A stretch of DNA of 64,000 bases from contig JASANC010001169.1 in the NCBI GenBank assembly GCA_030248135.1, positions 248,001-312,000 of the forward strand, given 5' to 3'. Positions 1 through 64,000 of this stretch are shown here, piece after piece. The translations under genes and the position numbers were made by a program. Each line of letters starts with the position of its first letter. Position 1 is the stretch's first letter. The DNA is from Theristus sp. LFF4_11 (lineage: Eukaryota; Nematoda; Chromadorea; Monhysterida; Xyalidae). The notes under the pieces are model-generated. The model searched no databases. It was not told the DNA's origin and saw only the letters and a program-made list of their open reading frames with translations.

Positions 1-80
1 TACCGCTCACTTGCAGACTGATTGACGCCAGATTGGTGGACAATAAATAAACCCAAAAACTCGAATCCCCCGAACCGCAC

Positions 81-320
81 TTTCGAAGTGCCCGTCTCGG
101 ACGCGTAGAACACCGCCAACCGCGGCCGTGTGTCCTCCGGCTCCACTGTTTGCTCCGCAAATGGCTCCGTCGACTGTTCGCTCGTCTGTACGCCGGAGCT
201 TTCGACTCGCTTTCTCGAGTACCACCACGCGAAGAAACGCGAGTAAACGTAGAACACGACGCCCGGAAGCACGACGCCGAGCAGAGCCGTGAAATAGAGC
301 AGCAGATCGTCGCGTTCCAT
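81..320 (-). CDS. 5' exon of membrane-anchored flavodoxin-domain protein (TYW1- or POR-like), partial
   Basis: The exon reads from ATG at 320 down to 81, 80 codons in phase 0, with a GTGCGG donor at 80-75; the rest lies off the left edge. Residues about 5-33 are one hydrophobic membrane segment followed by basic residues (SRKR). After an acidic, Gln/Glu-rich linker comes LAVFYASETGTSK. That is the first strand and phosphate-binding loop of a flavodoxin fold (family form FYGSQTGTA), which holds FMN. An N-terminal anchor plus flavodoxin domain is known for TYW1 (wybutosine synthesis in tRNA-Phe) and for NADPH-cytochrome P450 reductase; the exon alone cannot separate them. A palindromic MITE sits only about 70 bp upstream of the start codon. 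Earlier in-frame ATGs were not seen. Confidence 0.6.
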
Positions 321-392
321 CAGCGGCACTGACTGGTGCAGTTGCTGAAAGTGGCTGGGGGTGTTGTGGGAAACTAGAATGTGGATCTGGTA

Positions 393-499
393 CAGTCGAA
401 CTCTAAATTATGGGGGATCAGCTAATTGGTTGGTGGTCACGTCACGTGACCACCAACCAATCAGCTGATTCCCTATGACAACTAATCAGTGTTCGACTG
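393..499. mobile_element. Palindromic MITE, TACAGTCGAAC family, copy 1
   Basis: A 107-bp near-perfect palindrome. It begins CAGTCGAACTCTAAATTA after TA and ends GTTCGACTG before TG; the centre is GGTGGTCACGT/CACGTGACCACC. Inner arms read ATCAGCT(A/G)ATTGGTTGG. The same termini occur at 11613, 49658 and 51312, two of those with intact flanking TA. A TA duplication and CAGT start are typical of Tc1/mariner-derived MITEs. It lies in the presumed promoter of the left-edge flavodoxin gene. Confidence 0.85.
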
Positions 500-780
500 T
501 GTGCTGAGTTGAGTGGCTTCATAAGAACTCGTTTTGGAGCAATCACCACGCTCCATTCAGAAGTAGACAATCAAATTGCTTGGCTATTGTAGTTGCATTG
601 CAACTTGTTACACCAAAAAATCATCATGGCTCCTAATGGCTGTTTTCACAACCGGTACCCACGGTCCGCCAAGATCACCAACTGAACAAGAAACAACAGA
701 ACAAGCGCTAGTTCGACTGCACGAGCACGAACGAAACGCCAAGCAAACTGAAGAAAAATCGCTGTGAAACAAAAGACGTC

Positions 781-1626
781 AAAGCCAGCAGATGCATTCA
801 GCAGTGATGCCCACTGCTGATGCAACACCTCGTCCAGTGGTTTCCGTGGCAGCGCCATGCTGCATGGAGGTGATGCGGAGCGGATCACTTTGTTGCTGCG
901 TTGAGGGCCGGACGGACGGGGTTGCACGAGGCCTCGGTGGCGATGCCGCTGCAGACGGGCGTTCAGAACGAACATCTCATAGTCTCTGATTCGTTTCGAA
1001 ATCGCTCTTGCATCGGTGGCTGTTCACTGTGGTGTCCATCACTCTACTGCGGCATTATGGTATGCGTCTGCCACCTGGCGAACTTCATGTATCAGAGTCG
1101 AAAACTGTCCGGTTCTGAACGCAGCTTCGGGATGAGCAACATTGTCCGTGATTGGTGTGGCATATGACAGCTGAGCAGAGACGACACGATCAAAGCGCAG
1201 CCCAAAAAAATGCAGACACACATCGAACTGAAGAGCGCTCGTTCACAGCAACACACGAGCACAGACACACACACAAAAATTGGAACAGTCAGAAGCGCGC
1301 GCGCGCAAAGAAATTCAATTCCGCATGAATGCATGCTAACTGGCCATGTAGCAAGCTGCGACGCACACAAGTCAGTGTGTGTAAGTGCCAAACTGTGCAC
1401 ATCTCCTAGCGAGCAACAAGCCGCCAAGTGCCATGGCGTTTCAGTTCATCTCGCACGATATCCATATTCACAACTGCCCCGAGCGAGGGGCGCAGTTAAA
1501 AATTAGATTGCCAGCGCCCCTACTAAACGCCGCGCAATTCACAAGCACCGTCACACCAGCACGGCGTTATGTGCAACATGTGAGACGTACCGCATTTGAC
1601 GGCATCGACGCGCCACTGCGAGACAT
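781..1626 (-). CDS. Unresolved coding-like stretch, possible small spliced gene
   Basis: I do not recognise a protein here. Three pieces look coding on the minus strand: a short first exon with ATG at 1626 encoding MSRSGASMPSNA, followed by a perfect GTACGT donor; a piece at 1170-1075 after a CTGCTCAG acceptor, with HPEAAFRTGQFSTLIHEVRQ; and a longer piece at about 1019-785 containing ISKRIRDYEMFVLNARLQRH and then LDEVLHQQWASLLN. The first two join in phase 0. The third needs phase 1, and I found no donor that supplies it, so the model is incomplete or wrong. The plus strand has competing open frames over the same bases. The divergent layout with the 320-bp gene on one side and the NUP98-96 3' end on the other leaves room for one small gene. 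Confidence 0.25.
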
Positions 1627-2295
1627 GGCGACCTCAATTGGCACTGCTGTCAGCCAGCTGCCTATTGGTGGTGTCAGTATTAGACAGTAATGGCGTGTAT
1701 GACCAGCTAGAAAATGGTGTTTGTTGGCGTTGGTTGAAATTCACTTTGTATTTGCAACAAGAAAAAAATGCGACACATTTCAAAGATGTAAATAAGCAAG
1801 TACGACTCTAGCCTTGGAGTGTTGGTTTGTGACACCTTCACAATAATGGATTTCCATCAACCTCCTTCTTCAGCAAATATAAAACAGTTTTTTACTGAAT
1901 TTCCATTTCAACAAAACAGAACGAATGTGAACAAGAGGAGTATAAAACGCAAACAACGTTGGCAGGCCCGTATGAGATGAATTACAAACAAACCGGCATG
2001 AATAATGTTACTCTCACAATCAACAATAAAAAGTGCAAAAACATAGAAAACAACCACGTTGGGAACAAAAAAATATGAAGTTTTGCTACAAAAAATCAAC
2101 TATGCAGCTGAATTTCGAACAACTCTCTGAATCAAAATCAAAATGACATTGACACAAATGACACAAAAAAAAACAGAATCAAAAAACATCATCAGACGCA
2201 TCCTACCGGTAATACGAATACAAAACGAAAACCAAGACAATTAGATCACAAAAGCGAACAAAACAGCCAGTCAAAAACAAAACTTTCCAGTCAAT
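1627..2295. other. Intergenic, A-rich, nothing recognised
   Basis: A-rich DNA between the start of the unresolved minus-strand stretch and the NUP98-96 stop codon. Several short A tracts are present. I see no convincing exon, RNA gene or mobile element, and no clear AATAAA on the minus strand just beyond the NUP98-96 stop. Confidence 0.5.
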
Positions 2296-5200
2296 TCATG
2301 CCGGTGGTTCAGCGTCCGGCCGATCAGTCCGCACAGCAATGTCGTATTGCTGTTCAATCGCGTAATCTTGCTCCACAGTCAAACTATCGAGCAACGGTGC
2401 TAATGCGAGCAGCTCATCTTGGCGCAGCAATATGCTCGCTATTTTACTGGTGCGACGGCACATCTCCGAACAGCACAGCCTGCAAAATGCAAAATAATCG
2501 ATTCATGCAATAGTCGAATTCTTTTTTCAGACAGCCGTGATAATGCAGTGTATGCAACAGACCCATCGCTAGTACGTTTTTAGCCTTGTTCAATCTAGCT
2601 TGATGTAAGATAACAACCACTATAAGACACTAGAAGTGTGAACAGGTGATCCGTTTGTTGATTACTGCTCATTCAGGTTTCGGCTGTCAACAGTGCCCTC
2701 ACGTTTATACGAACCTCTGCAGCGGGGTGTCACGTGGCACACGTCCGAGGCGAGGCAGCAACGCAGGCAACAGCTGCTTCACATCGTCCCAGCACTGTAC
2801 GGCAGATTCTTGCTGCGCTGCAAACACAAAGCGGATAATTCAAGAAAACTCATTGTTTTCAGTGAGTACCATGAAAATAATGCAGTGCACCCACCGTTGA
2901 GTTCATCAATCAGTTGCACATAGTCGACATACACTTGTCCAGCCAGGTCCCATTTAACGATCGCTGCCCGATTCGTGAACATTCGCGCCAAGGCAGACCG
3001 TAACCGTCCCATGTCCTCTGAGAAATAAACAAAACTGTTTCCTAAACGTTTGAATCCTAACCCACAAAGACGAACAAACAGACAAAAAGTCACCATTGAC
3101 AATCAGAGTTGGCCCGACGTGTTTCAAGAACAGCTCATAAGCGGCCTTCCAGTTGGACGCTCGCATTGAGTACTCAAACGCAGCGAACGTCTCATTCAAC
3201 GTCAGCGCACGTAGTCGCTGAAAATTAATCCGATTAATACGTGAGCGAAAAGTTCAATTTCAATAAAGAAAAATGGTTATGGATTGCTGGCGCCACTAAA
3301 CAACAGACAACATCAAGGTGAAAAAAGTTTTCTCAAATTAAAACAAACCGCACACACTTTAGCGTCATAGAGCCAGACTTCAGGAATCTTCAGTCGCTGC
3401 GTGACGAACGTCCAGAGAGCGCCGCCGACCGGTGGATCGTTGTCGGGTGTGACGACGAATCGGCAGAGCACATCGCGACACGAGCTGACACGTCTGAAAA
3501 CAAACACAAACACTTGTGGCATGACATTTACACAAAGGTGCTCACTGATGACAGTCACATTTACAACTTGCTTGTCAACGTCTCAAACAATGGCAATTTG
3601 TGCATTCTGGCATTCGAGTTTGGTTAGACCACTCAGTGAACAAATTCAAAAGCAACCAATCCGCTGATCGACCACGATTTAGGATACGACTGTAGTTTAA
3701 CAAGCGAGCTTGAACGAATCACTAAATTTACGAAACAAACAGTCCAAAAATAAGAGCGCAGAATAAACGCGAGAGCGAAAACGAACAAGTGGTTGTCATT
3801 GATGTGCAGGAGCACGAACAGCGCCTCAGCCACGAGGTCAGCAGTGTCCGTGCCCAGCAATTGCCACGCATACGCCAGATGCAGCTCATCTTCAACGTGC
3901 TCCGCGATTTGATGGTAGCCAACCGAGCGCAGACAACACCACAAGTGCCAGCTGAAGAAAAAGCAAAAATATTCAATTCAATTCACAGTGTCCGTGCTGT
4001 AGTGCGAATCTACTGTGCTGCCATTACAGAGTTTTTACTGTTCAGATTCACCACATGGCCGCAAATCCATCACGTTCCAGCACGTCGTCACACGGCTACT
4101 GGTCAGCCAATCAGCAATGAGCTGCAAATATTTGCACCTCACCTGAAATGCGCGTCGAGCTCATTCGACGAGTAATGGTAGGTGTGCAGCAGTGGCTGCA
4201 TCTGCATCGACTGGCGCACGTACAAGCGCAGCATTTCATAGCGCACGTCCCACTGGTCCGGTTGCTCGGTGGACAATGTTGGCCGTGCACAGCCTTGGTC
4301 ACCAGTTGACGACGTCTGCTGCCAGGTGGCGTCAAACGCTGCCAGCACCTCCGACAAGTCGGCTGTCTGCTCGCATGTGTACCTGCAGAGGAAAACATGA
4401 GAAACTAAAAAGTTGTACGATATAGTGAGCAATAAAACAGAACGAAGTGCCCAGCGGTGCTGGTTTGGAAACTGGTTTTTCTTGTGGTATATGCCTGACA
4501 CTGACAATCTGTCGAAAAAAAAATTACACTTACAATGTGTCGAATGAAATCAATCAATCAACGAAAGCCCGCACTAAGCTAACCAGAGATGCAAGGCGAA
4601 CGCGCGCAGCCAGTGCAGTTTGTGGGCACAGTTGACGTTCATTGGTGGCGAGCAGAGTGCGCCGGCCGTGAGCAGCACACACTGATACGTGCTGGAGTCG
4701 ATCAACTCGTCCACACGTTGCATCGACCATTGCGCCAGCTGGCCACTGCTCAGCGACTTCGTATCGCCGGCACCTGAACGTGAAAACAGCAATTCAGATT
4801 TTTTTCGCCCTTACGCATCAATGATAAACAAAACGGCCCGCTCTGCTTCGTGCACCAATCAGCTAGTTCAACACATTGGTCATATTTTTCACGAAGGGGT
4901 GATGATGCGCGTTTTGGTTTGACGAACTTTCCGAAATTTGACAAATTGCAAAAATTCCTGAAATAAGATGATTGGTTACCAATGAGCAGCGCCAACAACG
5001 GCAGTCCATTGTCGAGCGCGCATTGTGCGGCGTCGTGCACCCGGCCAGCTCGCATGTACGCGAGTATACGCGCGCCACTTGTGTCCTGCAGCGGGACGAA
5101 TCAAATGTTGAAAAACGGCAACAAAAGTTGAGAAAAATTTCTTGGCAATTCAAAAAAATACACTCAGACCGCTTGTTTCAGTTCGTTTTTGAGATCACTG

Positions 5201-8200
5201 TCGAACAATTGAGTGAGCCACTCCGAGAGTAGCATTTTTCGTCGCCGTTGCACTTGATAGTCACTCTCTGAAAAATGTTGACCATGACCGGATGAAAAAA
5301 AATCACAATAAAAACAAAAAAACGGAATTATCACGAAACCACTCACGATATTTGTCCGCGTCGTCCAAGCTGCCCCAAAGGATTGCCGCTAGCGCCCAAC
5401 AAGAGCGTTCGTATTCAGTCATTTCTGAAGAAAGATGTATGAAAAAAACCAATGAAACCGGGAAATGAACGCACAAATTTTAGCTGAAACGGGAAACGCG
5501 CCAAAAAAAAGAGCAAACCGGCATCACAGCTGTGATAATCATGCACGGATTGCAAGCCAGCCGTCGGCATCAATTTCGGGCAATCCCCATCCGTTGAATC
5601 AAACTGCGAATGACGCAACTGCACTTCAACCAGTCTCTTCGCCAATGACTGCAATTGATTGATTTTGAAAATCCGCATGCAAGAAAGCAAACTTGGAAAC
5701 GCTGAACAACAAAGAACACTGCAAACGTGATAAAATGTACTCTGTGCGAAAAAGCGTCCGTGAACGTCGGATGTTTCAGTTGAACGAGTCGATCAAAACG
5801 TGTGGTCTGCTGACCCAGACGTGACACGAGAACGCTGGAATCGAGCGGCTGTGCGACGGCGTGCTGCAGCGTTCATGAAAGTCACACAACGTTCAACAAT
5901 TGTGCAGTACGCAAACTGGTTGATTGAGCTGGTAGCCAATCAACGCGTGCCAAATTCGAACGATCCCAATCATTGTCAATCACTGAAAGCTTGCAGGTGA
6001 AAAAGTCCCCAAAGACTCACGGTTGTAATGAGCGAATGATCGCGAGCAAAATGCGCCCTGAAGCGTCGTCCCTGGAACAGTCCGTGATCGACGCGCAAAT
6101 GTTGTCGTCGTGCAGTGAGCGTTTTCACGTAGGGCGCTGCAACCAACTGATACTTCGGCGGGTGCAACTCAAGCTTGACTGTCGTCGTCGTCGCTGCCTG
6201 AACTGCCGATCGATCGTGCTCGGCAGAGCTGCGCACCACCAATGCTGACGACGTGTCGGCATCTGAAAACGGAGTGCTTGGATTTTTTGAACTGCATCAA
6301 TTTGCAGCTGCCCCCACCCCACGCCGGTTTTAGGAGGAGGTACCAACTCAACTTTCAACATTTATCGCACAAAAAATTCAGAAATGCGATGCCGAAACAT
6401 CGATGATGGTAATCATCCGGTGATTTGGAGTCGGGGAGTTCGCTGAGCGTCCCGTGTGACAATACTTTCGACATGAGCTTTTAAACCAAAACTATTCACT
6501 GATCTTACAAGCGATTCCAAGTTAGCAGCACCGAAAAAAGACACAACTCTTCGAAAATTCTCTCGTTTCACCAAATTGCGACCAGAGCGAGCGCACCTTT
6601 CGCCACCAACTGTCTGCTTTTCTCCCACATTTGCTGAAACGACGTCGGCGCCGCACCGTCATCGTCTTGCATCTGGAACAACGAGCGCGACAAGGCCACG
6701 TCAGCGGTGCTGTTGAGCGAGTCGCACAGCGATTCACGCAGCAACGCCGCCGTTTTACTTGCCGCCCCCAGCAAACTGTCGCGGATCGCTAGATTGTCAT
6801 CGGGCTCGTGGGCGACCGTCGTCAGCTGCATGTCTGTAATCAGGTTGAATTTCGCAAAAATACACACCACTCCACTCCGCGTTTCAGCCAATCAGCAAGT
6901 AATTTTATTTCATTTTCGTTTTCCGCACCTGTCTCATGCTGCATGTGTGTCAATTCGTCCAAATGCTCAGTGGTTTGGTGTTTGCTCATTTCGTAGATGC
7001 CACCGCCCAGGCCAACGCCGACGATTTTGTTGACTGTGGTTGTTGTTTGCTGCGAAATAAAGTGTGCATGATTAGGGTTGGTAAAAAACCGTTTTTTATA
7101 TTGCCAAGAAAAAAACCGGTTTCTTTTCCGTTTTAAAACCGTTTTAAAACCATAAAAAACCGAATGCTTCCCAGCTCCTAAACTTTCCAGAACTTGACTT
7201 CTTGAACTCAAAATAGAAAATACATCAAAATTAGTGATTTTGAGCAGCGTAAAATGCTGTTTTCGGGCATACAACCGACCCAATTTGCTATTTTTGCCAC
7301 CCAATGCTATCCAATTTTTTGTTTCAAATCAAATGAATTTCGCTTTTATTGGTTTCCAGGGCAGCACGTTCAATAAATTGAAAATAAAGACTGGGCAGTG
7401 ACCGTGTAGATGTGGGGAGCGGGGAGGGACGGTTGCAATGAGAACGAATAGCTGACCCCGATTGTCAGTCAGTCAGTCTGCATATGCACTTAGTTTAGCA
7501 GTCACCTTGTCTTCATCGTATTTCACTTGACCCTTAGCACAAAAGCTTCTGCAAAATGATGCTTCACCAGTTCAGTTCGACACAGTTCACTGCACCGTTT
7601 TTTCAAAAGTTTAAAAAATTTTAAGGTAAAAAAACCGGTTCTTTATTTTTTCAGAAAAAAAACTGAAAAAAAAACGGTTTTAAAACGGAAAAGAAACCGT
7701 TTTTTTTTTCCTGCGCCAACCTTATGCATGATGAAGCATATCACTTGGAGACGACTCGAACGATTGTGTAATGTCGATTTATTCCAACGTGTCAGACAAA
7801 AATGACGTCATTTGCTCAACCACGCACGCACAGCCTGTGCGGCACAGGCACCAGTTCGGTTCGGTTCGATTGAAAAAACTCAACCTGTGGTTTCAGTGGT
7901 GAGCGCGCTACTTTGCTGCGTTGCACGGCAGCCTGCAACCGTTCGTCCGGTGACATCGGTGCACCAGCAGCAGCAGGCACAACGCCAGTCAACTCCATGG
8001 CGTCGTCATCATCCTCCTCGTCTGCGAGACCGTACTTCGAGAAATGATCCACCTGAGAATGTTTGCTCTTGGTGGTCGGTGTTTCATGCAATTTGGGTTA
8101 TTCACATTTCGTTCGCCTAGTCTGGTTCGCTAATGTGCTGGTCAAGTCACAGCGAAAAGACTGCTGATTTGACAGATTCGAAATTTGTGCACTTGTGAAT

Positions 8201-11200
8201 TGCCGATTAAAACCCAGTAAAACCCCCCGATTTTCCCGGAACGCCTACCTCAAACACCCACGATCCGGTGTCCGGTCGATAGTCGCGGAATGCGGCGCCC
8301 ATTTCAGCCGAAGCCCGTTCCAGACGATCACGGTACCCGATCGATTTCAAACGTTGTACGTCCTGCACAGTTTCCGCCGTCAATCTCAATCTCAATAAGC
8401 ACAAACTCACATCAAAAAGCCGCCAAGCACTCATCCGCTTGCCTTGATCGGCAGTCGCGTGCTCTTGTCGTTCGGCCAGACGCGCTCCAGCGTGATCTCG
8501 GCCGTGCGATTCAGCTGTTCGCCAACCGGCGGCTTCTTCGATTCGTCCGGATACACGGTGACTTCCTTGTGTCGAAACACCACGAGCTCGTCAATGTTCA
8601 AATTCGTGATGTCCAATTCTCCTGGAAATCAAGCAGAAATGATTTCTATTACGATATTGCACTTGGCGGCTGCTCGAGGGCGCGTAAAACATACTTCACC
8701 GCAGCCCAACGAAAACTCCGACACATTTTGGTTTATATTGGTTATCTATTTTTTACCGCCGAGTTGCGTGAAAAACGCTAAAAAACCAATTGCTCAAAGC
8801 ACGAAACACACCAGGCCAAAAGACCGATCCATAGGCGGCGCGTCCGACCGTGAATCCATTGGCAAGCACACATCGGCCGTGGTCGTCGGTCAAGTCAGCC
8901 AGTTCCTCCATCGACGGCACCGTGTAATAGTCGCTGCGTGTGAGACGTATGCCAGCGGGGTGCGTGCTTTGCGCGCTGTCCAGTGGCAATTCAACCGACT
9001 GTGGCGAACTGTGCTCAGTGGTGCCGTTGAGCAGAATTGAGTTCGATTGTGACACGTCCGTCTGACATTGTTGATCGGACAGACGAGTGGAGCGCCGATG
9101 CGAGTGGTGATCGTGGTGATGGTGATGCTGCTTGGAGGACACTGCTGCGTCCTCGCTTGATGGCGACTGTAGTTTCAGTAAAAATCCTTTTTCAGGTTCT
9201 TCACATTTACAACATCAAATTCAAAAAAAACAAGCTTCAAGTTCAAATTTTGGCCCCAAACAGACAATTGCAAAACAATAGGCCCGTCGCCACTATAGGG
9301 CTGCTGCTGCAGAATTTGCAGCACTGTAAGCCAGTTGAATAATTACGTGTATAAATAATGACTCGTCTACGACGACGGCAGTTCTTGACGGCTTGAACAA
9401 CAGTGCAGCGGAACAGCAATCAGCAAGCAGCACATAAAGCAAGCATAACACAGCAGCAGCCCCGTAGTGACGTGTCGGACGCATCTACGTCAGCATGAAT
9501 GTGCCTTGACACTGACCGTCGTCTTCGCGGCAGCCGCATTCACCGGCAACACCGGCGTCTCGTGCGCGAGCGAGTCAGACATGACCGTAGTCGTCAGCAG
9601 CGACTCGTCGAGGTTCAGCCTGCCAACGACACGTGGCACGTTCGTGGCGTCACCAGTGGCCGTCACCGTGGTCAGTGTGTTGTCAGCTGTCGCCAGTATT
9701 GGTGCTCGTGGATGAGGCGTACGCGGCGAGTCGCCAGGCTGGCCATTCATTGCTGATGGACTGCTCAGTGACTGAAACAGACAGAGCAGTTATTATTGAT
9801 TACCAAATAATAACGCAATCCGGTTGAATTGGTAACGCCCAGAAATTTAGAAACCTGATGTTGATCACCACCAACCAAGGCACCAGTGTCAACCAAACTA
9901 CCAAGTAACACAGAAAATGGCAGCGAACATCATTGTGGCTGTTGTACGGCTTCTTGCGTATGACGAGTGCCTTGACATTGCGCTGCGGTATGAATCCTTG
10001 CTTCAGCAGTCGCGTGTCGTCGAACAACTCGTCAAATTGTTGACCGGCCGCTGACTGCAACACAACAAGCAAAACAGTATTGTGATTTTTTTCAATCGAA
10101 TTCTCTAAAATTCTTGAACAGTTTTTTTTCACAGCAGAAACGAACCCGCGTGTTACGTTGCAACGCAGCGGCCAATGGCGATGAGGCGGGCCAGGCGAGA
10201 TTCAATCGTGGCGGTTGCCTCGGGCGGATTGACACGGCGCTGCTGCCGAGGGAGCGATTCAACAGAGAACTGGGCGAACCACCGAACGAATGATGCTGAC
10301 TAGGCGACGCGTTCGTGAGCGATTTGTTTAGAAACTGAAAGAAAACGCATCCAAGATCCAAAAATCACAACAACAACAACAACAACAAAATCCAAGATTG
10401 AAACAAAGTTTGCGCGAAAACAAGCACCAATTGAGCATGTCACGAATACCAGCTCCAAAAAGCATTTCTGTAACCAGAATGTCTTCCTTTTTAGACAGCA
10501 GGTCAGCAGCTGGCACAAAGAAGCAACTTTTTTCCGACCTGTCTTTGAGCAATCGGATCAGTGGGTCTCGGTCTCGTTGTTGACTCAGCGCTGCCAGTGG
10601 TTGCCGAGTCGTGTAGCAACTTCGACAGCGGATTGTCTCCATACGGATTCATTGCAATGCCAGTCAATGTCGCTTGCAGCATCGCCTGTTGTGCGGCTGC
10701 TTGACTCGCATCGCTGCAAAATGAATGCAATACAAATGTGCACGGATTTGGTCACTGAAAGCTGTGCAACGAGAATCCTTGAATGAAAACCGACGTTCCC
10801 AACGTGATCGTCTGCGACTGCAACGGTTGCGCGGTGGAAAACGTCAGCGATGTGCCTGCAAATGGCCGTTCTGCCGATTAAAATTCAGTTCACTTCCAAT
10901 TTTCTGGCGCAAAGATGGAAAAACCGAAACCACAGAAACGCCACAAAAGAAAGCACAAACCAGCGGCGGGTTGAGCGACTCCAAACGGCGCAAACGCCTG
11001 CGTCTGCGGGCGACTGGCAGCGGCGGCGCCGAACAGGCCAGCGCCGGGCTGCGCCAACGTCGACGCCGCCGATGTGGCCCCGAAGAAGCCGGTCGTCGCT
11101 GGCTGCTGTGTCGCGCCAAACAGGCTGCCGGGCTTCTGAGCAGTCGACGGCTGACCGAACAAGCTCAAGCCGCCCGCCGGCTGTTGCGGTTGGCCGAGTT

Positions 11201-13828
11201 GACCGAAGGCTGCAAAAAGGGGGAAAACCCGTCGTACAAAAACAAACATGAAATCGCACAAGTTCGCAACAAGATCAAGTATAAGAGTGACACAACTGAA
11301 CCAAGTTGAAGGTGGCCTAATGCAAACAAAACTGCCCAAAACGAAGCGCACAGCTCACCAGGCGCGGTGGTGGTGGTGCCGAACGATGGAAACGCCGGTG
11401 CGGCGGTTGATTTCGGCGCGAAGAGGCCGCCGGCGGCGGTGCTTGTGCTCGGTGCACCGAACGCCGGCAGTGCCGTGCTCGTGTGCGTGCCGAACAACGA
11501 GGTGCCCGCGGTTGTGGTGGTCGCTGCGAACAGTGGACGCTGAGCAGCGCTCGTCGACGCGCCGAACAGACCGCCGGGCTGCGTCTGAAACGAAACACAA
11601 GCACGATTACCATAGTCGAACTCTAAATTACAGGGAATCAGCTGATTGGTTGGTGGTCACGTGATGCTTGCTTTCTGTGCAGAGAACGACAGACGACGCT
11701 CCACCGCAATGCCTGCACAGAACGCATGTAGCACATGACCACCAAGCAATCAGCTGATTCCCCATAATTTAGAGTTCGACCGTACACCGTATTAAAAAGT
11801 CGACAGGTGACTCTGTAGAACGTTGCATACAAGTGCCGTGATGGTGGCTTATTGCTGTGCTTCTGTTCGATTTAGTCGGTGTTTTTTGTCATCCGTTGCA
11901 CCGGTGAGCATGAATTGTTCACAACTCTCTCATCTGCGTTTCAGGCCTCTAAATGATGCAGCCGAAAGCCTCCACACGCGGCTGCGAGTGACCCACAAGC
12001 GCCCAACGTTTGTGCCCACCCACACCCACCGTGGTCAGTTGTTGACCGAACGCACTGAACGCTGTCGGCTGCTGTGGCGCTGCGCCGAACGCGGTGCCGC
12101 CGAATGCGCCGCCGAAACCAGTCTGAAACAATGATCACAAATTGCATTGCGTAGTCGATTGTGCACTTTTGCGTAAAATGTAATGTTGTTATCGAAACAT
12201 TGGTATTAGCTGACCGTTGTTTGCGGTTGGCCGAACGGCTGCGTCGTTCCGAACAGACCGCCGGCTGATGTGGTGGCCGTGGCCTGTTGGCCAAACAGAC
12301 CGCCCGTTGCTGCCGGCGCGGTCGTGGTCGTGCCTGTAACGAAACGAGGCCACTTCATATAGAGAGAGAGACACTCTTTGTCGTCAACGGAAGTTTTAAT
12401 AAAAGTAGCATCGTTTCTTTCGGTTTGCGCGAATCGAATGCGTTTGCAGACGTTGGTAGAAAATTAGTTTCACACTTTCAAAAATGCCAAATGACTCTGT
12501 CGTGTCTCAGACAATAGAGTTGACGTCCAATGTCCAAATACATTGGATTTTAGAAGTACAATGTATTTATGCGTGCGTTGAGAACCAGAAAAACTGCTCC
12601 AACCAACCGAACAAGCTTTTTGTCTGACCAAACGGAGCGCCAGTGGCCGTGGAGACGGCCGTGCCGAACAAGCCGCCCGTGGCCGGGGCAGCCGCCGTCA
12701 CGCCCAAGCCACCTTTACGATTTGCGATGTAATCCTCGCAACGAAGCTCCTAAAAGACCAACGCTGATTTGTTTGCAACAAGATTCCTGTCGTCACCTGC
12801 AAATCTGCAACAAAAGCGCGCTAGCCTCGATGCTTTTCAGTTTGTACACGTCCATCGCAGTGATGCACTGGTGTTTCGTCTGCGCCGACGTTGATATGCC
12901 GTTTTTCATCATCGTGTCCGTCGCGATCGGCGGCTCGAACTTCTGCGTTGTGCCGCTGATGGTGGCGCCTGCAAGAAATCAGCGAACTTTGCGTGCGTAC
13001 AGTTTTCCGCGGCTCGACTGCAGAAACATCACATCAAATCAACCAGGCTGTTTTGACATCAAAAACATGCCGTGCAATTGCAGTTCAGTTTGCATGTTGC
13101 GCTGGCTGATAGAACGAGAACATACATGTTTCAATACAAAACTCAGACAATATGAAATGCAATACAATACAACAAAAAAGCTACACCAACCGACGACAGT
13201 GCTGCCAAACAGAGCGCCAGTGGGCGCAGTGCTCTGCGTTGCACCAAAGAAGCCTGCCGCCGTTGTGCTGGGCGCCGCTTGCGCACCGGTCGCACCGAAA
13301 AAGCCGCCAGCGCCGGGCTGTTGCACTCCGGCTTGTGTCGTTTGGCCGAATAACGCCGGCTTGTTCTGCTGACCAAAGAGCGACGTCGTCTGCGGCTGCG
13401 CTGTGCTCGTGAATGCCGATGGTGTCGCCGTGCCTGTGCAGGGAGAGAGAGAGCAGCACTCGGAAACTGGTGAAAGTGACACCGAATAGCGATTGGATAG
13501 GCAAAAGACATGCTGACAAAAACACTTACTCGTTCCGAAAAACGACGTCTTCTGCCCGAATAGCGGTTGCGTTTGCTGCTGTTGAGGCTGCGAAAACAGC
13601 GATTTGTTCTGCGCCCCGAACAATGAAGTGGTTCCAGTGGAGCTCGTTGCTGCAAGCGCAAGAAAAACAATGCAAATTATTTCAAGAGATTGGTTTTAGT
13701 ACATGTCAGACGGGCAAGCATTTATAACTTCTGCCTCCATTTTGACTTTCTCCAGCGTTTTTGTCAAGAAAAAACCAACCTCCAAATCCGGTGGAGCCAA
13801 ATGTTGAGGTTGGTTGTTGGCCGAACAT
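2296..13828 (-). CDS. NUP98: Nuclear pore protein precursor NUP98-NUP96, 34 exons, 1798 aa
   Basis: Exons (minus): 13828-13780, 13649-13530, 13433-13191, 12968-12826, 12749-12608, 12333-12215, 12122-12030, 11584-11359, 11209-10961, 10855-10804, 10713-10539, 10334-10146, 10054-9929, 9771-9517, 9166-8812, 8621-8443, 8362-8249, 8052-7885, 7049-6929, 6833-6597, 6262-6021, 5863-5741, 5648-5519, 5424-5347, 5267-5170, 5085-4980, 4773-4584, 4382-4143, 3951-3787, 3493-3358, 3217-3094, 3017-2895, 2817-2715, 2479-2296; 5397 nt in all. FG/GLFG repeats fill residues 1-135 and 200-480. The Rae1-binding GLEBS motif (GTTQKF, then TKHQCITAM, then CEDYIANRKG) is near 139-198. The autoproteolytic domain has SDYYTVPSMEELA, KPPVGEQLNRTAE and the HF/SKYGL site (cut after Phe947). 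Nup96 helical blocks follow (HFSWHLW, FVLLHI). Human length is about 1817. Two introns look GC-AG (after exons 4 and 16). The ends of exons 10 and 13 are the least certain. Confidence 0.96.
7073..7724. mobile_element. hAT-type non-autonomous element in a NUP98-96 intron
   Basis: A 652-bp element whose ends are TAGGGTTGG and CCAACCTTA. It is flanked by a perfect 8-bp duplication TGCATGAT (7065-7072 and 7725-7732). The arms are rich in AAAACCG/CGGTTTT and fold on each other. The 8-bp duplication and terminal sequence are those of the hAT superfamily. It sits in the intron 7050-7884, directly after the exon that encodes the self-cleavage site, and has no transposase frame. Confidence 0.85.
11613..11784. 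mobile_element. Palindromic MITE, TACAGTCGAAC family, copy 2
   Basis: About 172 bp in the NUP98-96 intron 11585-12029. The arms are TAGTCGAACTCTAAATTA on the left and TAATTTAGAGTTCGACCGTA on the right, with the family inner arm AATCAGCTGATTGGTTGGTG. The loop of some 60 bp is not shared with copy 1. The left end has drifted (ATAGTC for ACAGTC), so the TA duplication is only partly preserved. Confidence 0.8.
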
Positions 13829-14102
13829 GGCGTTGTTGCCTTTTATTTGCCACCAGCGTCAAATTGTGCTGTGCTCGTAGTCGTACAGAAGAATGTACCA
13901 CTGACACCCTTTCAATGCTTTCCAAAAAATAGCATCTGCAAGCAAATGTGTGGTGTCGCAGTTTCCTTCCCACAGCCACAACAAATGAAAAAATGTGAAA
14001 GAAAACTGCAACAGTTTTTCTCATCCGAGCCGTTTGAGGTGGTTTCGGTTAAGGTAGGAGGGAGGTCAGATCCAGATGAGATTGAGATAGCTTTAGCTGA
14101 GT
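13829..14102. promoter_or_regulatory. NUP98-96 5' flank / probable promoter region
   Basis: This 274-bp stretch lies upstream of the NUP98-96 start codon and before an AT-rich transposon remnant. A short plus-strand frame at 13995-14053 (begins MKKCERKL) ends at a fair GTAGGA donor, but its phase does not fit the first visible SGT1 exon. No firm promoter motif was read. Confidence 0.3.
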
Positions 14103-15776
14103 GTGGGGTTGGCAAAATACCGTTTTTTTTAAATCGTAGTTAAAAAACCGTATTTTTACCGGTAAAATTCCGGTAATTTTACCGAAAAAAAAACGAAAGC
14201 CAAAAAGTTTTTAGCAGCCGAGTGTAAATTTTAACCAGGATTTGTGAAAACAAAAAATGCTTTGTTCAAAATATTGTGCACCAACAAATAAAATAAATTT
14301 TGTTTGGGCTTGAAAACTCAAAAAGGTCACAATAGAGTCAGAGAAAACACAATTTGCTGCAAAATTCAATTAAAACCTGGTTCAGTTCAGACACAGTTCA
14401 GATCAAAAAGAAAACAAATCAGTAATCGTGTGAAAGACAATTTTGAGTGATATTTGGAATTTTTGGAATTTTCAGCTCAGCTCGGCAGCTCCAGCCGATT
14501 TTTGCACCTCGCCTTGACAGTTCTTTCAAAACATCAGTGTAAATTTTGTGCACAGCTAGCACAAGAAGACACGAGTGAAGTTGCGAAACGAGTGAAAAAA
14601 ATGATATAAAAACTAACAGTCCGAAATTGAAAAAACCGAAACAATACGAAAAAACGGAAAAACGGAAAAATACGGAAACGGTCTTTTTCCCGTTTTTTTT
14701 CAAGGCACCAATTTTTGCTCTGGGGTTCCAAAACTTAAAAGCAAAAGGCGTGAAATTTTGTGTCTCTGCGTGGGTTTTGGTCTCTCTGTCATTCATATTC
14801 ATCTGTTCTCCACTGATTTGTGGAGTGCTGCAACACCCAAGCTTTATGTTGGTGGTGCACCATTTTTAGCCCACGTTTAATTTTTTGAGCAGATTAATGA
14901 ATTTTTGTTGGTTTTAAGCTGTCAAATAAAAAATTTAGTCAAAATTTAATTTTTTTACGAAGTAGATAAAAAACCAAAATTTGGCAAAACCAATTTAAAA
15001 TAACTGTGATGCAAGTTTCCTGATTTTTAATTTCAGAACGATGAAAAAACATCAATTAAAACAAAAGAACGACATTTCTTGTCTCACCGACAAATCCGCT
15101 ATTCACCGTAATTTTTTTGATTTGAAAATTTTTACTGCCATAAAAATTTGATCAGGTTATTGATTTCGATTAGGTTTGCGCGGCTTGCCTTATCTTCGAT
15201 CTTTTCAAAAAAAGTTGGCCAAGTCGCCAAGATCAGTTGAACTTGGTTGAAAATTGCACCCTGCCCAAAATATGCCCAGTTTTGTGAATTTGTACATTTT
15301 TCTTTATTTCTGTAGGCCAACCGTTTTTTGTGAACTTAAAGTTGAACTTGATCCGGATTTTTTTTCAAACTTTCAAATAAAGGTCCCTCCTCCACTCTCC
15401 AGGCGCTACATCTAGTTCGTCCGTCATCGGATCAAGCAACGCGTAGTCGTGATCGCAAACGTCAACACTGTTGTTGCATCTCGTCTCGGCTGGTCTTGTT
15501 GCTGTTGACCATCGAACAACATGCCGCTGACAACAAAGTATCTATAACAAAGTGGATTTGTTTCTTCAGTTCTCTGGACGGACTGTGTATGTGTATTGTT
15601 TAAATTTAGAACGTGTCGCACCCAAAAGACGCCATTTGCTAAAAAGGACTTGTGTCAAATGGTTTGGGTTGGGTTCTTAGTTCTCCCCTTTCACTCTTGT
15701 CGTCTTGTGTCACACAAGTGATGGGAAATAAAACCTTTTTTTCTGACAATAAAAACCGGGTTTTTTACAATTTCTA
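14103..15776. mobile_element. Decayed hAT-like element (AT-rich), tentative
   Basis: The left end reads GGGGTTGGCAAAATACCG and the right end, reversed, TTAGGTTAGAAATTG, both resembling the hAT element at 7073 in sequence and in the ACCGGTAAAA/CGGTTTTT-rich arms. I could not find matching 8-bp duplications, so the limits are approximate. The interior is AT-rich with no transposase frame. It separates SGT1 from NUP98-96 and may hide the missing SGT1 5' exon on its far side. Confidence 0.45.
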
Positions 15777-15949
15777 ACCTAATACTGGCCACTGGTGACA
15801 AGAGGAGGAAAAGAACTCAGTCAAGAAGTCCGAGTTGCGGTACCACGACTATGACAAGCGCAAGCGCGTGTTTCAGAGTACCAGACGTCATTTGGACCCG
15901 ACACGTTCAAATAAACGAGCTAATACTGTCAACTACGTGGTTCTTGCAG

Positions 15950-16986
15950 CCAATTCGGCGTGAAGTTTGACTGGTACCAGACGGAGTCGGATGTCGTGCT
16001 GAGCGTCATGAAGCGCAACGTGCCGAACGAGGCGTGCCGGGTGACGCTGCGCGAGAACGGCGATGGCATCAAAATTGAAGTGCTCCAAACTGAGGATCAG
16101 CAATGGGTGGCGGTGTTCGAGTCGTCGCTCCGGCATCCCGTTGATCGACACAACGTCACGAAAACATGCAGGCCTGCAAAGGTTGCAGTTGAAATCGTGC
16201 ACCTAGCGGTTGTTTTTTGATAGCGGTCAGACGCAGCAGACAAAACTACCAGTCCAACACTATTGAGTTTCGGTCACACGCTCAAACAAACTCAACCGGC
16301 ACCTTGAATGGACGACAATGTTGCACACAAATGAGGCCCTTACTCCCGAGGATTGGCTGACTATTTACAGAATCAATCAAAGAGCAATCTAAAAACCAGA
16401 TCGAAGTGAAACTGAGAAAATTGGTTGGCCAACGATGGGAGACGATCGAGGATGGCGCTGCAGACGCACGCCGAACGACACAGCCGGTGTATCCGACCTC
16501 ATCCGCGCATGGCCCCGTGAACTGGGACGCCGTGGCAAAACAGGTTCAGGGTGGTTTTGAAAAACAGACGAGTTTGTTTTGATTACTCACATTGTTCCGG
16601 GTATCGTGATGTTAAACAAAAAAATCTTGTAAGAAACATTGTGGTGACTCCAATTCAGGCCGCCGAGGAGGACGAAAAAGAGCAACTGAGTGGCGACGCA
16701 GCTGTGAACAAACTGTTCCAGCAGATCTATCGTGATGCCTCCGACGAAACGAAGAAGGCGATGATCAAATCGTTTGTGAGTAACCTACTTTTATGTCGAG
16801 GTTGTTTTACAATCTGTTTCTTTGTCACCAGAACAATATTTAAGATCGTTTAAGAATCCGGTTTTGTCATAACTTCAGACGGAATCCAGTGGAACAGTGT
16901 TGAGCACGAATTGGAACGAAGTGAAAAAAGACAAGGTAGATATAAAACCGCCCGATGGTATGGAGTTCAAGAAATACGAACAGTGA
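15950..16986 (+). CDS. SUGT1: SGT1 co-chaperone (CS and SGS domains), 5' end unresolved
   Basis: SGT1 bridges HSP90 to SKP1-cullin ligases and kinetochore assembly. Exons: 15950-about 16181, 16371-16543, 16659-16775, 16879-16986; about 209 codons are visible. The first carries the CS domain opening [13 protein letters not shown] and continues through a beta-sandwich; the second completes it with [15 protein letters not shown]. The third has [19 protein letters not shown] and the fourth [12 protein letters not shown], then [12 protein letters not shown] and a stop, the SGS signature. The first visible exon needs a donor in phase 2, and no upstream ATG reaches it unspliced, so exon 1 is missing. 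The junction 16181/16371 is also unsettled, because the acceptor asks for phase 1 and the AAG/GTTGCA donor gives phase 0. No TPR part was seen, as in other ecdysozoan SGT1 proteins. It converges with BRX1, 387 bp apart. Confidence 0.9.
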
Positions 16987-17373
16987 TATCGAGTGTGACA
17001 TGCCAACCACGGATCGAACATTTACAAAATTTGGTCCATGTAGTCTTCTGTAGCTTTCACAATTTCCAATCAGTTTCGATGCTTGCATTTGTACGCGTGT
17101 TTGTGGATGTGTAACATTTGTTGACTGAGACGGAGTGTCAAGATATCAAAAGTTCACCAAAATCTCTGGTCACAATCGCGAGGTTTTCATAGTGTGTCAA
17201 TCAAATAACAAAATGAGAAAATAGTTTTATCATTTCGTACCAAGAAGACGCCCGATCGACGCAATAAAAACAAAGCAACAATAACAATGAAACAACGACA
17301 ATCAGTGTCATATATCATTCAACAACATTAACCAGAAGCACCCAACCGCATTCAACAGCCCCTGACGCAGCCA

Positions 17374-19252
17374 TCACGCTGTTTCTCCGACAACGCCAGT
17401 TTGCGCAACAATTCCGCGTTTCTTGCGCCTTTTCTGCCTCGTTTTCTCGAGTTTGCGTTTCAATTTCTGCGCGTCCGATAAGCCGGCGAGTTTCTCCGTG
17501 TCGAACACATCCTCGAATGGATCGTCCTGCAAATAAAAAAACGCAATAATGAGTGAACAACGCCTTATTTCGGAGCAAAAGCCAACGAGAACAACCACGA
17601 CCGTCGGCTGCTGTTGCGTTGCAGCCGTCCGTTTTTGTCCGGCCGCCTTTGCCTCCAGTTTGCGTGCATATTTCGCCGAGGCAGCCAGTTTCACGTTGCG
17701 ACGCAGCACGTTCGGACTGACGTATGCCGGGTTTTCGTAGAGCACCGCGCCGCCGAAGCTGCCGTCAAAGATCTTCACAACCTCGAGAGTCATACGAGGA
17801 CCTGAAAGTGCTCGAGTGCGAGGGATGGCCGAGTGAACATGGCGACTTTTCGCAAGGCGCAAGGAGCGCGCGAAATTTAAATGAAAGAAAATAGACGTTC
17901 AGAAATCTAATTGAGTGTCAATGATGTGTTTTTTAAACTAATTGACTTTTCGTGCTATTCTGTTCATGCTTTCTTTCTTGCACACATGATTGGGAATTAT
18001 ATTGGCATTGTTGAAAAAGACAACTCCTAGTTTGCGGCTGATTCGGGCCTTGATGGAGAATTATAACGACTGCCTTTCTTTATTCAACTGCAGCTCCCAG
18101 CTGACCGTCTGCCTTGTCAGCAAACATCAACCACAATCAATTAGCAACAATGAACAACCAATTTCCTCGAGTTGATGTTCGCTGACGATCTGGTAGTTGC
18201 GAAACCAGATTTTGCCGTCTTCCGTGATCGCAAACGTGAACACGTGGTCGAAAAACGGCTGACTGCGCGGGTGATGGCGGGGTGTGGCGAAAATCTAAAA
18301 TCAAAATTTAAAAAAGATCCGGGGGAAAAACAACCTGCTTGCGTGTAATGTGGTGATGGTTCCAGTTCCAGTCAATAAACAGAACACGAAATGAAATCAG
18401 CGCATTTCATCAACCTGAGTCAGGAGTTCTTTTATCAGACAATATTGTGGTTGCGAACTGAACGCGTCGTCAAACGACAAGATCGGTCGTGATCCCTTGA
18501 GACAATTGCCGCTGAGCCTGAGTTCGCCCATGGTGTGTACGTTGTGCACTTGGAACTTCACCGAAGGGCCGACGCCAACATTGGCCATCCACAAGTAGAG
18601 GTCTTTGCGCTTACGATTCTCGAAATAGACACATTTCGAGCAGTTCTTCATCTCGGCAATTTCGTTGATCAACGCCAAGTTGTCCTTTTTGTCCATCTTT
18701 GGCTCGTTCTTTGCGTGCGGCATCATTTCGCGAAAGTCCTGCGATCATTCGAAACTCCACACACAAATCAGCGAGTTGTTTCCTTGATGATGTTTGCCCA
18801 AATACCCTAAATGTCCCGACCCTATCTTCGCGACTCGAATCCATTTGCCAATTTTGAATCACCGCGTCATGCATGAAACTGGTTACCTATCCATCCATGC
18901 GCATATTAAGTCTCCGGACCGGAACCAAGACACAGGATAATAAATTGCTGGAAAAAAGCAAAAAGCTAACCTGCATCAGATGACGGTCTTTGAACGAGCA
19001 ACCGCGCGAACAAAACACGAGCACTCGAGTTCGATTCAGCCAGTCTTTCTTGAGAATTTTCTCATTGACGTTGGCATCGGTGTCACCATGAAAATCACCG
19101 TCGTTCAATGTTCTGCTGTTTTGTTTGCCCATTGTTGACGTACCAGTGGCGTCAGCATCGGCAATAATGGCGTCTGCGGACGCATCCGTCGTCATTTCCT
19201 CATCCGATTCCGATGAAGTAAAAGCAGCCTCGCTTGATCTTAACTTTTTCAT
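17374..19252 (-). CDS. BRIX1: Ribosome biogenesis protein BRX1 (Brix domain), 364 aa
   Basis: BRX1 acts in the nucleolus in early assembly of the 60S subunit. Exons (minus): 19252-18971, 18738-18415, 18294-18159, 17801-17602, 17526-17374; 1095 nt in phase. The start is the ATG of MKKLRSSEAAF. An acidic, Ser/Asp-rich tail is followed at about residue 80 by the Brix domain: RVLVFCSRG, then RHLMQDFREMMPHAKNEPK, NEIAEMKNCSKC, LYLWMANVGVGPSVKF, GNCLKGSRPILSFD, HHPRSQPFFDHVF and GKIWFRNYQIV. It ends with IFDGSFGGAVLYENPAYVSPN and a basic, helical C-terminus. Length matches the human protein (353 aa). The open frame extends upstream of this ATG, but a CAG acceptor 28 nt before it suggests the 5' end is spliced. 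A tRNA-like SINE occupies the intron 17802-18158. Confidence 0.95.
17823..18087 (+). repeat. tRNA-related SINE, copy 1, in BRX1 intron
   Basis: About 265 bp, alignable along its length with 23486-23748 in the GST intron. The start GATGGCCGAGTGAACATGGC resembles the A-box region of Ser/Leu tRNAs, and GACGTTCAGAAATC further on is a weak B-box candidate. Copies share AGGAGCGCGCGAAATTT, ACACATGATTGGGAAT and GATGGAGAAT. It is inserted opposite to BRX1 transcription. Confidence 0.6.
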
Positions 19253-19963
19253 TTCGTTCGCTTGCTTCACTGTTCGTGCACTGCATTCAAGAATTGACAA
19301 GTTGAATTTTGAATAAAACAAAGTGAGATCAAAATGTACACATTTTGTTTTTTAACGCGCATTCATGAAGTTTAATAAAAAACACACAGCGCAGCGAGCA
19401 ACCAAAACTATGCTTTCGCGAACGCGTAAAACGCCGCATAGCTTTGTGTATTGTGTGTAATTAATGGGCAGCGGGCGCCCTGATTTTTACGCAAAGACGA
19501 AATCAAGCAACCTAAAAAGAAAACTGTCGACGAGAAGAAAAACAAAAAGCCATTGCCATTGGCCGCAAAAAAACCCACGGGAATGCCAAATACGCAAAAT
19601 TTGACGACGTCGCACTGACGAGCCAGAACTAGGATTGTTAAACAAAAATCAAAATTTTTTTCAAAGTGATTAAAAAAACAAAAATGCCGATTTTTTTAAT
19701 TCGAAAAATTTTCCTCTAATATGCTCTGAAAACCTCAATTTTGGCAAAATTTTTCGAAAGTTCAACGAAAATTTTCTTTGATATTACCTCGTAGGTCGTA
19801 AAACCTTTAGCAGTCGATTTTGGACCGTTTTACCGACTGATTTCAGGCTTCAACAACATCTGCGATGAAGTTGTTGAGCGTCCCAAAGGTTGGCTTACCA
19901 TTTCTGATGCAGAAAAGGTGACGATTCGCCTCGCATTCTAAATTTGAGCGTCCGAGCTGCTCC
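19253..19963. other. Intergenic with a short coding-like fragment at 19848-19941
   Basis: Mostly AT-rich. At 19846-19941 (plus), after a good TGATTTCAG acceptor, a frame reads NNICDEVVERPKGWLTISDA, then EKVTIRLAF and a stop. It looks like a last exon, but I cannot name it or find its partner; a Lys-rich frame at about 19496-19615 is the nearest candidate and does not clearly splice to it. The foldback element starts 22 bp after the stop. Confidence 0.3.
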
Positions 19964-21120
19964 GGGTACTCCTTCAAAATACGGGTCCGCTCAAATTTCA
20001 TCGCAGCGCGCTGATTGATGGCTCAAATGAAAGCCCTCGTTCTGCTGAGTAATCCTGTGTAAGGGTTTTTTGAAATTCAAAAATTTGAAGAAGTTATTTG
20101 AATTTGAAATTTTAGATAGGGTGGGTCTGTGGTGAGCTTGTCAAGTGCACTGAATGTTGTATTTATGTGCTTGATAGATATTTATGATGGATACCGTTCA
20201 CATGATTGCATGAAACAGTCATACGTCTGATAGTAGGGTCCACGGGTTACGGTAGCGGTAGTTTTGGGTCTTGACACGAAGTTGCAGAAAACCACTTTGT
20301 TTCTTGTGAATAACACTTGAAACCTTTTAGAAACATGCAGCATTATAACAGAATGTCAAAAACCGGATTTCAAGGATTACGGTAACTCTGCAGTGGATCT
20401 CGACACGATTGTTTAAAAACGTCCTTTTATTGCCAAGAAAAGTAATAAGTAGTAACAAGAAAAGTACATGTACAAACGCAGCTAATGTTACACAACATTT
20501 TTGCTTGAGAAGACATTTGTTCGCGACCCTTCGAGTCACTTGCTGCATTCGTTACCGGGTTTCATTGGCATACTTTCTCATTTTCACGACTGCGATGTCA
20601 AAGTTTTCTGTCAACCCACCAATCATGTGAACGGCATCCATCATTCTAGTAGCTTATCTTGGCAATAAAAGGACGTTTTTAAAAAATCGTGTCGAGACCC
20701 ACTTCAGAGTTACCGTAATCCTTGGAATCCGGTTTTTGACATTCTGTTATAAATGCTGCATGTTTCTAAAAGGTTTCAACTGTTATTCCCAAGAAACAAA
20801 ATGGTTTTCTGCAACTTCGTGTCAAGACCCAAAACTGCCGCTACCGTAACCCGTGGGCACCAATTTCTGACGTATGACTGTTTCATGCAATCATGTGAAC
20901 GGTATCCATCATAAATATCTATCAAGCACATAAATACAACAAGCTCACCACACACAGACCCACCCTATCTAAAATTTCAAATTCAAATAACTTCTTCAAA
21001 ATTTTGAATTTCAAAAAACCCATGCACAGGATTACTCAGCAGAACGAGGGCTTTCATTTGAGCCATCAATCAGCGCGCTGCGATGAAATTTGAGCGGACC
21101 CGTATTTTGAAGGAGTACCC
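19964..21120. mobile_element. 1.16-kb foldback element with 6-bp target duplication
   Basis: Nearly perfect palindrome centred near 20542. The outer ends are GGGTACTCCTTCAAAATACG and its complement ending GGAGTACCC; both are followed outward by TGCTCC (19958-19963 and 21121-21126), a 6-bp duplication. Arms match over about 550 bp each with only scattered mismatches. No transposase frame is present. The terminal GGG and duplication length do not let me place it in a superfamily. Confidence 0.85.
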
Positions 21121-21212
21121 TGCTCCGTTTGCAAGCGTTACGTTGTCTGGTTGCCGTTTCGTGTCCTGCCGTCGCGACACATCATGAATGTTGTGGATTT
21201 TTGGGGCGTGTG

Positions 21213-21360
21213 TGTGTTTGTTGGGGGGGGGGGGGGGGTGGGGGGTGGGGGGGGGAAGAGGAGAAGCGTGGGAAGGGGTGGGGAAGGGGTGGGGGAGGGG
21301 GGTAGGGGTTACAAAAACAAAACCAAGGGGCGGGGGGGGGGGGGCGGGCGGGGGAGGCGC
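21213..21360 (+). repeat. G-rich low-complexity tract
   Basis: Roughly 150 bp that is almost all G with A/T interruptions, including runs of 9-14 G. Several runs of four or more G lie close together, so the strand could form G-quadruplexes. T-rich tracts follow at 21435-21480. Reading errors are possible in such runs. Confidence 0.7.
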
Positions 21361-21849
21361 GGTTATATGAAATATGTTTTTGTTCGTTCTGTCTTTTTTT
21401 TGTTTATAACTTAAATTTTAATTTAAAATAAATTATTTTTTTTTTTTTTATAACGAATATTGTTGTTTTTTTTTTTTTTTAAACAAAAAAGGTGGGGCAT
21501 TTTTTCAGGTGGGGCCGTCAGCCCGGCCGTGCGCGGCCCGCGAGCCGTGACCGTGGTCGCATCGACCGCCCAAAATCGTAGGCAAAAAAATCTAAAAACT
21601 GAAAATCTAGCAGACAAATCTAGCAAATACAAGTACAGATTGTGGTCATAGAAATTGTGGCCGTCACACTCTGCTTCCTTCCTTCCTTCGCACGAAAAGA
21701 AAATACAAAAAATCTAAAATGGCAAAGCACATTTCCCGCGAAGCTTAAACAGATACTTACGATCTTTCATTTTTTGAACCAAATACTGTCGACGTCTTTT
21801 TTAGCTACATGGTAAACAAAACAATCTTTCGTTGAGCCGTGATATTCTC

Positions 21850-22920
21850 ATGATGTCTCCTCTTGTTCTGTTGTTGATAGCGAGCAGCATGTGCCTGGCA
21901 ACCAGCAGGTTCAACAACAAAATGTCGGCATCATCAGTTGATTCTTCAGAGCTGCTCCAACGCAATCGCCAACCGCGGAAACGCACCATTTTGTCAACGG
22001 GTCGTGACACACCAAAATCACTGACGCCACAGTCGCCAACCGACTGGGATCCATGTGTCATGCCGAACCTGTGCAACTTTGGTCAATGCTATCGCACAAG
22101 CGCCGTCAGCGGCATGTCACCATTCGTCCATTACGTCTGCCGCTGCCTGCCATGCTATTATGGTTTCGTCTGAGAACAACTTTTCATTTTCCATGGTCTT
22201 TTTGAGTTTTGTTTCTCAATCGCGTGCGTGCAGAGAAAAACGTCAACCATGCTGCTTTTCAGTTGACATTCTTCATGTGGCCAAATAACTCAGGAATCCA
22301 CTGTGAACGCCGACTGCGCGTTTGTCAGCCAGACGCCAGCACCGATGTGGAAGTCAAAATCGAGACGACACCGAAAACTACAACGCAAACACCCTCTGGC
22401 CCGTCTGCGGGCGCCATACTCGGCTATTTCATTGTCGGCTTGCTGCTGTTCGTGATTCTGTCTGCCGTTCTTGTTGGAGCAGTTGTTATGTGGCGGGAAT
22501 GTGACAATCGCAGTCGTGTCATGATATCACTAGTTCGTAAAAAACGCAACAACGGAGCGGGACAGGTGAAATCGGTGTCTCATTTGCAGTTTCAACGAAA
22601 GTGACACATTTTCTGGGTTTTTTTAACATTCCAATCCGCGTAGGATGACGTAAAGAAGGATGCCGCTACTATCACATTGAAGCGCTCGCAAGAACCAACC
22701 GATAGAATGCAACAACGACAGCAAAAAAGCACGTGTGATTTTGTGTGTTTGTTATCCGGTTTTGTAAATATTGTACATATTAAAAACATCATAAAACTAT
22801 TTACATTTTTGTTTTCAGCTGTGAATTGCCATCAACCGCGACAGCCTTGTGGTGCCAACAGCGCTGCAGGGCATGGATCCCTTGGTCGTCCGTGTTACGG
22901 ATGTGGAATGCCTGGTTAAT
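21850..22920 (+). CDS. Type I membrane protein with one EGF-like domain; 3' end uncertain
   Basis: Exons: 21850-22162, 22294-22565, about 22645-22735 and a last exon from 22820. ATG at 21850 opens a signal peptide (SPLVLLLIASSMCLA). After a basic stretch (QPRKR) comes one EGF-like domain built across the first intron: DPC, NLC, GQC, then YVCRCLPCYYGGIHCE. An extra Cys lies between the fifth and sixth canonical ones. A Thr-rich stalk follows (ETTPKTTTQTPSG), then a membrane segment (ILGYFIVGLLLFVILSAVLV) and a basic cytoplasmic tail. Signal peptide, single EGF module, short stalk and membrane span match EGF-receptor ligands (Spitz/LIN-3 type), but this is inference; other EGF-membrane proteins look alike. 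The last splice is ambiguous: stops at about 22919 or later are possible depending on donor. Confidence 0.65.
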
Positions 22921-23299
22921 CGATGGCTGCAGAACACGATTTTATCGTCAAAACCCTTTTTAATACAATCCAATGCAACACACTTTGCCTATTTAGTCTC
23001 GTCGGTCAGCAACTCGACTGCAACCGTGCCCGTGCAACAACTGGCGAACCGATCAACTGTCGTGACGACCGTCAACGATTTGCCAAGGAAAGCAGGGTCG
23101 CAAGAGTATTCGACGCAGATGACGGCCACAACAAGACAATAACCATGACGATTTTGTACTTTTTTTACAACTGGTTTTTGAATACTTCCGCTTCACCTGG
23201 TGCAAAGTGATGCAAACAAAAACGAATACCACCATTGTGCATGTTGTTTGTGCGCTACAACAATTGCAAATCATATGAATCGACTGATTTGAAACACGA

Positions 23300-24712
23300 T
23301 CACAATTTTCCTTCTGCAACGCGGCTTTTGACCAAATCAGAAACTTTGTGTGCTTCATCGTAGAAGGGATTCGTGCGATCGCGGACACGCTTCATGTAGT
23401 CGCGTAGTGTTGGACGATTGGCAAGCAGGTCGAACCTGGCAATAAACGCGCTCAAGATTATGTATATACGCCTGTGTGTATGTTCGGAATGACTGAGTAA
23501 GCATGGCATCTTTTTTCAGGGTGCAAGGAACGCGCGAAATTTGAATTATATTATAGCAAAAAAGACGTTCAGAAAGCCAACTGTTCAGCATCGTGTCTTT
23601 ATTAATTAGTTAATTTATTTGTGCTACTTTGTTCATTGTCTGTCCATTTCACACACGATTGGGAATAATCTTGGCGTTCTTGAAAAACGCCCAGTCTGCG
23701 ACTAATCCAGCCTTCATGGAGAATACAAGGACTGTCTTATTTATTCGGCCATAGTACCCACATTTTTATTCACCGGTTCAGTGGTAATCTTTGCAGTAAA
23801 CATTGTTTTAAATTAAACTAACAAACCCTGCTGAAATCGGTTGCTGAATTTCACAGGTAGCCAGCAAATCAGCAATCGTGATTTCGCTGAATCCGTTGAT
23901 AAACTGCGAGTTACTCAGGAACACCTGCTCCAGCTGATCCAAGCTTTTTTCAAGACCACCCAGAAAGCGAGGGTCTGGTTCCTTTTTCTGTTTCATCACC
24001 TGCAAAAATGCCAGTACAATTTTAGCGAAGTTGGTTTTTATGTTTGACCCGTGCGTATGGCTCAGATTAAAAAAATGCTTGAACCAGAAAAGGACTATCA
24101 AATGTAGAAAATAGCTGACCCGTCCAATGAACAGCATTGATCCAAAGAATCGCAAGTTCGTGTGCTGCCAGTGCGTGTATTCGTCGACACGTGCCCGTTG
24201 ACGTACATCTTTTGGGTACCAATGATCGGCAACCGGGTACTGCGTGCACAGGTAGCGCAAAATCGCAATCCTGATGGGGATTTATTTGCTCATAGTTTGC
24301 TTAAAAATGCTTTGCATTAAACAACTACAAAAGTTTTATAATTGCTTTTACCAGATAAAATAAAGTAAATCTGCATAAATTTTTTTTGGAAACCAACGTT
24401 TCAGTAAGCTTGAATCCGTTGTGATCAATTGCTGGAACTCGTTGAAATGGGTTCACCTTTGCATAATCATCCGTTAAGTGCTCGCCTAAAAAGCAGTTTT
24501 AAATATAAAAACCTTGCCACACGACGGTTGTCAGCTTGTTTGACGACGTCGTCGCTGAACTTGTTTTTCATGACAATAAAGATATTTCAAAGAAACCAAC
24601 CTTTCCTGAGGGCAACCAGACAAGATTCAAACGGTATTTTGTTTGCTTTTAGAAAAATGAATAGCGCACGACACGGCTGCGACATCAAATCGTAGTACAC
24701 TTTCAGAGTCAT
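23300..24712 (-). CDS. Glutathione S-transferase, theta class, 219 aa
   Basis: Conjugates glutathione to electrophiles in the cytosol. Exons (minus): 24712-24601, 24485-24398, 24270-24120, 23999-23827, 23435-23300; 660 nt, all phases agree. The N-terminal thioredoxin-like domain reads VYYDLMSQPCRALFIF, with the Ser of the theta-class SQPCRA motif as the likely catalytic residue, then GEHLTDDYAKVNPFQRVPAI and LTETIAILRYL, the glutathione-contact loop. The C-terminal helical domain has RARVDEYTHWQHTNLRFFGS, ITIADLLATCEIQQPISAG and NRPTLRDYMKRV. Length fits the class (about 220-240). A SINE copy lies in the last intron. A GST-like frame at 24510-24575 inside intron 1 is not needed by the model. 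Confidence 0.94.
23486..23748 (+). repeat. tRNA-related SINE, copy 2, in GST intron
   Basis: About 263 bp, homologous in the same orientation to 17823-18087. It starts AATGACTGAGTAAGCATGGC, so its A-box-like part is more eroded than in copy 1. Shared blocks include AGGAACGCGCGAAATTTGAA and CACGATTGGGAAT. It lies in the last GST intron, antisense to that gene. Confidence 0.6.
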
Positions 24713-25471
24713 TCTTGTTTTCCGTCCGACACATCAAATTTTACAGAGCTAAAAAATTGACAATACACAACAGTTGAACTGCGTCAAACGAAATCACGCT
24801 GATTGTTGAACAGAAGCAAAAGTTCAGCACCATTTATAAAGAGCGTCCGGAAAAAGTACATTGCACCTTGTTGTCTTTCGTTATCAAATACCTAAAACTG
24901 AAAACTTTCCGTTTGCAGTGCCCCAGTGCGTGGTGAGCAATAATAATACGCAGGTCTCAATAAATAGAAAATGTTTCACGTTCACTAAACTGGGCAGTGT
25001 TTGGCATCGTTGCGTTCATTGCTGCCTTGTCTTGATAGTTTTTGATTCAAACAATTATTTACGATGATAGGTCGTTTTATTGCTGCAAATGCATGTTACT
25101 AGTTTTTGCTAGAATAACTGTCATGGGGGCAAACGAATATTGAAGTCGTGTGCTTTTTTGATTTGGTCATCACGAGCTCACAAGGGTCATGGTTGATAAC
25201 ATGTTACAAATCACAAAAAAAAACCGAAAACCTGCAGAACGGGGTTTTGTTTGTTGAACCGCTTTTAAATTCACTCCGAAATTCAATCCGCCACAAGGTC
25301 ACGGTGCAACAACCAATGTGTAAGTGCAATATTCACTTCAAATCAGAGTATTCAATATTTCAAATGAACAACAATAAGCTCAAGTTTGAGATATGAGAAA
25401 ACAATTACTGAAAATATTACAAATTGCGGAGCTAACAGCTGCATTTGAGACGCATCGGGCACGTTCACGAA
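24713..25471. other. Intergenic, GST 5' flank / homeobox 3' flank
   Basis: 759 bp between the GST start codon and the stop codon of the most distal homeobox exon. An AATAAA on the minus strand at about 25073-25078 is a plausible polyadenylation signal for the homeobox transcript. Nothing else was recognised. Confidence 0.45.
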
Positions 25472-26244
25472 TCATTTTGGTCTCGGTCCAAACTGTTTAT
25501 TCCATTCGTCGGCCTTCGGCAACTGCGACTGATGCGCGTGATGGTGGTAGAGCGTTGATGGGTGCGCCGACACATCGGGCGGATACATCAGGTGATGCGA
25601 CTGCTGATGTGCGTGCTGTTGCTGATGCTGCTGATGATGCGCCGGATGTGTCGCGTGATGATGCGGCTGATGGTGTGCCTGATAGAGCACATCGGCACGA
25701 AAGCTGCTGCTGCCGCCGGCGGCGCTCGTCGATGCGGCGCCATACGCGGCCGCGCCGTGCTGGTCGTCTTTCGCGCGTTTCTGGTGTGTCGGCGACTCGT
25801 AGGAGGCCGAGGCGGACAGACGCTGATGATGAGCTGCTGACGAGGCTGATGTGCCCGGTGGATGAGTTGCTGATGATGCTGATGTACCCGGTTGATCGTC
25901 GGCGTGCGCTTGTTGCTGCTGTCGATGTTGCTGTAGGACGGCCGCTGAGACGCCAGCGGACGGTTTCAACTGGACGCACTGCACGCCGCCGCCTCCGGAG
26001 CCGCCGGACTCGCACGAGGCGCTGTCCGCTTCCGCCGGGTACGGCCGCTCCTTTTTCTCCTTCATTCGTCGATTCTGGAACCAGATCTTCACCTGCCGCT
26101 CGGACAGTCCGGTCGCCTGCGCGAGCTCCGTTCGCTCGGCCCGCTGCAGGAACTTGCTCTTGTGCGTGTAGAAGTCCTCCATGGTCTTGATCTGGTTGCG
26201 GTCGTAGATCTGCCGTTTGTGCTGTTGCTTCTTGAAGTGCGGAT
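25472..26244 (-). CDS. Homeobox exon A: divergent posterior-class Hox, His/Gln-rich tail
   Basis: Exon from an ATAG acceptor at 26245-26248 to TGA at 25472; 2 nt plus 256 codons and stop, so the upstream exon must end in phase 1. The homeodomain starts with KRQIYDRNQIKTMEDFY and ends [19 protein letters not shown]; the recognition helix is intact (Q50, N51, R53). Between helix 1 and helix 2 it has one residue more than the standard 60. The remaining 190 residues are low complexity, with PGTSASSA twice and His/Gln runs, ending EWNKQFGPRPK. Recognition-helix context ([16 protein letters not shown]) and position at the cluster edge fit a posterior (Abd-B/nob-1/php-3-like) gene; similarity in helix 1 is low. 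No 5' coding exon is visible between here and homeobox exon B. See the shared-exon finding. Confidence 0.88.
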
Positions 26245-28783
26245 CTATAAAGAATATGGAAAGAAATTCAGGTGATAGATTGAAGGCATGCAGAGTGAAA
26301 ACGTCGAGAACGTATCGAAATGAATGGGTGTGTTTTGAAATTTGAAAAATCGTGTTATTCTTAGATTGCCAACAGAGGACAAAAGAATCACTATTGCAAG
26401 CATGCGGTTGGACGTGCAGACATGCAGACATGGAAACAGAATTTTTTGAAGAAAAAACAAATTTTTCTTTTTTTGCCACAATTTTTCAATCGTTTTATTT
26501 TGTTTAAAAATTATTGTTCATTTTTCTAATGCAACTGGATTAAACTTGCATTTAGGTCTACGGTATCGGTGTTTCACAAAAAGTCATTTCAAGAGTTACA
26601 CAAAATCATAAACACCAATTGGACAACCGCAATAACACCAATTACTTCAGAAGAAAAAACAGTAACCACATCTGGAAAACGGGTATAAATAAAACGTAAC
26701 AACAATGATTATAAGTTCGTTTCGTTTCGCTTCCAACTTTATTCAAGCTTTAAAACATTGCGAAAGTTACATTCAACTTTTGTACATGCACATCACTGCT
26801 TACTACTGAAGCTCAACGTTTGACTGATTTTGAAGAACAGCGCAATGTTTTTACTGAAATAAATGCGCAAGCGCACAACCCCCACACAAATGCAAAGTAT
26901 AACTGATTTTTGATGAGAACAACTAACGCTATACAGTATCACGTCATTACCAGATGCAATGTGCAATGCAGATTCACATCACACAACAACAACAACAAAA
27001 ATAAAAAAAAATGTGCAGAACATCAAGCTTTTTAATTGTAGTCCTTTCCATTTTTATTTTTAACAAAACCACCAAAGTTTTCCAAAACCAAACCCACCAG
27101 CTCAATGTTGAACACTTGTGTTTATGCTACTTACTACAGTTTATATTGCAGTACAACAGCATTTGTGTAACTAACGGGTACTGCGTGCGCTGCAAAAGCT
27201 GCATCAACCGCCATTTCAAAATCATCCCCGTTGCTGCCCCACCCAATTATTATGGATAACGACCCCCGAGATTCGGCGGCATCTGTAGCAACAAATTGCC
27301 ATCTGCGCGTTCATTTTCGTCTTACGGTACAATGGTACATGGAAAAGAGCGGGGTGGAACATGAATAATGCAGCAGCAAATTGTGCCCGGGCTTGTGCTG
27401 CAGCTTTTCTAGCCACATCAGTACAAAAAAAGAGCTTGCAAAAAATCAATACCGTCTTCTCTGACGGACGCCGTTCAAAATATTTCAAACAAGCAAAACA
27501 AATTCAGCAATTATACAATTGTAGCTGCAGTTTTAAAGAACGCAAATTTCCATCCACGCGTAAAATGGACAATAAAAACAAGTGGTGCATAATAGAGTAT
27601 GAATTGGACAAGTATAGATATACTTCGAAACATACAAATAAGAACAAAAAGACCAGAGACACAGATCAAAGACGGACACGAAAACGAAAAACGAAAAAAA
27701 CGTTTGGAACAGCACGGGCGGACAAAACAGGAGGACTAGCGCAGCAGGGCTTGAAGGATAAAAAGGAGCAGAGTTCTCTTGTATGGACACAAATTTGTAA
27801 AACGCAACAGTTTGCATGTACTATGAAGAATCGGTCGTATAATGTATTTTATGTTTGAAACAAAGTCAAATGGAGACTAGAAAGTACAGAACTGAACTGA
27901 ACTAAACTGAACTGAAGCGACCGCGAAACAAAACGAAATAAATAAGCTGTGAAACCCGCGACGCCACCTACAATAATGCATGTTCGTGCTGTTTGGTGGA
28001 CAGCGATGTGCACATATGACATGATCGTGTCTGAAATGCACATAAAAATAAAATATATCAAAGGAAACGGAAATAAGCAAAATAAAACGAAGAAAACTTT
28101 GGAAACTGGTATGAAACCAATAGACTTAGATTCAGTTGGAGCACAGATCAAGAACAGTAAGATTCAATTTGGTAAACTAGCAGGGAATTCACACATTTCA
28201 CACACAATGAAATCGGGAATTTCAAGTTTTTACTGAACTGTTCAACGACCATCCAGTGCAGCACTGCATGACGCCTGACCACAGAAAGCATGTGCAGTGC
28301 AAGTAAAGCTCAGTCATTCGTTTTCAACAATTGGTAACAGCCCCTGAAAAACGGGTGATAACTGTCTGGAATTGCGATGTCAACATGTAGAAACTTCAAA
28401 TCCACAACACATAAACAACGATGTGCGAAACTTTAAAAAGTGCAAAACTGTGCAAAACACGATCTGAAAAAATCGCCTGTCTCGCAGTCTATGGCAGGTC
28501 GCACCATCAGATCATGCTATGTATTAGTAGATTACTTGAATTAGCATAATCCGTCTACCCAGCGATTTTTTCCTCCGTACCACCATGATCAACACTAATC
28601 ATGACGTATAAAATAGCGTCAGTTTCAGAACAAACATTTCAAAAAAAAAACGAAATCAGCTTCCTCATATGAAATCATTGTGAGCAGCGACCAACGAAAG
28701 CATTTTATATTTACTCCGGCCATTCTGCAAACTGCAACGCGACTGCGTGAAAGCAGCAGGTGATTCGAGCGAGTGCAGTTGCC
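26245..28783. other. Non-coding DNA between homeobox exons A and B
   Basis: AT-rich. It would be an intron if exon A is spliced from the distant upstream exons, or the 5' region of an independent gene A. I looked on the minus strand for a Met-bearing exon ending in phase 1 or for a hexapeptide and found none. A plus-strand frame at 27361-27858 is Lys-rich and not protein-like. Confidence 0.5.
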
Positions 28784-29148
28784 TCAGCGGTGGAACGGCG
28801 GCATGAAATGCGCCACGGACGGAGGCTGCCCGGGCAACTGGTGCGGCGGCTGATGCGCCGGCAGCGGCTTCTCGTCCGGCTCCATTTTTGCGTAGACGGC
28901 GCCGTTGGCGTGCTGCTGCTGCTGCTGTTGCTGGTGCTGCTGTTTCATTTGCTCCTCCTGCGCCTTCTTCTCCTTCTTGTGCTTCATTCGTCGATTCTGG
29001 AACCAGATCTTGATCTGCCTCTCCGTCAGAAACAGCTGCTTCGACAGCTCCACGCGTCTCCGCCGCGTCAAGTACTTACTGTAGTGGAACTCCTTCTCCA
29101 GCTCCAGCGTCTGATAGCGCGTATACGTCTGGCGGCCGCGTTTCTTTT
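28784..29148 (-). CDS. Homeobox exon B: central-class (Antp/mab-5-like) Hox
   Basis: Exon from a TTTCTAG acceptor at 29149-29155 to TGA at 28784; 2 nt plus 120 codons and stop, so the upstream exon must end in phase 1. The homeodomain opens [20 protein letters not shown] as in Antennapedia, continues [18 protein letters not shown], and closes [28 protein letters not shown] and RRMKHKK are shared with nematode MAB-5 rather than insect Antp (WKK). A glutamine run and a short proline-rich tail (MPPFHR) follow. Central Hox genes normally carry a YPWM hexapeptide in the exon before; none is visible in the 2.3 kb upstream on this strand, and the nearest candidate is the 36712-36794 exon with NWMGRP. 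The identity as a central-class Hox exon is firm; which 5' exon it uses is not. Confidence 0.93.
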
Positions 29149-31448
29149 CTAGAAATAAAGAGGCAGTTCAGAATGTTCACGTTGGTTTTTTTTTTCGCGA
29201 AGGATCGATCGAAATCAAACGACCGTAATCAAATATTCCCATGACGAGGTCTGTCCGAGTTACCGTGTCGTCTCGCGCTAGCAAAAACAATCGCAATAAT
29301 AAAAGTCATAATTTGATTGGCAAGCGCAATAATGGCGGCGCTCTTTTGCACAAAAGTTGCCCTTCATTTGTGTTCAATCACCCCCATGATGGTGGCAATA
29401 TTTCGGAATATGATGATGCTTTTTTCAAAAATTATGATCACTGTTTGTGCTCATTATTACCGTGATCCCTTAATCTGTGTCTGTCTTTGGTTGAAGGCTG
29501 TAAAAGATGTCTCATGGCCGAGAAATCCGGTGTGTGGATACTTGGATGCTTCGTTCCTAACCCAACATACAATGTACATATTATTTGCAATGTACATTTG
29601 CGTTCGATCGAAAGTCCACGAGGTTCTTCTTGTTTTGCTACCGTAATCCAAAACTGAAACGTGTCGGCCTATGCGCAGATGGTTTCAGCGTTTTTTTTTT
29701 GCTCAACATGCGCTGACTGAGAATTTGGGTGTTTTGTAAGTGACTTCATCCGACGCAGCCACTAAACAATAAAACTAAAGTTTGTAAGAAACTCAGCAAA
29801 AATTGTAACACGCGACGTTTAACGTAACGAAAGTGTCGTAAACGTTGCCTTCGGTGCGTATAAACAGTTGACAATCGCGAGCGCAGCGAACGTGTACAAA
29901 CGTACAACAGTTTACAAATCCATGTTTTTTTGCCAACCAAGCGAAAGTCCGCCCACGAAAGGTGAGACTGCGTGTTTCACACAAAAGGGCGCATTGAATT
30001 GGTGCTCGCTCGCCACAAGGCCGCATGGGTCGACGGCTGCGTTTGAAATTTTGTTCAACGCGCTTGTTGATATGCGAATTTGTTGTGCGATGATGATTAC
30101 ATTTCTGCGTACATACACACAATGCATATATTCGTGGCGTTTCACTTGCGTGTTATCGGCACGCACAAATGTGAGAAAATCTGTCGCCGTGGCATGGCGC
30201 GCATTTTTTTTTGTGGTGTTTCGAACAAATTCAGAATCGTGTCGCGACAAGAGGATGTGCGCTAGTGTGCATACAGCACGTTCATTTCCTTTACCGTAGT
30301 CCTCCTGATTGGTTTTTCACAAAAAAAACAGTAATAGATATTTGTTCGAAATTTTAGTGGTTGCTGCGCCGAATTTTGCTAAAAAATCCGCTGAAATTAA
30401 AACAATTTTAATCGAACAAACATTTTCAATGAATCGATTGACACTGCAAACATTTGACACTCGATTTACTCACAGAATGATAAACAAAAAAAACGACACG
30501 CCAGGTAGAAATTTGACATGAAATTTTTAAACAGAAAAATGAAATCGACACTGTGGAACACATGAGGCTGCAAAAAGAGAATGCATTTAGACATAAAATG
30601 ACTTAAAAACATGCGTGGTATATAGCAACTTCAAAAATTAAAGCGTTTTTGTGACGTTGAAAATTTAAAGTTTAAACAAAATAGAACATTTTAAAGCAGT
30701 TTTTAATTTGTTTAAAGTGCGTTTTTGCAAGAGTTGTAGTAATATTGCATCGGTTGAATATACAGTAAGAGTATTTTCAGTGCTGAGATATGACTTGAAC
30801 AGCCATGGCTTTTCAAGTGAAATTTAAAAAAAAAATTAAAACAAGCGCAATGCAAATTGAACAAGCGCAATTGATGCAAATCATCATAGATCATCTTTGA
30901 CACAATGGCATTGCGCAAAAGTTAGTTGAATAAGCAAAAATGTATTGAGAAACAAAATTTTAGGGCAATTCAACAGGAAATATACGGCGGCAAATACATG
31001 CTTATAAATAAACGACTCTATAAAGAAAAACAAAAACCACCAAAAATCCAAATATCAGAAAACGAGGTGATCGCACAATTTCTATCATTCGTTGACCATG
31101 AGCTAAGTTGCGCAGTATTTGAGTTCCCAAAAAAATATACAAGTCACTGAAAAATTGCATTTTACACAATCGGCAACCGTTGTGTGCAGGTGCCAGCATG
31201 TGCACCATACTGCACCACTTACAAAACTTTTGAGTTACTGCACCTTTCAGTTGCATCAATGGTTTCAACACCCTTTTCTTCAGCTTATTGCCGGTTATGA
31301 AAAAAAGTTTACGAAATTACAGAGTGGGTCTGCAGAAATGTCTAAAATGTGCACTTTTCAGTGTGTAAACCAATCGCGGAAAAGAATCGATCGCCAGAAA
31401 AGACCTAAAAAAGCGAACAGAACGCACGCATTCGCCCGTGCCTGGCGT
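29149..31448. other. Non-coding DNA between homeobox exons B and C
   Basis: Contains a GTCGTAAA word at about 29837 and otherwise AT-rich DNA with no recognised exon, hexapeptide coding or repeat family member. If exon B had its own promoter and first exon they should be here. Confidence 0.5.
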
Positions 31449-32110
31449 TCATTTGAACGCTCCATACGGATGCGGGTACATGGCCGAATACGCGGACGAC
31501 ATCAGAGGATGCGGGTAGTAGGCGGCGTACGGGTTGGCAGCGGCCGAGTGCGTCGCGGCCGCTTGCGCCCCGTCGGTGTCGGCCATTTTGCTCGTGCCAT
31601 CAGCGTTCGTTGCCTTATTCGCTTGTGCGTCCTGTTGATGTTGCTGATGTTGCTGATGTTGCTGATTTTGTTGCTGTTGGCTGACGGCGGCCCGGTACTG
31701 CTGATGTTGCTGTTGCATCTGCTCCGGCGAGCCCCACGCGGGCACCGGCTGCACGATCGGCGGGTACCGATGGTGCCCGTGCGGGTAGTGGTGCGCCTGC
31801 TGCTGCTGCTGGTGGTACTGCTGATGGTGCTGCTGTTGCAACTCGAGCACCTCGCCGGCGTCGCCCAGTTGCCCGCCGGAGTGCGACTGCTCGTCGTCGG
31901 TGGTCGAGCCGGCCGCCTCGCTCAGTCGGCGGTCTTCCTTCTTCTTTTTCATGCGTCGATTCTGAAACCAGATCTTCACCTGGCGATCGTTCAGTCCGGT
32001 CGCATTCGACAGCTCCGTGCGTCGCTTCTTCGTCACGTACTGCTGCTGACGGAACTCCGCCTCCAACACCATCGTCTGCATCCGGTGGTACGTCATGCGG
32101 CCTTTCTTCG
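31449..32110 (-). CDS. Homeobox exon C: posterior-class (egl-5/Abd-B-like) Hox
   Basis: Exon from a TTTCCAG acceptor at 32111-32117 to TGA at 31449; 2 nt plus 219 codons and stop, phase 1 upstream. The homeodomain is [19 protein letters not shown], then [17 protein letters not shown], then [20 protein letters not shown], the standard 60 residues with L16, F20, W48 and N51. It lacks Antp-class helix 1 and best fits a posterior gene such as EGL-5/Abd-B, by eye only. The tail has an acidic patch, then Gln/His-rich stretches and ends [19 protein letters not shown]. Joined to the three upstream exons (39240-39120, 37584-37215, 36794-36712) it gives 411 aa, the most economical model because it is the nearest homeobox exon downstream of them. 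Confidence 0.92.
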
Positions 32111-35100
32111 CTGGAAAACACATGCGAGGCGCATCGGAATGCGAATGCACTTGTTCAGACACATGAAGCAGCCGGTGTAAACAGTCGAGAATGGAGGGCA
32201 CTGCTTGAGAAACTGCTAGAAATGGAAGCTGTTCTGCTAAACAAGTGTCCGGTGAAGCTGGTGATCACTGTGAACAGCATCAACTCTGATCTACCAATCC
32301 ACGAGACAGATGGTGTGTGGTGCGCTCACTATTTCGTATAGTTCGTGCTGAACGATAGATCCATGAACGAAAGCGACAGCATAAGAAATGGAAAAGATAG
32401 CATAGTTGTTGTACTGGTTGCTGTTATGGCGGTGCCCACTACGACCGTGTTGTTTTTTGGAATTGTTGCAAATCTTCGGCAACTACTTGGGTGGTGTCCC
32501 CCCTGCATCGTGCAGCACGGACAATACGAAAGTTGAATAAAAGTAAGTGCAACACAAGATCAGTGCTGTCAATCGAAGTTATTATTGTGAACAGCAATTA
32601 AAAATGAACATTTGTTTGAAGTTACTATTACTGAAAGAGTGATGTCTGCAATAAAGGACAGTGAAATCACAACAAGCGTTGCACTACATGCATAGAAAGA
32701 CTCCTCAGCCTCAATTTCATTTTTAGCACATTCCCCGAAGAAATGGATTTTTGACGAAACGAGTGCACGGACTGAACCAGAGCATGGCCACAGCACACAC
32801 GACACACAGCTCGTTGCAAGTTGCAAATCATCCAGCCGATCTGGCAATGCGACCGCTGGCAATTTTATGTTGACCGTTAACTGTTTTATGTGCTCATCGA
32901 TGCACCGCATTTTTTGTATGTTTGTCCCTTTCGAAAGGTCGATTTTCCCAGTGAGATCTAGTGTTGTGCTGCATGAGTTTCCGTAAGTTTTATGTACACT
33001 CGCAATTTACGAGCGTCGTCCATGCGATGCGACAAGTGTTGTGCGAGCTCACCACATTTTGCACCACACAGTCAAACGCAAACGTTTAGCGATAAGTTTA
33101 CATTTCCTGGTATTCCTACTACATAAAAATTACAGCTTACACTTTTTCCACTTTTGCTGAAAAATTCCTGAAACCATTGCGAAATTCGTCCATTCGTATT
33201 TCCAAAAAAGTACCCCCGAACAATCGAGCGAGTAGCGCGCGTCATTATTCAGCACACTTTTCACTCTAATCTCATAACTCTTTTTCGCCATTTTCTTTGT
33301 TCCTGCTGTGGTCATTTACGCGGCGGCGACATCTGTGCGCAGAATGCTCGTCGTTTCCCTTGCACTCGCAAAGTGGTGTGTCTCGATGCGTGTGCGTGCG
33401 TGTGTTTTTGTTTTCTTCTACTGGAGTAAACAGGCCCGGCACAGTGTGTATGTGTATAGGCGTCTTGCGGAATCTTTTAATTCGAATTTGTGCGGGGCGT
33501 AAATATGAGAGCATATAAGAGAGACAGCGAGAGCCCGGGTGGCGCGCGCGCTCTTGTTGTTGTGGCCGGTGCGTGTGTCGGCGGTGACACACCACACACA
33601 CACACGGATCAAAGGGAGCTGCCGCCACGGACACGGACAAGTTTGCTGACAAATGTGCGTCGTTTCAGACATTCTTGCAGCGAACGAGGCCAACGCACGG
33701 CCATTGGTGCGCAAATTTATGACGCTCGCTCCGCCCAGCCGCGTCAACGACTCTGCACACACGCTTTAATCGTTGCCGCGCACTGCACGCACAACAAGCG
33801 CATAAGCGCTGGCTGCTCCACCACGCGCCTCATACACGAACCAGCCGCTTTTGCACCTGCCTCGTTGATTGTGTCCCCCCTCTTTGTTCAAGACGCACCC
33901 CCAACGCCCGTCAACCGAATGCGCCAATTTTCACACAATGCCACATTTCACCACGCCAGTCGCTCTCGCTTCGGCTGATACAGTGTGATCTTTGATAAAC
34001 GAAACTTGTTTTCACTGCGGAAAGAACGCCCACTTCCCAACACGGCTTAGATTACATTACGCATTTCAAAATTTCAAAAAACGCTATGCGTGTGCGTGTT
34101 TATGTGTTGAGCGTGTGAATTCGAAGGCAAGAAAAAACAAGACTGAGTTGAAAATGTAGAAAAAAGATTCAATTTCAGTGCGGCGAACGCATTCTGGATG
34201 TGCATAGTAGCCGTGTGCCGTTATGATTCGTTGTCTTTTGCGCTTGTCGCGCTCTGTGCGTCCGTGGCGGCGTGCCCCTTTGAACTGGTTGCACAACGCA
34301 CGGCTGTAAATTATCAGTAATGTTCATTTTTCTGCTCTGACCACCATCACACGAGCAAATGTGTGTGTCTGCGTGTGTGTACAGTGTGTGCGCACATTCT
34401 TGTGTATAAACCACACCACACACAGTTAGTCACTAATTCAGACTCGTTGAAAATACAAGCAAGCCGGCCAGAGAGAGACTCAAAAGTGATACGATACGAC
34501 CGCAAAAGTCGTTCACGCCCCACCGCAGCACAACTGCGCCCCGTACAACAACAGCACACACGACAGGGCACTATGACGCACACGCAATTGCGGGAAGTCG
34601 CCTCATAGTCACCAACATTGCGAATGAGTCAACAAAACGGTCAGCGGTCTTCAGTTGACCAATTTGTTGACCGCTTTTGTCACTGCTGTTCAATCACGTT
34701 TTTTTTATCACGTGGAATTTTTTTTGTCTGCTGATCACCTGCAAAGTCGCCCCTGCATGTCGGCGAAACAAGTGAACCACACAAACATTGCTCGCACAGC
34801 CAAAAGTTCCCAACGAATTGCTCCAATAAAACCCACCCCACTCTGTCCGCACTGTGGTTGCAGTCACTACGTACTATCAACAAACGAGACTTCAGTTTCC
34901 GTGCCGTGATCTAAACGAGAAATGAAAACTGCCCGGAACCGCAGCAATAAGGAATTTTTGTTGCGCGGCTTACAGTAACCAAAATTTCGGAAAAACGCAA
35001 ACAAGCGGATGGAGAAATGGCGTGTTGTTGTTGTTTGTTGCTGTTTCGAAGTCGTAAATTATGACACAGAGTGCAGCAATTAGCAGTACACACACACATA

Positions 35101-36711
35101 CACAGACATGCAGCGCCGTGAACCAGCTGCTTTACGATCGTTATACAAGCTTGATTACGATCTTGGGGTCCCTGGGCGATCGTTAGCATCTGCCGTGTCC
35201 TGTGTCCTGTGCCAACATTGTGCACATTTGAAAATTGTTTTACCACCTTCGAATTAACACACTGGCGCACATTTCTTGATTAAATCTATGAACTGTGATA
35301 TCGCGCGGCGCGGCGGCTTGCGATCAAACGCAAATCAAGACAAGGTGTGTGTTCTGTTGCATCCGTGAGCGAGCATTAGTGGAGTTTTGTGCGAACTCGT
35401 TGCTAGTGGGTTCGGGGACTTGGTTTGCGTTTAAAAAACAATCTTGATGGTATTCACTGTCCTAGTCTGAAGACAGCGCACTCTGTTGTACACACAGTAA
35501 TGTTGTACAGTCACAAACAAACACACAGGCACACCATGTGTGTATGCGCGTGTGTTCATATGTGAGACTGTGCATCATTACAGGGTTATGAATAGAGTGG
35601 AACTTTAACAGCGGCTGGCATCCCTCAGTAGACGTCATGCTGAAAATAATATTTAAAAAAACCAAACGCCGCCAAAAAACGATGTACCAGCGCAATAAAA
35701 CTGCACGCGTGAAAAAAAAACCACAGAAATTCCAAAACAATAATCGAAAATAAAAACCATCGTTGTGTGACGAGCAATTTGTCTCGCTGATGCGGCTTTT
35801 TCTGACGATTTTTCACGATCAGATGGGTCGTGAGAAGTGACTGGTTGACGAATGGGCTGGTGACCTTGGCCAGATGCACGCCCACTTGCGAGCAAATGTG
35901 ACAATGGATGCATACAAATTGATCGTTCACTCGTCACACAATTGATGCCAGCTGTCTGTCATCATGGCGTTTCACGATTTGATTTTGAAAAAAATGCATA
36001 ATCTTGCGAAAAACGTGTCACACACAAAAAAAAACTATTTTGATTTAGCGTTTGGCAAGAATTGCAAGTTGGGACAAGAAAAAAGCACATCAGGGGGCAA
36101 ACAGGGGAAAAGTTGAACAGTTTGAATACAAATCGGGTTAGATTCGCAGCCATTCTTACAGTATATAAATGGATACTGTACTGTCATTTGGTTACAGCGA
36201 CACAAAACAAAAAGCTGCGCAAACTGGGTCGCTTCAAATTCAGACAAACATAATTTGAACCGTCCAGCCAGCGACTGCGAAGGCTGCTGGGTTACAAACC
36301 AAATTCGATTGTTTCAGCAATTCAAATACACGCAGCATAGCGGAGCAAGCTGAAATGGTTGACTGCTGGTTTTTTTTGGACGAGAGACGACACGGGAACA
36401 TTGACTCGGTTGTTATTCACCTGCACCATTGTTTCCTATTACCCAGCCCCCGCCATAACAACGAACCAAACAAACAACTAGCACGGTTACTGTAAATGAT
36501 TCGGACACGGTATATACGAACGTTTGATATGTACACCGCCACCTCTGGTCGCTTTGTAACGTGACACTGGTAACACCCATGGAATGATTATAGCAAAAAA
36601 TAAACAGCTTGCTTTTGGTTGGGTAAAGCTGAGAATATCGGGATTGAATCAACAAATACACGAAAAAAAGCAGGACAAAAAAACAGAAATGTCGAAATTG
36701 CAACTAACCAC
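32111..36711. other. 4.6-kb intron upstream of homeobox exon C
   Basis: Intron in the exon-C model. It contains GTCGTAAA near 35050, CA/TG-rich stretches at 33.3-34.6 kb and no repeat family member. A short minus-strand frame at 33652 (MSANLSVSVAAAPFD) runs into CA repeats and its phase fits no homeobox exon. No hexapeptide coding seen. Confidence 0.5.
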
Positions 36712-38903
36712 CGGGTCTGCCCATCCAGTTTGTGCCCCACATGTAAGCGCTTGTTGCATACGGATACGACATTGCAGCTAGGTAACCGGGATACCTGAAA
36801 CAAGTGAAAAAAACCAACATTTTTCAATCAGAGACTTCGGCGATCGATCATTGCGAACAGTCAACGATTGAACTGCCGATCATTGCAAACAGTCAACGAT
36901 TGAACTGCCGAACTGAACCGAAACAGGGGCGAATACGTGATCGCTTAAGATGTTGTTAGGACTAAATGAACAGAATTAACGAGACACTCAACAGCTTTGT
37001 ATCAAGTTCGTGCGACGGTGGGATGGAACGTGTGCACTAGCCAGGTGGTTCACCCACTAGCCCCCATGTGATGCACTAGCCCCATGTGGTGCACGCACTA
37101 GCCTCCTTATAGCGAATCTGCCCCAGTCGTGCGCGCCACACTGCGGCAAGCGCCGCCCGTTCCACCGCGCACCCACCGTCGCACCAGTGCAGCTGTGCGT
37201 GCACGCCCACTCACCCGGCGTACTGGCCGGCCGCTGCGTATTGGCCGTGCTGGTAGAGCAGCATCGGGTCGATGCCGGCCGCCGGGTCGGGCAGGCTGGA
37301 CGTGGCTGCGGAGGCGAGCGAGCTGTTCGCGGCGACCGCACTCTGCCCGGCCGTCTGCGTCAGCTGCGCCATCTGTGACAGCGGGTCCGGCATCGTGTAG
37401 CCGGTCGAGACGGCCGAAATCGCCAGCTCCGCCGAGGACTTGGCGAACTGCGCTTGTTGCTGTTGCTGTTGTTGTTGCTGTTGTTGTTGGCCTTGACTGC
37501 TGCTGCTGGCTGTGGACGCCGCTGCGGCGATACTGGCGCCGCCCAACGCACTGAACTGCAACGGGTCATAGCCGCCGAGGAAGCCTGCAATGATACTGCT
37601 ACTTGTTGGTTGGTCTGCTCGTGATGTCTTGCGCTGCTCTGGCACTGTGCCGTGCACTGAAATGAAATTGACTGGCTGACTGCACAGGGGCGCAGTGTGG
37701 CGTAAAGCCACGCAACTAAGGTGGGCCACGATATGAGCTGACGCTGACCGTGTTGGCATCAGAACAGTGATCGTTTGAAGTCAACGAACACTTTGACTGA
37801 ATAAGCACTGTTCGTTGCAAATGGCACAATGGATACATCCATGTAGTGTGGACCAGGTTTTCTGTGGATCGGCTTGTAATGGCAACCAAATAGAGTACGG
37901 TACATTTTACGTCACGGTTTCTGAAATCGGTAGGATGGGTTCCACTAAAATGAAAAACGTTACAAAAGCATGTATGTTTTTCAATGCGCCCTTTTTTCAG
38001 CGCTTTGAAAATTTTCGGCAAGGAAGTTACAAAAAAAGCGACAAGCATCGACCTGTGCAATGTACAAAATGTACGTAGACTGTGTTAGTATGTTGCTTCC
38101 ATTGTGAGCGACCTTGCGTCCATCAGTGTGAACAACGCAACAAACGCCATGCATTCAAATTGAAAACCGAACGAATTTGGGTGTACAGCGAATGAGTGGC
38201 TCAGTCGAGAAACTGCTTGAGCACAAACATTCCAGAGTTCTAGGATCCAGTAAAGCCGTTTCAACTGAGAAGCTGCTTTTGTGCAACCAAGCTTGCGCTG
38301 AACAAATGAGAATTGTAAAGATCGGCTCTTGACTTGAGCGAAAGTAAAATGAGTCCGAAAATGAACATGCGCAACATGGTTTGGTCGTTTTGCATCGGTT
38401 GGCCTTGGGCTTAATGCCTGAGCGTTCTAGTGTCGTCGCGGGCTCCGTGTCTCATAAAAATCGTCCAAATGGCCCGTAATGCCAGAATGGCGATTATTTT
38501 TATAGTCAAGCCCGTGTGTACAGCACTATCACAGCCATATAATCAACCGTGTACCAGTTTTGCTTGAAATGGTTGTGCATAATGTATAGGGAAAAAAGAA
38601 AATAATGAAATAAAAGAAAGCACACATCGAACTGCGCAACGCGCCATATACGCGACGAGATTTATTCCAATTGCACCAATAAAATCAGCAGCAGCCGCAG
38701 TCAACAGCGCCCGAACTGTTTGTGCACCTCTCCACATTGCACTGTGTGTGTGCGTGTCTGTGCGTCACATGTTTTCACACTAATGAGCCATAAAATGACC
38801 GCGCACACGGACTGTTCGTTCACTCTCTCAAGTACCCGCGCACAAACACAAAAACGACGACGGTGACGACGACGACAATGATGATGACGCTGTAGTCGAC
38901 CGC

Positions 38904-38935
<32 letters not shown>

Positions 38936-39240
38936 CGTCGTCGTCGTCATGTGTGTGCGCCATAAACGCAGCCCATAAAACAAGCGTGCAAATACTCGTA
39001 AACGAATTATGACCGGTCCAACGCCGTACAAGAACGTGTGTACGTACAATATTACAAAAGCAGCGTATGAGTGTCGTTGAACGAAAACCAAAGCAAACGC
39101 ATGCAATGCCTCCACTGACCGTTGTTGCCAGCTGCCGAGATGAACGCCGAACTGGCGGCCGGCGTGACGGCGCTCGCCGACGACACGACACTGCCGCTGG
39201 CACTGGCCGACGTCTGCTGCTGCTGCTGCCCGCTGCTCAT
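36712..39240 (-). CDS. 5' coding exons of the minus-strand Hox unit (three exons)
   Basis: Exon 1, 39240-39120, starts MSSGQQQQQTSASASGSVVS and ends at a GTCAGT donor in phase 1. Exon 2, 37584-37215, opens FLGGYDPLQFSALGGAS, has a run of 13 residues that are nearly all Gln, then GIDPMLLYQHGQYAAAGQYA, donor GTGAGT in phase 2. Exon 3, 36794-36712, encodes YPGYLAAMSYPYATSAYMWG, then TNWMGRP, donor GTGGTT in phase 1. The Trp-Met of NWMGRP lies where Hox proteins carry the YPWM hexapeptide that binds Exd/Pbx. Total 574 nt. The end phase fits homeobox exons C, B and A alike. An unspliced reading with ATG at 37759 is also open but ignores a good ATTGCAG acceptor at 37585. Low-complexity Ala/Ser/Gln content is usual for Hox N-termini. 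Confidence 0.82.
36845..36908 (+). repeat. Two 32-bp tandem units in Hox intron
   Basis: CGATCATTGCGAACAGTCAA plus 12 more bases, repeated once with a single difference, 50 bp upstream of the 36794 exon in transcript direction. A second, looser repeat of GTGCACTAGCC-type units lies at about 37031-37105. Confidence 0.8.
38903..38936 (+). repeat. (CAA)n microsatellite in Hox intron 1
   Basis: About 11 CAA units in the first intron of the minus-strand Hox unit. (CAA)n/(GTT)n also occurs at 39536-39564 and (CAA)n at 61218-61239. Confidence 0.9.
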
Positions 39241-42200
39241 CGCTCGCTCGCACTGTACGCCCCGTTAATTTGATGGCAGCACTTGATGACGCCAATTATA
39301 ATACTGCTGCTGCCAGCCAAATTACACCGATTACAACCGAATGCACACCAACGCCAATGGGCGAGCGCGCGTCGGTGGGCAGTGTTTTCGAGTAGCGTCT
39401 CTTCTGCTCAGTAATGGTCGAGCGAATAATGTTTGCTCGTTTGCGCGACGTGATGGCCAATGATGGAGACGATGATGATCGCGAATGTGATACCAATGAC
39501 GCCCGCTGCTGTGCGCGCCCGCCGCCTCCGAGCAGTTGTTGTTATTGTTGTTGTTGTTGTTGTTGTGCGTAATGCCGCAGCCAGCAGCGCCGTCCAATGC
39601 ACTCTGAAATGTGCATACACATTGCTCTGTGTCGCAGTCAGCATCACACACGCGCACTCGCATCTGCTATGCATAGTGCCGACTACCGTAACCGGCGGTG
39701 CGCTGATTGGCCGACGCAGGGTTGATTGGGCACAGTGCCTCTGTGCGTGTGTGTATGCGTTGTGTTGTGCTGGCTGCAACGAGCGGCAAGGCCATTTGCG
39801 CGGCGGTCGTTTCGGCTGTCTAAACGACACCTTGCTCAACGGCGAATGCATGCATACATTACAAATATGAACACGACATGTCGGCCGTGGCAATGTTTGT
39901 CGGCAACGCGCGTCCGGTTCGGTCGCCCGCTTTCTCTGATGAATTTCATCTTGTTCTATCTTTTCTAGCGCTGCTCTTCTCTCGCTCGCTCTTTTTCGCT
40001 CTCCGTATCTCTGCCGATATGCCCCGAGCTTTACTGGCGCCCTAACGTTCGCGTCTGCATACGCGTGTGTGTAGCGTGTTTTTTTTTCAGCGCCAGTTGT
40101 TTTTCAGTCCTTTTTCAACTGCAATTCAATCATATTGGACGAGTTATTGCGTGGATGCACAATATATGCGTATATTTGACTGACATATTAATGCGTTTCA
40201 TATGCGTGGATGAAAATTGTACAAAAACACACAGACATACACACGCGCACAAGCCACACACGCCCTGATGTACCGTATACACTTTGACAGACTTTCAAGT
40301 CAATCTAGTGAGAGTGGAGTTGAATGAGCTTTTTCACGATTGTTTATGAGCGTTTCTGATGCGAAATCGAAATGAAGATTCGGTAGTTCGCAGCGGACCA
40401 GAAAGTGTAGTATTATTTTTGTGAAACAAGCGTTTTCTCAAAAAAAAATAGCGAAACACGTGCTGTCCCACTGTACCAATTTTTTTCTCATGTCAGAAAA
40501 GCAAAAAACGTTGTCGATTTAAACTAACAAACACAACAGGAGTGTGACACATTTGTCAACAGTGCAACACGACCGATGTATGGTCATTATAATTGCACAC
40601 AAAACACCGACAGAAAAACCGCACGACACCGATTCTGGAATTTTGGCGTTGCGTTGTTGATTGAGCATGCCAAAACACACGAAACTCCGCGGCTACACCA
40701 GCACCATTTACAATCAAAATGCGCCCGCCTGCCTGCGGCACTGATTTGCATAATCGTGTCGAGAAAAAAACGATGCAATTACTGTACGAATTGAATGTTA
40801 GAGATCAGTGATTGGAACAGCACACAACCAACAGTGTTGTCGCAAATGAAACTGTAAAAAAACTACGGCATAGAGACAAGGTTTGAATATTAGGCAGCCA
40901 AGTTTGTTGAGAGCCACAGAACAAAACACGGTAAATGCGACTGCAGACAGGCGCGTTTGCCGCCCACACACGCCACGCATCCATCATAAGCGAACAATGC
41001 TTTTATCGCAATTTTTGTCTTTTCGTCTACGGTGAAATCGAATAAAACATTATGATTTTCGAAAACAATAACAAGCATTAGAGTAAAAGTGAATTTGTGC
41101 GTCTACACACGGTGAAGAGACGTGCATCGACACACACGACGATCGTAGGCAGAATCGTAAAATTCAGTAGTGCAGTCGCAGTGTAGTGGGCCACGAGGAC
41201 GACGGCGACGGCAGCATCTGGCCCGTAAATCACATTTTGTGCGACTGTAAATAAGCGAGTAGAGAGTGCGCTTGAAGGAATTTTGCACTTTTGACAGAAG
41301 AATGTTCGGTCGCGGCGGCCTGTTTACGGGGGCCAGGTACAAGAGAATGCGGTGCATTACGTGCACGACAGCATGGCGCCAGGGGGCGTTGCCGGGCACG
41401 TTTTAGGGTGCACACACGATGGCGCACACAAACGTACATGACACATTTACAACGTCTTCCGTTCGTGATTTGCGATCGTGCGGTGCGTGTGTGTGCTTTC
41501 GGGTCATCGTCGTGTTTTGGAACTTTTTATGACACCACCATCACAGCGCTGTTGTTGGCGCAGCCGTCCACAGCGCGCATATACAACAACACCGAAAATA
41601 GCAGCGATATGTTATATTATTATCATTTTACGACATTCAATCAGTGTGTTTTGCTGAATCGACACACATCAGTATGATGAGGCACACTGCAGTTGGCTGT
41701 GTGTCGGCCAAAAATAATTGCTCTTGTGTGAATTTGAAAGATGCACAATGAGACAAGAAAAGGGAGAGCGAACGAATGGAAGGAGGCAACAAGGATGAAA
41801 GCAAAAGAGGCGACGGGTGATTGCACCCGTGAGAATTGCATAAAGCCAGCGATGGTCATAATCGATTATTAGATTCATATCTTTGAACTGTTTTCAAAAT
41901 GCACTTGGTCAACATCGCCAGTGCCCCGCCCCAGAGAGAACAAAAGGACACGCGACTACGGTAGGCGAAGACAGGAACAGCGAGCCATCAGGCAAATCCT
42001 CAGATGATTTTCAAAAGTTTTTTTTGCAAAGAACAACGCACCTTTTTCGATACGTCACGAACGAACGCAACTTTGCGGCCGCTGCACCGCAGCTGTGGTG
42101 CTGCCATCGACAGACGCGCGAAAACGAATCCACCGTTACCCGCCATCGAAACAGAATCAAATGTTTTTATAATCTGGTGGTTTTTCGAACTTTCTTCCAA

Positions 42201-45130
42201 ATAAAAACAAGGACGGATTTCAGCGGCTGACGCGAACACATCGGAGACGAATAAAAATAATGGGCCGAAGAAACAAGAGAGCGCTGAGCGCACAGCTCGC
42301 AGCGGCAGTGGCGGCCGAATGCTGTGTGTCAGCGAGGACCGTTTCGTCTATTGGTCATTAGTTGCGAGTCGAGCAAAGTGGCTCGTTAGCTATGGCCGTT
42401 GATCGACGGACGGAGGCAACGCGCTCATGCAAACGACGACGGCCGAATGCTGCCGCGCACTGACAAACATTTCGTACGGCCCTTTATCACCACCATGCAC
42501 CGCACAGGCCAGAATGCTTCTTGCGTGCTAAATGCTCCGTGTTAGCATCGCTTTTTCAGCCGCAACACAGTCGTTTTTTTCTGTTATGTGTGTTGTTCAG
42601 GCCAGACAAACGCATAAATGTAATGCCACTGGTCATAAGAAAGCGCCCGCGAAATCACTCCTGATATTGCGAACAGCGTTCTCTCGTGTGCGTTTGTTCT
42701 GTTTCGACTTGCATGTCATCATTCGTTCAAGAACACTTTTATTATTTACAATATTTTTGTCTTTTGTCAAAACAGCGGAATTTACATTTTGCCGTTTTAG
42801 CGTCATAATTGTTGTGTGCAGAAGTTGCGTGTGTGCATGCTTTTATGACTGTGCATGAGTTTAGATTTTTAGTGAAATTTTGCTGCACGGCGCGGTGAGA
42901 CAGTTTGCAGAGTTGGGGCTGGCTGGGATTTTTACGACCGTCGTGCGATTTACGTGCGTGCGTGCGCGCCACTGGCAGCAGCCAAGTGCAAATTACGATC
43001 GATGATTAGAATGTCGTAAAAAGCATCGTCTCAGCGCAACATACATTCAATGGCGCACAATGAATATAAATGCACAACACAAGTGGCGAACTGACAAGAG
43101 AGCATTTGTGTGCAAAAGAGAAGTTTATCGGGAAAAATGCACAAAAAACAGTTGAGCAGCTAAAGGAGGTGATTTTTCAAAACTTACTACAGTAATTTAC
43201 GACAGAAATGTCGAATATAATGCTAATACTGAAGAATGTGGGGAACGTACATGCGTTTTCGGACGTGTATGGTAGCGAGAAGAGAGAGAGACAACGAGCG
43301 AGCGAATGCAGCCGACTCAATGACACAAATGAGGCGACACACGGAGGCACACTGTTCGCATGTGCACTGCTGCCAGCTGCGCGTGACCTCACCATCGATT
43401 CCATCGTTGCACGGAGACAAGCGCGAGAATGTCGAAAACGACCGATCGTAAATCGGACGCCTCTTGATACGTGGCATGAATGCATGCTGGTTGGCTGAGC
43501 GGGCGGCGGTGTGTTGCGCGTGAAATAGCGTCACTTAGGCGTGATTTACGCCGGGCATAATGGCCCGTCTCGTTGCGTGCGCCAGTTTTCGTGCCGATCA
43601 CGCACACCTTTCGTTTCCGTCACAGGGAGACACGCACACGCACACTCACGGACGGACTCGCATTTGCGAAGGCCGGCACAGGGCGCAAAAACGGGACGGG
43701 AGAGCCGAGGTGATTGCGACCGTGTACTTGTTTCAGGGACACACCGAAACACAATGACAACAACATCATATTTTTTTACGGTTCACATTTATGAGCGAAT
43801 CGTCCATGCACACGTTTGAAATCGTTCTCAACCAGATGATGGGCGATAACTTTTTTTGTCAAGTGCGTTCACAATGAACGGAATAAAATCTTGGAACGCG
43901 AACATTTATAATTTACGCGCCTTTCAATTGTGCGATAAACATGGAAAAACAGCTGGGCGCAAAAAACACACACACACCAACAGTAAATTCGCCATATGAA
44001 CGGGCATTTTCTAATCGCGGTTGTTTTTGCGGATCCAGTGGTCATAAAGATCACCAACGGAGCAATGCATACGGCCGGTGTCTTGCGGTTTTGCGCAAAT
44101 GCACAACGCGATGATTGGCAATAACAACAAACAGCATTTAAACACAACACAAAAATTACAATAAATATAAAAATGCCTTATAATCCGATGAAAAACAAGT
44201 CGAGCACAATGCCGACAATTTGCATTGCGAGGATTCCAGCGTCGTCGTCGTCGCACGAGATAGTGCGAATATGAGCAATTGAACGTAATGGCAATTTTGG
44301 CGCGCTGTCACTAAGCACCCGAATTACCTACCCACTTCAAAGTGAAAATGCCGCCGCAGTAAGCAAGTGCAATAACGCAAAGAACAGGGCAGCCGTGTGT
44401 GTGTGCACTTGTCGGTTACATAAATTATACGCTTGTATAAGACGTGCGGGGCTGGGCTGCCTGCCTGCCTGCACAGCTCAACCAAACTGAATCAGCAAAA
44501 ACGCGCACGCGCTGGCAGTGCATATGACGTACGCACGTAAACAGTTTTGGTGGCCGGAACAACGAGCGAACGTGTGTAGATTTGTCAACGCTGCATGCAA
44601 CAACGGTTTGTGGTCGTTGTTGACTGACCACCCTGAAGCCCGGAGTTGGCAGGCATCAAAACGCACTTGGATGGAACGTGATGGATTACGTTTGATTAAT
44701 GACACCTACACCAGTTGAACATGATCATAACCGTTTGTGAAATATAATTACACAAACGTGAGGCGTTTACAGTTTTCCAACAGTTCCACACTTGGGCTGC
44801 ATTCAACAAATCTGGATTGACATCCAGTCTATAGGTAACAACCAAAGTTCAAGAACTTTGACAAAACAAGATTATTATTAAAGGAAGTTCTTGAATGCCA
44901 AAAAGCATGGTATTTTATTGTATTGAAATGGAAGAGGTGATGGCGTTTGTCGCAGTTCACTTCCGCATTACACATCTCCCTCAGTTTACTTTACCTTTGA
45001 CTTTACTTTCACTGCCGATTCTGATCGCCATCAATATGCAATATGGGATTCAATATTTGATGGCACACTCAACGACCCTTGGAGTATAACTGAAACGGCC
45101 ACTTTGTGGTCGCTCGTAATGAGTCGTTTA
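39241..45130. promoter_or_regulatory. Hox 5' flank rich in Abd-B/Caudal-type words
   Basis: Non-coding DNA upstream of the minus-strand Hox unit. By eye it is rich in TTTAYG/CRTAAA words: TTTACGAC at 42931 and 43196, GTCGTAAA at 43013, TCGTAAAA at 41155, and many TTTATGAC/TTTATGAG. GCCATAAA at 38787 and 38959 and CTCGTAAA at 38995 lie just inside intron 1. TTTACGAC/GTCGTAAA is the known preference of Abd-B-class homeodomains and GCCATAAA that of Caudal/Cdx and Hox13. Enhancer function is inference. Confidence 0.45.
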
Positions 45131-47328
45131 TTGCTGACGCGCAGACGAACATGACTAAGCGAAACGAGTGCAAAAGGCACTGAACAAAAAATAAAATAGC
45201 AACAAGCTGCTTGGTGTCAGCGCAGCAGCGTCACGCAGTGGCAGCGTGAAGCGAAGGAATTTCAAAATAACTCCATTAGCATGGTCATTTAGTGGTGGCG
45301 TGCGGTGTGTCTTTTGAAGTGTGCAAATATGATTACCCCGGACTCGTCGGGCCAGTGTAACCCGAACCAGAGTTACACTTCCACTTACTATGCACTGTGT
45401 CTGTGCGTGCGTGTGTGCATGCCGCATCGCTTTCGATGAGCAGCAGCTCGTTTGCGGCTGCCTGCAAATGGGCTCGTTCAAGCTCATTATTCAGACGACT
45501 CTAACCGCGTTTTGTTTCGTTCGTTCTCTATTGTTATTACTATGTGCCGGCAAAGTGAGAAGCCACAAGGGGCTACAGTAGGCTGAAGCTGTGTTGCAAA
45601 TTGACGAAAAACAAGAGCAGTTCCGGTTGGCTTCTTTGAAACGTTGACGAAAAAATGTACATTGATGGTGACTGCCATCAAAATGACACAGCAGACAGAA
45701 ACAAGTTCTCCGGTGACCAGTTCTCCGGGTTCCAGTTCTCCGCCACCCAACAGGAACAGCATTGTGCAACCGACATGGACAGTGGTGCTGACCAGTTCAC
45801 GCGCACGTGATGCTTGCTGTTGTTTAGCTGTTGTGCAGTGCCCCACCCGGTGTCTGAGTGCAACGAAGACCAAGGGTTTGGTGCACCAGATTGGCAAAAC
45901 GAGTTCCACTTCCGAAAAAAAACGTGAACAACAATTGAAACGGAACTGTGTTTGAAATGAGTTCCGTTTTGCTCGGTAGACACAGCTGCGGTTCTAGAAA
46001 ACGAAAGTACCAAAAGGACAATGAAAACAAAATCGAAAAGATCTGTAAAAAGTGTTTCATCGGTAATAATTTTGGGGAAGTAGCACCAAGTAATTTTCAG
46101 TACAGGTTGAGATAGATGAAAAAGATCAATTTTTAAAACTCTTCGATCATGCGACTGTGCAAAAATTGGAGCCAAAAATAGTAACTCCGTCAGGCACAAC
46201 AGTACTTTTATCTGAAAGTTGACATTTTCAGGTTTTTTTACATTTTAAAGCATCAGGATACACGTCATCATCATCACTCAAGTTTTCTTCTGGTAATATT
46301 ACATCGTCTTCTGCTTCACTGCCATCTGCTCCATAATTGCCTTGTTTTAGTTGCTTGAACTGCTCAATGTGTCCACCGTTGTTTTCGATGACCGTTTGCA
46401 AGCGATGCTGAAACCTTGCAGAACTTTGCGATGCAGCGGCTGGTCACTGTCGATCTGCTCAGCACTGCTGGTCCCGAACAACGGCAGCTGCGCTACGCGG
46501 ATCGACGCAATAAGTCAAGTAAGTCAAGTCAATTCTCGATCCATACAAATAAAACTGTTTTCGCATTTTGCAAAAATGAGGAATTTTTTGCGTCAATTTT
46601 CGGTTGCTTGGCACTCAGCCATCAGATGCCAGCTGCCATGGACGTCACTTTTTGTTTTAGACGTCTTTGTTTTGAGCCACAGAACATCTTCTTGATGCCT
46701 GTAGTATTTTTGCTGTGCAAATTTGAAAAAAACTAAAAAAATTGTTAACACTAAAGCCAAGTATCGTCGTAATACGAGCAGTTAATCCACAGGTTATAAG
46801 GATCGACTGTAGTGCATGATGGATCATCAGCAATATGTTTCCTGAAGTCGCCTGGCTACGTGCGATGCCTGGTTCCGGATGGTTTGTGAAGTTGTATAAA
46901 GTTACCAAAGTTTAATTGTCACAAAAAAGTTTTTTTTAAATGAGCACCAAAAGCACCAAATGATGTTTTTTTCGGGTGAGAGATGCAAATTGCATCCTGG
47001 GTTGAAAAAGCGCAATAAGCAACAAATTGTCGGTAAACTGTCAAAAATTTGCTTCAAATTGTTTGAGGGGCAACTATTCGATAGAAGGAGTGTGGAAAAG
47101 TTGTGCAGCTAAAAATCGAACGCTCTGTTTTGTGCCCGAACGTAATCCGAATATGAATAAATAAATTTAAAAAAACCTAATAAAAGTTTTCTGATTTTTG
47201 TTTTTCATTTTCCTGCGCCAATCTGCCGTCAGATTACGTTCCGTTATGCTGTTTTCAAATTGCCGCGCAGCCGTGAAACATTTTCCCTATTTGTGCGTGC
47301 AAAAGCATGATCCGACCAACCTACGACC
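45131..47328. other. Intergenic, nothing recognised
   Basis: No exon, RNA gene or repeat family member was recognised. A short repeat of CCAGTTCTCCGG type lies at about 45715-45740. Open frames here are short and composition is not protein-like. Confidence 0.4.
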
Positions 47329-47786
47329 CGCAACGCTTCATTGTGATAATCACCTCCACGGCATCGGCATGCTCATTGCTCATGATCGTATCGCGCGCCC
47401 CTTGCACACGACACGCACCCATTTTTATTTTATAAAAAGGCTTGGCTTAAGCTTACGGACATGCTTAGGATTAGGTTTAGACAGTCTTAGGTTTTGGGAC
47501 CAAAAGAAGGTTGGCACTTTTTGTGATGATACGCTCCAAAAAACAATTGTAAATCCACGCTCCAGTTTTTTATTTTTGTACTTCAACACCTTTCTTTTGG
47601 TCCTTAAACCTAAGACTGCCTAAACCTAATCCTAAGCCTCTACGTTAAATGCATGTTCGTAAGCCGAAACCGAGCCTTTTTATAAGAGAAAAATGGGTGC
47701 GTGTCGTGTGCAAAGGGCGCGCGATTGGATCATGAGCAATGAGCATGCCGATGCCGTGGAGGTGATTATCATAATGAAGCGTTGCG
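47329..47786. mobile_element. 458-bp foldback with CCTAA-rich arms
   Basis: Palindrome starting CGCAACGCTTCATT and ending AATGAAGCGTTGCG. Inner arms hold degenerate CTTAGGATTAGGTTTAGACA-type repeats resembling telomeric TTAGGN units. The sequence GGATCATGAGC...ATGCCGATGCCG is shared with the direct repeat at 50690-50960. Confidence 0.7.
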
Positions 47787-48182
47787 ACAAAAAACTACAA
47801 TGAGCAGAACGGCTCGTGTTAGATTTTTGAAATTAATTCCAAGCATGCGAAAAGCACAACACAAACGCTTTGAAGTGCAATGTTTGATTTGAAATGGTCT
47901 TTTTATACGCATCATGGCATCCGTTGTGTTCATTGTCGATTTGCCGACTTTGCCCTTTTGTTTCGTTTGCCCTTTCAAAAAGGTTTTCTTTCAAATCGTT
48001 TGGTTTGCTCCCAGCACCCAAAAATTTCAGAGCTTGCCTGTTGAAATGGCCCCTTCTATTCAAAATCGCAGAAAGTCAAGATTAGTTTTTGATGGTTTAC
48101 GCTATTTTCGATAATACAATCAAAATCAAGTAACAAACTGGTACTCAGAAGCCCATCTGGTCAACTTTGGAACGGGGGGGGG

Positions 48183-48720
48183 GTACAATTCCGGCCCGCT
48201 AATTCCGACCTGAAGAATTCCGGCCCGCTCATTCCGGCCCGGAGAATTCCGGCCCGGAGAATTTTCGCCAGCACGAACAATATTAAACCACACGAAGTGA
48301 TTTTGGTAATGAAATAATAAAAGAAAAATATCGATGTTCACATGTTACAGTGTATTTTCAATGATGTTCGTCCTGTTTGCTTTTTTTGGAAAGTGAAACC
48401 TTTTGGAAAAAAAGAAACAACTAAATTTTTAATTTTTTTTATCATGAACAGGATTTGTGACCCTTTTACCTTATCAAAAAGGCTTGGCTTAGGATTAGGA
48501 ACCTACAACAAGTCACTGCAAGCAAGTTCCAAACAAAAATAAAAAAACCACAAGAATTTATTTACCAAAAATCACTTCGTGTGGTTTAATATTGTTCTTG
48601 CTAGCGAAAATTCTCCGGGCCGGAATTCTCCGGGCCGGAATTCTTTGGGCCGGAATTCTTCGGGCCGGAATGAGCGGGCCGGAACTCTACGGGCCGGAAT
48701 TTCGCGGGCCGGAATAGTAC
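48183..48720. mobile_element. Foldback element with arms of 15-bp tandem repeats
   Basis: Both arms consist of a minisatellite with unit GGGCCGGAATTCTCC (15 bp), about 5 units on the left and 8 on the right, in opposite orientation. Inside each arm lies a shared unique part (AATCACTTCGTGTGGTTTAA on the right). Outer ends are GTACAATTCCGG and CCGGAATAGTAC. Arms built of short tandem repeats are a hallmark of FB/Galileo-type foldback elements in Drosophila; relationship is inference. A run of G precedes the left end. Confidence 0.75.
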
Positions 48721-48849
48721 ACGAGCCCTTTAGAACAAAAAACCCAAGAATTTGTTCATTTTTCGACTTCAATGAAAGTGCTGCTGTGCATGCAGATTTT
48801 GCAGTTTGGCAAACAATTCTGAAGTTCGCAATATTTCAGCTTTAATTGT

Positions 48850-49075
48850 GGACAGTGCAAGCCGTTTGGTTTGCTGGTTGGCCGCCTGTCGTACTTAAAC
48901 CATGACGTTGCCTAAATAACCTGAACCAAAGCCTAAAGCTAAACACAGTCCTGACCTTATCCTAACCTAAGCGAAGCCTTTTCAAGAAGAAAGGTGTCAG
49001 AACAATTGCGTTTTGAACAAGTTATTGAGGCCAGAGCATGTGCACGCGCGCTTAAGTGTTATCTTTCTTGTTAAA
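48850..49075 (+). repeat. CCTAA-rich repeat, left copy of a direct pair
   Basis: Aligns with 50690-50925 in the same orientation. Shared blocks: GTTGCCTAAA, CCTAACCTAAGC, GTCAGAACAATTGCGTTTTG and GTGCACGCGCGCT. The hAT element 49088-50576 lies between the copies. The CCTAA content links it to the foldback at 47329. Confidence 0.7.
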
Positions 49076-49087
49076 CGTGGTCCGCGC

Positions 49088-50576
49088 TAGAGATGGAATT
49101 TTTCGAAAAAATATAATTTCGTGAAAAATTTCCGAAATTACGGTAATTTTTCCAATTTTTCACGCGATCAAAAAAATGACCAAATGAGCCATTTTCCATA
49201 AAAACAGATGTTGCGGGAGGCAATATTGTTCCTGTTGTCCTATGACATGTTCCTATGACAAAAATATATTGTTCCTGTTGTCTTCCTGTCTGACGCGTGG
49301 GCGTGGTGTTCTGAAGTTCTGGGTGTCAATGATTTATGATTTTTTATATGTAAGCTCATACGGATCAAACAACAGCAACAAATGGGGACCGTTGAATGCA
49401 ACAATATGACGAAGCAAACGCAAACAGCGAAAATGACATACAACGAAAATGACATAAAGTGCTGAACAAGCACGAACGGTGAAAGAGAAAAAAGACCTTC
49501 GTTGGCCGTCGCGCCGCAACGTTGAGCAATTTCGAACAGGGGCTCAGGGAGAAAATGGTCAATTTGGGGTCACGCATGGGCAGAGAAAGGGATTAAAAGT
49601 AATAAATTTTCAATAAAAACACGCACGCGTACGTATCCTAATCGCAATCTAAAACTACAGTCGAACTCTATAATATGTGGAATCAGCTGATTGGTCGACC
49701 GAGCGGAGGCTGCTCACACTCCGCACCCTTCTTTTTCGTGGATCTGGATTCTATTGAAACGTGTTTATTTTGAATGAGTGTAAATTTCCAGCACCCTTTT
49801 CATGCTAAAAATAAACGGAAAATGTTAGAGACTGCAAAATTCAGATTTTTTTGAAATAAACAGCTCAAAATGCATTTTTTGTTTAACGACGACGGTCGCT
49901 TAATTTTTGCGTGTGAACTGAAAGGCAAAAGCCTGAAAGGAGTGCGCTGTGTGGAGTTTGCTGCATGCACCAAGTAAATAAACACAGCAGCTTGCCAAAA
50001 ACAACTTCAAAACGGTGAAAATGAAGGATGAAAACACGTCGTGGTCGCGTCGTCGTCCGGGAAGACGGAACGCATTTTTTAATTGCGGACGCATGTTGGT
50101 CAGTCAGCTAGGAATGAAACCCACTTCAGCTGGCAACACGGCGCATTTATTTCAGGCTTTTGTCTTTCAGTTCACAGGCAAAAATTAAGCGACGACGTCG
50201 TCGTCGTCGACAAACTAAAAATGCATTTTGAGCTGCTGAATAAAAAAATCTGAATTTCGCAAGTCTCCGACGTTTTTTAGCATGAAAAGGGTGCTGGAAA
50301 TTCACTCATTCAAAAGAAACACGTGTCAATAAAATCCAGATCCACAAAAAAAGAAGGGTGCGGAGTGTGAGCAGCCTCCCCTCAGCCGACCAATCAGCTG
50401 ATTCCACATATTATAGTGTTCGACTGTATTCCGCTTATTTAACACTAAATAGGTTTTTGTAAAAAAACTCATTTCCAGTAAAAAAAGGTTTGGTAAAAAT
50501 ACGAACATTTATTTTGAACGTGAAAAATTTCGGTAATTTTTCCGGAAAAATTACCGTAAAATTTCGGAAATCTCTA
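49088..50576. mobile_element. hAT-like element, interrupted by a nested MITE
   Basis: Ends TAGAGATGG and, on the right, AATCTCTA. Flanks GTCCGCGC (49080-49087) and GTCCACGC (50577-50584) match at 7 of 8 positions, an 8-bp target duplication. Terminal regions are rich in CGGTAATTTTTCC/GGAAAAATTACCG. The interior is split by the 769-bp MITE at 49658. No transposase frame was seen, so it was non-autonomous or is eroded. Confidence 0.75.
49658..50426. mobile_element. Long palindromic MITE, TACAGTCGAAC family, copy 3
   Basis: 769 bp, flanked by TA on both sides (49656-49657, 50427-50428). Ends CAGTCGAACTCTATAATATG and, on the right, CATATTATAGTGTTCGACTG; inner arm AATCAGCTGATTGGTCG. Unlike copies 1, 2 and 4, the arms are about 300 bp long with a pairing body that includes GGAGGCTGCTCACACTCCGC and GACGACG runs near the centre. 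Confidence 0.88.
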
Positions 50577-50689
50577 GTCCACGCCCAACATGCGTTTGCA
50601 CGCACAGATAGAGGAAATGCATCTTTTCTCACTGAATACACTCATTTTACTTCATATTCGAACTTACATTCGGGCGCGAAACAGCTTTT

Positions 50690-50925
50690 CAGCTGTGCGG
50701 CTTTTGGTTGGCCTGTCGTACTAAATCAAACCACTGATGTTGGCAGACGTTGCCTAAACTAGCCCAAACCAAAACCCAATCCTAAAGCCTAATTCAAAGC
50801 TAAACATAATCCTGACCTAATCCTAACCTAAGCCAAGCCTTTTTAAGAAGGAAGATGTCAGAACAATTGCGTTTTGAGCAAGTTCTTGTTGGGGCCGGAG
50901 CGTGTGCACGCGCGCTAGTGGATCA
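50690..50925 (+). repeat. CCTAA-rich repeat, right copy of a direct pair
   Basis: Direct-repeat partner of 48850-49075. Downstream of the shared part it continues into GGATCATGAGC and ATGCCGATGCCG, which also occur in the foldback at 47329-47786, so the three look like fragments of one family. Confidence 0.7.
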
Positions 50926-51311
50926 TGAGCATGAGCATGCCGATGCCGCGTGCGCTTTAGTAATGAAGCTTTAGGCGGCTCTTTTCCACACATCATTTTA
51001 ACATTACTCCGCATCCTTCGCACGAAAAGACAATAATGAAGCTTTAGGGTTTTGGGTTTTTTGCCCATAGGTTCAAGACACCCTGTAGATGGCAAATGTT
51101 TAATTACAACAAATGTTCAGACACACGAAGTCTGTGATTTGAATCTTCACCTATTAGACTGATGGTACTGCAAGCATTCATTTGCTACAGGCTCTATTTT
51201 GGTCAATTTTTGCACAAAGGTTTAAAAATGGCAAAGCGGTTTTGAGCAAGCACAAGATTAAACTACTTCTGGACCACCCTGTATATTGCACTTGCACAAG
51301 TTTCATTGCTA

Positions 51312-51459
51312 CAGTCGCATAGCGAACGTGAACGTGATGCATGAAGCATGCATTCTGTGCCGGCCGATTTTGATTCCGCCTGAACAGAATACACGCATCA
51401 CATCCGTATGATCATCGACCAATCAGCCGATTGCCTGCCTAAAATTTGGAGTTCGACTG
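51312..51459. mobile_element. Palindromic MITE, TACAGTCGAAC family, copy 4
   Basis: 148 bp flanked by TA (51310-51311, 51460-51461). Right end AAATTTGGAGTTCGACTG with inner arm GACCAATCAGCCGATTG; the left end CAGTCGCATAGCGAACGTGA has diverged. An ACCCTGTA-bearing segment precedes it (51080-51290), probably another eroded element. Confidence 0.75.
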
Positions 51460-51461
51460 TA

Positions 51462-54400
51462 CTTGCAGGATTTGTGCGTTTAACAACATCGCCGACAAAG
51501 TCGCACCATGAAGTTCACCCACACGCCTAAAAAAATCAATCACCCACACGCACACCACACTACCAGAACTAATCGAGCAAGACAAATAAAACCTGCTGTT
51601 CCGTACCTTTTTAATTGAACAACCGAAAAAGTCGGCCACTTGAGTGACGCGAGAACGAGCATGCGTTTCGAATGTCGCTGAACACAGTAGCAGGCCATTA
51701 TCGATGTGCAATATGGACGAGAAAGGGGCCCCGTGTTTGCAGGTCCGCACCTATTGCACCACCGACGATGACCGACAACGCGTGACAGCATTCAGCAGCC
51801 AGGATGGTTGTGATACAACAATGCAACTCGAATGAGGAATCAGCCGGGCAACGCACTGTATCAGCAACCATCAGGACTGATGCACGCAGCGCAGTTTCCA
51901 TTAATTATTGATCGATCCACAGCGTCGTCGTCATCAAAAAACCGATGCGCTGGACGAGCAGAGAAACTGTGATATAAGCACGGCTCATTATATCAGCAGC
52001 GAACTCTGCCCGCCCCGCCGCATGGTGATTGTCGCCGTCCAAGTAACCCAATAGTCCAATACCAATCGAGAATTGGAGCAGTCCACAAAGCCGCAGCAGG
52101 AATTTTCAATGAAATATGAAGAAGCGACGATCAATGATGACCAAACTGAGTGTGAACTTCTAGTCATGTTTGAAATAGACACCGAAAACGGCGCTGGAAA
52201 CTGCATGACGTAGAGGAGACACACCCAGCTTGGCGATCACCAGCACTTGCGACGACGAAAGAGCAATAAAAAGTTAAAAAAGAATTAACTGCACGCAATT
52301 TCTTTTTCATTTCAAGCATTTTTCTTCCAAGTCTCATTCCATGACACCGTCAACTACAAGTGAAAAGAAAAAACAACTAACAAATGGCCCGAAACAGGTT
52401 GTGTCTGCGCTTATATACAGGCGCGCTGACAACTCCCGCTGACAAATGACGCATTATGCGGATTAAAAACAACAACAACACGGCATTGTGTGCGTGTCAA
52501 ATTCAAACGTACAACATGCTAAGCTACTTTTTAGTAATTAGCCAATTTGTTTTACTGCTTATGACAGTGGTTGTTGAACACTCGTCCACACAATTTCATC
52601 CACACTTTTTGATTCGAGTTCAAAACGCAAGAAGAAGCATGATATCGGTTTCAAAAAAGGCACCAAAACAAAATCCGGCACGTGACACCATATGAGAGTC
52701 TTTCGAGAAGCGACTGCACATCAAATGTGGTTCTTCTCTTCTGACACCCTGATTGATTTGCACAACTTTGGTATTCCAAGTTTTTTCTAGAACAAAAATT
52801 TTAAAAAATGATGATTTTTTGTTTTTTTCGTCAATGCTAGCTTTGGAAAGAGATGCAGGCATCATCGGAAAAGTTTTGAAACCTTAAGTGATAGCGGCTG
52901 ACGGCTGAGTAAAAACGGGCCTAAAAAAGTGGTCAAGTGGTCTCATCTTATGGAAATTGTTGTTTTATCAATTTTGAAAAATGATAAAGCAATGAATCCC
53001 AATGAATGTTACGTGCAAGATGGACATTGACAAATCAGTAACAAATGCGTGTTCAAACAATCGCTCCACAAAACTGATTGCGCATTTTTGGATGTCTTCT
53101 TTGAAACCAGAAAAAAACAGGAATCGAATCGATCCCGCTCGGTCATATTTCGTCAAAAAAATCGAACAGCGGAGCATGAATTTGTTTCAGTCACAGAGCA
53201 CTGATACCCAACGTTGCAGAGTGCGGGTAGAATTTTCACGTGCAACAAGTTCAATTGACCCATTCACATGTTTAGCGATTTGTCACCAGCGGCAAAATCG
53301 TTGGCGGCGAAAAATGCTCGTATGAGCTATTTTTTCAAACGTGTCCCACTGAAATGACGTCATGTGCCGCAAAACATGCGCTTGTTGTTCACAGCAAACC
53401 AGACTTTCCGTTTAGCCGATTTCTTCCCATAAACAAATGGTGAATGTCGAATCAGTCACACCAAACTGAAATTTTAGTGCCTGTACTTTGACAAACGGGC
53501 GTTTTTAAAACAAATGACGTCATTTAGTCCGGACACCTTTAAATAAATCCACAATACCTACGTAATTAGCGTTGAAGCTTCCGTTGAAGTCGCTGCAATT
53601 TCGCGCTGCCAGCATGCGCATCTGCATTCATCTTTTAGGCACTGCCACTTTGTTGCGTGCGACGCATCACTGCGAACATGGCAAGCTGACGTGCACTTTT
53701 ATTCGATGTTGAAAACGAGTGTTTTGTGGTCGATTTCACTTAACCGAGCGTTTTTTTGTGTTCTGTCGTGCAAACTGAGTGACTGACTACTGGACGGCTG
53801 GGGCTGGCCGCCGATACAAATAAAAAACCAACATGATAAATTAGGCTTTTATCGGAATTCGTGATTATCATCGTCAATCTATCAGCGTATGTTTGCTCAA
53901 AGCTAGAAATTTTGTCAAACTCTTTTGTTCAATTGCACGCATTACTCACAAACTTACACGAAGGTGCTCATTTATTTTTGTTTTTTTAGAAACCTGCATT
54001 TGACTAATTTACCTGATGTGCAGCTTTAGTATAATAGCCGGGTTGAAACCCCAAAACGCATGGTTTTCTTTGGTAGTTTATCAGTAGCAAGTGTGGTAAA
54101 GCATGAGACGCCAGCGTTTTGCGAAAACTTTTCTACAACGTAAAGAAAGACCTCCGAGAAAATTCTAATCTGTCAAACAGTTTACAAAAATGCTGCCAAT
54201 GAGTACATTTGGCGTATTTTCAACGTGTGTTTTTTCTGACATTCGCATCGGGAAACGTCTTGAAATTGATTGATCAGTTCAACGAGCAGCAAAATAGAAT
54301 GAATTACATCGTTCACACCACTGCATTTATTTTCAATTGTTTTTTTTAATTTCTTGGTTCAAACTTTTTCAGCGCCTCGAATTGTGCGCCGGTCCCTGGA

Positions 54401-54585
54401 TGACAAGTTGGGACACAGTGCAGCCGGATGTGTGGCATATTTTTAGCAAAAGGGGTAACAAAATTGTAAACTGCTTGCGGCAATAATGCCAATTACAGTT
54501 GATTTATGCCATTTAGTCAATTGATATTGCGAATTAAGCCCTGTGATGCCAGGCGGCGTTTGAACCAAGCAAAACTGAAACAGAG
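51462..54585. other. Intergenic, nothing firm
   Basis: No gene recognised. AAATGACGTCAT-type palindromes occur at about 53354 and 53513 (also near 7801). The rest is AT-rich non-coding DNA with short frames only. Confidence 0.4.
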
Positions 54586-57170
54586 CGTGGCGTACGGTCA
54601 TAAAACACCGAAATGGGCCAATTTCACTGTGTTTGTAGCCCATTAAACTCAATGAATTGCACAATAAAGCGTCATTCAGTTGCAAGTTTGCATTGTGTGT
54701 CGCCCGTTTTTGCCGTGGTCCCTGATCGCGATGTTGGGAAATATTGGCACCAGAAATATTGGCTGTTTGCAATTGTGTGTGTCTTTTGTAAAGTGATCCC
54801 ATCGCTGAATGAAACACACAAATTTACGACAACGACAAGCCACAGAAAAGTGAAAATCTGCATCGTGCATTGTCTTCGGCGCGCCGTTTTTGACCGTTTG
54901 ATACGTTCCAATCGGCCGTCCGTTGATTTACGCCTGCTTGATGTGTGTGTGTCTCGAATGCACAAAACGCTCTGTGTGTTGTGTGCCCTTTGCGCCCATA
55001 AAAATCACTTTTATGCGATCATAAAATTTCTTTTACAGCAGCGCTTGTTTATATTCAAGTGCACGCATACCACATGCCAGCAGCCAAAAGCTAAACGAAC
55101 GTCTTCGTCGTCTCCACCAGGAAACAAACAAAAAACGACTGCACTGCACCCTCTGTGCTCTCTCGTGGATGCTTTTTCTCCATTTATACGAAATCTTTCT
55201 TGCATTATTGTTGAACAGTTTTATTGCATGTACGAACGACATGGTAAACAGCTAGTGCTTTATTATTTGGTAATACTATAACTGCAAAATAATGGGCTTT
55301 AGTAGTTGCAAAAATGGTCACATCAGCAAAAATTGCTTTTCAGATCCACGAGAAAAAAACTGCAGTCTGCGGTTGAAACAGCCGTTTTATCTGAAATCTG
55401 AAATGACTTTTAGAGAAAAAACAGTGCCTTTATTTTAACAAAGCAGAACCAATTCGTTGCACGGTTGTTCAAAAAACATTCAAAGTGACCTGCCGCGACA
55501 ATAAATATTCGAAACTGCTCACAAATACGTTACGAACATCGCTTTGAAAATTCTTTCACGAAATTGCTCTGCATTTTTTTCCGAAAAAGTAGATACATCA
55601 TGCGCATTCATTGAAATTGTGAAATATTTGCTTTGAGTGCAGCATTGGCCGTCACGGTCAACCGACAGCACGGCCGAATGCAAAACTGCTGTGTCGGATG
55701 TAAAATGCACAATGTGATTTCAAATCTTCAACTGTGCCTCGTCTGTGTTTGAAGCCGGAATGCACATACATTTTTGTTTCTAGGACTCTTTAGTTTGTTG
55801 GTGATCGGCACAAAATGACCAGTGTATTCTGATCTGATATCAAAACGCAAAAAATTGACCGGTGTGCTGTTCCGATGTACCAAAACATCTAAAAAAAACA
55901 CAGTTTTAGTTCCGTTGTTTCTGCGTCGACGGACCGGGCGAAGACGTGAGTCGACGCGTCTACGGTCTTATGGTAGAGTATCGTGGTGTGTATGGCGGCT
56001 GTGCTGCTTTGAAGTGCACGCATTGTGTGATATACAGTTGTCAGCGGCGGTGTCGTGTCCACTGCAACACTCGTAAATTACACTTGTGGCCAGGCACAGA
56101 CACTGGCGGCCCGTTACACGCAGACGTCTGTCTAGCAGCAGAGCCAATCTGCAAAGCGCCCGATTTCGCCTCTCTCGCCTGCGACCGTCGAGTGAAAATA
56201 TGCTCAATGCTATTTAGATTGCGCGCCCATGAATCTAAATTTACGACTTTTCACGATGCTTTATGGGCGCACACGGCACTGCACGAAACGCTGCCTCTGC
56301 TGCGTCCATCGGCGACGGCCTCGGCATCCGACGCAGCACAAACAATGACACTTGGCCTCTCCCTCGGTTGTTCCATTCGCACCAAATAACAACAAAATCT
56401 GTAACAAAACACATCGACGCGTCACAATGGCTCATCCACACTTTGCACAGAATCACCTTTTCGGGCACGTTCACGAGTGTTTGCGAAGATCCAGAAAGTG
56501 CAGAAATTAAAACGAGATTCAGGAAACAAACACAGATTGAACGACAGACTTTGTGCGCGCATCGCACTGCTCGCATTGCGCGCGCAGCGTCTCTGTACCG
56601 CGCCCATGTGGCATGGTGTGTTTCAGCGGAGCACAGCGCAGAGCGCCGTGTGGTCACGTGACACGCACGTCCGTTTGATGTCGCCGCCATTGGTCGCACG
56701 CTGATTGGTTGGCCTGCGAGTGTGTGTGTCGCACACACAGCACACAGTGTGTGTTACCAGCAGCAAACGCGTTCATTAAGGCAGCAGTTTTGCGTTTTGC
56801 AGTTTACGACCAGCGGCAAGCATCAGCCGTAAAATATCAATGTTCATTTAGTGCACACGACAGTAACGCTGCGCCCTCTCTTTCGCTTGCTCTCTCTATC
56901 ACTTTCAAATTGCGCATTTCGTCGCAGTTTCTAAATGCGCGCGCGCGTTTTTTTTATGAGCCATTATTTTGATCGGCTTTCAACATCGCGAAAGACGCGC
57001 GCGCACGCATGCTATGCGCTGGTTATAATAATGCGGCGCAGCGCACGCGTTTTATGAGCACTTTCGTTATCATCTGAAACGGTAATAATAGACGGCCGTA
57101 AAACGTATTTTAAACGAGCGTCATTTAAGGAGCATATGCGTCTGTGCATCGACTGGCTGTAAAAATAATA
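54586..57170. promoter_or_regulatory. 5' flank of plus-strand Hox gene, rich in TTTAYG words
   Basis: Non-coding DNA upstream of the plus-strand Hox start. TTTACGAC at 54823, 56240 and 56803, CTCGTAAA at 56070, TTTATGGG at 56260, TTTATGAG near 56952 and 57047. A cluster CCCATAAAAATCAC and TTTATGCGATCATAAAA lies at about 54995-55026. A 222-codon frame at 54613-55281 overlaps this block but resembles no protein. Hox-target function is inference from word enrichment. Confidence 0.45.
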
Positions 57171-59648
57171 ATGTATCCTAATTGGTCTGCATCGCACCAT
57201 CAGCAGCATTCTGCCGAGCAGACAGCGACCACGGCTGCGGCGAGCGCCTCGTCGGTCGCGTCTGCCGCCTCCGCCGTCGCCAACTACTGGGGCTCATGCA
57301 ACGGCGCCAACAGCGCTGCCGCCGCCGACTTGTATCGCAAAGCACCGGCCACGCACGGCATACCGACACTTGCAGGTAAGAATAAGTAACACCAACTTTG
57401 TCTGATGCGCCGCATTTTATACTCTCTCTCTCTCTCGCTGTCTCTCTCAAATTTTACGATGTATCATTACCGAAAATTTGCAGCGCCCTTTTTTGCATGT
57501 GGTTCGTTAAACTCGCCGATACGGTTGATCGCGTGTAAACGCGATTTTTAATGGCCAATAAAAGATACTTGATGGTGATCGTCTTGTTTTGGCGTTTGTA
57601 CGCAGAGACGTGCCAACGAATGTGAATAGTCGGTGGCTGCCTCGACGTGCGGTCATTTATAATGTGCGTGCACTTTGTTTTTGTGTCGCCCGCGAGCGAT
57701 CCACTGCTGATACGCACATGATTTCCATTCATCATGTGTGTTTTTCATTCAAGCCACCGTTTTATTACTGGCATCACCGAATGAACGACACAGTTGCAGC
57801 GCAGTGTACACAGAATAGCCAATTTGAAAGATTCAAAGTCGGCAATCAATTATTGCAATCGGATCGTTTCGCCCGGCCAATAAATTGAGACGATACATAG
57901 AATTGAATGAAATCGCCTCGAAAGTGTCGTAAAGCAGCGGCCGTTGGCGTGGAATGCGAGTGCTGGCCGGCGTAGCGTCATGGTGGCACATTGCGTGCGT
58001 GCGTGTGTTTTTTATGTGGCCATCCGAACGCATTGACGCGCACACGGTCAGTACAGCGGTGGCCATGGCCATTTGTGTGATTCATTAGAGCACACCGTCG
58101 CTTTTATGGGCGCGAACACTGCCCAGTCCGTTGCTCTGTCAGTTTATGGCGTCGTAAAACCGCTGCTGCTGCCTCTGCCCTCGCGCGCGCGCGTCACGTC
58201 GCGTCAACGGCACACATTTATTGTCAAATTTTGACTGCTGCTGTTCGAGTTCAATTCTCTGTTATTAGGCGCATGAATGAGACAGTGTTCGGTTGGATGA
58301 GAGCGAACTGGTCGCATCGAGGTGTGTACACCAGGCTGTGCTTGCATGTAGAACAACGTTGCACTCATTGAAAGAAACAGTACCGGAGAATTGACAAGCG
58401 CCGTTTACTATTGTATTTACAACATGTGCTTGCCGGATCGACCTTTCTTTTGCTCTCAGTAGTGTTTCAAATCGTATTGATAAGTTTTGTTTGTTCAATT
58501 TTCACTGCGTCCGCTTTTCATACGCGCATTATCAAGCTGACTTTTCTCAAGCCGTGATTACACCATTATAATTTTTAATCCATGATTTCATGAAAAATAT
58601 ATGTTATGCTTGTTTGGTTCTTCCCGCATGGTCTTGGCATTATGGCCAGATGCCCAGGGAAGCGCAAGTTTCGCTCAACGGAGTAGAACTGGGGCGTTGA
58701 ACATTGCGTACCATTCAAAATTACTTTTTTTACAACGATACATGCCGCTACGGGCATGGTAGAAAATGTTGAATAAATCAGACATTAGACATCCATGAAT
58801 GGTTCATTTCGATTGATGGCTAGCCATTTTTAGCACACGTCAGTTTACCTTTCTCAAACGAATTGTGTACTTTATGGGTTTCAATGTTTTGAACCAACAG
58901 TTCAAAACCGATGCAATCCAAAGCGGCTGATGCTGGTCTTTTGTAGCGTTAAAAACTCTCCCTGCATTTCAGCAACTGTACACATTCACACATTCTCAGT
59001 GACCATAACTCATCGCGTTTCCGACTATCGACATGCGAAATGTGATTGATTCCATGGGGAACGAACTGGCCTTTGCCGTTATTTCTGAGATTCCTTCACT
59101 TTATGATTCACAATTGCAGCCACAAGAGGTCCATGAAGTTTCTCAGCTGTTTACCGCGTCAATCTCCGCTGTAACTGTAACATCACCTACAGTGCATTTC
59201 CGTCAATCTCCACTGTAACATCACCTACAACCCATTTCACGTGCCCATTCGCAAGCCACACCTACAATCGCAGAACGCACCGTTTTGCCATGCACTCTTG
59301 CAGGCAGCAGCAATGTCACCTCCGGCTACGGCATGTCTGCCGGTGTGTCGCCGTCGGCAGCGGCTTACCACCACCAGGTGGCGCATCACCAGCACCAGGC
59401 GGACGTGCAGAATCTGCTCTACCCGTCCAACTACGTGAAGGCGATGAACATGATGGCCGGTCCGCAGCTGCCCGACTGGCTACAACAGGCGACAGAGCCG
59501 ACGGCACCATTCGCCTCCGCCTACCACCACGGACAGCCGGGCGCCGGCCACCACCATTTCGCGCAATACGCCGACCCGACGCTCGCGCATCCGCCGACGA
59601 TGCCGAAGGGCTACACCGGACAGATGTACGGATGGATGAGGCTGCACG
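57171..59648 (+). CDS. Hox gene, first two exons with YGWM hexapeptide; homeobox beyond the window
   Basis: Exon 1, 57171-57375, starts MYPNWSASHHQQHSAEQ and ends GIPTLAG at a GTAAGA donor in phase 1. Exon 2, 59304-59648, follows a CTCTTGCAG acceptor and ends in phase 1 at GTACGT; 550 nt so far. The N-terminus is Ala/Ser/His-rich, with NLLYPSNYVKAMNMM and PQLPDWLQQ. At the very end of exon 2 stands GQMYGWMRLHG, the position and core (W-M) of the Hox hexapeptide that contacts Exd/Pbx. R-L-H after it recalls Scr/Dfd (YPWMKRVHL), so an anterior or central class such as lin-39/Dfd/Scr is my guess. No WFQNRR-coding exon occurs on the plus strand up to 64000, so the homeobox exon is downstream. Transcription is divergent from the other Hox exons. 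Confidence 0.85.
57376..59303 (+). promoter_or_regulatory. First intron of plus-strand Hox gene with paired TTTATGG / GTCGTAAA words
   Basis: GTCGTAAA at 57926, TTTATGGG at 58103, and TTTATGGC immediately followed by GTCGTAAA at 58143-58158. The back-to-back pair joins a Caudal-type and an Abd-B-type word with no gap. The last 150 bp include a tandem duplication at 59158-59240. Confidence 0.4.
59158..59240 (+). repeat. Imperfect tandem duplication in Hox intron
   Basis: Units of 44 and 39 bp sharing GTCAATCTCC and CTGTAACATCACCTACA, 64 bp before exon 2 of the plus-strand Hox gene. Confidence 0.8.
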
Positions 59649-59770
59649 GTACGTTGAGACGGTGTGCGCTGCTGAACGGGGCTACTGGAGTGGACAGTAA
59701 AACAGAGTTATTATTGAACTCGTTGTGTTAGTAACCGTGTTAGTGGCCCCGTTTCCTTACTTATACTCAT

Positions 59771-60422
59771 TTCACTTGGTTGAAAAAACACAAAAAAATG
59801 TTTCGTTTCCTACACCAAAGAACCGCAACTCAATTCGTTCATCAGCAGCAATTGGTCAGCAGACGTTTCACTCAAGGAAAGGTACGAAAACCGATTTCGC
59901 TCGTTAAAAATGTTCGAACTCGTGTCCGGTGGCGTGTCTCGAGCCGTGTCCGTTGTTGTTATTATTGGGAATTTTAGGCGATGTTTTAGCCAGGGCTAAC
60001 CATGAAGTGCACAGAACGCGGTCGAGTAGGGTGCCCATCGAGTTTTCTCTGTCATAAGTGCCTATACGCCCTTCGGCGGGGCTCGATCCCCCGAACGCGC
60101 TACCACCAGGCTACAAGGGTGACAGTATAGTGAAGCCACGTTGTGTCGCGCTGCGTGTTTTGTCGCGGGAATGTTTATTGTGCAGAACGCCGAGTAACTG
60201 ACCGGGACAGGACATAACGCGGGACACGCGGCGGGACAGGAGACGGCGTGGGAGACGACACCGGACACGAGTTCGGACATTTTTAACGAGCGAAATCGGT
60301 TTTCGTACCTTTCCTTGAGTGAAACGTCTGCTGACCAATTGCTGCTGATGAACGAATTGAGTTGCGGTTCTTTGGTGCAGGAAACGAAACAAATTTTTTT
60401 GTGTTTTTTTCAACCAAGTGAA
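59771..60422. mobile_element. Inverted-repeat element in Hox intron
   Basis: Arms of about 165 bp in opposite orientation: TTCACTTGGTTGAAAAAACA at the left end and CAACCAAGTGAA at the right. Both arms carry the same open frame (FRFLHQRTATQFVHQQQLVS), so it appears on both strands; I take it for transposon sequence, not a gene. The 320-bp centre holds a tRNA-like segment. No clear target duplication. Confidence 0.75.
60064..60120 (-). other. tRNA-like segment lacking an anticodon arm
   Basis: On the minus strand: CCCTTG, then TAGCCTGGTGGTAGCGCG (an excellent A box and D arm), then CGGGGGATCGAGCCCCG (a T-arm with 5-bp stem and 7-nt loop, B-box-like), then CGAAGGG, which pairs with the start. 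No room is left for an anticodon arm, so it is not a working tRNA; a tRNA-derived SINE head or truncated tRNA is likelier. Confidence 0.5.
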
Positions 60423-63400
60423 GGAAGGCTAAAAGAGACAACAGTGTTTCGTTTGTTTGAGAATATTGGTAGGTCCACAAACTTGCGGAGTAACTATTCC
60501 CAGCGCGACCAAGTTTGGTCAGTGGTCAACGGTCAGTGCCTCAGCTTGGTCAGTTTCTTGATCGGTGTTTTGTGTGCGTGTTCACATAATACATTATTGA
60601 CACACACTTGTAGTATCGGTGGTGGTGTTACCACGCTCTCTGATGTTGTGGCGATTGTGGAAAAACTCTGTTGAGGACAAAAATTCTTGTGGCGTGATGT
60701 TCAGGTTCAGATGTAAGTGTGCTTTGCACTTGTTATAAATCATCGGGATCGCCAACAATCCGCAAGCGAATCCGCCGGCGTGGCTGGGACAGAGTTGAGA
60801 TGTTTTTATGAATTACTTACAGCTTGCTACGTCTGGTGTGCATAATCAGTGAGCTGATTGCAGTTCATGGGGTCACCATGTTTACAGTAACTGGCTTTAG
60901 CAATAAAAGGTAAACATTTTGTCATTTTACCGTAGTCGTGTGCGCGCGCATAGCTGAAATGACTCCGAAGATTTATGGAGCAAAAAAACGCGTTCTCATG
61001 TCACGTTTCATGTAAACATTGTGACTACGGTTTGTGAGTGCTCGTCTGTCGAATGCAACACGCAAAGATGCATGCTGCCGTTGCAACGGTCAGTCGGTGA
61101 CCATGTTGTGTCCACGCGCACTGCATGAATTATGTGCATAGTTGGGCAGCATGTTCGCCAGCGGTTGCATGCTCAACACCGTAGCGCCACCCTGTTCATC
61201 GCCATTCAACAGCCAACAACAACAACAACAACAACAACAGCTGAGTGTGTGCGTGAGTTTGTGCAACGTGTGTGGGTTTGAGTGAATCAACGAATGCAGC
61301 CATCATCAGCAGCTGTGCTCAGTGGCTTACACACACAGAGAGACACAGATGCAATGTGCTGCACACACACAAAGTGACTCGGCTGGCGGCAACATCAGAA
61401 AGCAGTGAATTATGGCCGATCGATGCGCTTAATATCAGTGCAAACGGCGCGTGTGTGGCTGCCAGCAAGCGTCAATACGCACAACAACGAGCAGTGAGTG
61501 TGTGCCTCTATTTGTGTTCTGCGTTTCACTTTTCGGTTCGTCGCGTTCTCTCTCTGGCGTGCACAAAGCCGAAAGCATCGACGGTCGCTCATTCTCTCAT
61601 TGCGATCTAATAGTATGGGCTCGCTCAACAGTGAATTCGTAAACGGGCGGTCATCGTCGAATGTGCAATTCTGTGTGCCACTGTCCGTTGTCGTTCAGCA
61701 GTTGAAATGCACACCACCGAGTTGATCATTTGCGAATAGAGAACCATGGGCGAATGCGGATAAGCAGATGACAAAACGCGTTGCGATTTTTTTACGATCG
61801 AAAATGATCGGTGCAAAATACATGTGGAACACAGTGCCTGTGCCGTGTGTTCAAATGTTCTAATGTTGAAATTGTCAGTTTGAAATTTCGCTAAAACAAC
61901 TGTACTGTAACATTAGATGCGTCAGTGCTTGAGGAGCGTGTGATGCACATGATTGAGTTGTCATGGGTGACGGTGATATGAGTCTCTTGAGGGGAACACG
62001 CTCACTTCATTGTTCCAATGTTACGGTTGCCTGTGACGCGGCAACTGACGAAGACGAAATGCGAAATGACACTCATTACGACCGCAAATCGTCTGCTACT
62101 TTCGCAGCGAAATCTTTCGGAAAACAGCGCCAGGGTTTTTGCAGGAAAACAGCGCTATTTTTGGTTTCTCTCGAAATTCCCCGGTCGATCGTTTAACATC
62201 AGCAATCAACAAACTCAATTAACTTTAATGGGCGATGGAAATGTCTGACTGATGCGGATATTGTTTGCGGCGATATTGCGCTGCGCGCTTTTGCGCATTG
62301 AAATTGTAATTGGTGTCTTGGCGCCGTCAAACGAGGCTTCAAAGGACTCATTCCGCCTTGATACGGTAGTGTGAAAACAACGCGGACGCTGTCGCCACTG
62401 CGGTTGTTCACAGCAGGGCATACGGTTGATCACGGTTTATGGAGAAAAACTTCAGGATCATCATCTGAGAAGGGGCGCTTCGTTTGTTGTTAAGTTTTGG
62501 AACTTTTTTGTCGTTGTGCACGACTAACAACGATGCCGCATCATTTGCGAACAGGTGCGTCCAAGTGCACAAAAGCACATCCACCAAATCCAAGTTGGTT
62601 TTTTAATACCCAGTGCATCCCCGAGTGGGCTGGCATGCGAACGTGACGCATCGCTCGACCACCAACGTCGCACCTGCCCTGTCCTGCCGCCTGTTTTCGC
62701 CTGGTTCAGCTGTCACAATCGGTGATAATCACAGGCGGATTGGACAAAAAAAAATTCATAGTCGAGATCATCACGCAGCGCTGCTGTGAGGTGTGGTTTT
62801 TATAAACCGTGAAAAAGAAGCAGCATTACTCGCATTCATACAATTTCAAAAAGTGCCCTGCCTGTTGTGTGTGCGTGTGTGTGTGTGTGGTGTGTTTTCG
62901 TGCGACCATTCAAGTGTTGTGGACAGACATAGATCACTGGCGACAACGATCGCGCATAAATATTGCGGCCGACCACTGCGGCCCCGATCTTACATGTTCA
63001 CTGTATGCGCTAATATACGCTCGCAAATAATAACATAATACAAAATCAATGGCCATAATTCACCGGTCGCACGTCAACAAAAACACAGCACCGGCTTAGA
63101 GAGCCCGAATATTACTCGTCTCGTGTCGTCGCCGTTCATGGCAGCACGCAGCAGCAGAAAAAACGACACGATGCGCTTCTGAACACGAGCCGGACCACAC
63201 TGCCAGTACTACAATGCGTCGCTGCTGCAGCCGCCGAACCATCTGGGGAACTGCTTTGCTGTCTTTTGTGCAGCACAACGCAGAAAAACACACGCGTTAT
63301 CGAAAATATCTCTTGAGTTATATCGATTATTATTATTACTGAACGACTTTGTAACAGAAGAAACACGCGCGCATGCGGACGGGCGGTGCCATAAATTTGC

Positions 63401-64000
63401 CAGCAACGGCGCGTGTGTGTGTGAGCAGTTGTGCGTTGCCCACGAACGCAGCACGAATGTAGCGCATAAATCAAGCGAATCATGAGCAACACACAGCTGC
63501 GATCGCGCGACACGCTCATAATTAGCAGTCAGCTTCTTTTTTGCAGCTTGTTTCTTCTGTTGCATGCGTGTGAATTGATGGCGTGGAATAAAGATAATTC
63601 ACACGAAACACGCAGGCGCGTTGTTTTCACTGCAGTGACACCGCCTCTGAACAAGTTTCAAAGTTCAATTCAAACACATTGATCTTGTTTGATTGAGTGA
63701 ACTGTTGATCTATGGTTGCACTGTGTCTCTCCAAGTGTGCGACCAAAAAGGAGTACAAGGAACGAGTGATCTCTTGTATCTTTTACTGAGAGTATACGTG
63801 TCTCCCAAACGACTGCCGCGCGTTTGCGTCGTGTTGGTGCTCAATTAATTGTGTTAACGTCACTGATCGCAGTGTTAACGTGCTATTTATGGTGAGTAAT
63901 GTTCGCAGTAATCGTAGCAACGTGGGCGGCAACGCCACCCGGACGAACGCACTGCACATTTCGCAGCGTTTTCATAATTGGCGACAGTTTTGTTCGCTTT
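60423..64000 (+). other. Second intron of plus-strand Hox gene (continues off the edge)
   Basis: No homeobox or other exon recognised. Contains (CAA)n at 61218-61239 and TTTAYG/CRTAAA words including GCCATAAA at 63388 and TTTATGGT near 63884. Intronic status assumes that the homeobox exon lies beyond 64000. Confidence 0.4.

What the first reader, a model, noticed from the sequence alone, without database searches (positions are those of the whole stretch)
25472..39240. One set of Hox 5' exons can be spliced in frame to three different homeobox exons
The three homeobox exons (31449-32110, 28784-29148, 25472-26244) lie in tandem on one strand. Each starts after a good acceptor and needs phase 1. 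The only visible 5' exons (39240-39120, 37584-37215, 36794-36712) end in phase 1. The joined lengths are 1236, 939 and 1347 nt, all multiples of 3 with no internal stop. No Met-bearing exon or hexapeptide was found upstream of homeobox exons A or B within their own intervals. One promoter could therefore feed three homeodomains of different class (egl-5/Abd-B-like, mab-5/Antp-like, divergent posterior) onto a common N-terminus and NWM motif. Caution: phase 1 before the homeobox is common in Hox genes, so compatibility alone is weak. I recall, without being able to check, that two neighbouring Hox genes of Brugia malayi (ant-1 and egl-5) were reported to be cis-spliced; a three-way case would extend that.
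Basis: partly seen in the sequence, partly recalled or inferred. Interest (0 to 1): 0.9.

Follow-up and report, generated by a model that had tools for sequence, protein, structure and literature searches.

The report
One Hox start, three alternative homeoboxes
In what looks like a nematode genome, three different Hox DNA-binding exons lie in a row behind what looks like one shared gene start, so one promoter may choose among three body-patterning proteins by splicing; a two-way version is already reported from Brugia malayi.

Summary
In detail: coordinates, lengths, frames and acceptors are as stated; only the exon-3 donor probably lies 3 nt further on (36709), frame unchanged. Frame compatibility itself is empty evidence: the other five Hox homeobox exons of this genome also have plausible phase-1 acceptors. 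What carries weight: the order egl-5-type then ant-1-type behind one 5' exon set is what is reported for Brugia malayi, where both homeobox exons are cis-spliced to the same 5' exon (PMC11603191; primary papers not held), and no large 5' exon of their own was found for B or C up to 59.2 kb. So sharing by A and B is probably the known nematode arrangement. The third homeobox, C, appears new: a divergent homeodomain with one extra residue and an intact recognition helix, giving at least eight Hox-type loci against a published nematode maximum of seven. Its use of the shared 5' exons is inferred. The scan is weak for small exons: real exon 1 (121 nt) scores within the non-coding range and exon 3 below zero, so short private exons cannot be excluded. 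No transcript data were available.

The parts
39120..39240 (-). shared coding exon 1 (ATG at 39240), Gln/Ser-rich
   Evidence: translation; coding score 10.3, total 12.4, which lies within the non-coding range: in-frame stop upstream
37215..37584 (-). shared coding exon 2
   Evidence: coding score 69.2; single copy in the genome apart from its CAG tract
36709..36794 (-). shared coding exon 3 with the hexapeptide-like NWM (YMWGTNWMGRPG); donor more likely at 36709 than 36712
   Evidence: coding score -17.6, so support is the open frame, acceptor score 4.6 and the W motif
31449..32110 (-). homeobox exon A, egl-5-type homeodomain, own stop
   Evidence: Pfam PF00046 5.5e-20; 73% homeodomain identity to unnamed metagenome protein P0147
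28784..29148 (-). homeobox exon B, ant-1/Antp-type homeodomain, own stop
   Evidence: Pfam PF00046 5e-21; 80% homeodomain identity to insect Antp
25472..26244 (-). homeobox exon C, divergent Hox-like homeodomain with one extra residue in loop 1, own stop
   Evidence: Pfam PF00046 1e-17; alignment to fushi tarazu 1ftz shows the extra residue; coding score 155 when left out of training
29149..31448 (-). A-B interval: no 5' exon above the non-coding range, no sense-strand AATAAA
26245..28783 (-). B-C interval: no 5' exon above the non-coding range

Best explanation
The locus is one minus-strand transcription unit with one set of coding 5' exons (39240-36709) and three alternative terminal exons, each carrying a complete homeodomain, a stop codon and its own tail: egl-5-type (A), ant-1-type (B) and a divergent third (C). 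Exon 3 is spliced to A, or A is skipped and exon 3 is spliced to B or to C, giving three proteins with the same N-terminus and NWM motif but different DNA-binding domains. Shown here: exon anatomy and frames, no other large coding exon detected on this strand up to 59.2 kb, single copy of exons 2 and 3. Reported elsewhere: the A/B choice in Brugia malayi. Inferred: that A and B are spliced this way in this species, that C is too, and that the choice is regulated by cell or stage.
For: Anatomy and frames. Same-strand order egl-5-type then ant-1-type with one 5' exon set, as described for B. malayi (PMC11603191). A coding scan trained on homeobox exons finds large W-motif 5' exons upstream of lin-39, ceh-13 and mab-5 and finds the shared exon 2, but its best candidates in the A-B and B-C intervals (7.4 and -2.3) lie inside the non-coding range (27 scored, half-overlapping 2.4-kb blocks on both strands, -12.4 to 31.9, or to 14.4 without a candidate at 57204-57375 that may be a mab-5 exon), nothing exceeds 10.6 on the minus strand from 39.3 to 59.2 kb, and nothing exceeds -5.0 in the intron before A (stricter splice thresholds). 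The intervals have GC 0.39 and 0.38 against GC3 of 0.70 to 0.85 in the exons. Without an upstream exon, the first in-frame ATG of B lies in the recognition helix and that of C in helix 1. Distances from exon 3 to A and B (4.6 and 7.6 kb) resemble the homeobox introns of ceh-13, mab-5 and lin-39 (about 5.3 to 7.4 kb). No sense AATAAA from exon 3 to 27,059, 0 against 3.1 expected, P about 0.03, chosen after seeing the data.
Against: No transcript. Phase 1 is universal among this genome's Hox homeobox exons looked at. The scan scores the real exon 1 (121 nt) at 12.4, within the non-coding range, and the real exon 3 (83 nt) at -17.6, so private exons up to about 120 nt would be missed. hox3 and php-3 also lack a detectable 5' exon within about 7.3 to 7.5 kb. 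No W-bearing phase-1 donor was seen in either interval, but at the control rate of 0.33 per kb under one per interval is expected by chance, so this says little. The exon 3 to C distance (10.5 kb) exceeds the other introns measured. Open frame runs 241 nt upstream of C with one ATG, though without coding signal, and 154 nt upstream of A with one ATG.
Confidence: 0.55

Rival explanations
1. Two-way sharing only: A and B share the 5' exons as in Brugia malayi, while C is a separate neighbouring gene with a short or distant 5' exon of its own.
For: The two-way case is reported (PMC11603191); C is highly divergent (end branch 7.95) and farthest away (10.5 kb).
Against: No 5' exon candidate above the non-coding range in the B-C interval; C starts with a good acceptor needing phase 1 and its first in-frame ATG lies inside the homeodomain.
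Confidence: 0.22
2. Three separate genes: B and C each have small 5' exons or promoters that the scan misses, for instance a short Met-bearing exon inside an interval or a trans-spliced leader plus a short exon.
For: Real exons 1 and 3 would not be told from non-coding DNA by the scan; two of five other Hox genes show no detectable 5' exon nearby.
Against: Best candidates within the non-coding range; direct trans-splicing to the homeobox exon of B or C would leave a truncated homeodomain.
Confidence: 0.16
3. A alone is the working gene; B and/or C are relics on the way to loss, seldom or never spliced.
For: ant-1 has been lost repeatedly in nematodes and the shared arrangement was proposed as a possible intermediate of loss (PMC11603191); C is very divergent.
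Against: B and C are open over 121 and 257 codons with strong coding bias when left out of training (98.4 for B, 155 for C), with intact acceptors and intact recognition helices.
Confidence: 0.07

Closest known systems
[quoted passage not shown] PMC11603191 citing Aboobaker and Blaxter 2003)
   Same: egl-5-type homeobox first, Antp-type second, one upstream 5' exon set, none found for the second
   Different: a third homeobox exon follows here; splicing not shown here; primary papers not held, so exon-level comparison was not possible
Human HOXC6-HOXC5-HOXC4 unit (Simeone 1988, as described in passages of PMC1831499 and PMC4584094)
   Same: three Hox genes co-transcribed from one promoter with gene-specific products made by alternative splicing
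   Different: there the shared exon is non-coding (5' UTR); here the shared exons would encode the N-terminus and the W motif of all products
Crustacean Ubx/Antp read-through transcripts (Shiga 2006, cited in PMC1831499)
   Same: neighbouring Hox genes on one transcript
   Different: only the sentence and citation in PMC1831499 were seen; details not checked
HOXA10-HOXA9 and HOXC10-HOXC5 in-frame read-through loci (passage of PMC4584094)
   Same: coding regions of two Hox loci joined in frame
   Different: those genes also have their own starts (recalled, from no call); here none was found for B or C

Membership tests
Brugia-type shared egl-5/ant-1 unit | egl-5 homeobox exon followed by ant-1 homeobox exon on the same strand | tested here: met
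   A then B, minus strand; classes by homeodomain identity, A's class resting on an unnamed reference
Brugia-type shared egl-5/ant-1 unit | a single upstream set of coding 5' exons, no separate ones for ant-1 | tested here: inconclusive
   none detected, but exons up to about 120 nt escape the scan
Brugia-type shared egl-5/ant-1 unit | cis-spliced transcripts joining each homeobox exon to the same 5' exon | not testable with these tools
   no RNA data available
nematode egl-5 | egl-5-type homeodomain | tested here: inconclusive
   73% to P0147, an unnamed metagenome protein that I call egl-5 from a recalled signature; none of the listed hits was named egl-5
HOX9-13 (Abd-B class) for A | homeodomain groups with Abd-B/php-3 | tested here: inconclusive
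   free tree puts A on the Antp side; posterior grouping not rejected, p-AU 0.107
ant-1 / Antp class for B | Antp-type homeodomain | tested here: met
   80% to insect Antp, Antp side of the tree
HOX9-13 / egl-5 duplicate for C | homeodomain groups with egl-5 or Abd-B | tested here: inconclusive
   very long branch; holding C with A, or with A and P0147, gives slightly higher likelihood, p-AU 0.67
human HOXC-type polycistronic cluster | shared exon is non-coding | tested here: not met
   the shared exons are read as coding; strong coding signal in exon 2

The most novel reading that the evidence does not exclude
A single Hox gene with a shared coding N-terminus and three alternative terminal homeobox exons of different class, built by tandem duplication of the homeobox exon alone. 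egl-5 and ant-1 would then not be two ancient Hox genes that came to share a start, but homeobox copies inside one gene, and exon C a third, fast-evolving copy. The tree placing the egl-5-type homeodomain beside the Antp-type B rather than with Abd-B/php-3 fits this but does not prove it. Axial identity would then be chosen partly at the level of splicing.
Probability: 0.25. Interest if true: 0.75.

Novelty: new variant of a known kind. Interest (0 to 1): 0.55.

Why it matters
Hox proteins of different class normally come from separate genes with separate promoters. A unit in which one promoter and one N-terminus serve two or three homeodomains would turn Hox choice into a splicing decision, show how a Hox gene can be merged into a neighbour before being lost (as proposed for nematode ant-1), and offer a natural domain-swap experiment: same N-terminus and W motif, three DNA-binding domains. 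The third homeobox would also raise the Hox count of a nematode to eight.

Tried and rejected
Frame compatibility as evidence was rejected after finding plausible phase-1 acceptors at the five other Hox homeobox exons. An unspliced ATG start for C was judged unlikely: the 240 nt upstream score -49.3 per 100 nt. A recent A-to-C duplication or gene conversion was considered because 86 nt of the A and C homeoboxes are 84% alike (B and C 74%), but A and C share synonymous codons no more often than other Hox pairs do (13 of 20), so this is not supported. Strand skew as a sign of transcription was not diagnostic: the A-B and B-C intervals show sense T excess, but the lin-39, ceh-13 and mab-5 introns do not. 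Inverted repeats that could act as splicing selectors: 16 pairs listed, none followed up, no shuffle control. Species identification failed: no COX1 match, the SSU search did not complete, a paper search with the term 159.4 Mb found nothing. None of the hits listed by the three protein searches was named egl-5 or ant-1, and I saw no comparable shared N-terminus in the 27 sequences asked for (7; 20). Rows dropped: in the homeodomain comparison P0148 and P0154 could not be cut to 60 residues; 37 rows went into the first tree and 36, without C, into the second. A coding-model training set of 106 long ORFs was discarded as contaminated by chance ORFs.
Full report
Observation. The window is C742:248001-312000 of a 159.4-Mb assembly in 3744 contigs. 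The finding's exons are where it says, with the stated lengths, and the three joins give open frames of 1236, 939 and 1347 nt with only a terminal stop. The exon-3 donor is probably 3 nt further on, at 36709; the frame is the same. Coding signal drops sharply upstream of each homeobox acceptor (only 18 nt could be tested at B). The open frames are longer than chance: among 92 acceptor-like sites of non-coding DNA the maximum is 470 nt and the 95th percentile 257; A has 662, C 773, B 365.

What the frame argument is worth. The homeobox exons of lin-39-, ceh-13-, mab-5-, php-3- and hox3-like genes in the same genome each have a plausible acceptor needing phase 1, chosen by eye among several AGs. 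With A, B and C that is 8 of 8.

What does count. I trained a simple three-periodic coding model on eight homeobox exons and scanned for exons with splice sites. It finds the shared exon 2 (coding score 69) and lists exon 1 (10), but scores the 83-nt exon 3 at -17.6. It finds large W-motif exons upstream of mab-5 (59304-59648), lin-39 (569 nt, 7.4 kb away) and ceh-13 (567 nt, about 5.3 kb away), and none for hox3 or php-3 within about 7.3 to 7.5 kb: three of five. In the A-B and B-C intervals the best candidates score 7.4 and -2.3, inside the range of 27 scored, half-overlapping 2.4-kb blocks of non-coding DNA on both strands (-12.4 to 31.9; the top value, 57204-57375 on the plus strand, may be a real mab-5 exon, and the next is 14.4). 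On the minus strand from 39.3 to 59.2 kb nothing exceeds 10.6 (model retrained with the shared exons added), and in the intron before A nothing exceeds -5.0 under stricter splice thresholds. The method is reliable only for exons of several hundred nt: the real exon 1 totals 12.4, inside the non-coding range. No W-bearing phase-1 donor occurs in either interval, but under one each is expected by chance (control 0.33 per kb; the intron before A has seven). Exons 2 and 3 occur once in the genome; the other listed matches fall on the CAG tract (40 of 120 candidates scored; exon 1 not searched). Direct trans-splicing onto B or C would begin translation inside the homeodomain. These results favour a common 5' end but cannot exclude a short private exon.

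Identity of the homeodomains. B is Antp-type: 80% to insect Antp. A is 73% identical to an unnamed metagenome protein that I take to be egl-5 from a recalled signature. In a 36-row tree on 60 columns, A and that protein fall on the Antp side of a well-supported split (99/99), in a weakly supported group with B and the unnamed P0151 (83/58), while this genome's php-3-like gene sits with Abd-B; holding A with the posterior group is not rejected (p-AU 0.107). C is a recognisable homeodomain (Pfam 1e-17) with one extra residue between helices 1 and 2 and an intact recognition helix. It shares RTEL..ATGL of helix 2 with A, but its branch is too long to place; holding it with A gives slightly higher likelihood (p-AU 0.67).

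The organism. Its Hox set (ceh-13, hox3, lin-39, mab-5, ant-1, egl-5 and php-3 types) points to a nematode; this rests on the homeodomains, since species identification failed. By the distribution in PMC11603191 (egl-5 absent from Enoplea and Dorylaimia, hox3 absent from clades IV and V; outline, parts 1 to 3 of 8 of the text and passages seen), it should be a spirurine or an early-branching chromadorean. The SL1 22-mer was not found; since SL1 is, as I recall, nearly invariant in the better-known chromadorean orders, that would fit the latter, but the search had no positive control. With C it has at least eight Hox-type loci among the best 30 of 82 homeodomain matches, the rest not being classified. 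PMC11603191 and PMC5531438 (passages) give seven as the nematode maximum, and PMC11603191 reports no nematode outside Caenorhabditis with more than two HOX9-13 loci.

Comparison with the literature. PMC11603191 states that in B. [quoted passage not shown] The primary papers were not held. In mammals HOXC6, C5 and C4 are co-transcribed and share non-coding 5' exons (PMC1831499, PMC4584094; passages). PMC6956190 has no mention of splicing or Brugia. My searches for a nematode case listed 1 of 1, 0, 15 of 278, 12 of 18 and 0 papers; none of the titles and abstract starts seen describes three homeoboxes on one start, but I read only the papers named here. The two-way arrangement is therefore known; the three-way arrangement with a shared coding N-terminus, and the third homeobox, were not found in print by these searches.

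Verdict. Everything about transcripts is inference.

Noticed in passing
59304-59648 (+), homeobox at C742:315004 (about 3 kb beyond the window end): 5' exon of a divergently transcribed mab-5-like gene with a YGWM motif; a further candidate coding exon at 57204-57375 (+).
   Followed up: partly
own genome (loci L001, L003 to L006, L008, L009, L015): At least eight Hox-type homeobox loci among the best 30 of 82 homeodomain matches: ceh-13, hox3, lin-39, mab-5, ant-1, egl-5, php-3 types and C. Published nematode maximum seven.
   Followed up: partly
32110-31449: The egl-5-type homeodomain groups with Antp-class homeodomains, not with Abd-B/php-3; posterior placement not rejected.
   Followed up: partly
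27059-36708: No AATAAA on the sense strand from exon 3 past A and B (0 against 3.1 expected in the non-exon part, P about 0.03, post hoc), while the window as a whole has an excess of AATAAA, 117 against 49.5.
   Followed up: partly
36845-36908: A 32-nt unit tandemly duplicated at 97% identity just upstream of exon 3.
   Followed up: no
4142-4549, 8756-9214, 11168-11656, 13042-13695 and 18400-18744 (all -): Of 10 ORFs scanned, five matched Pfam at 0.001: a Nup96 match just over its cut-off, Nup98-96 autopeptidase and two FG-repeat matches below their cut-offs (together suggesting a Nup98-96-like gene), and a clear Brix domain.
   Followed up: no
whole genome: No COX1 match and no SL1 22-mer within 2 mismatches; the assembly may lack the mitochondrial genome and SL arrays, or the species may use other leaders.
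   Followed up: no
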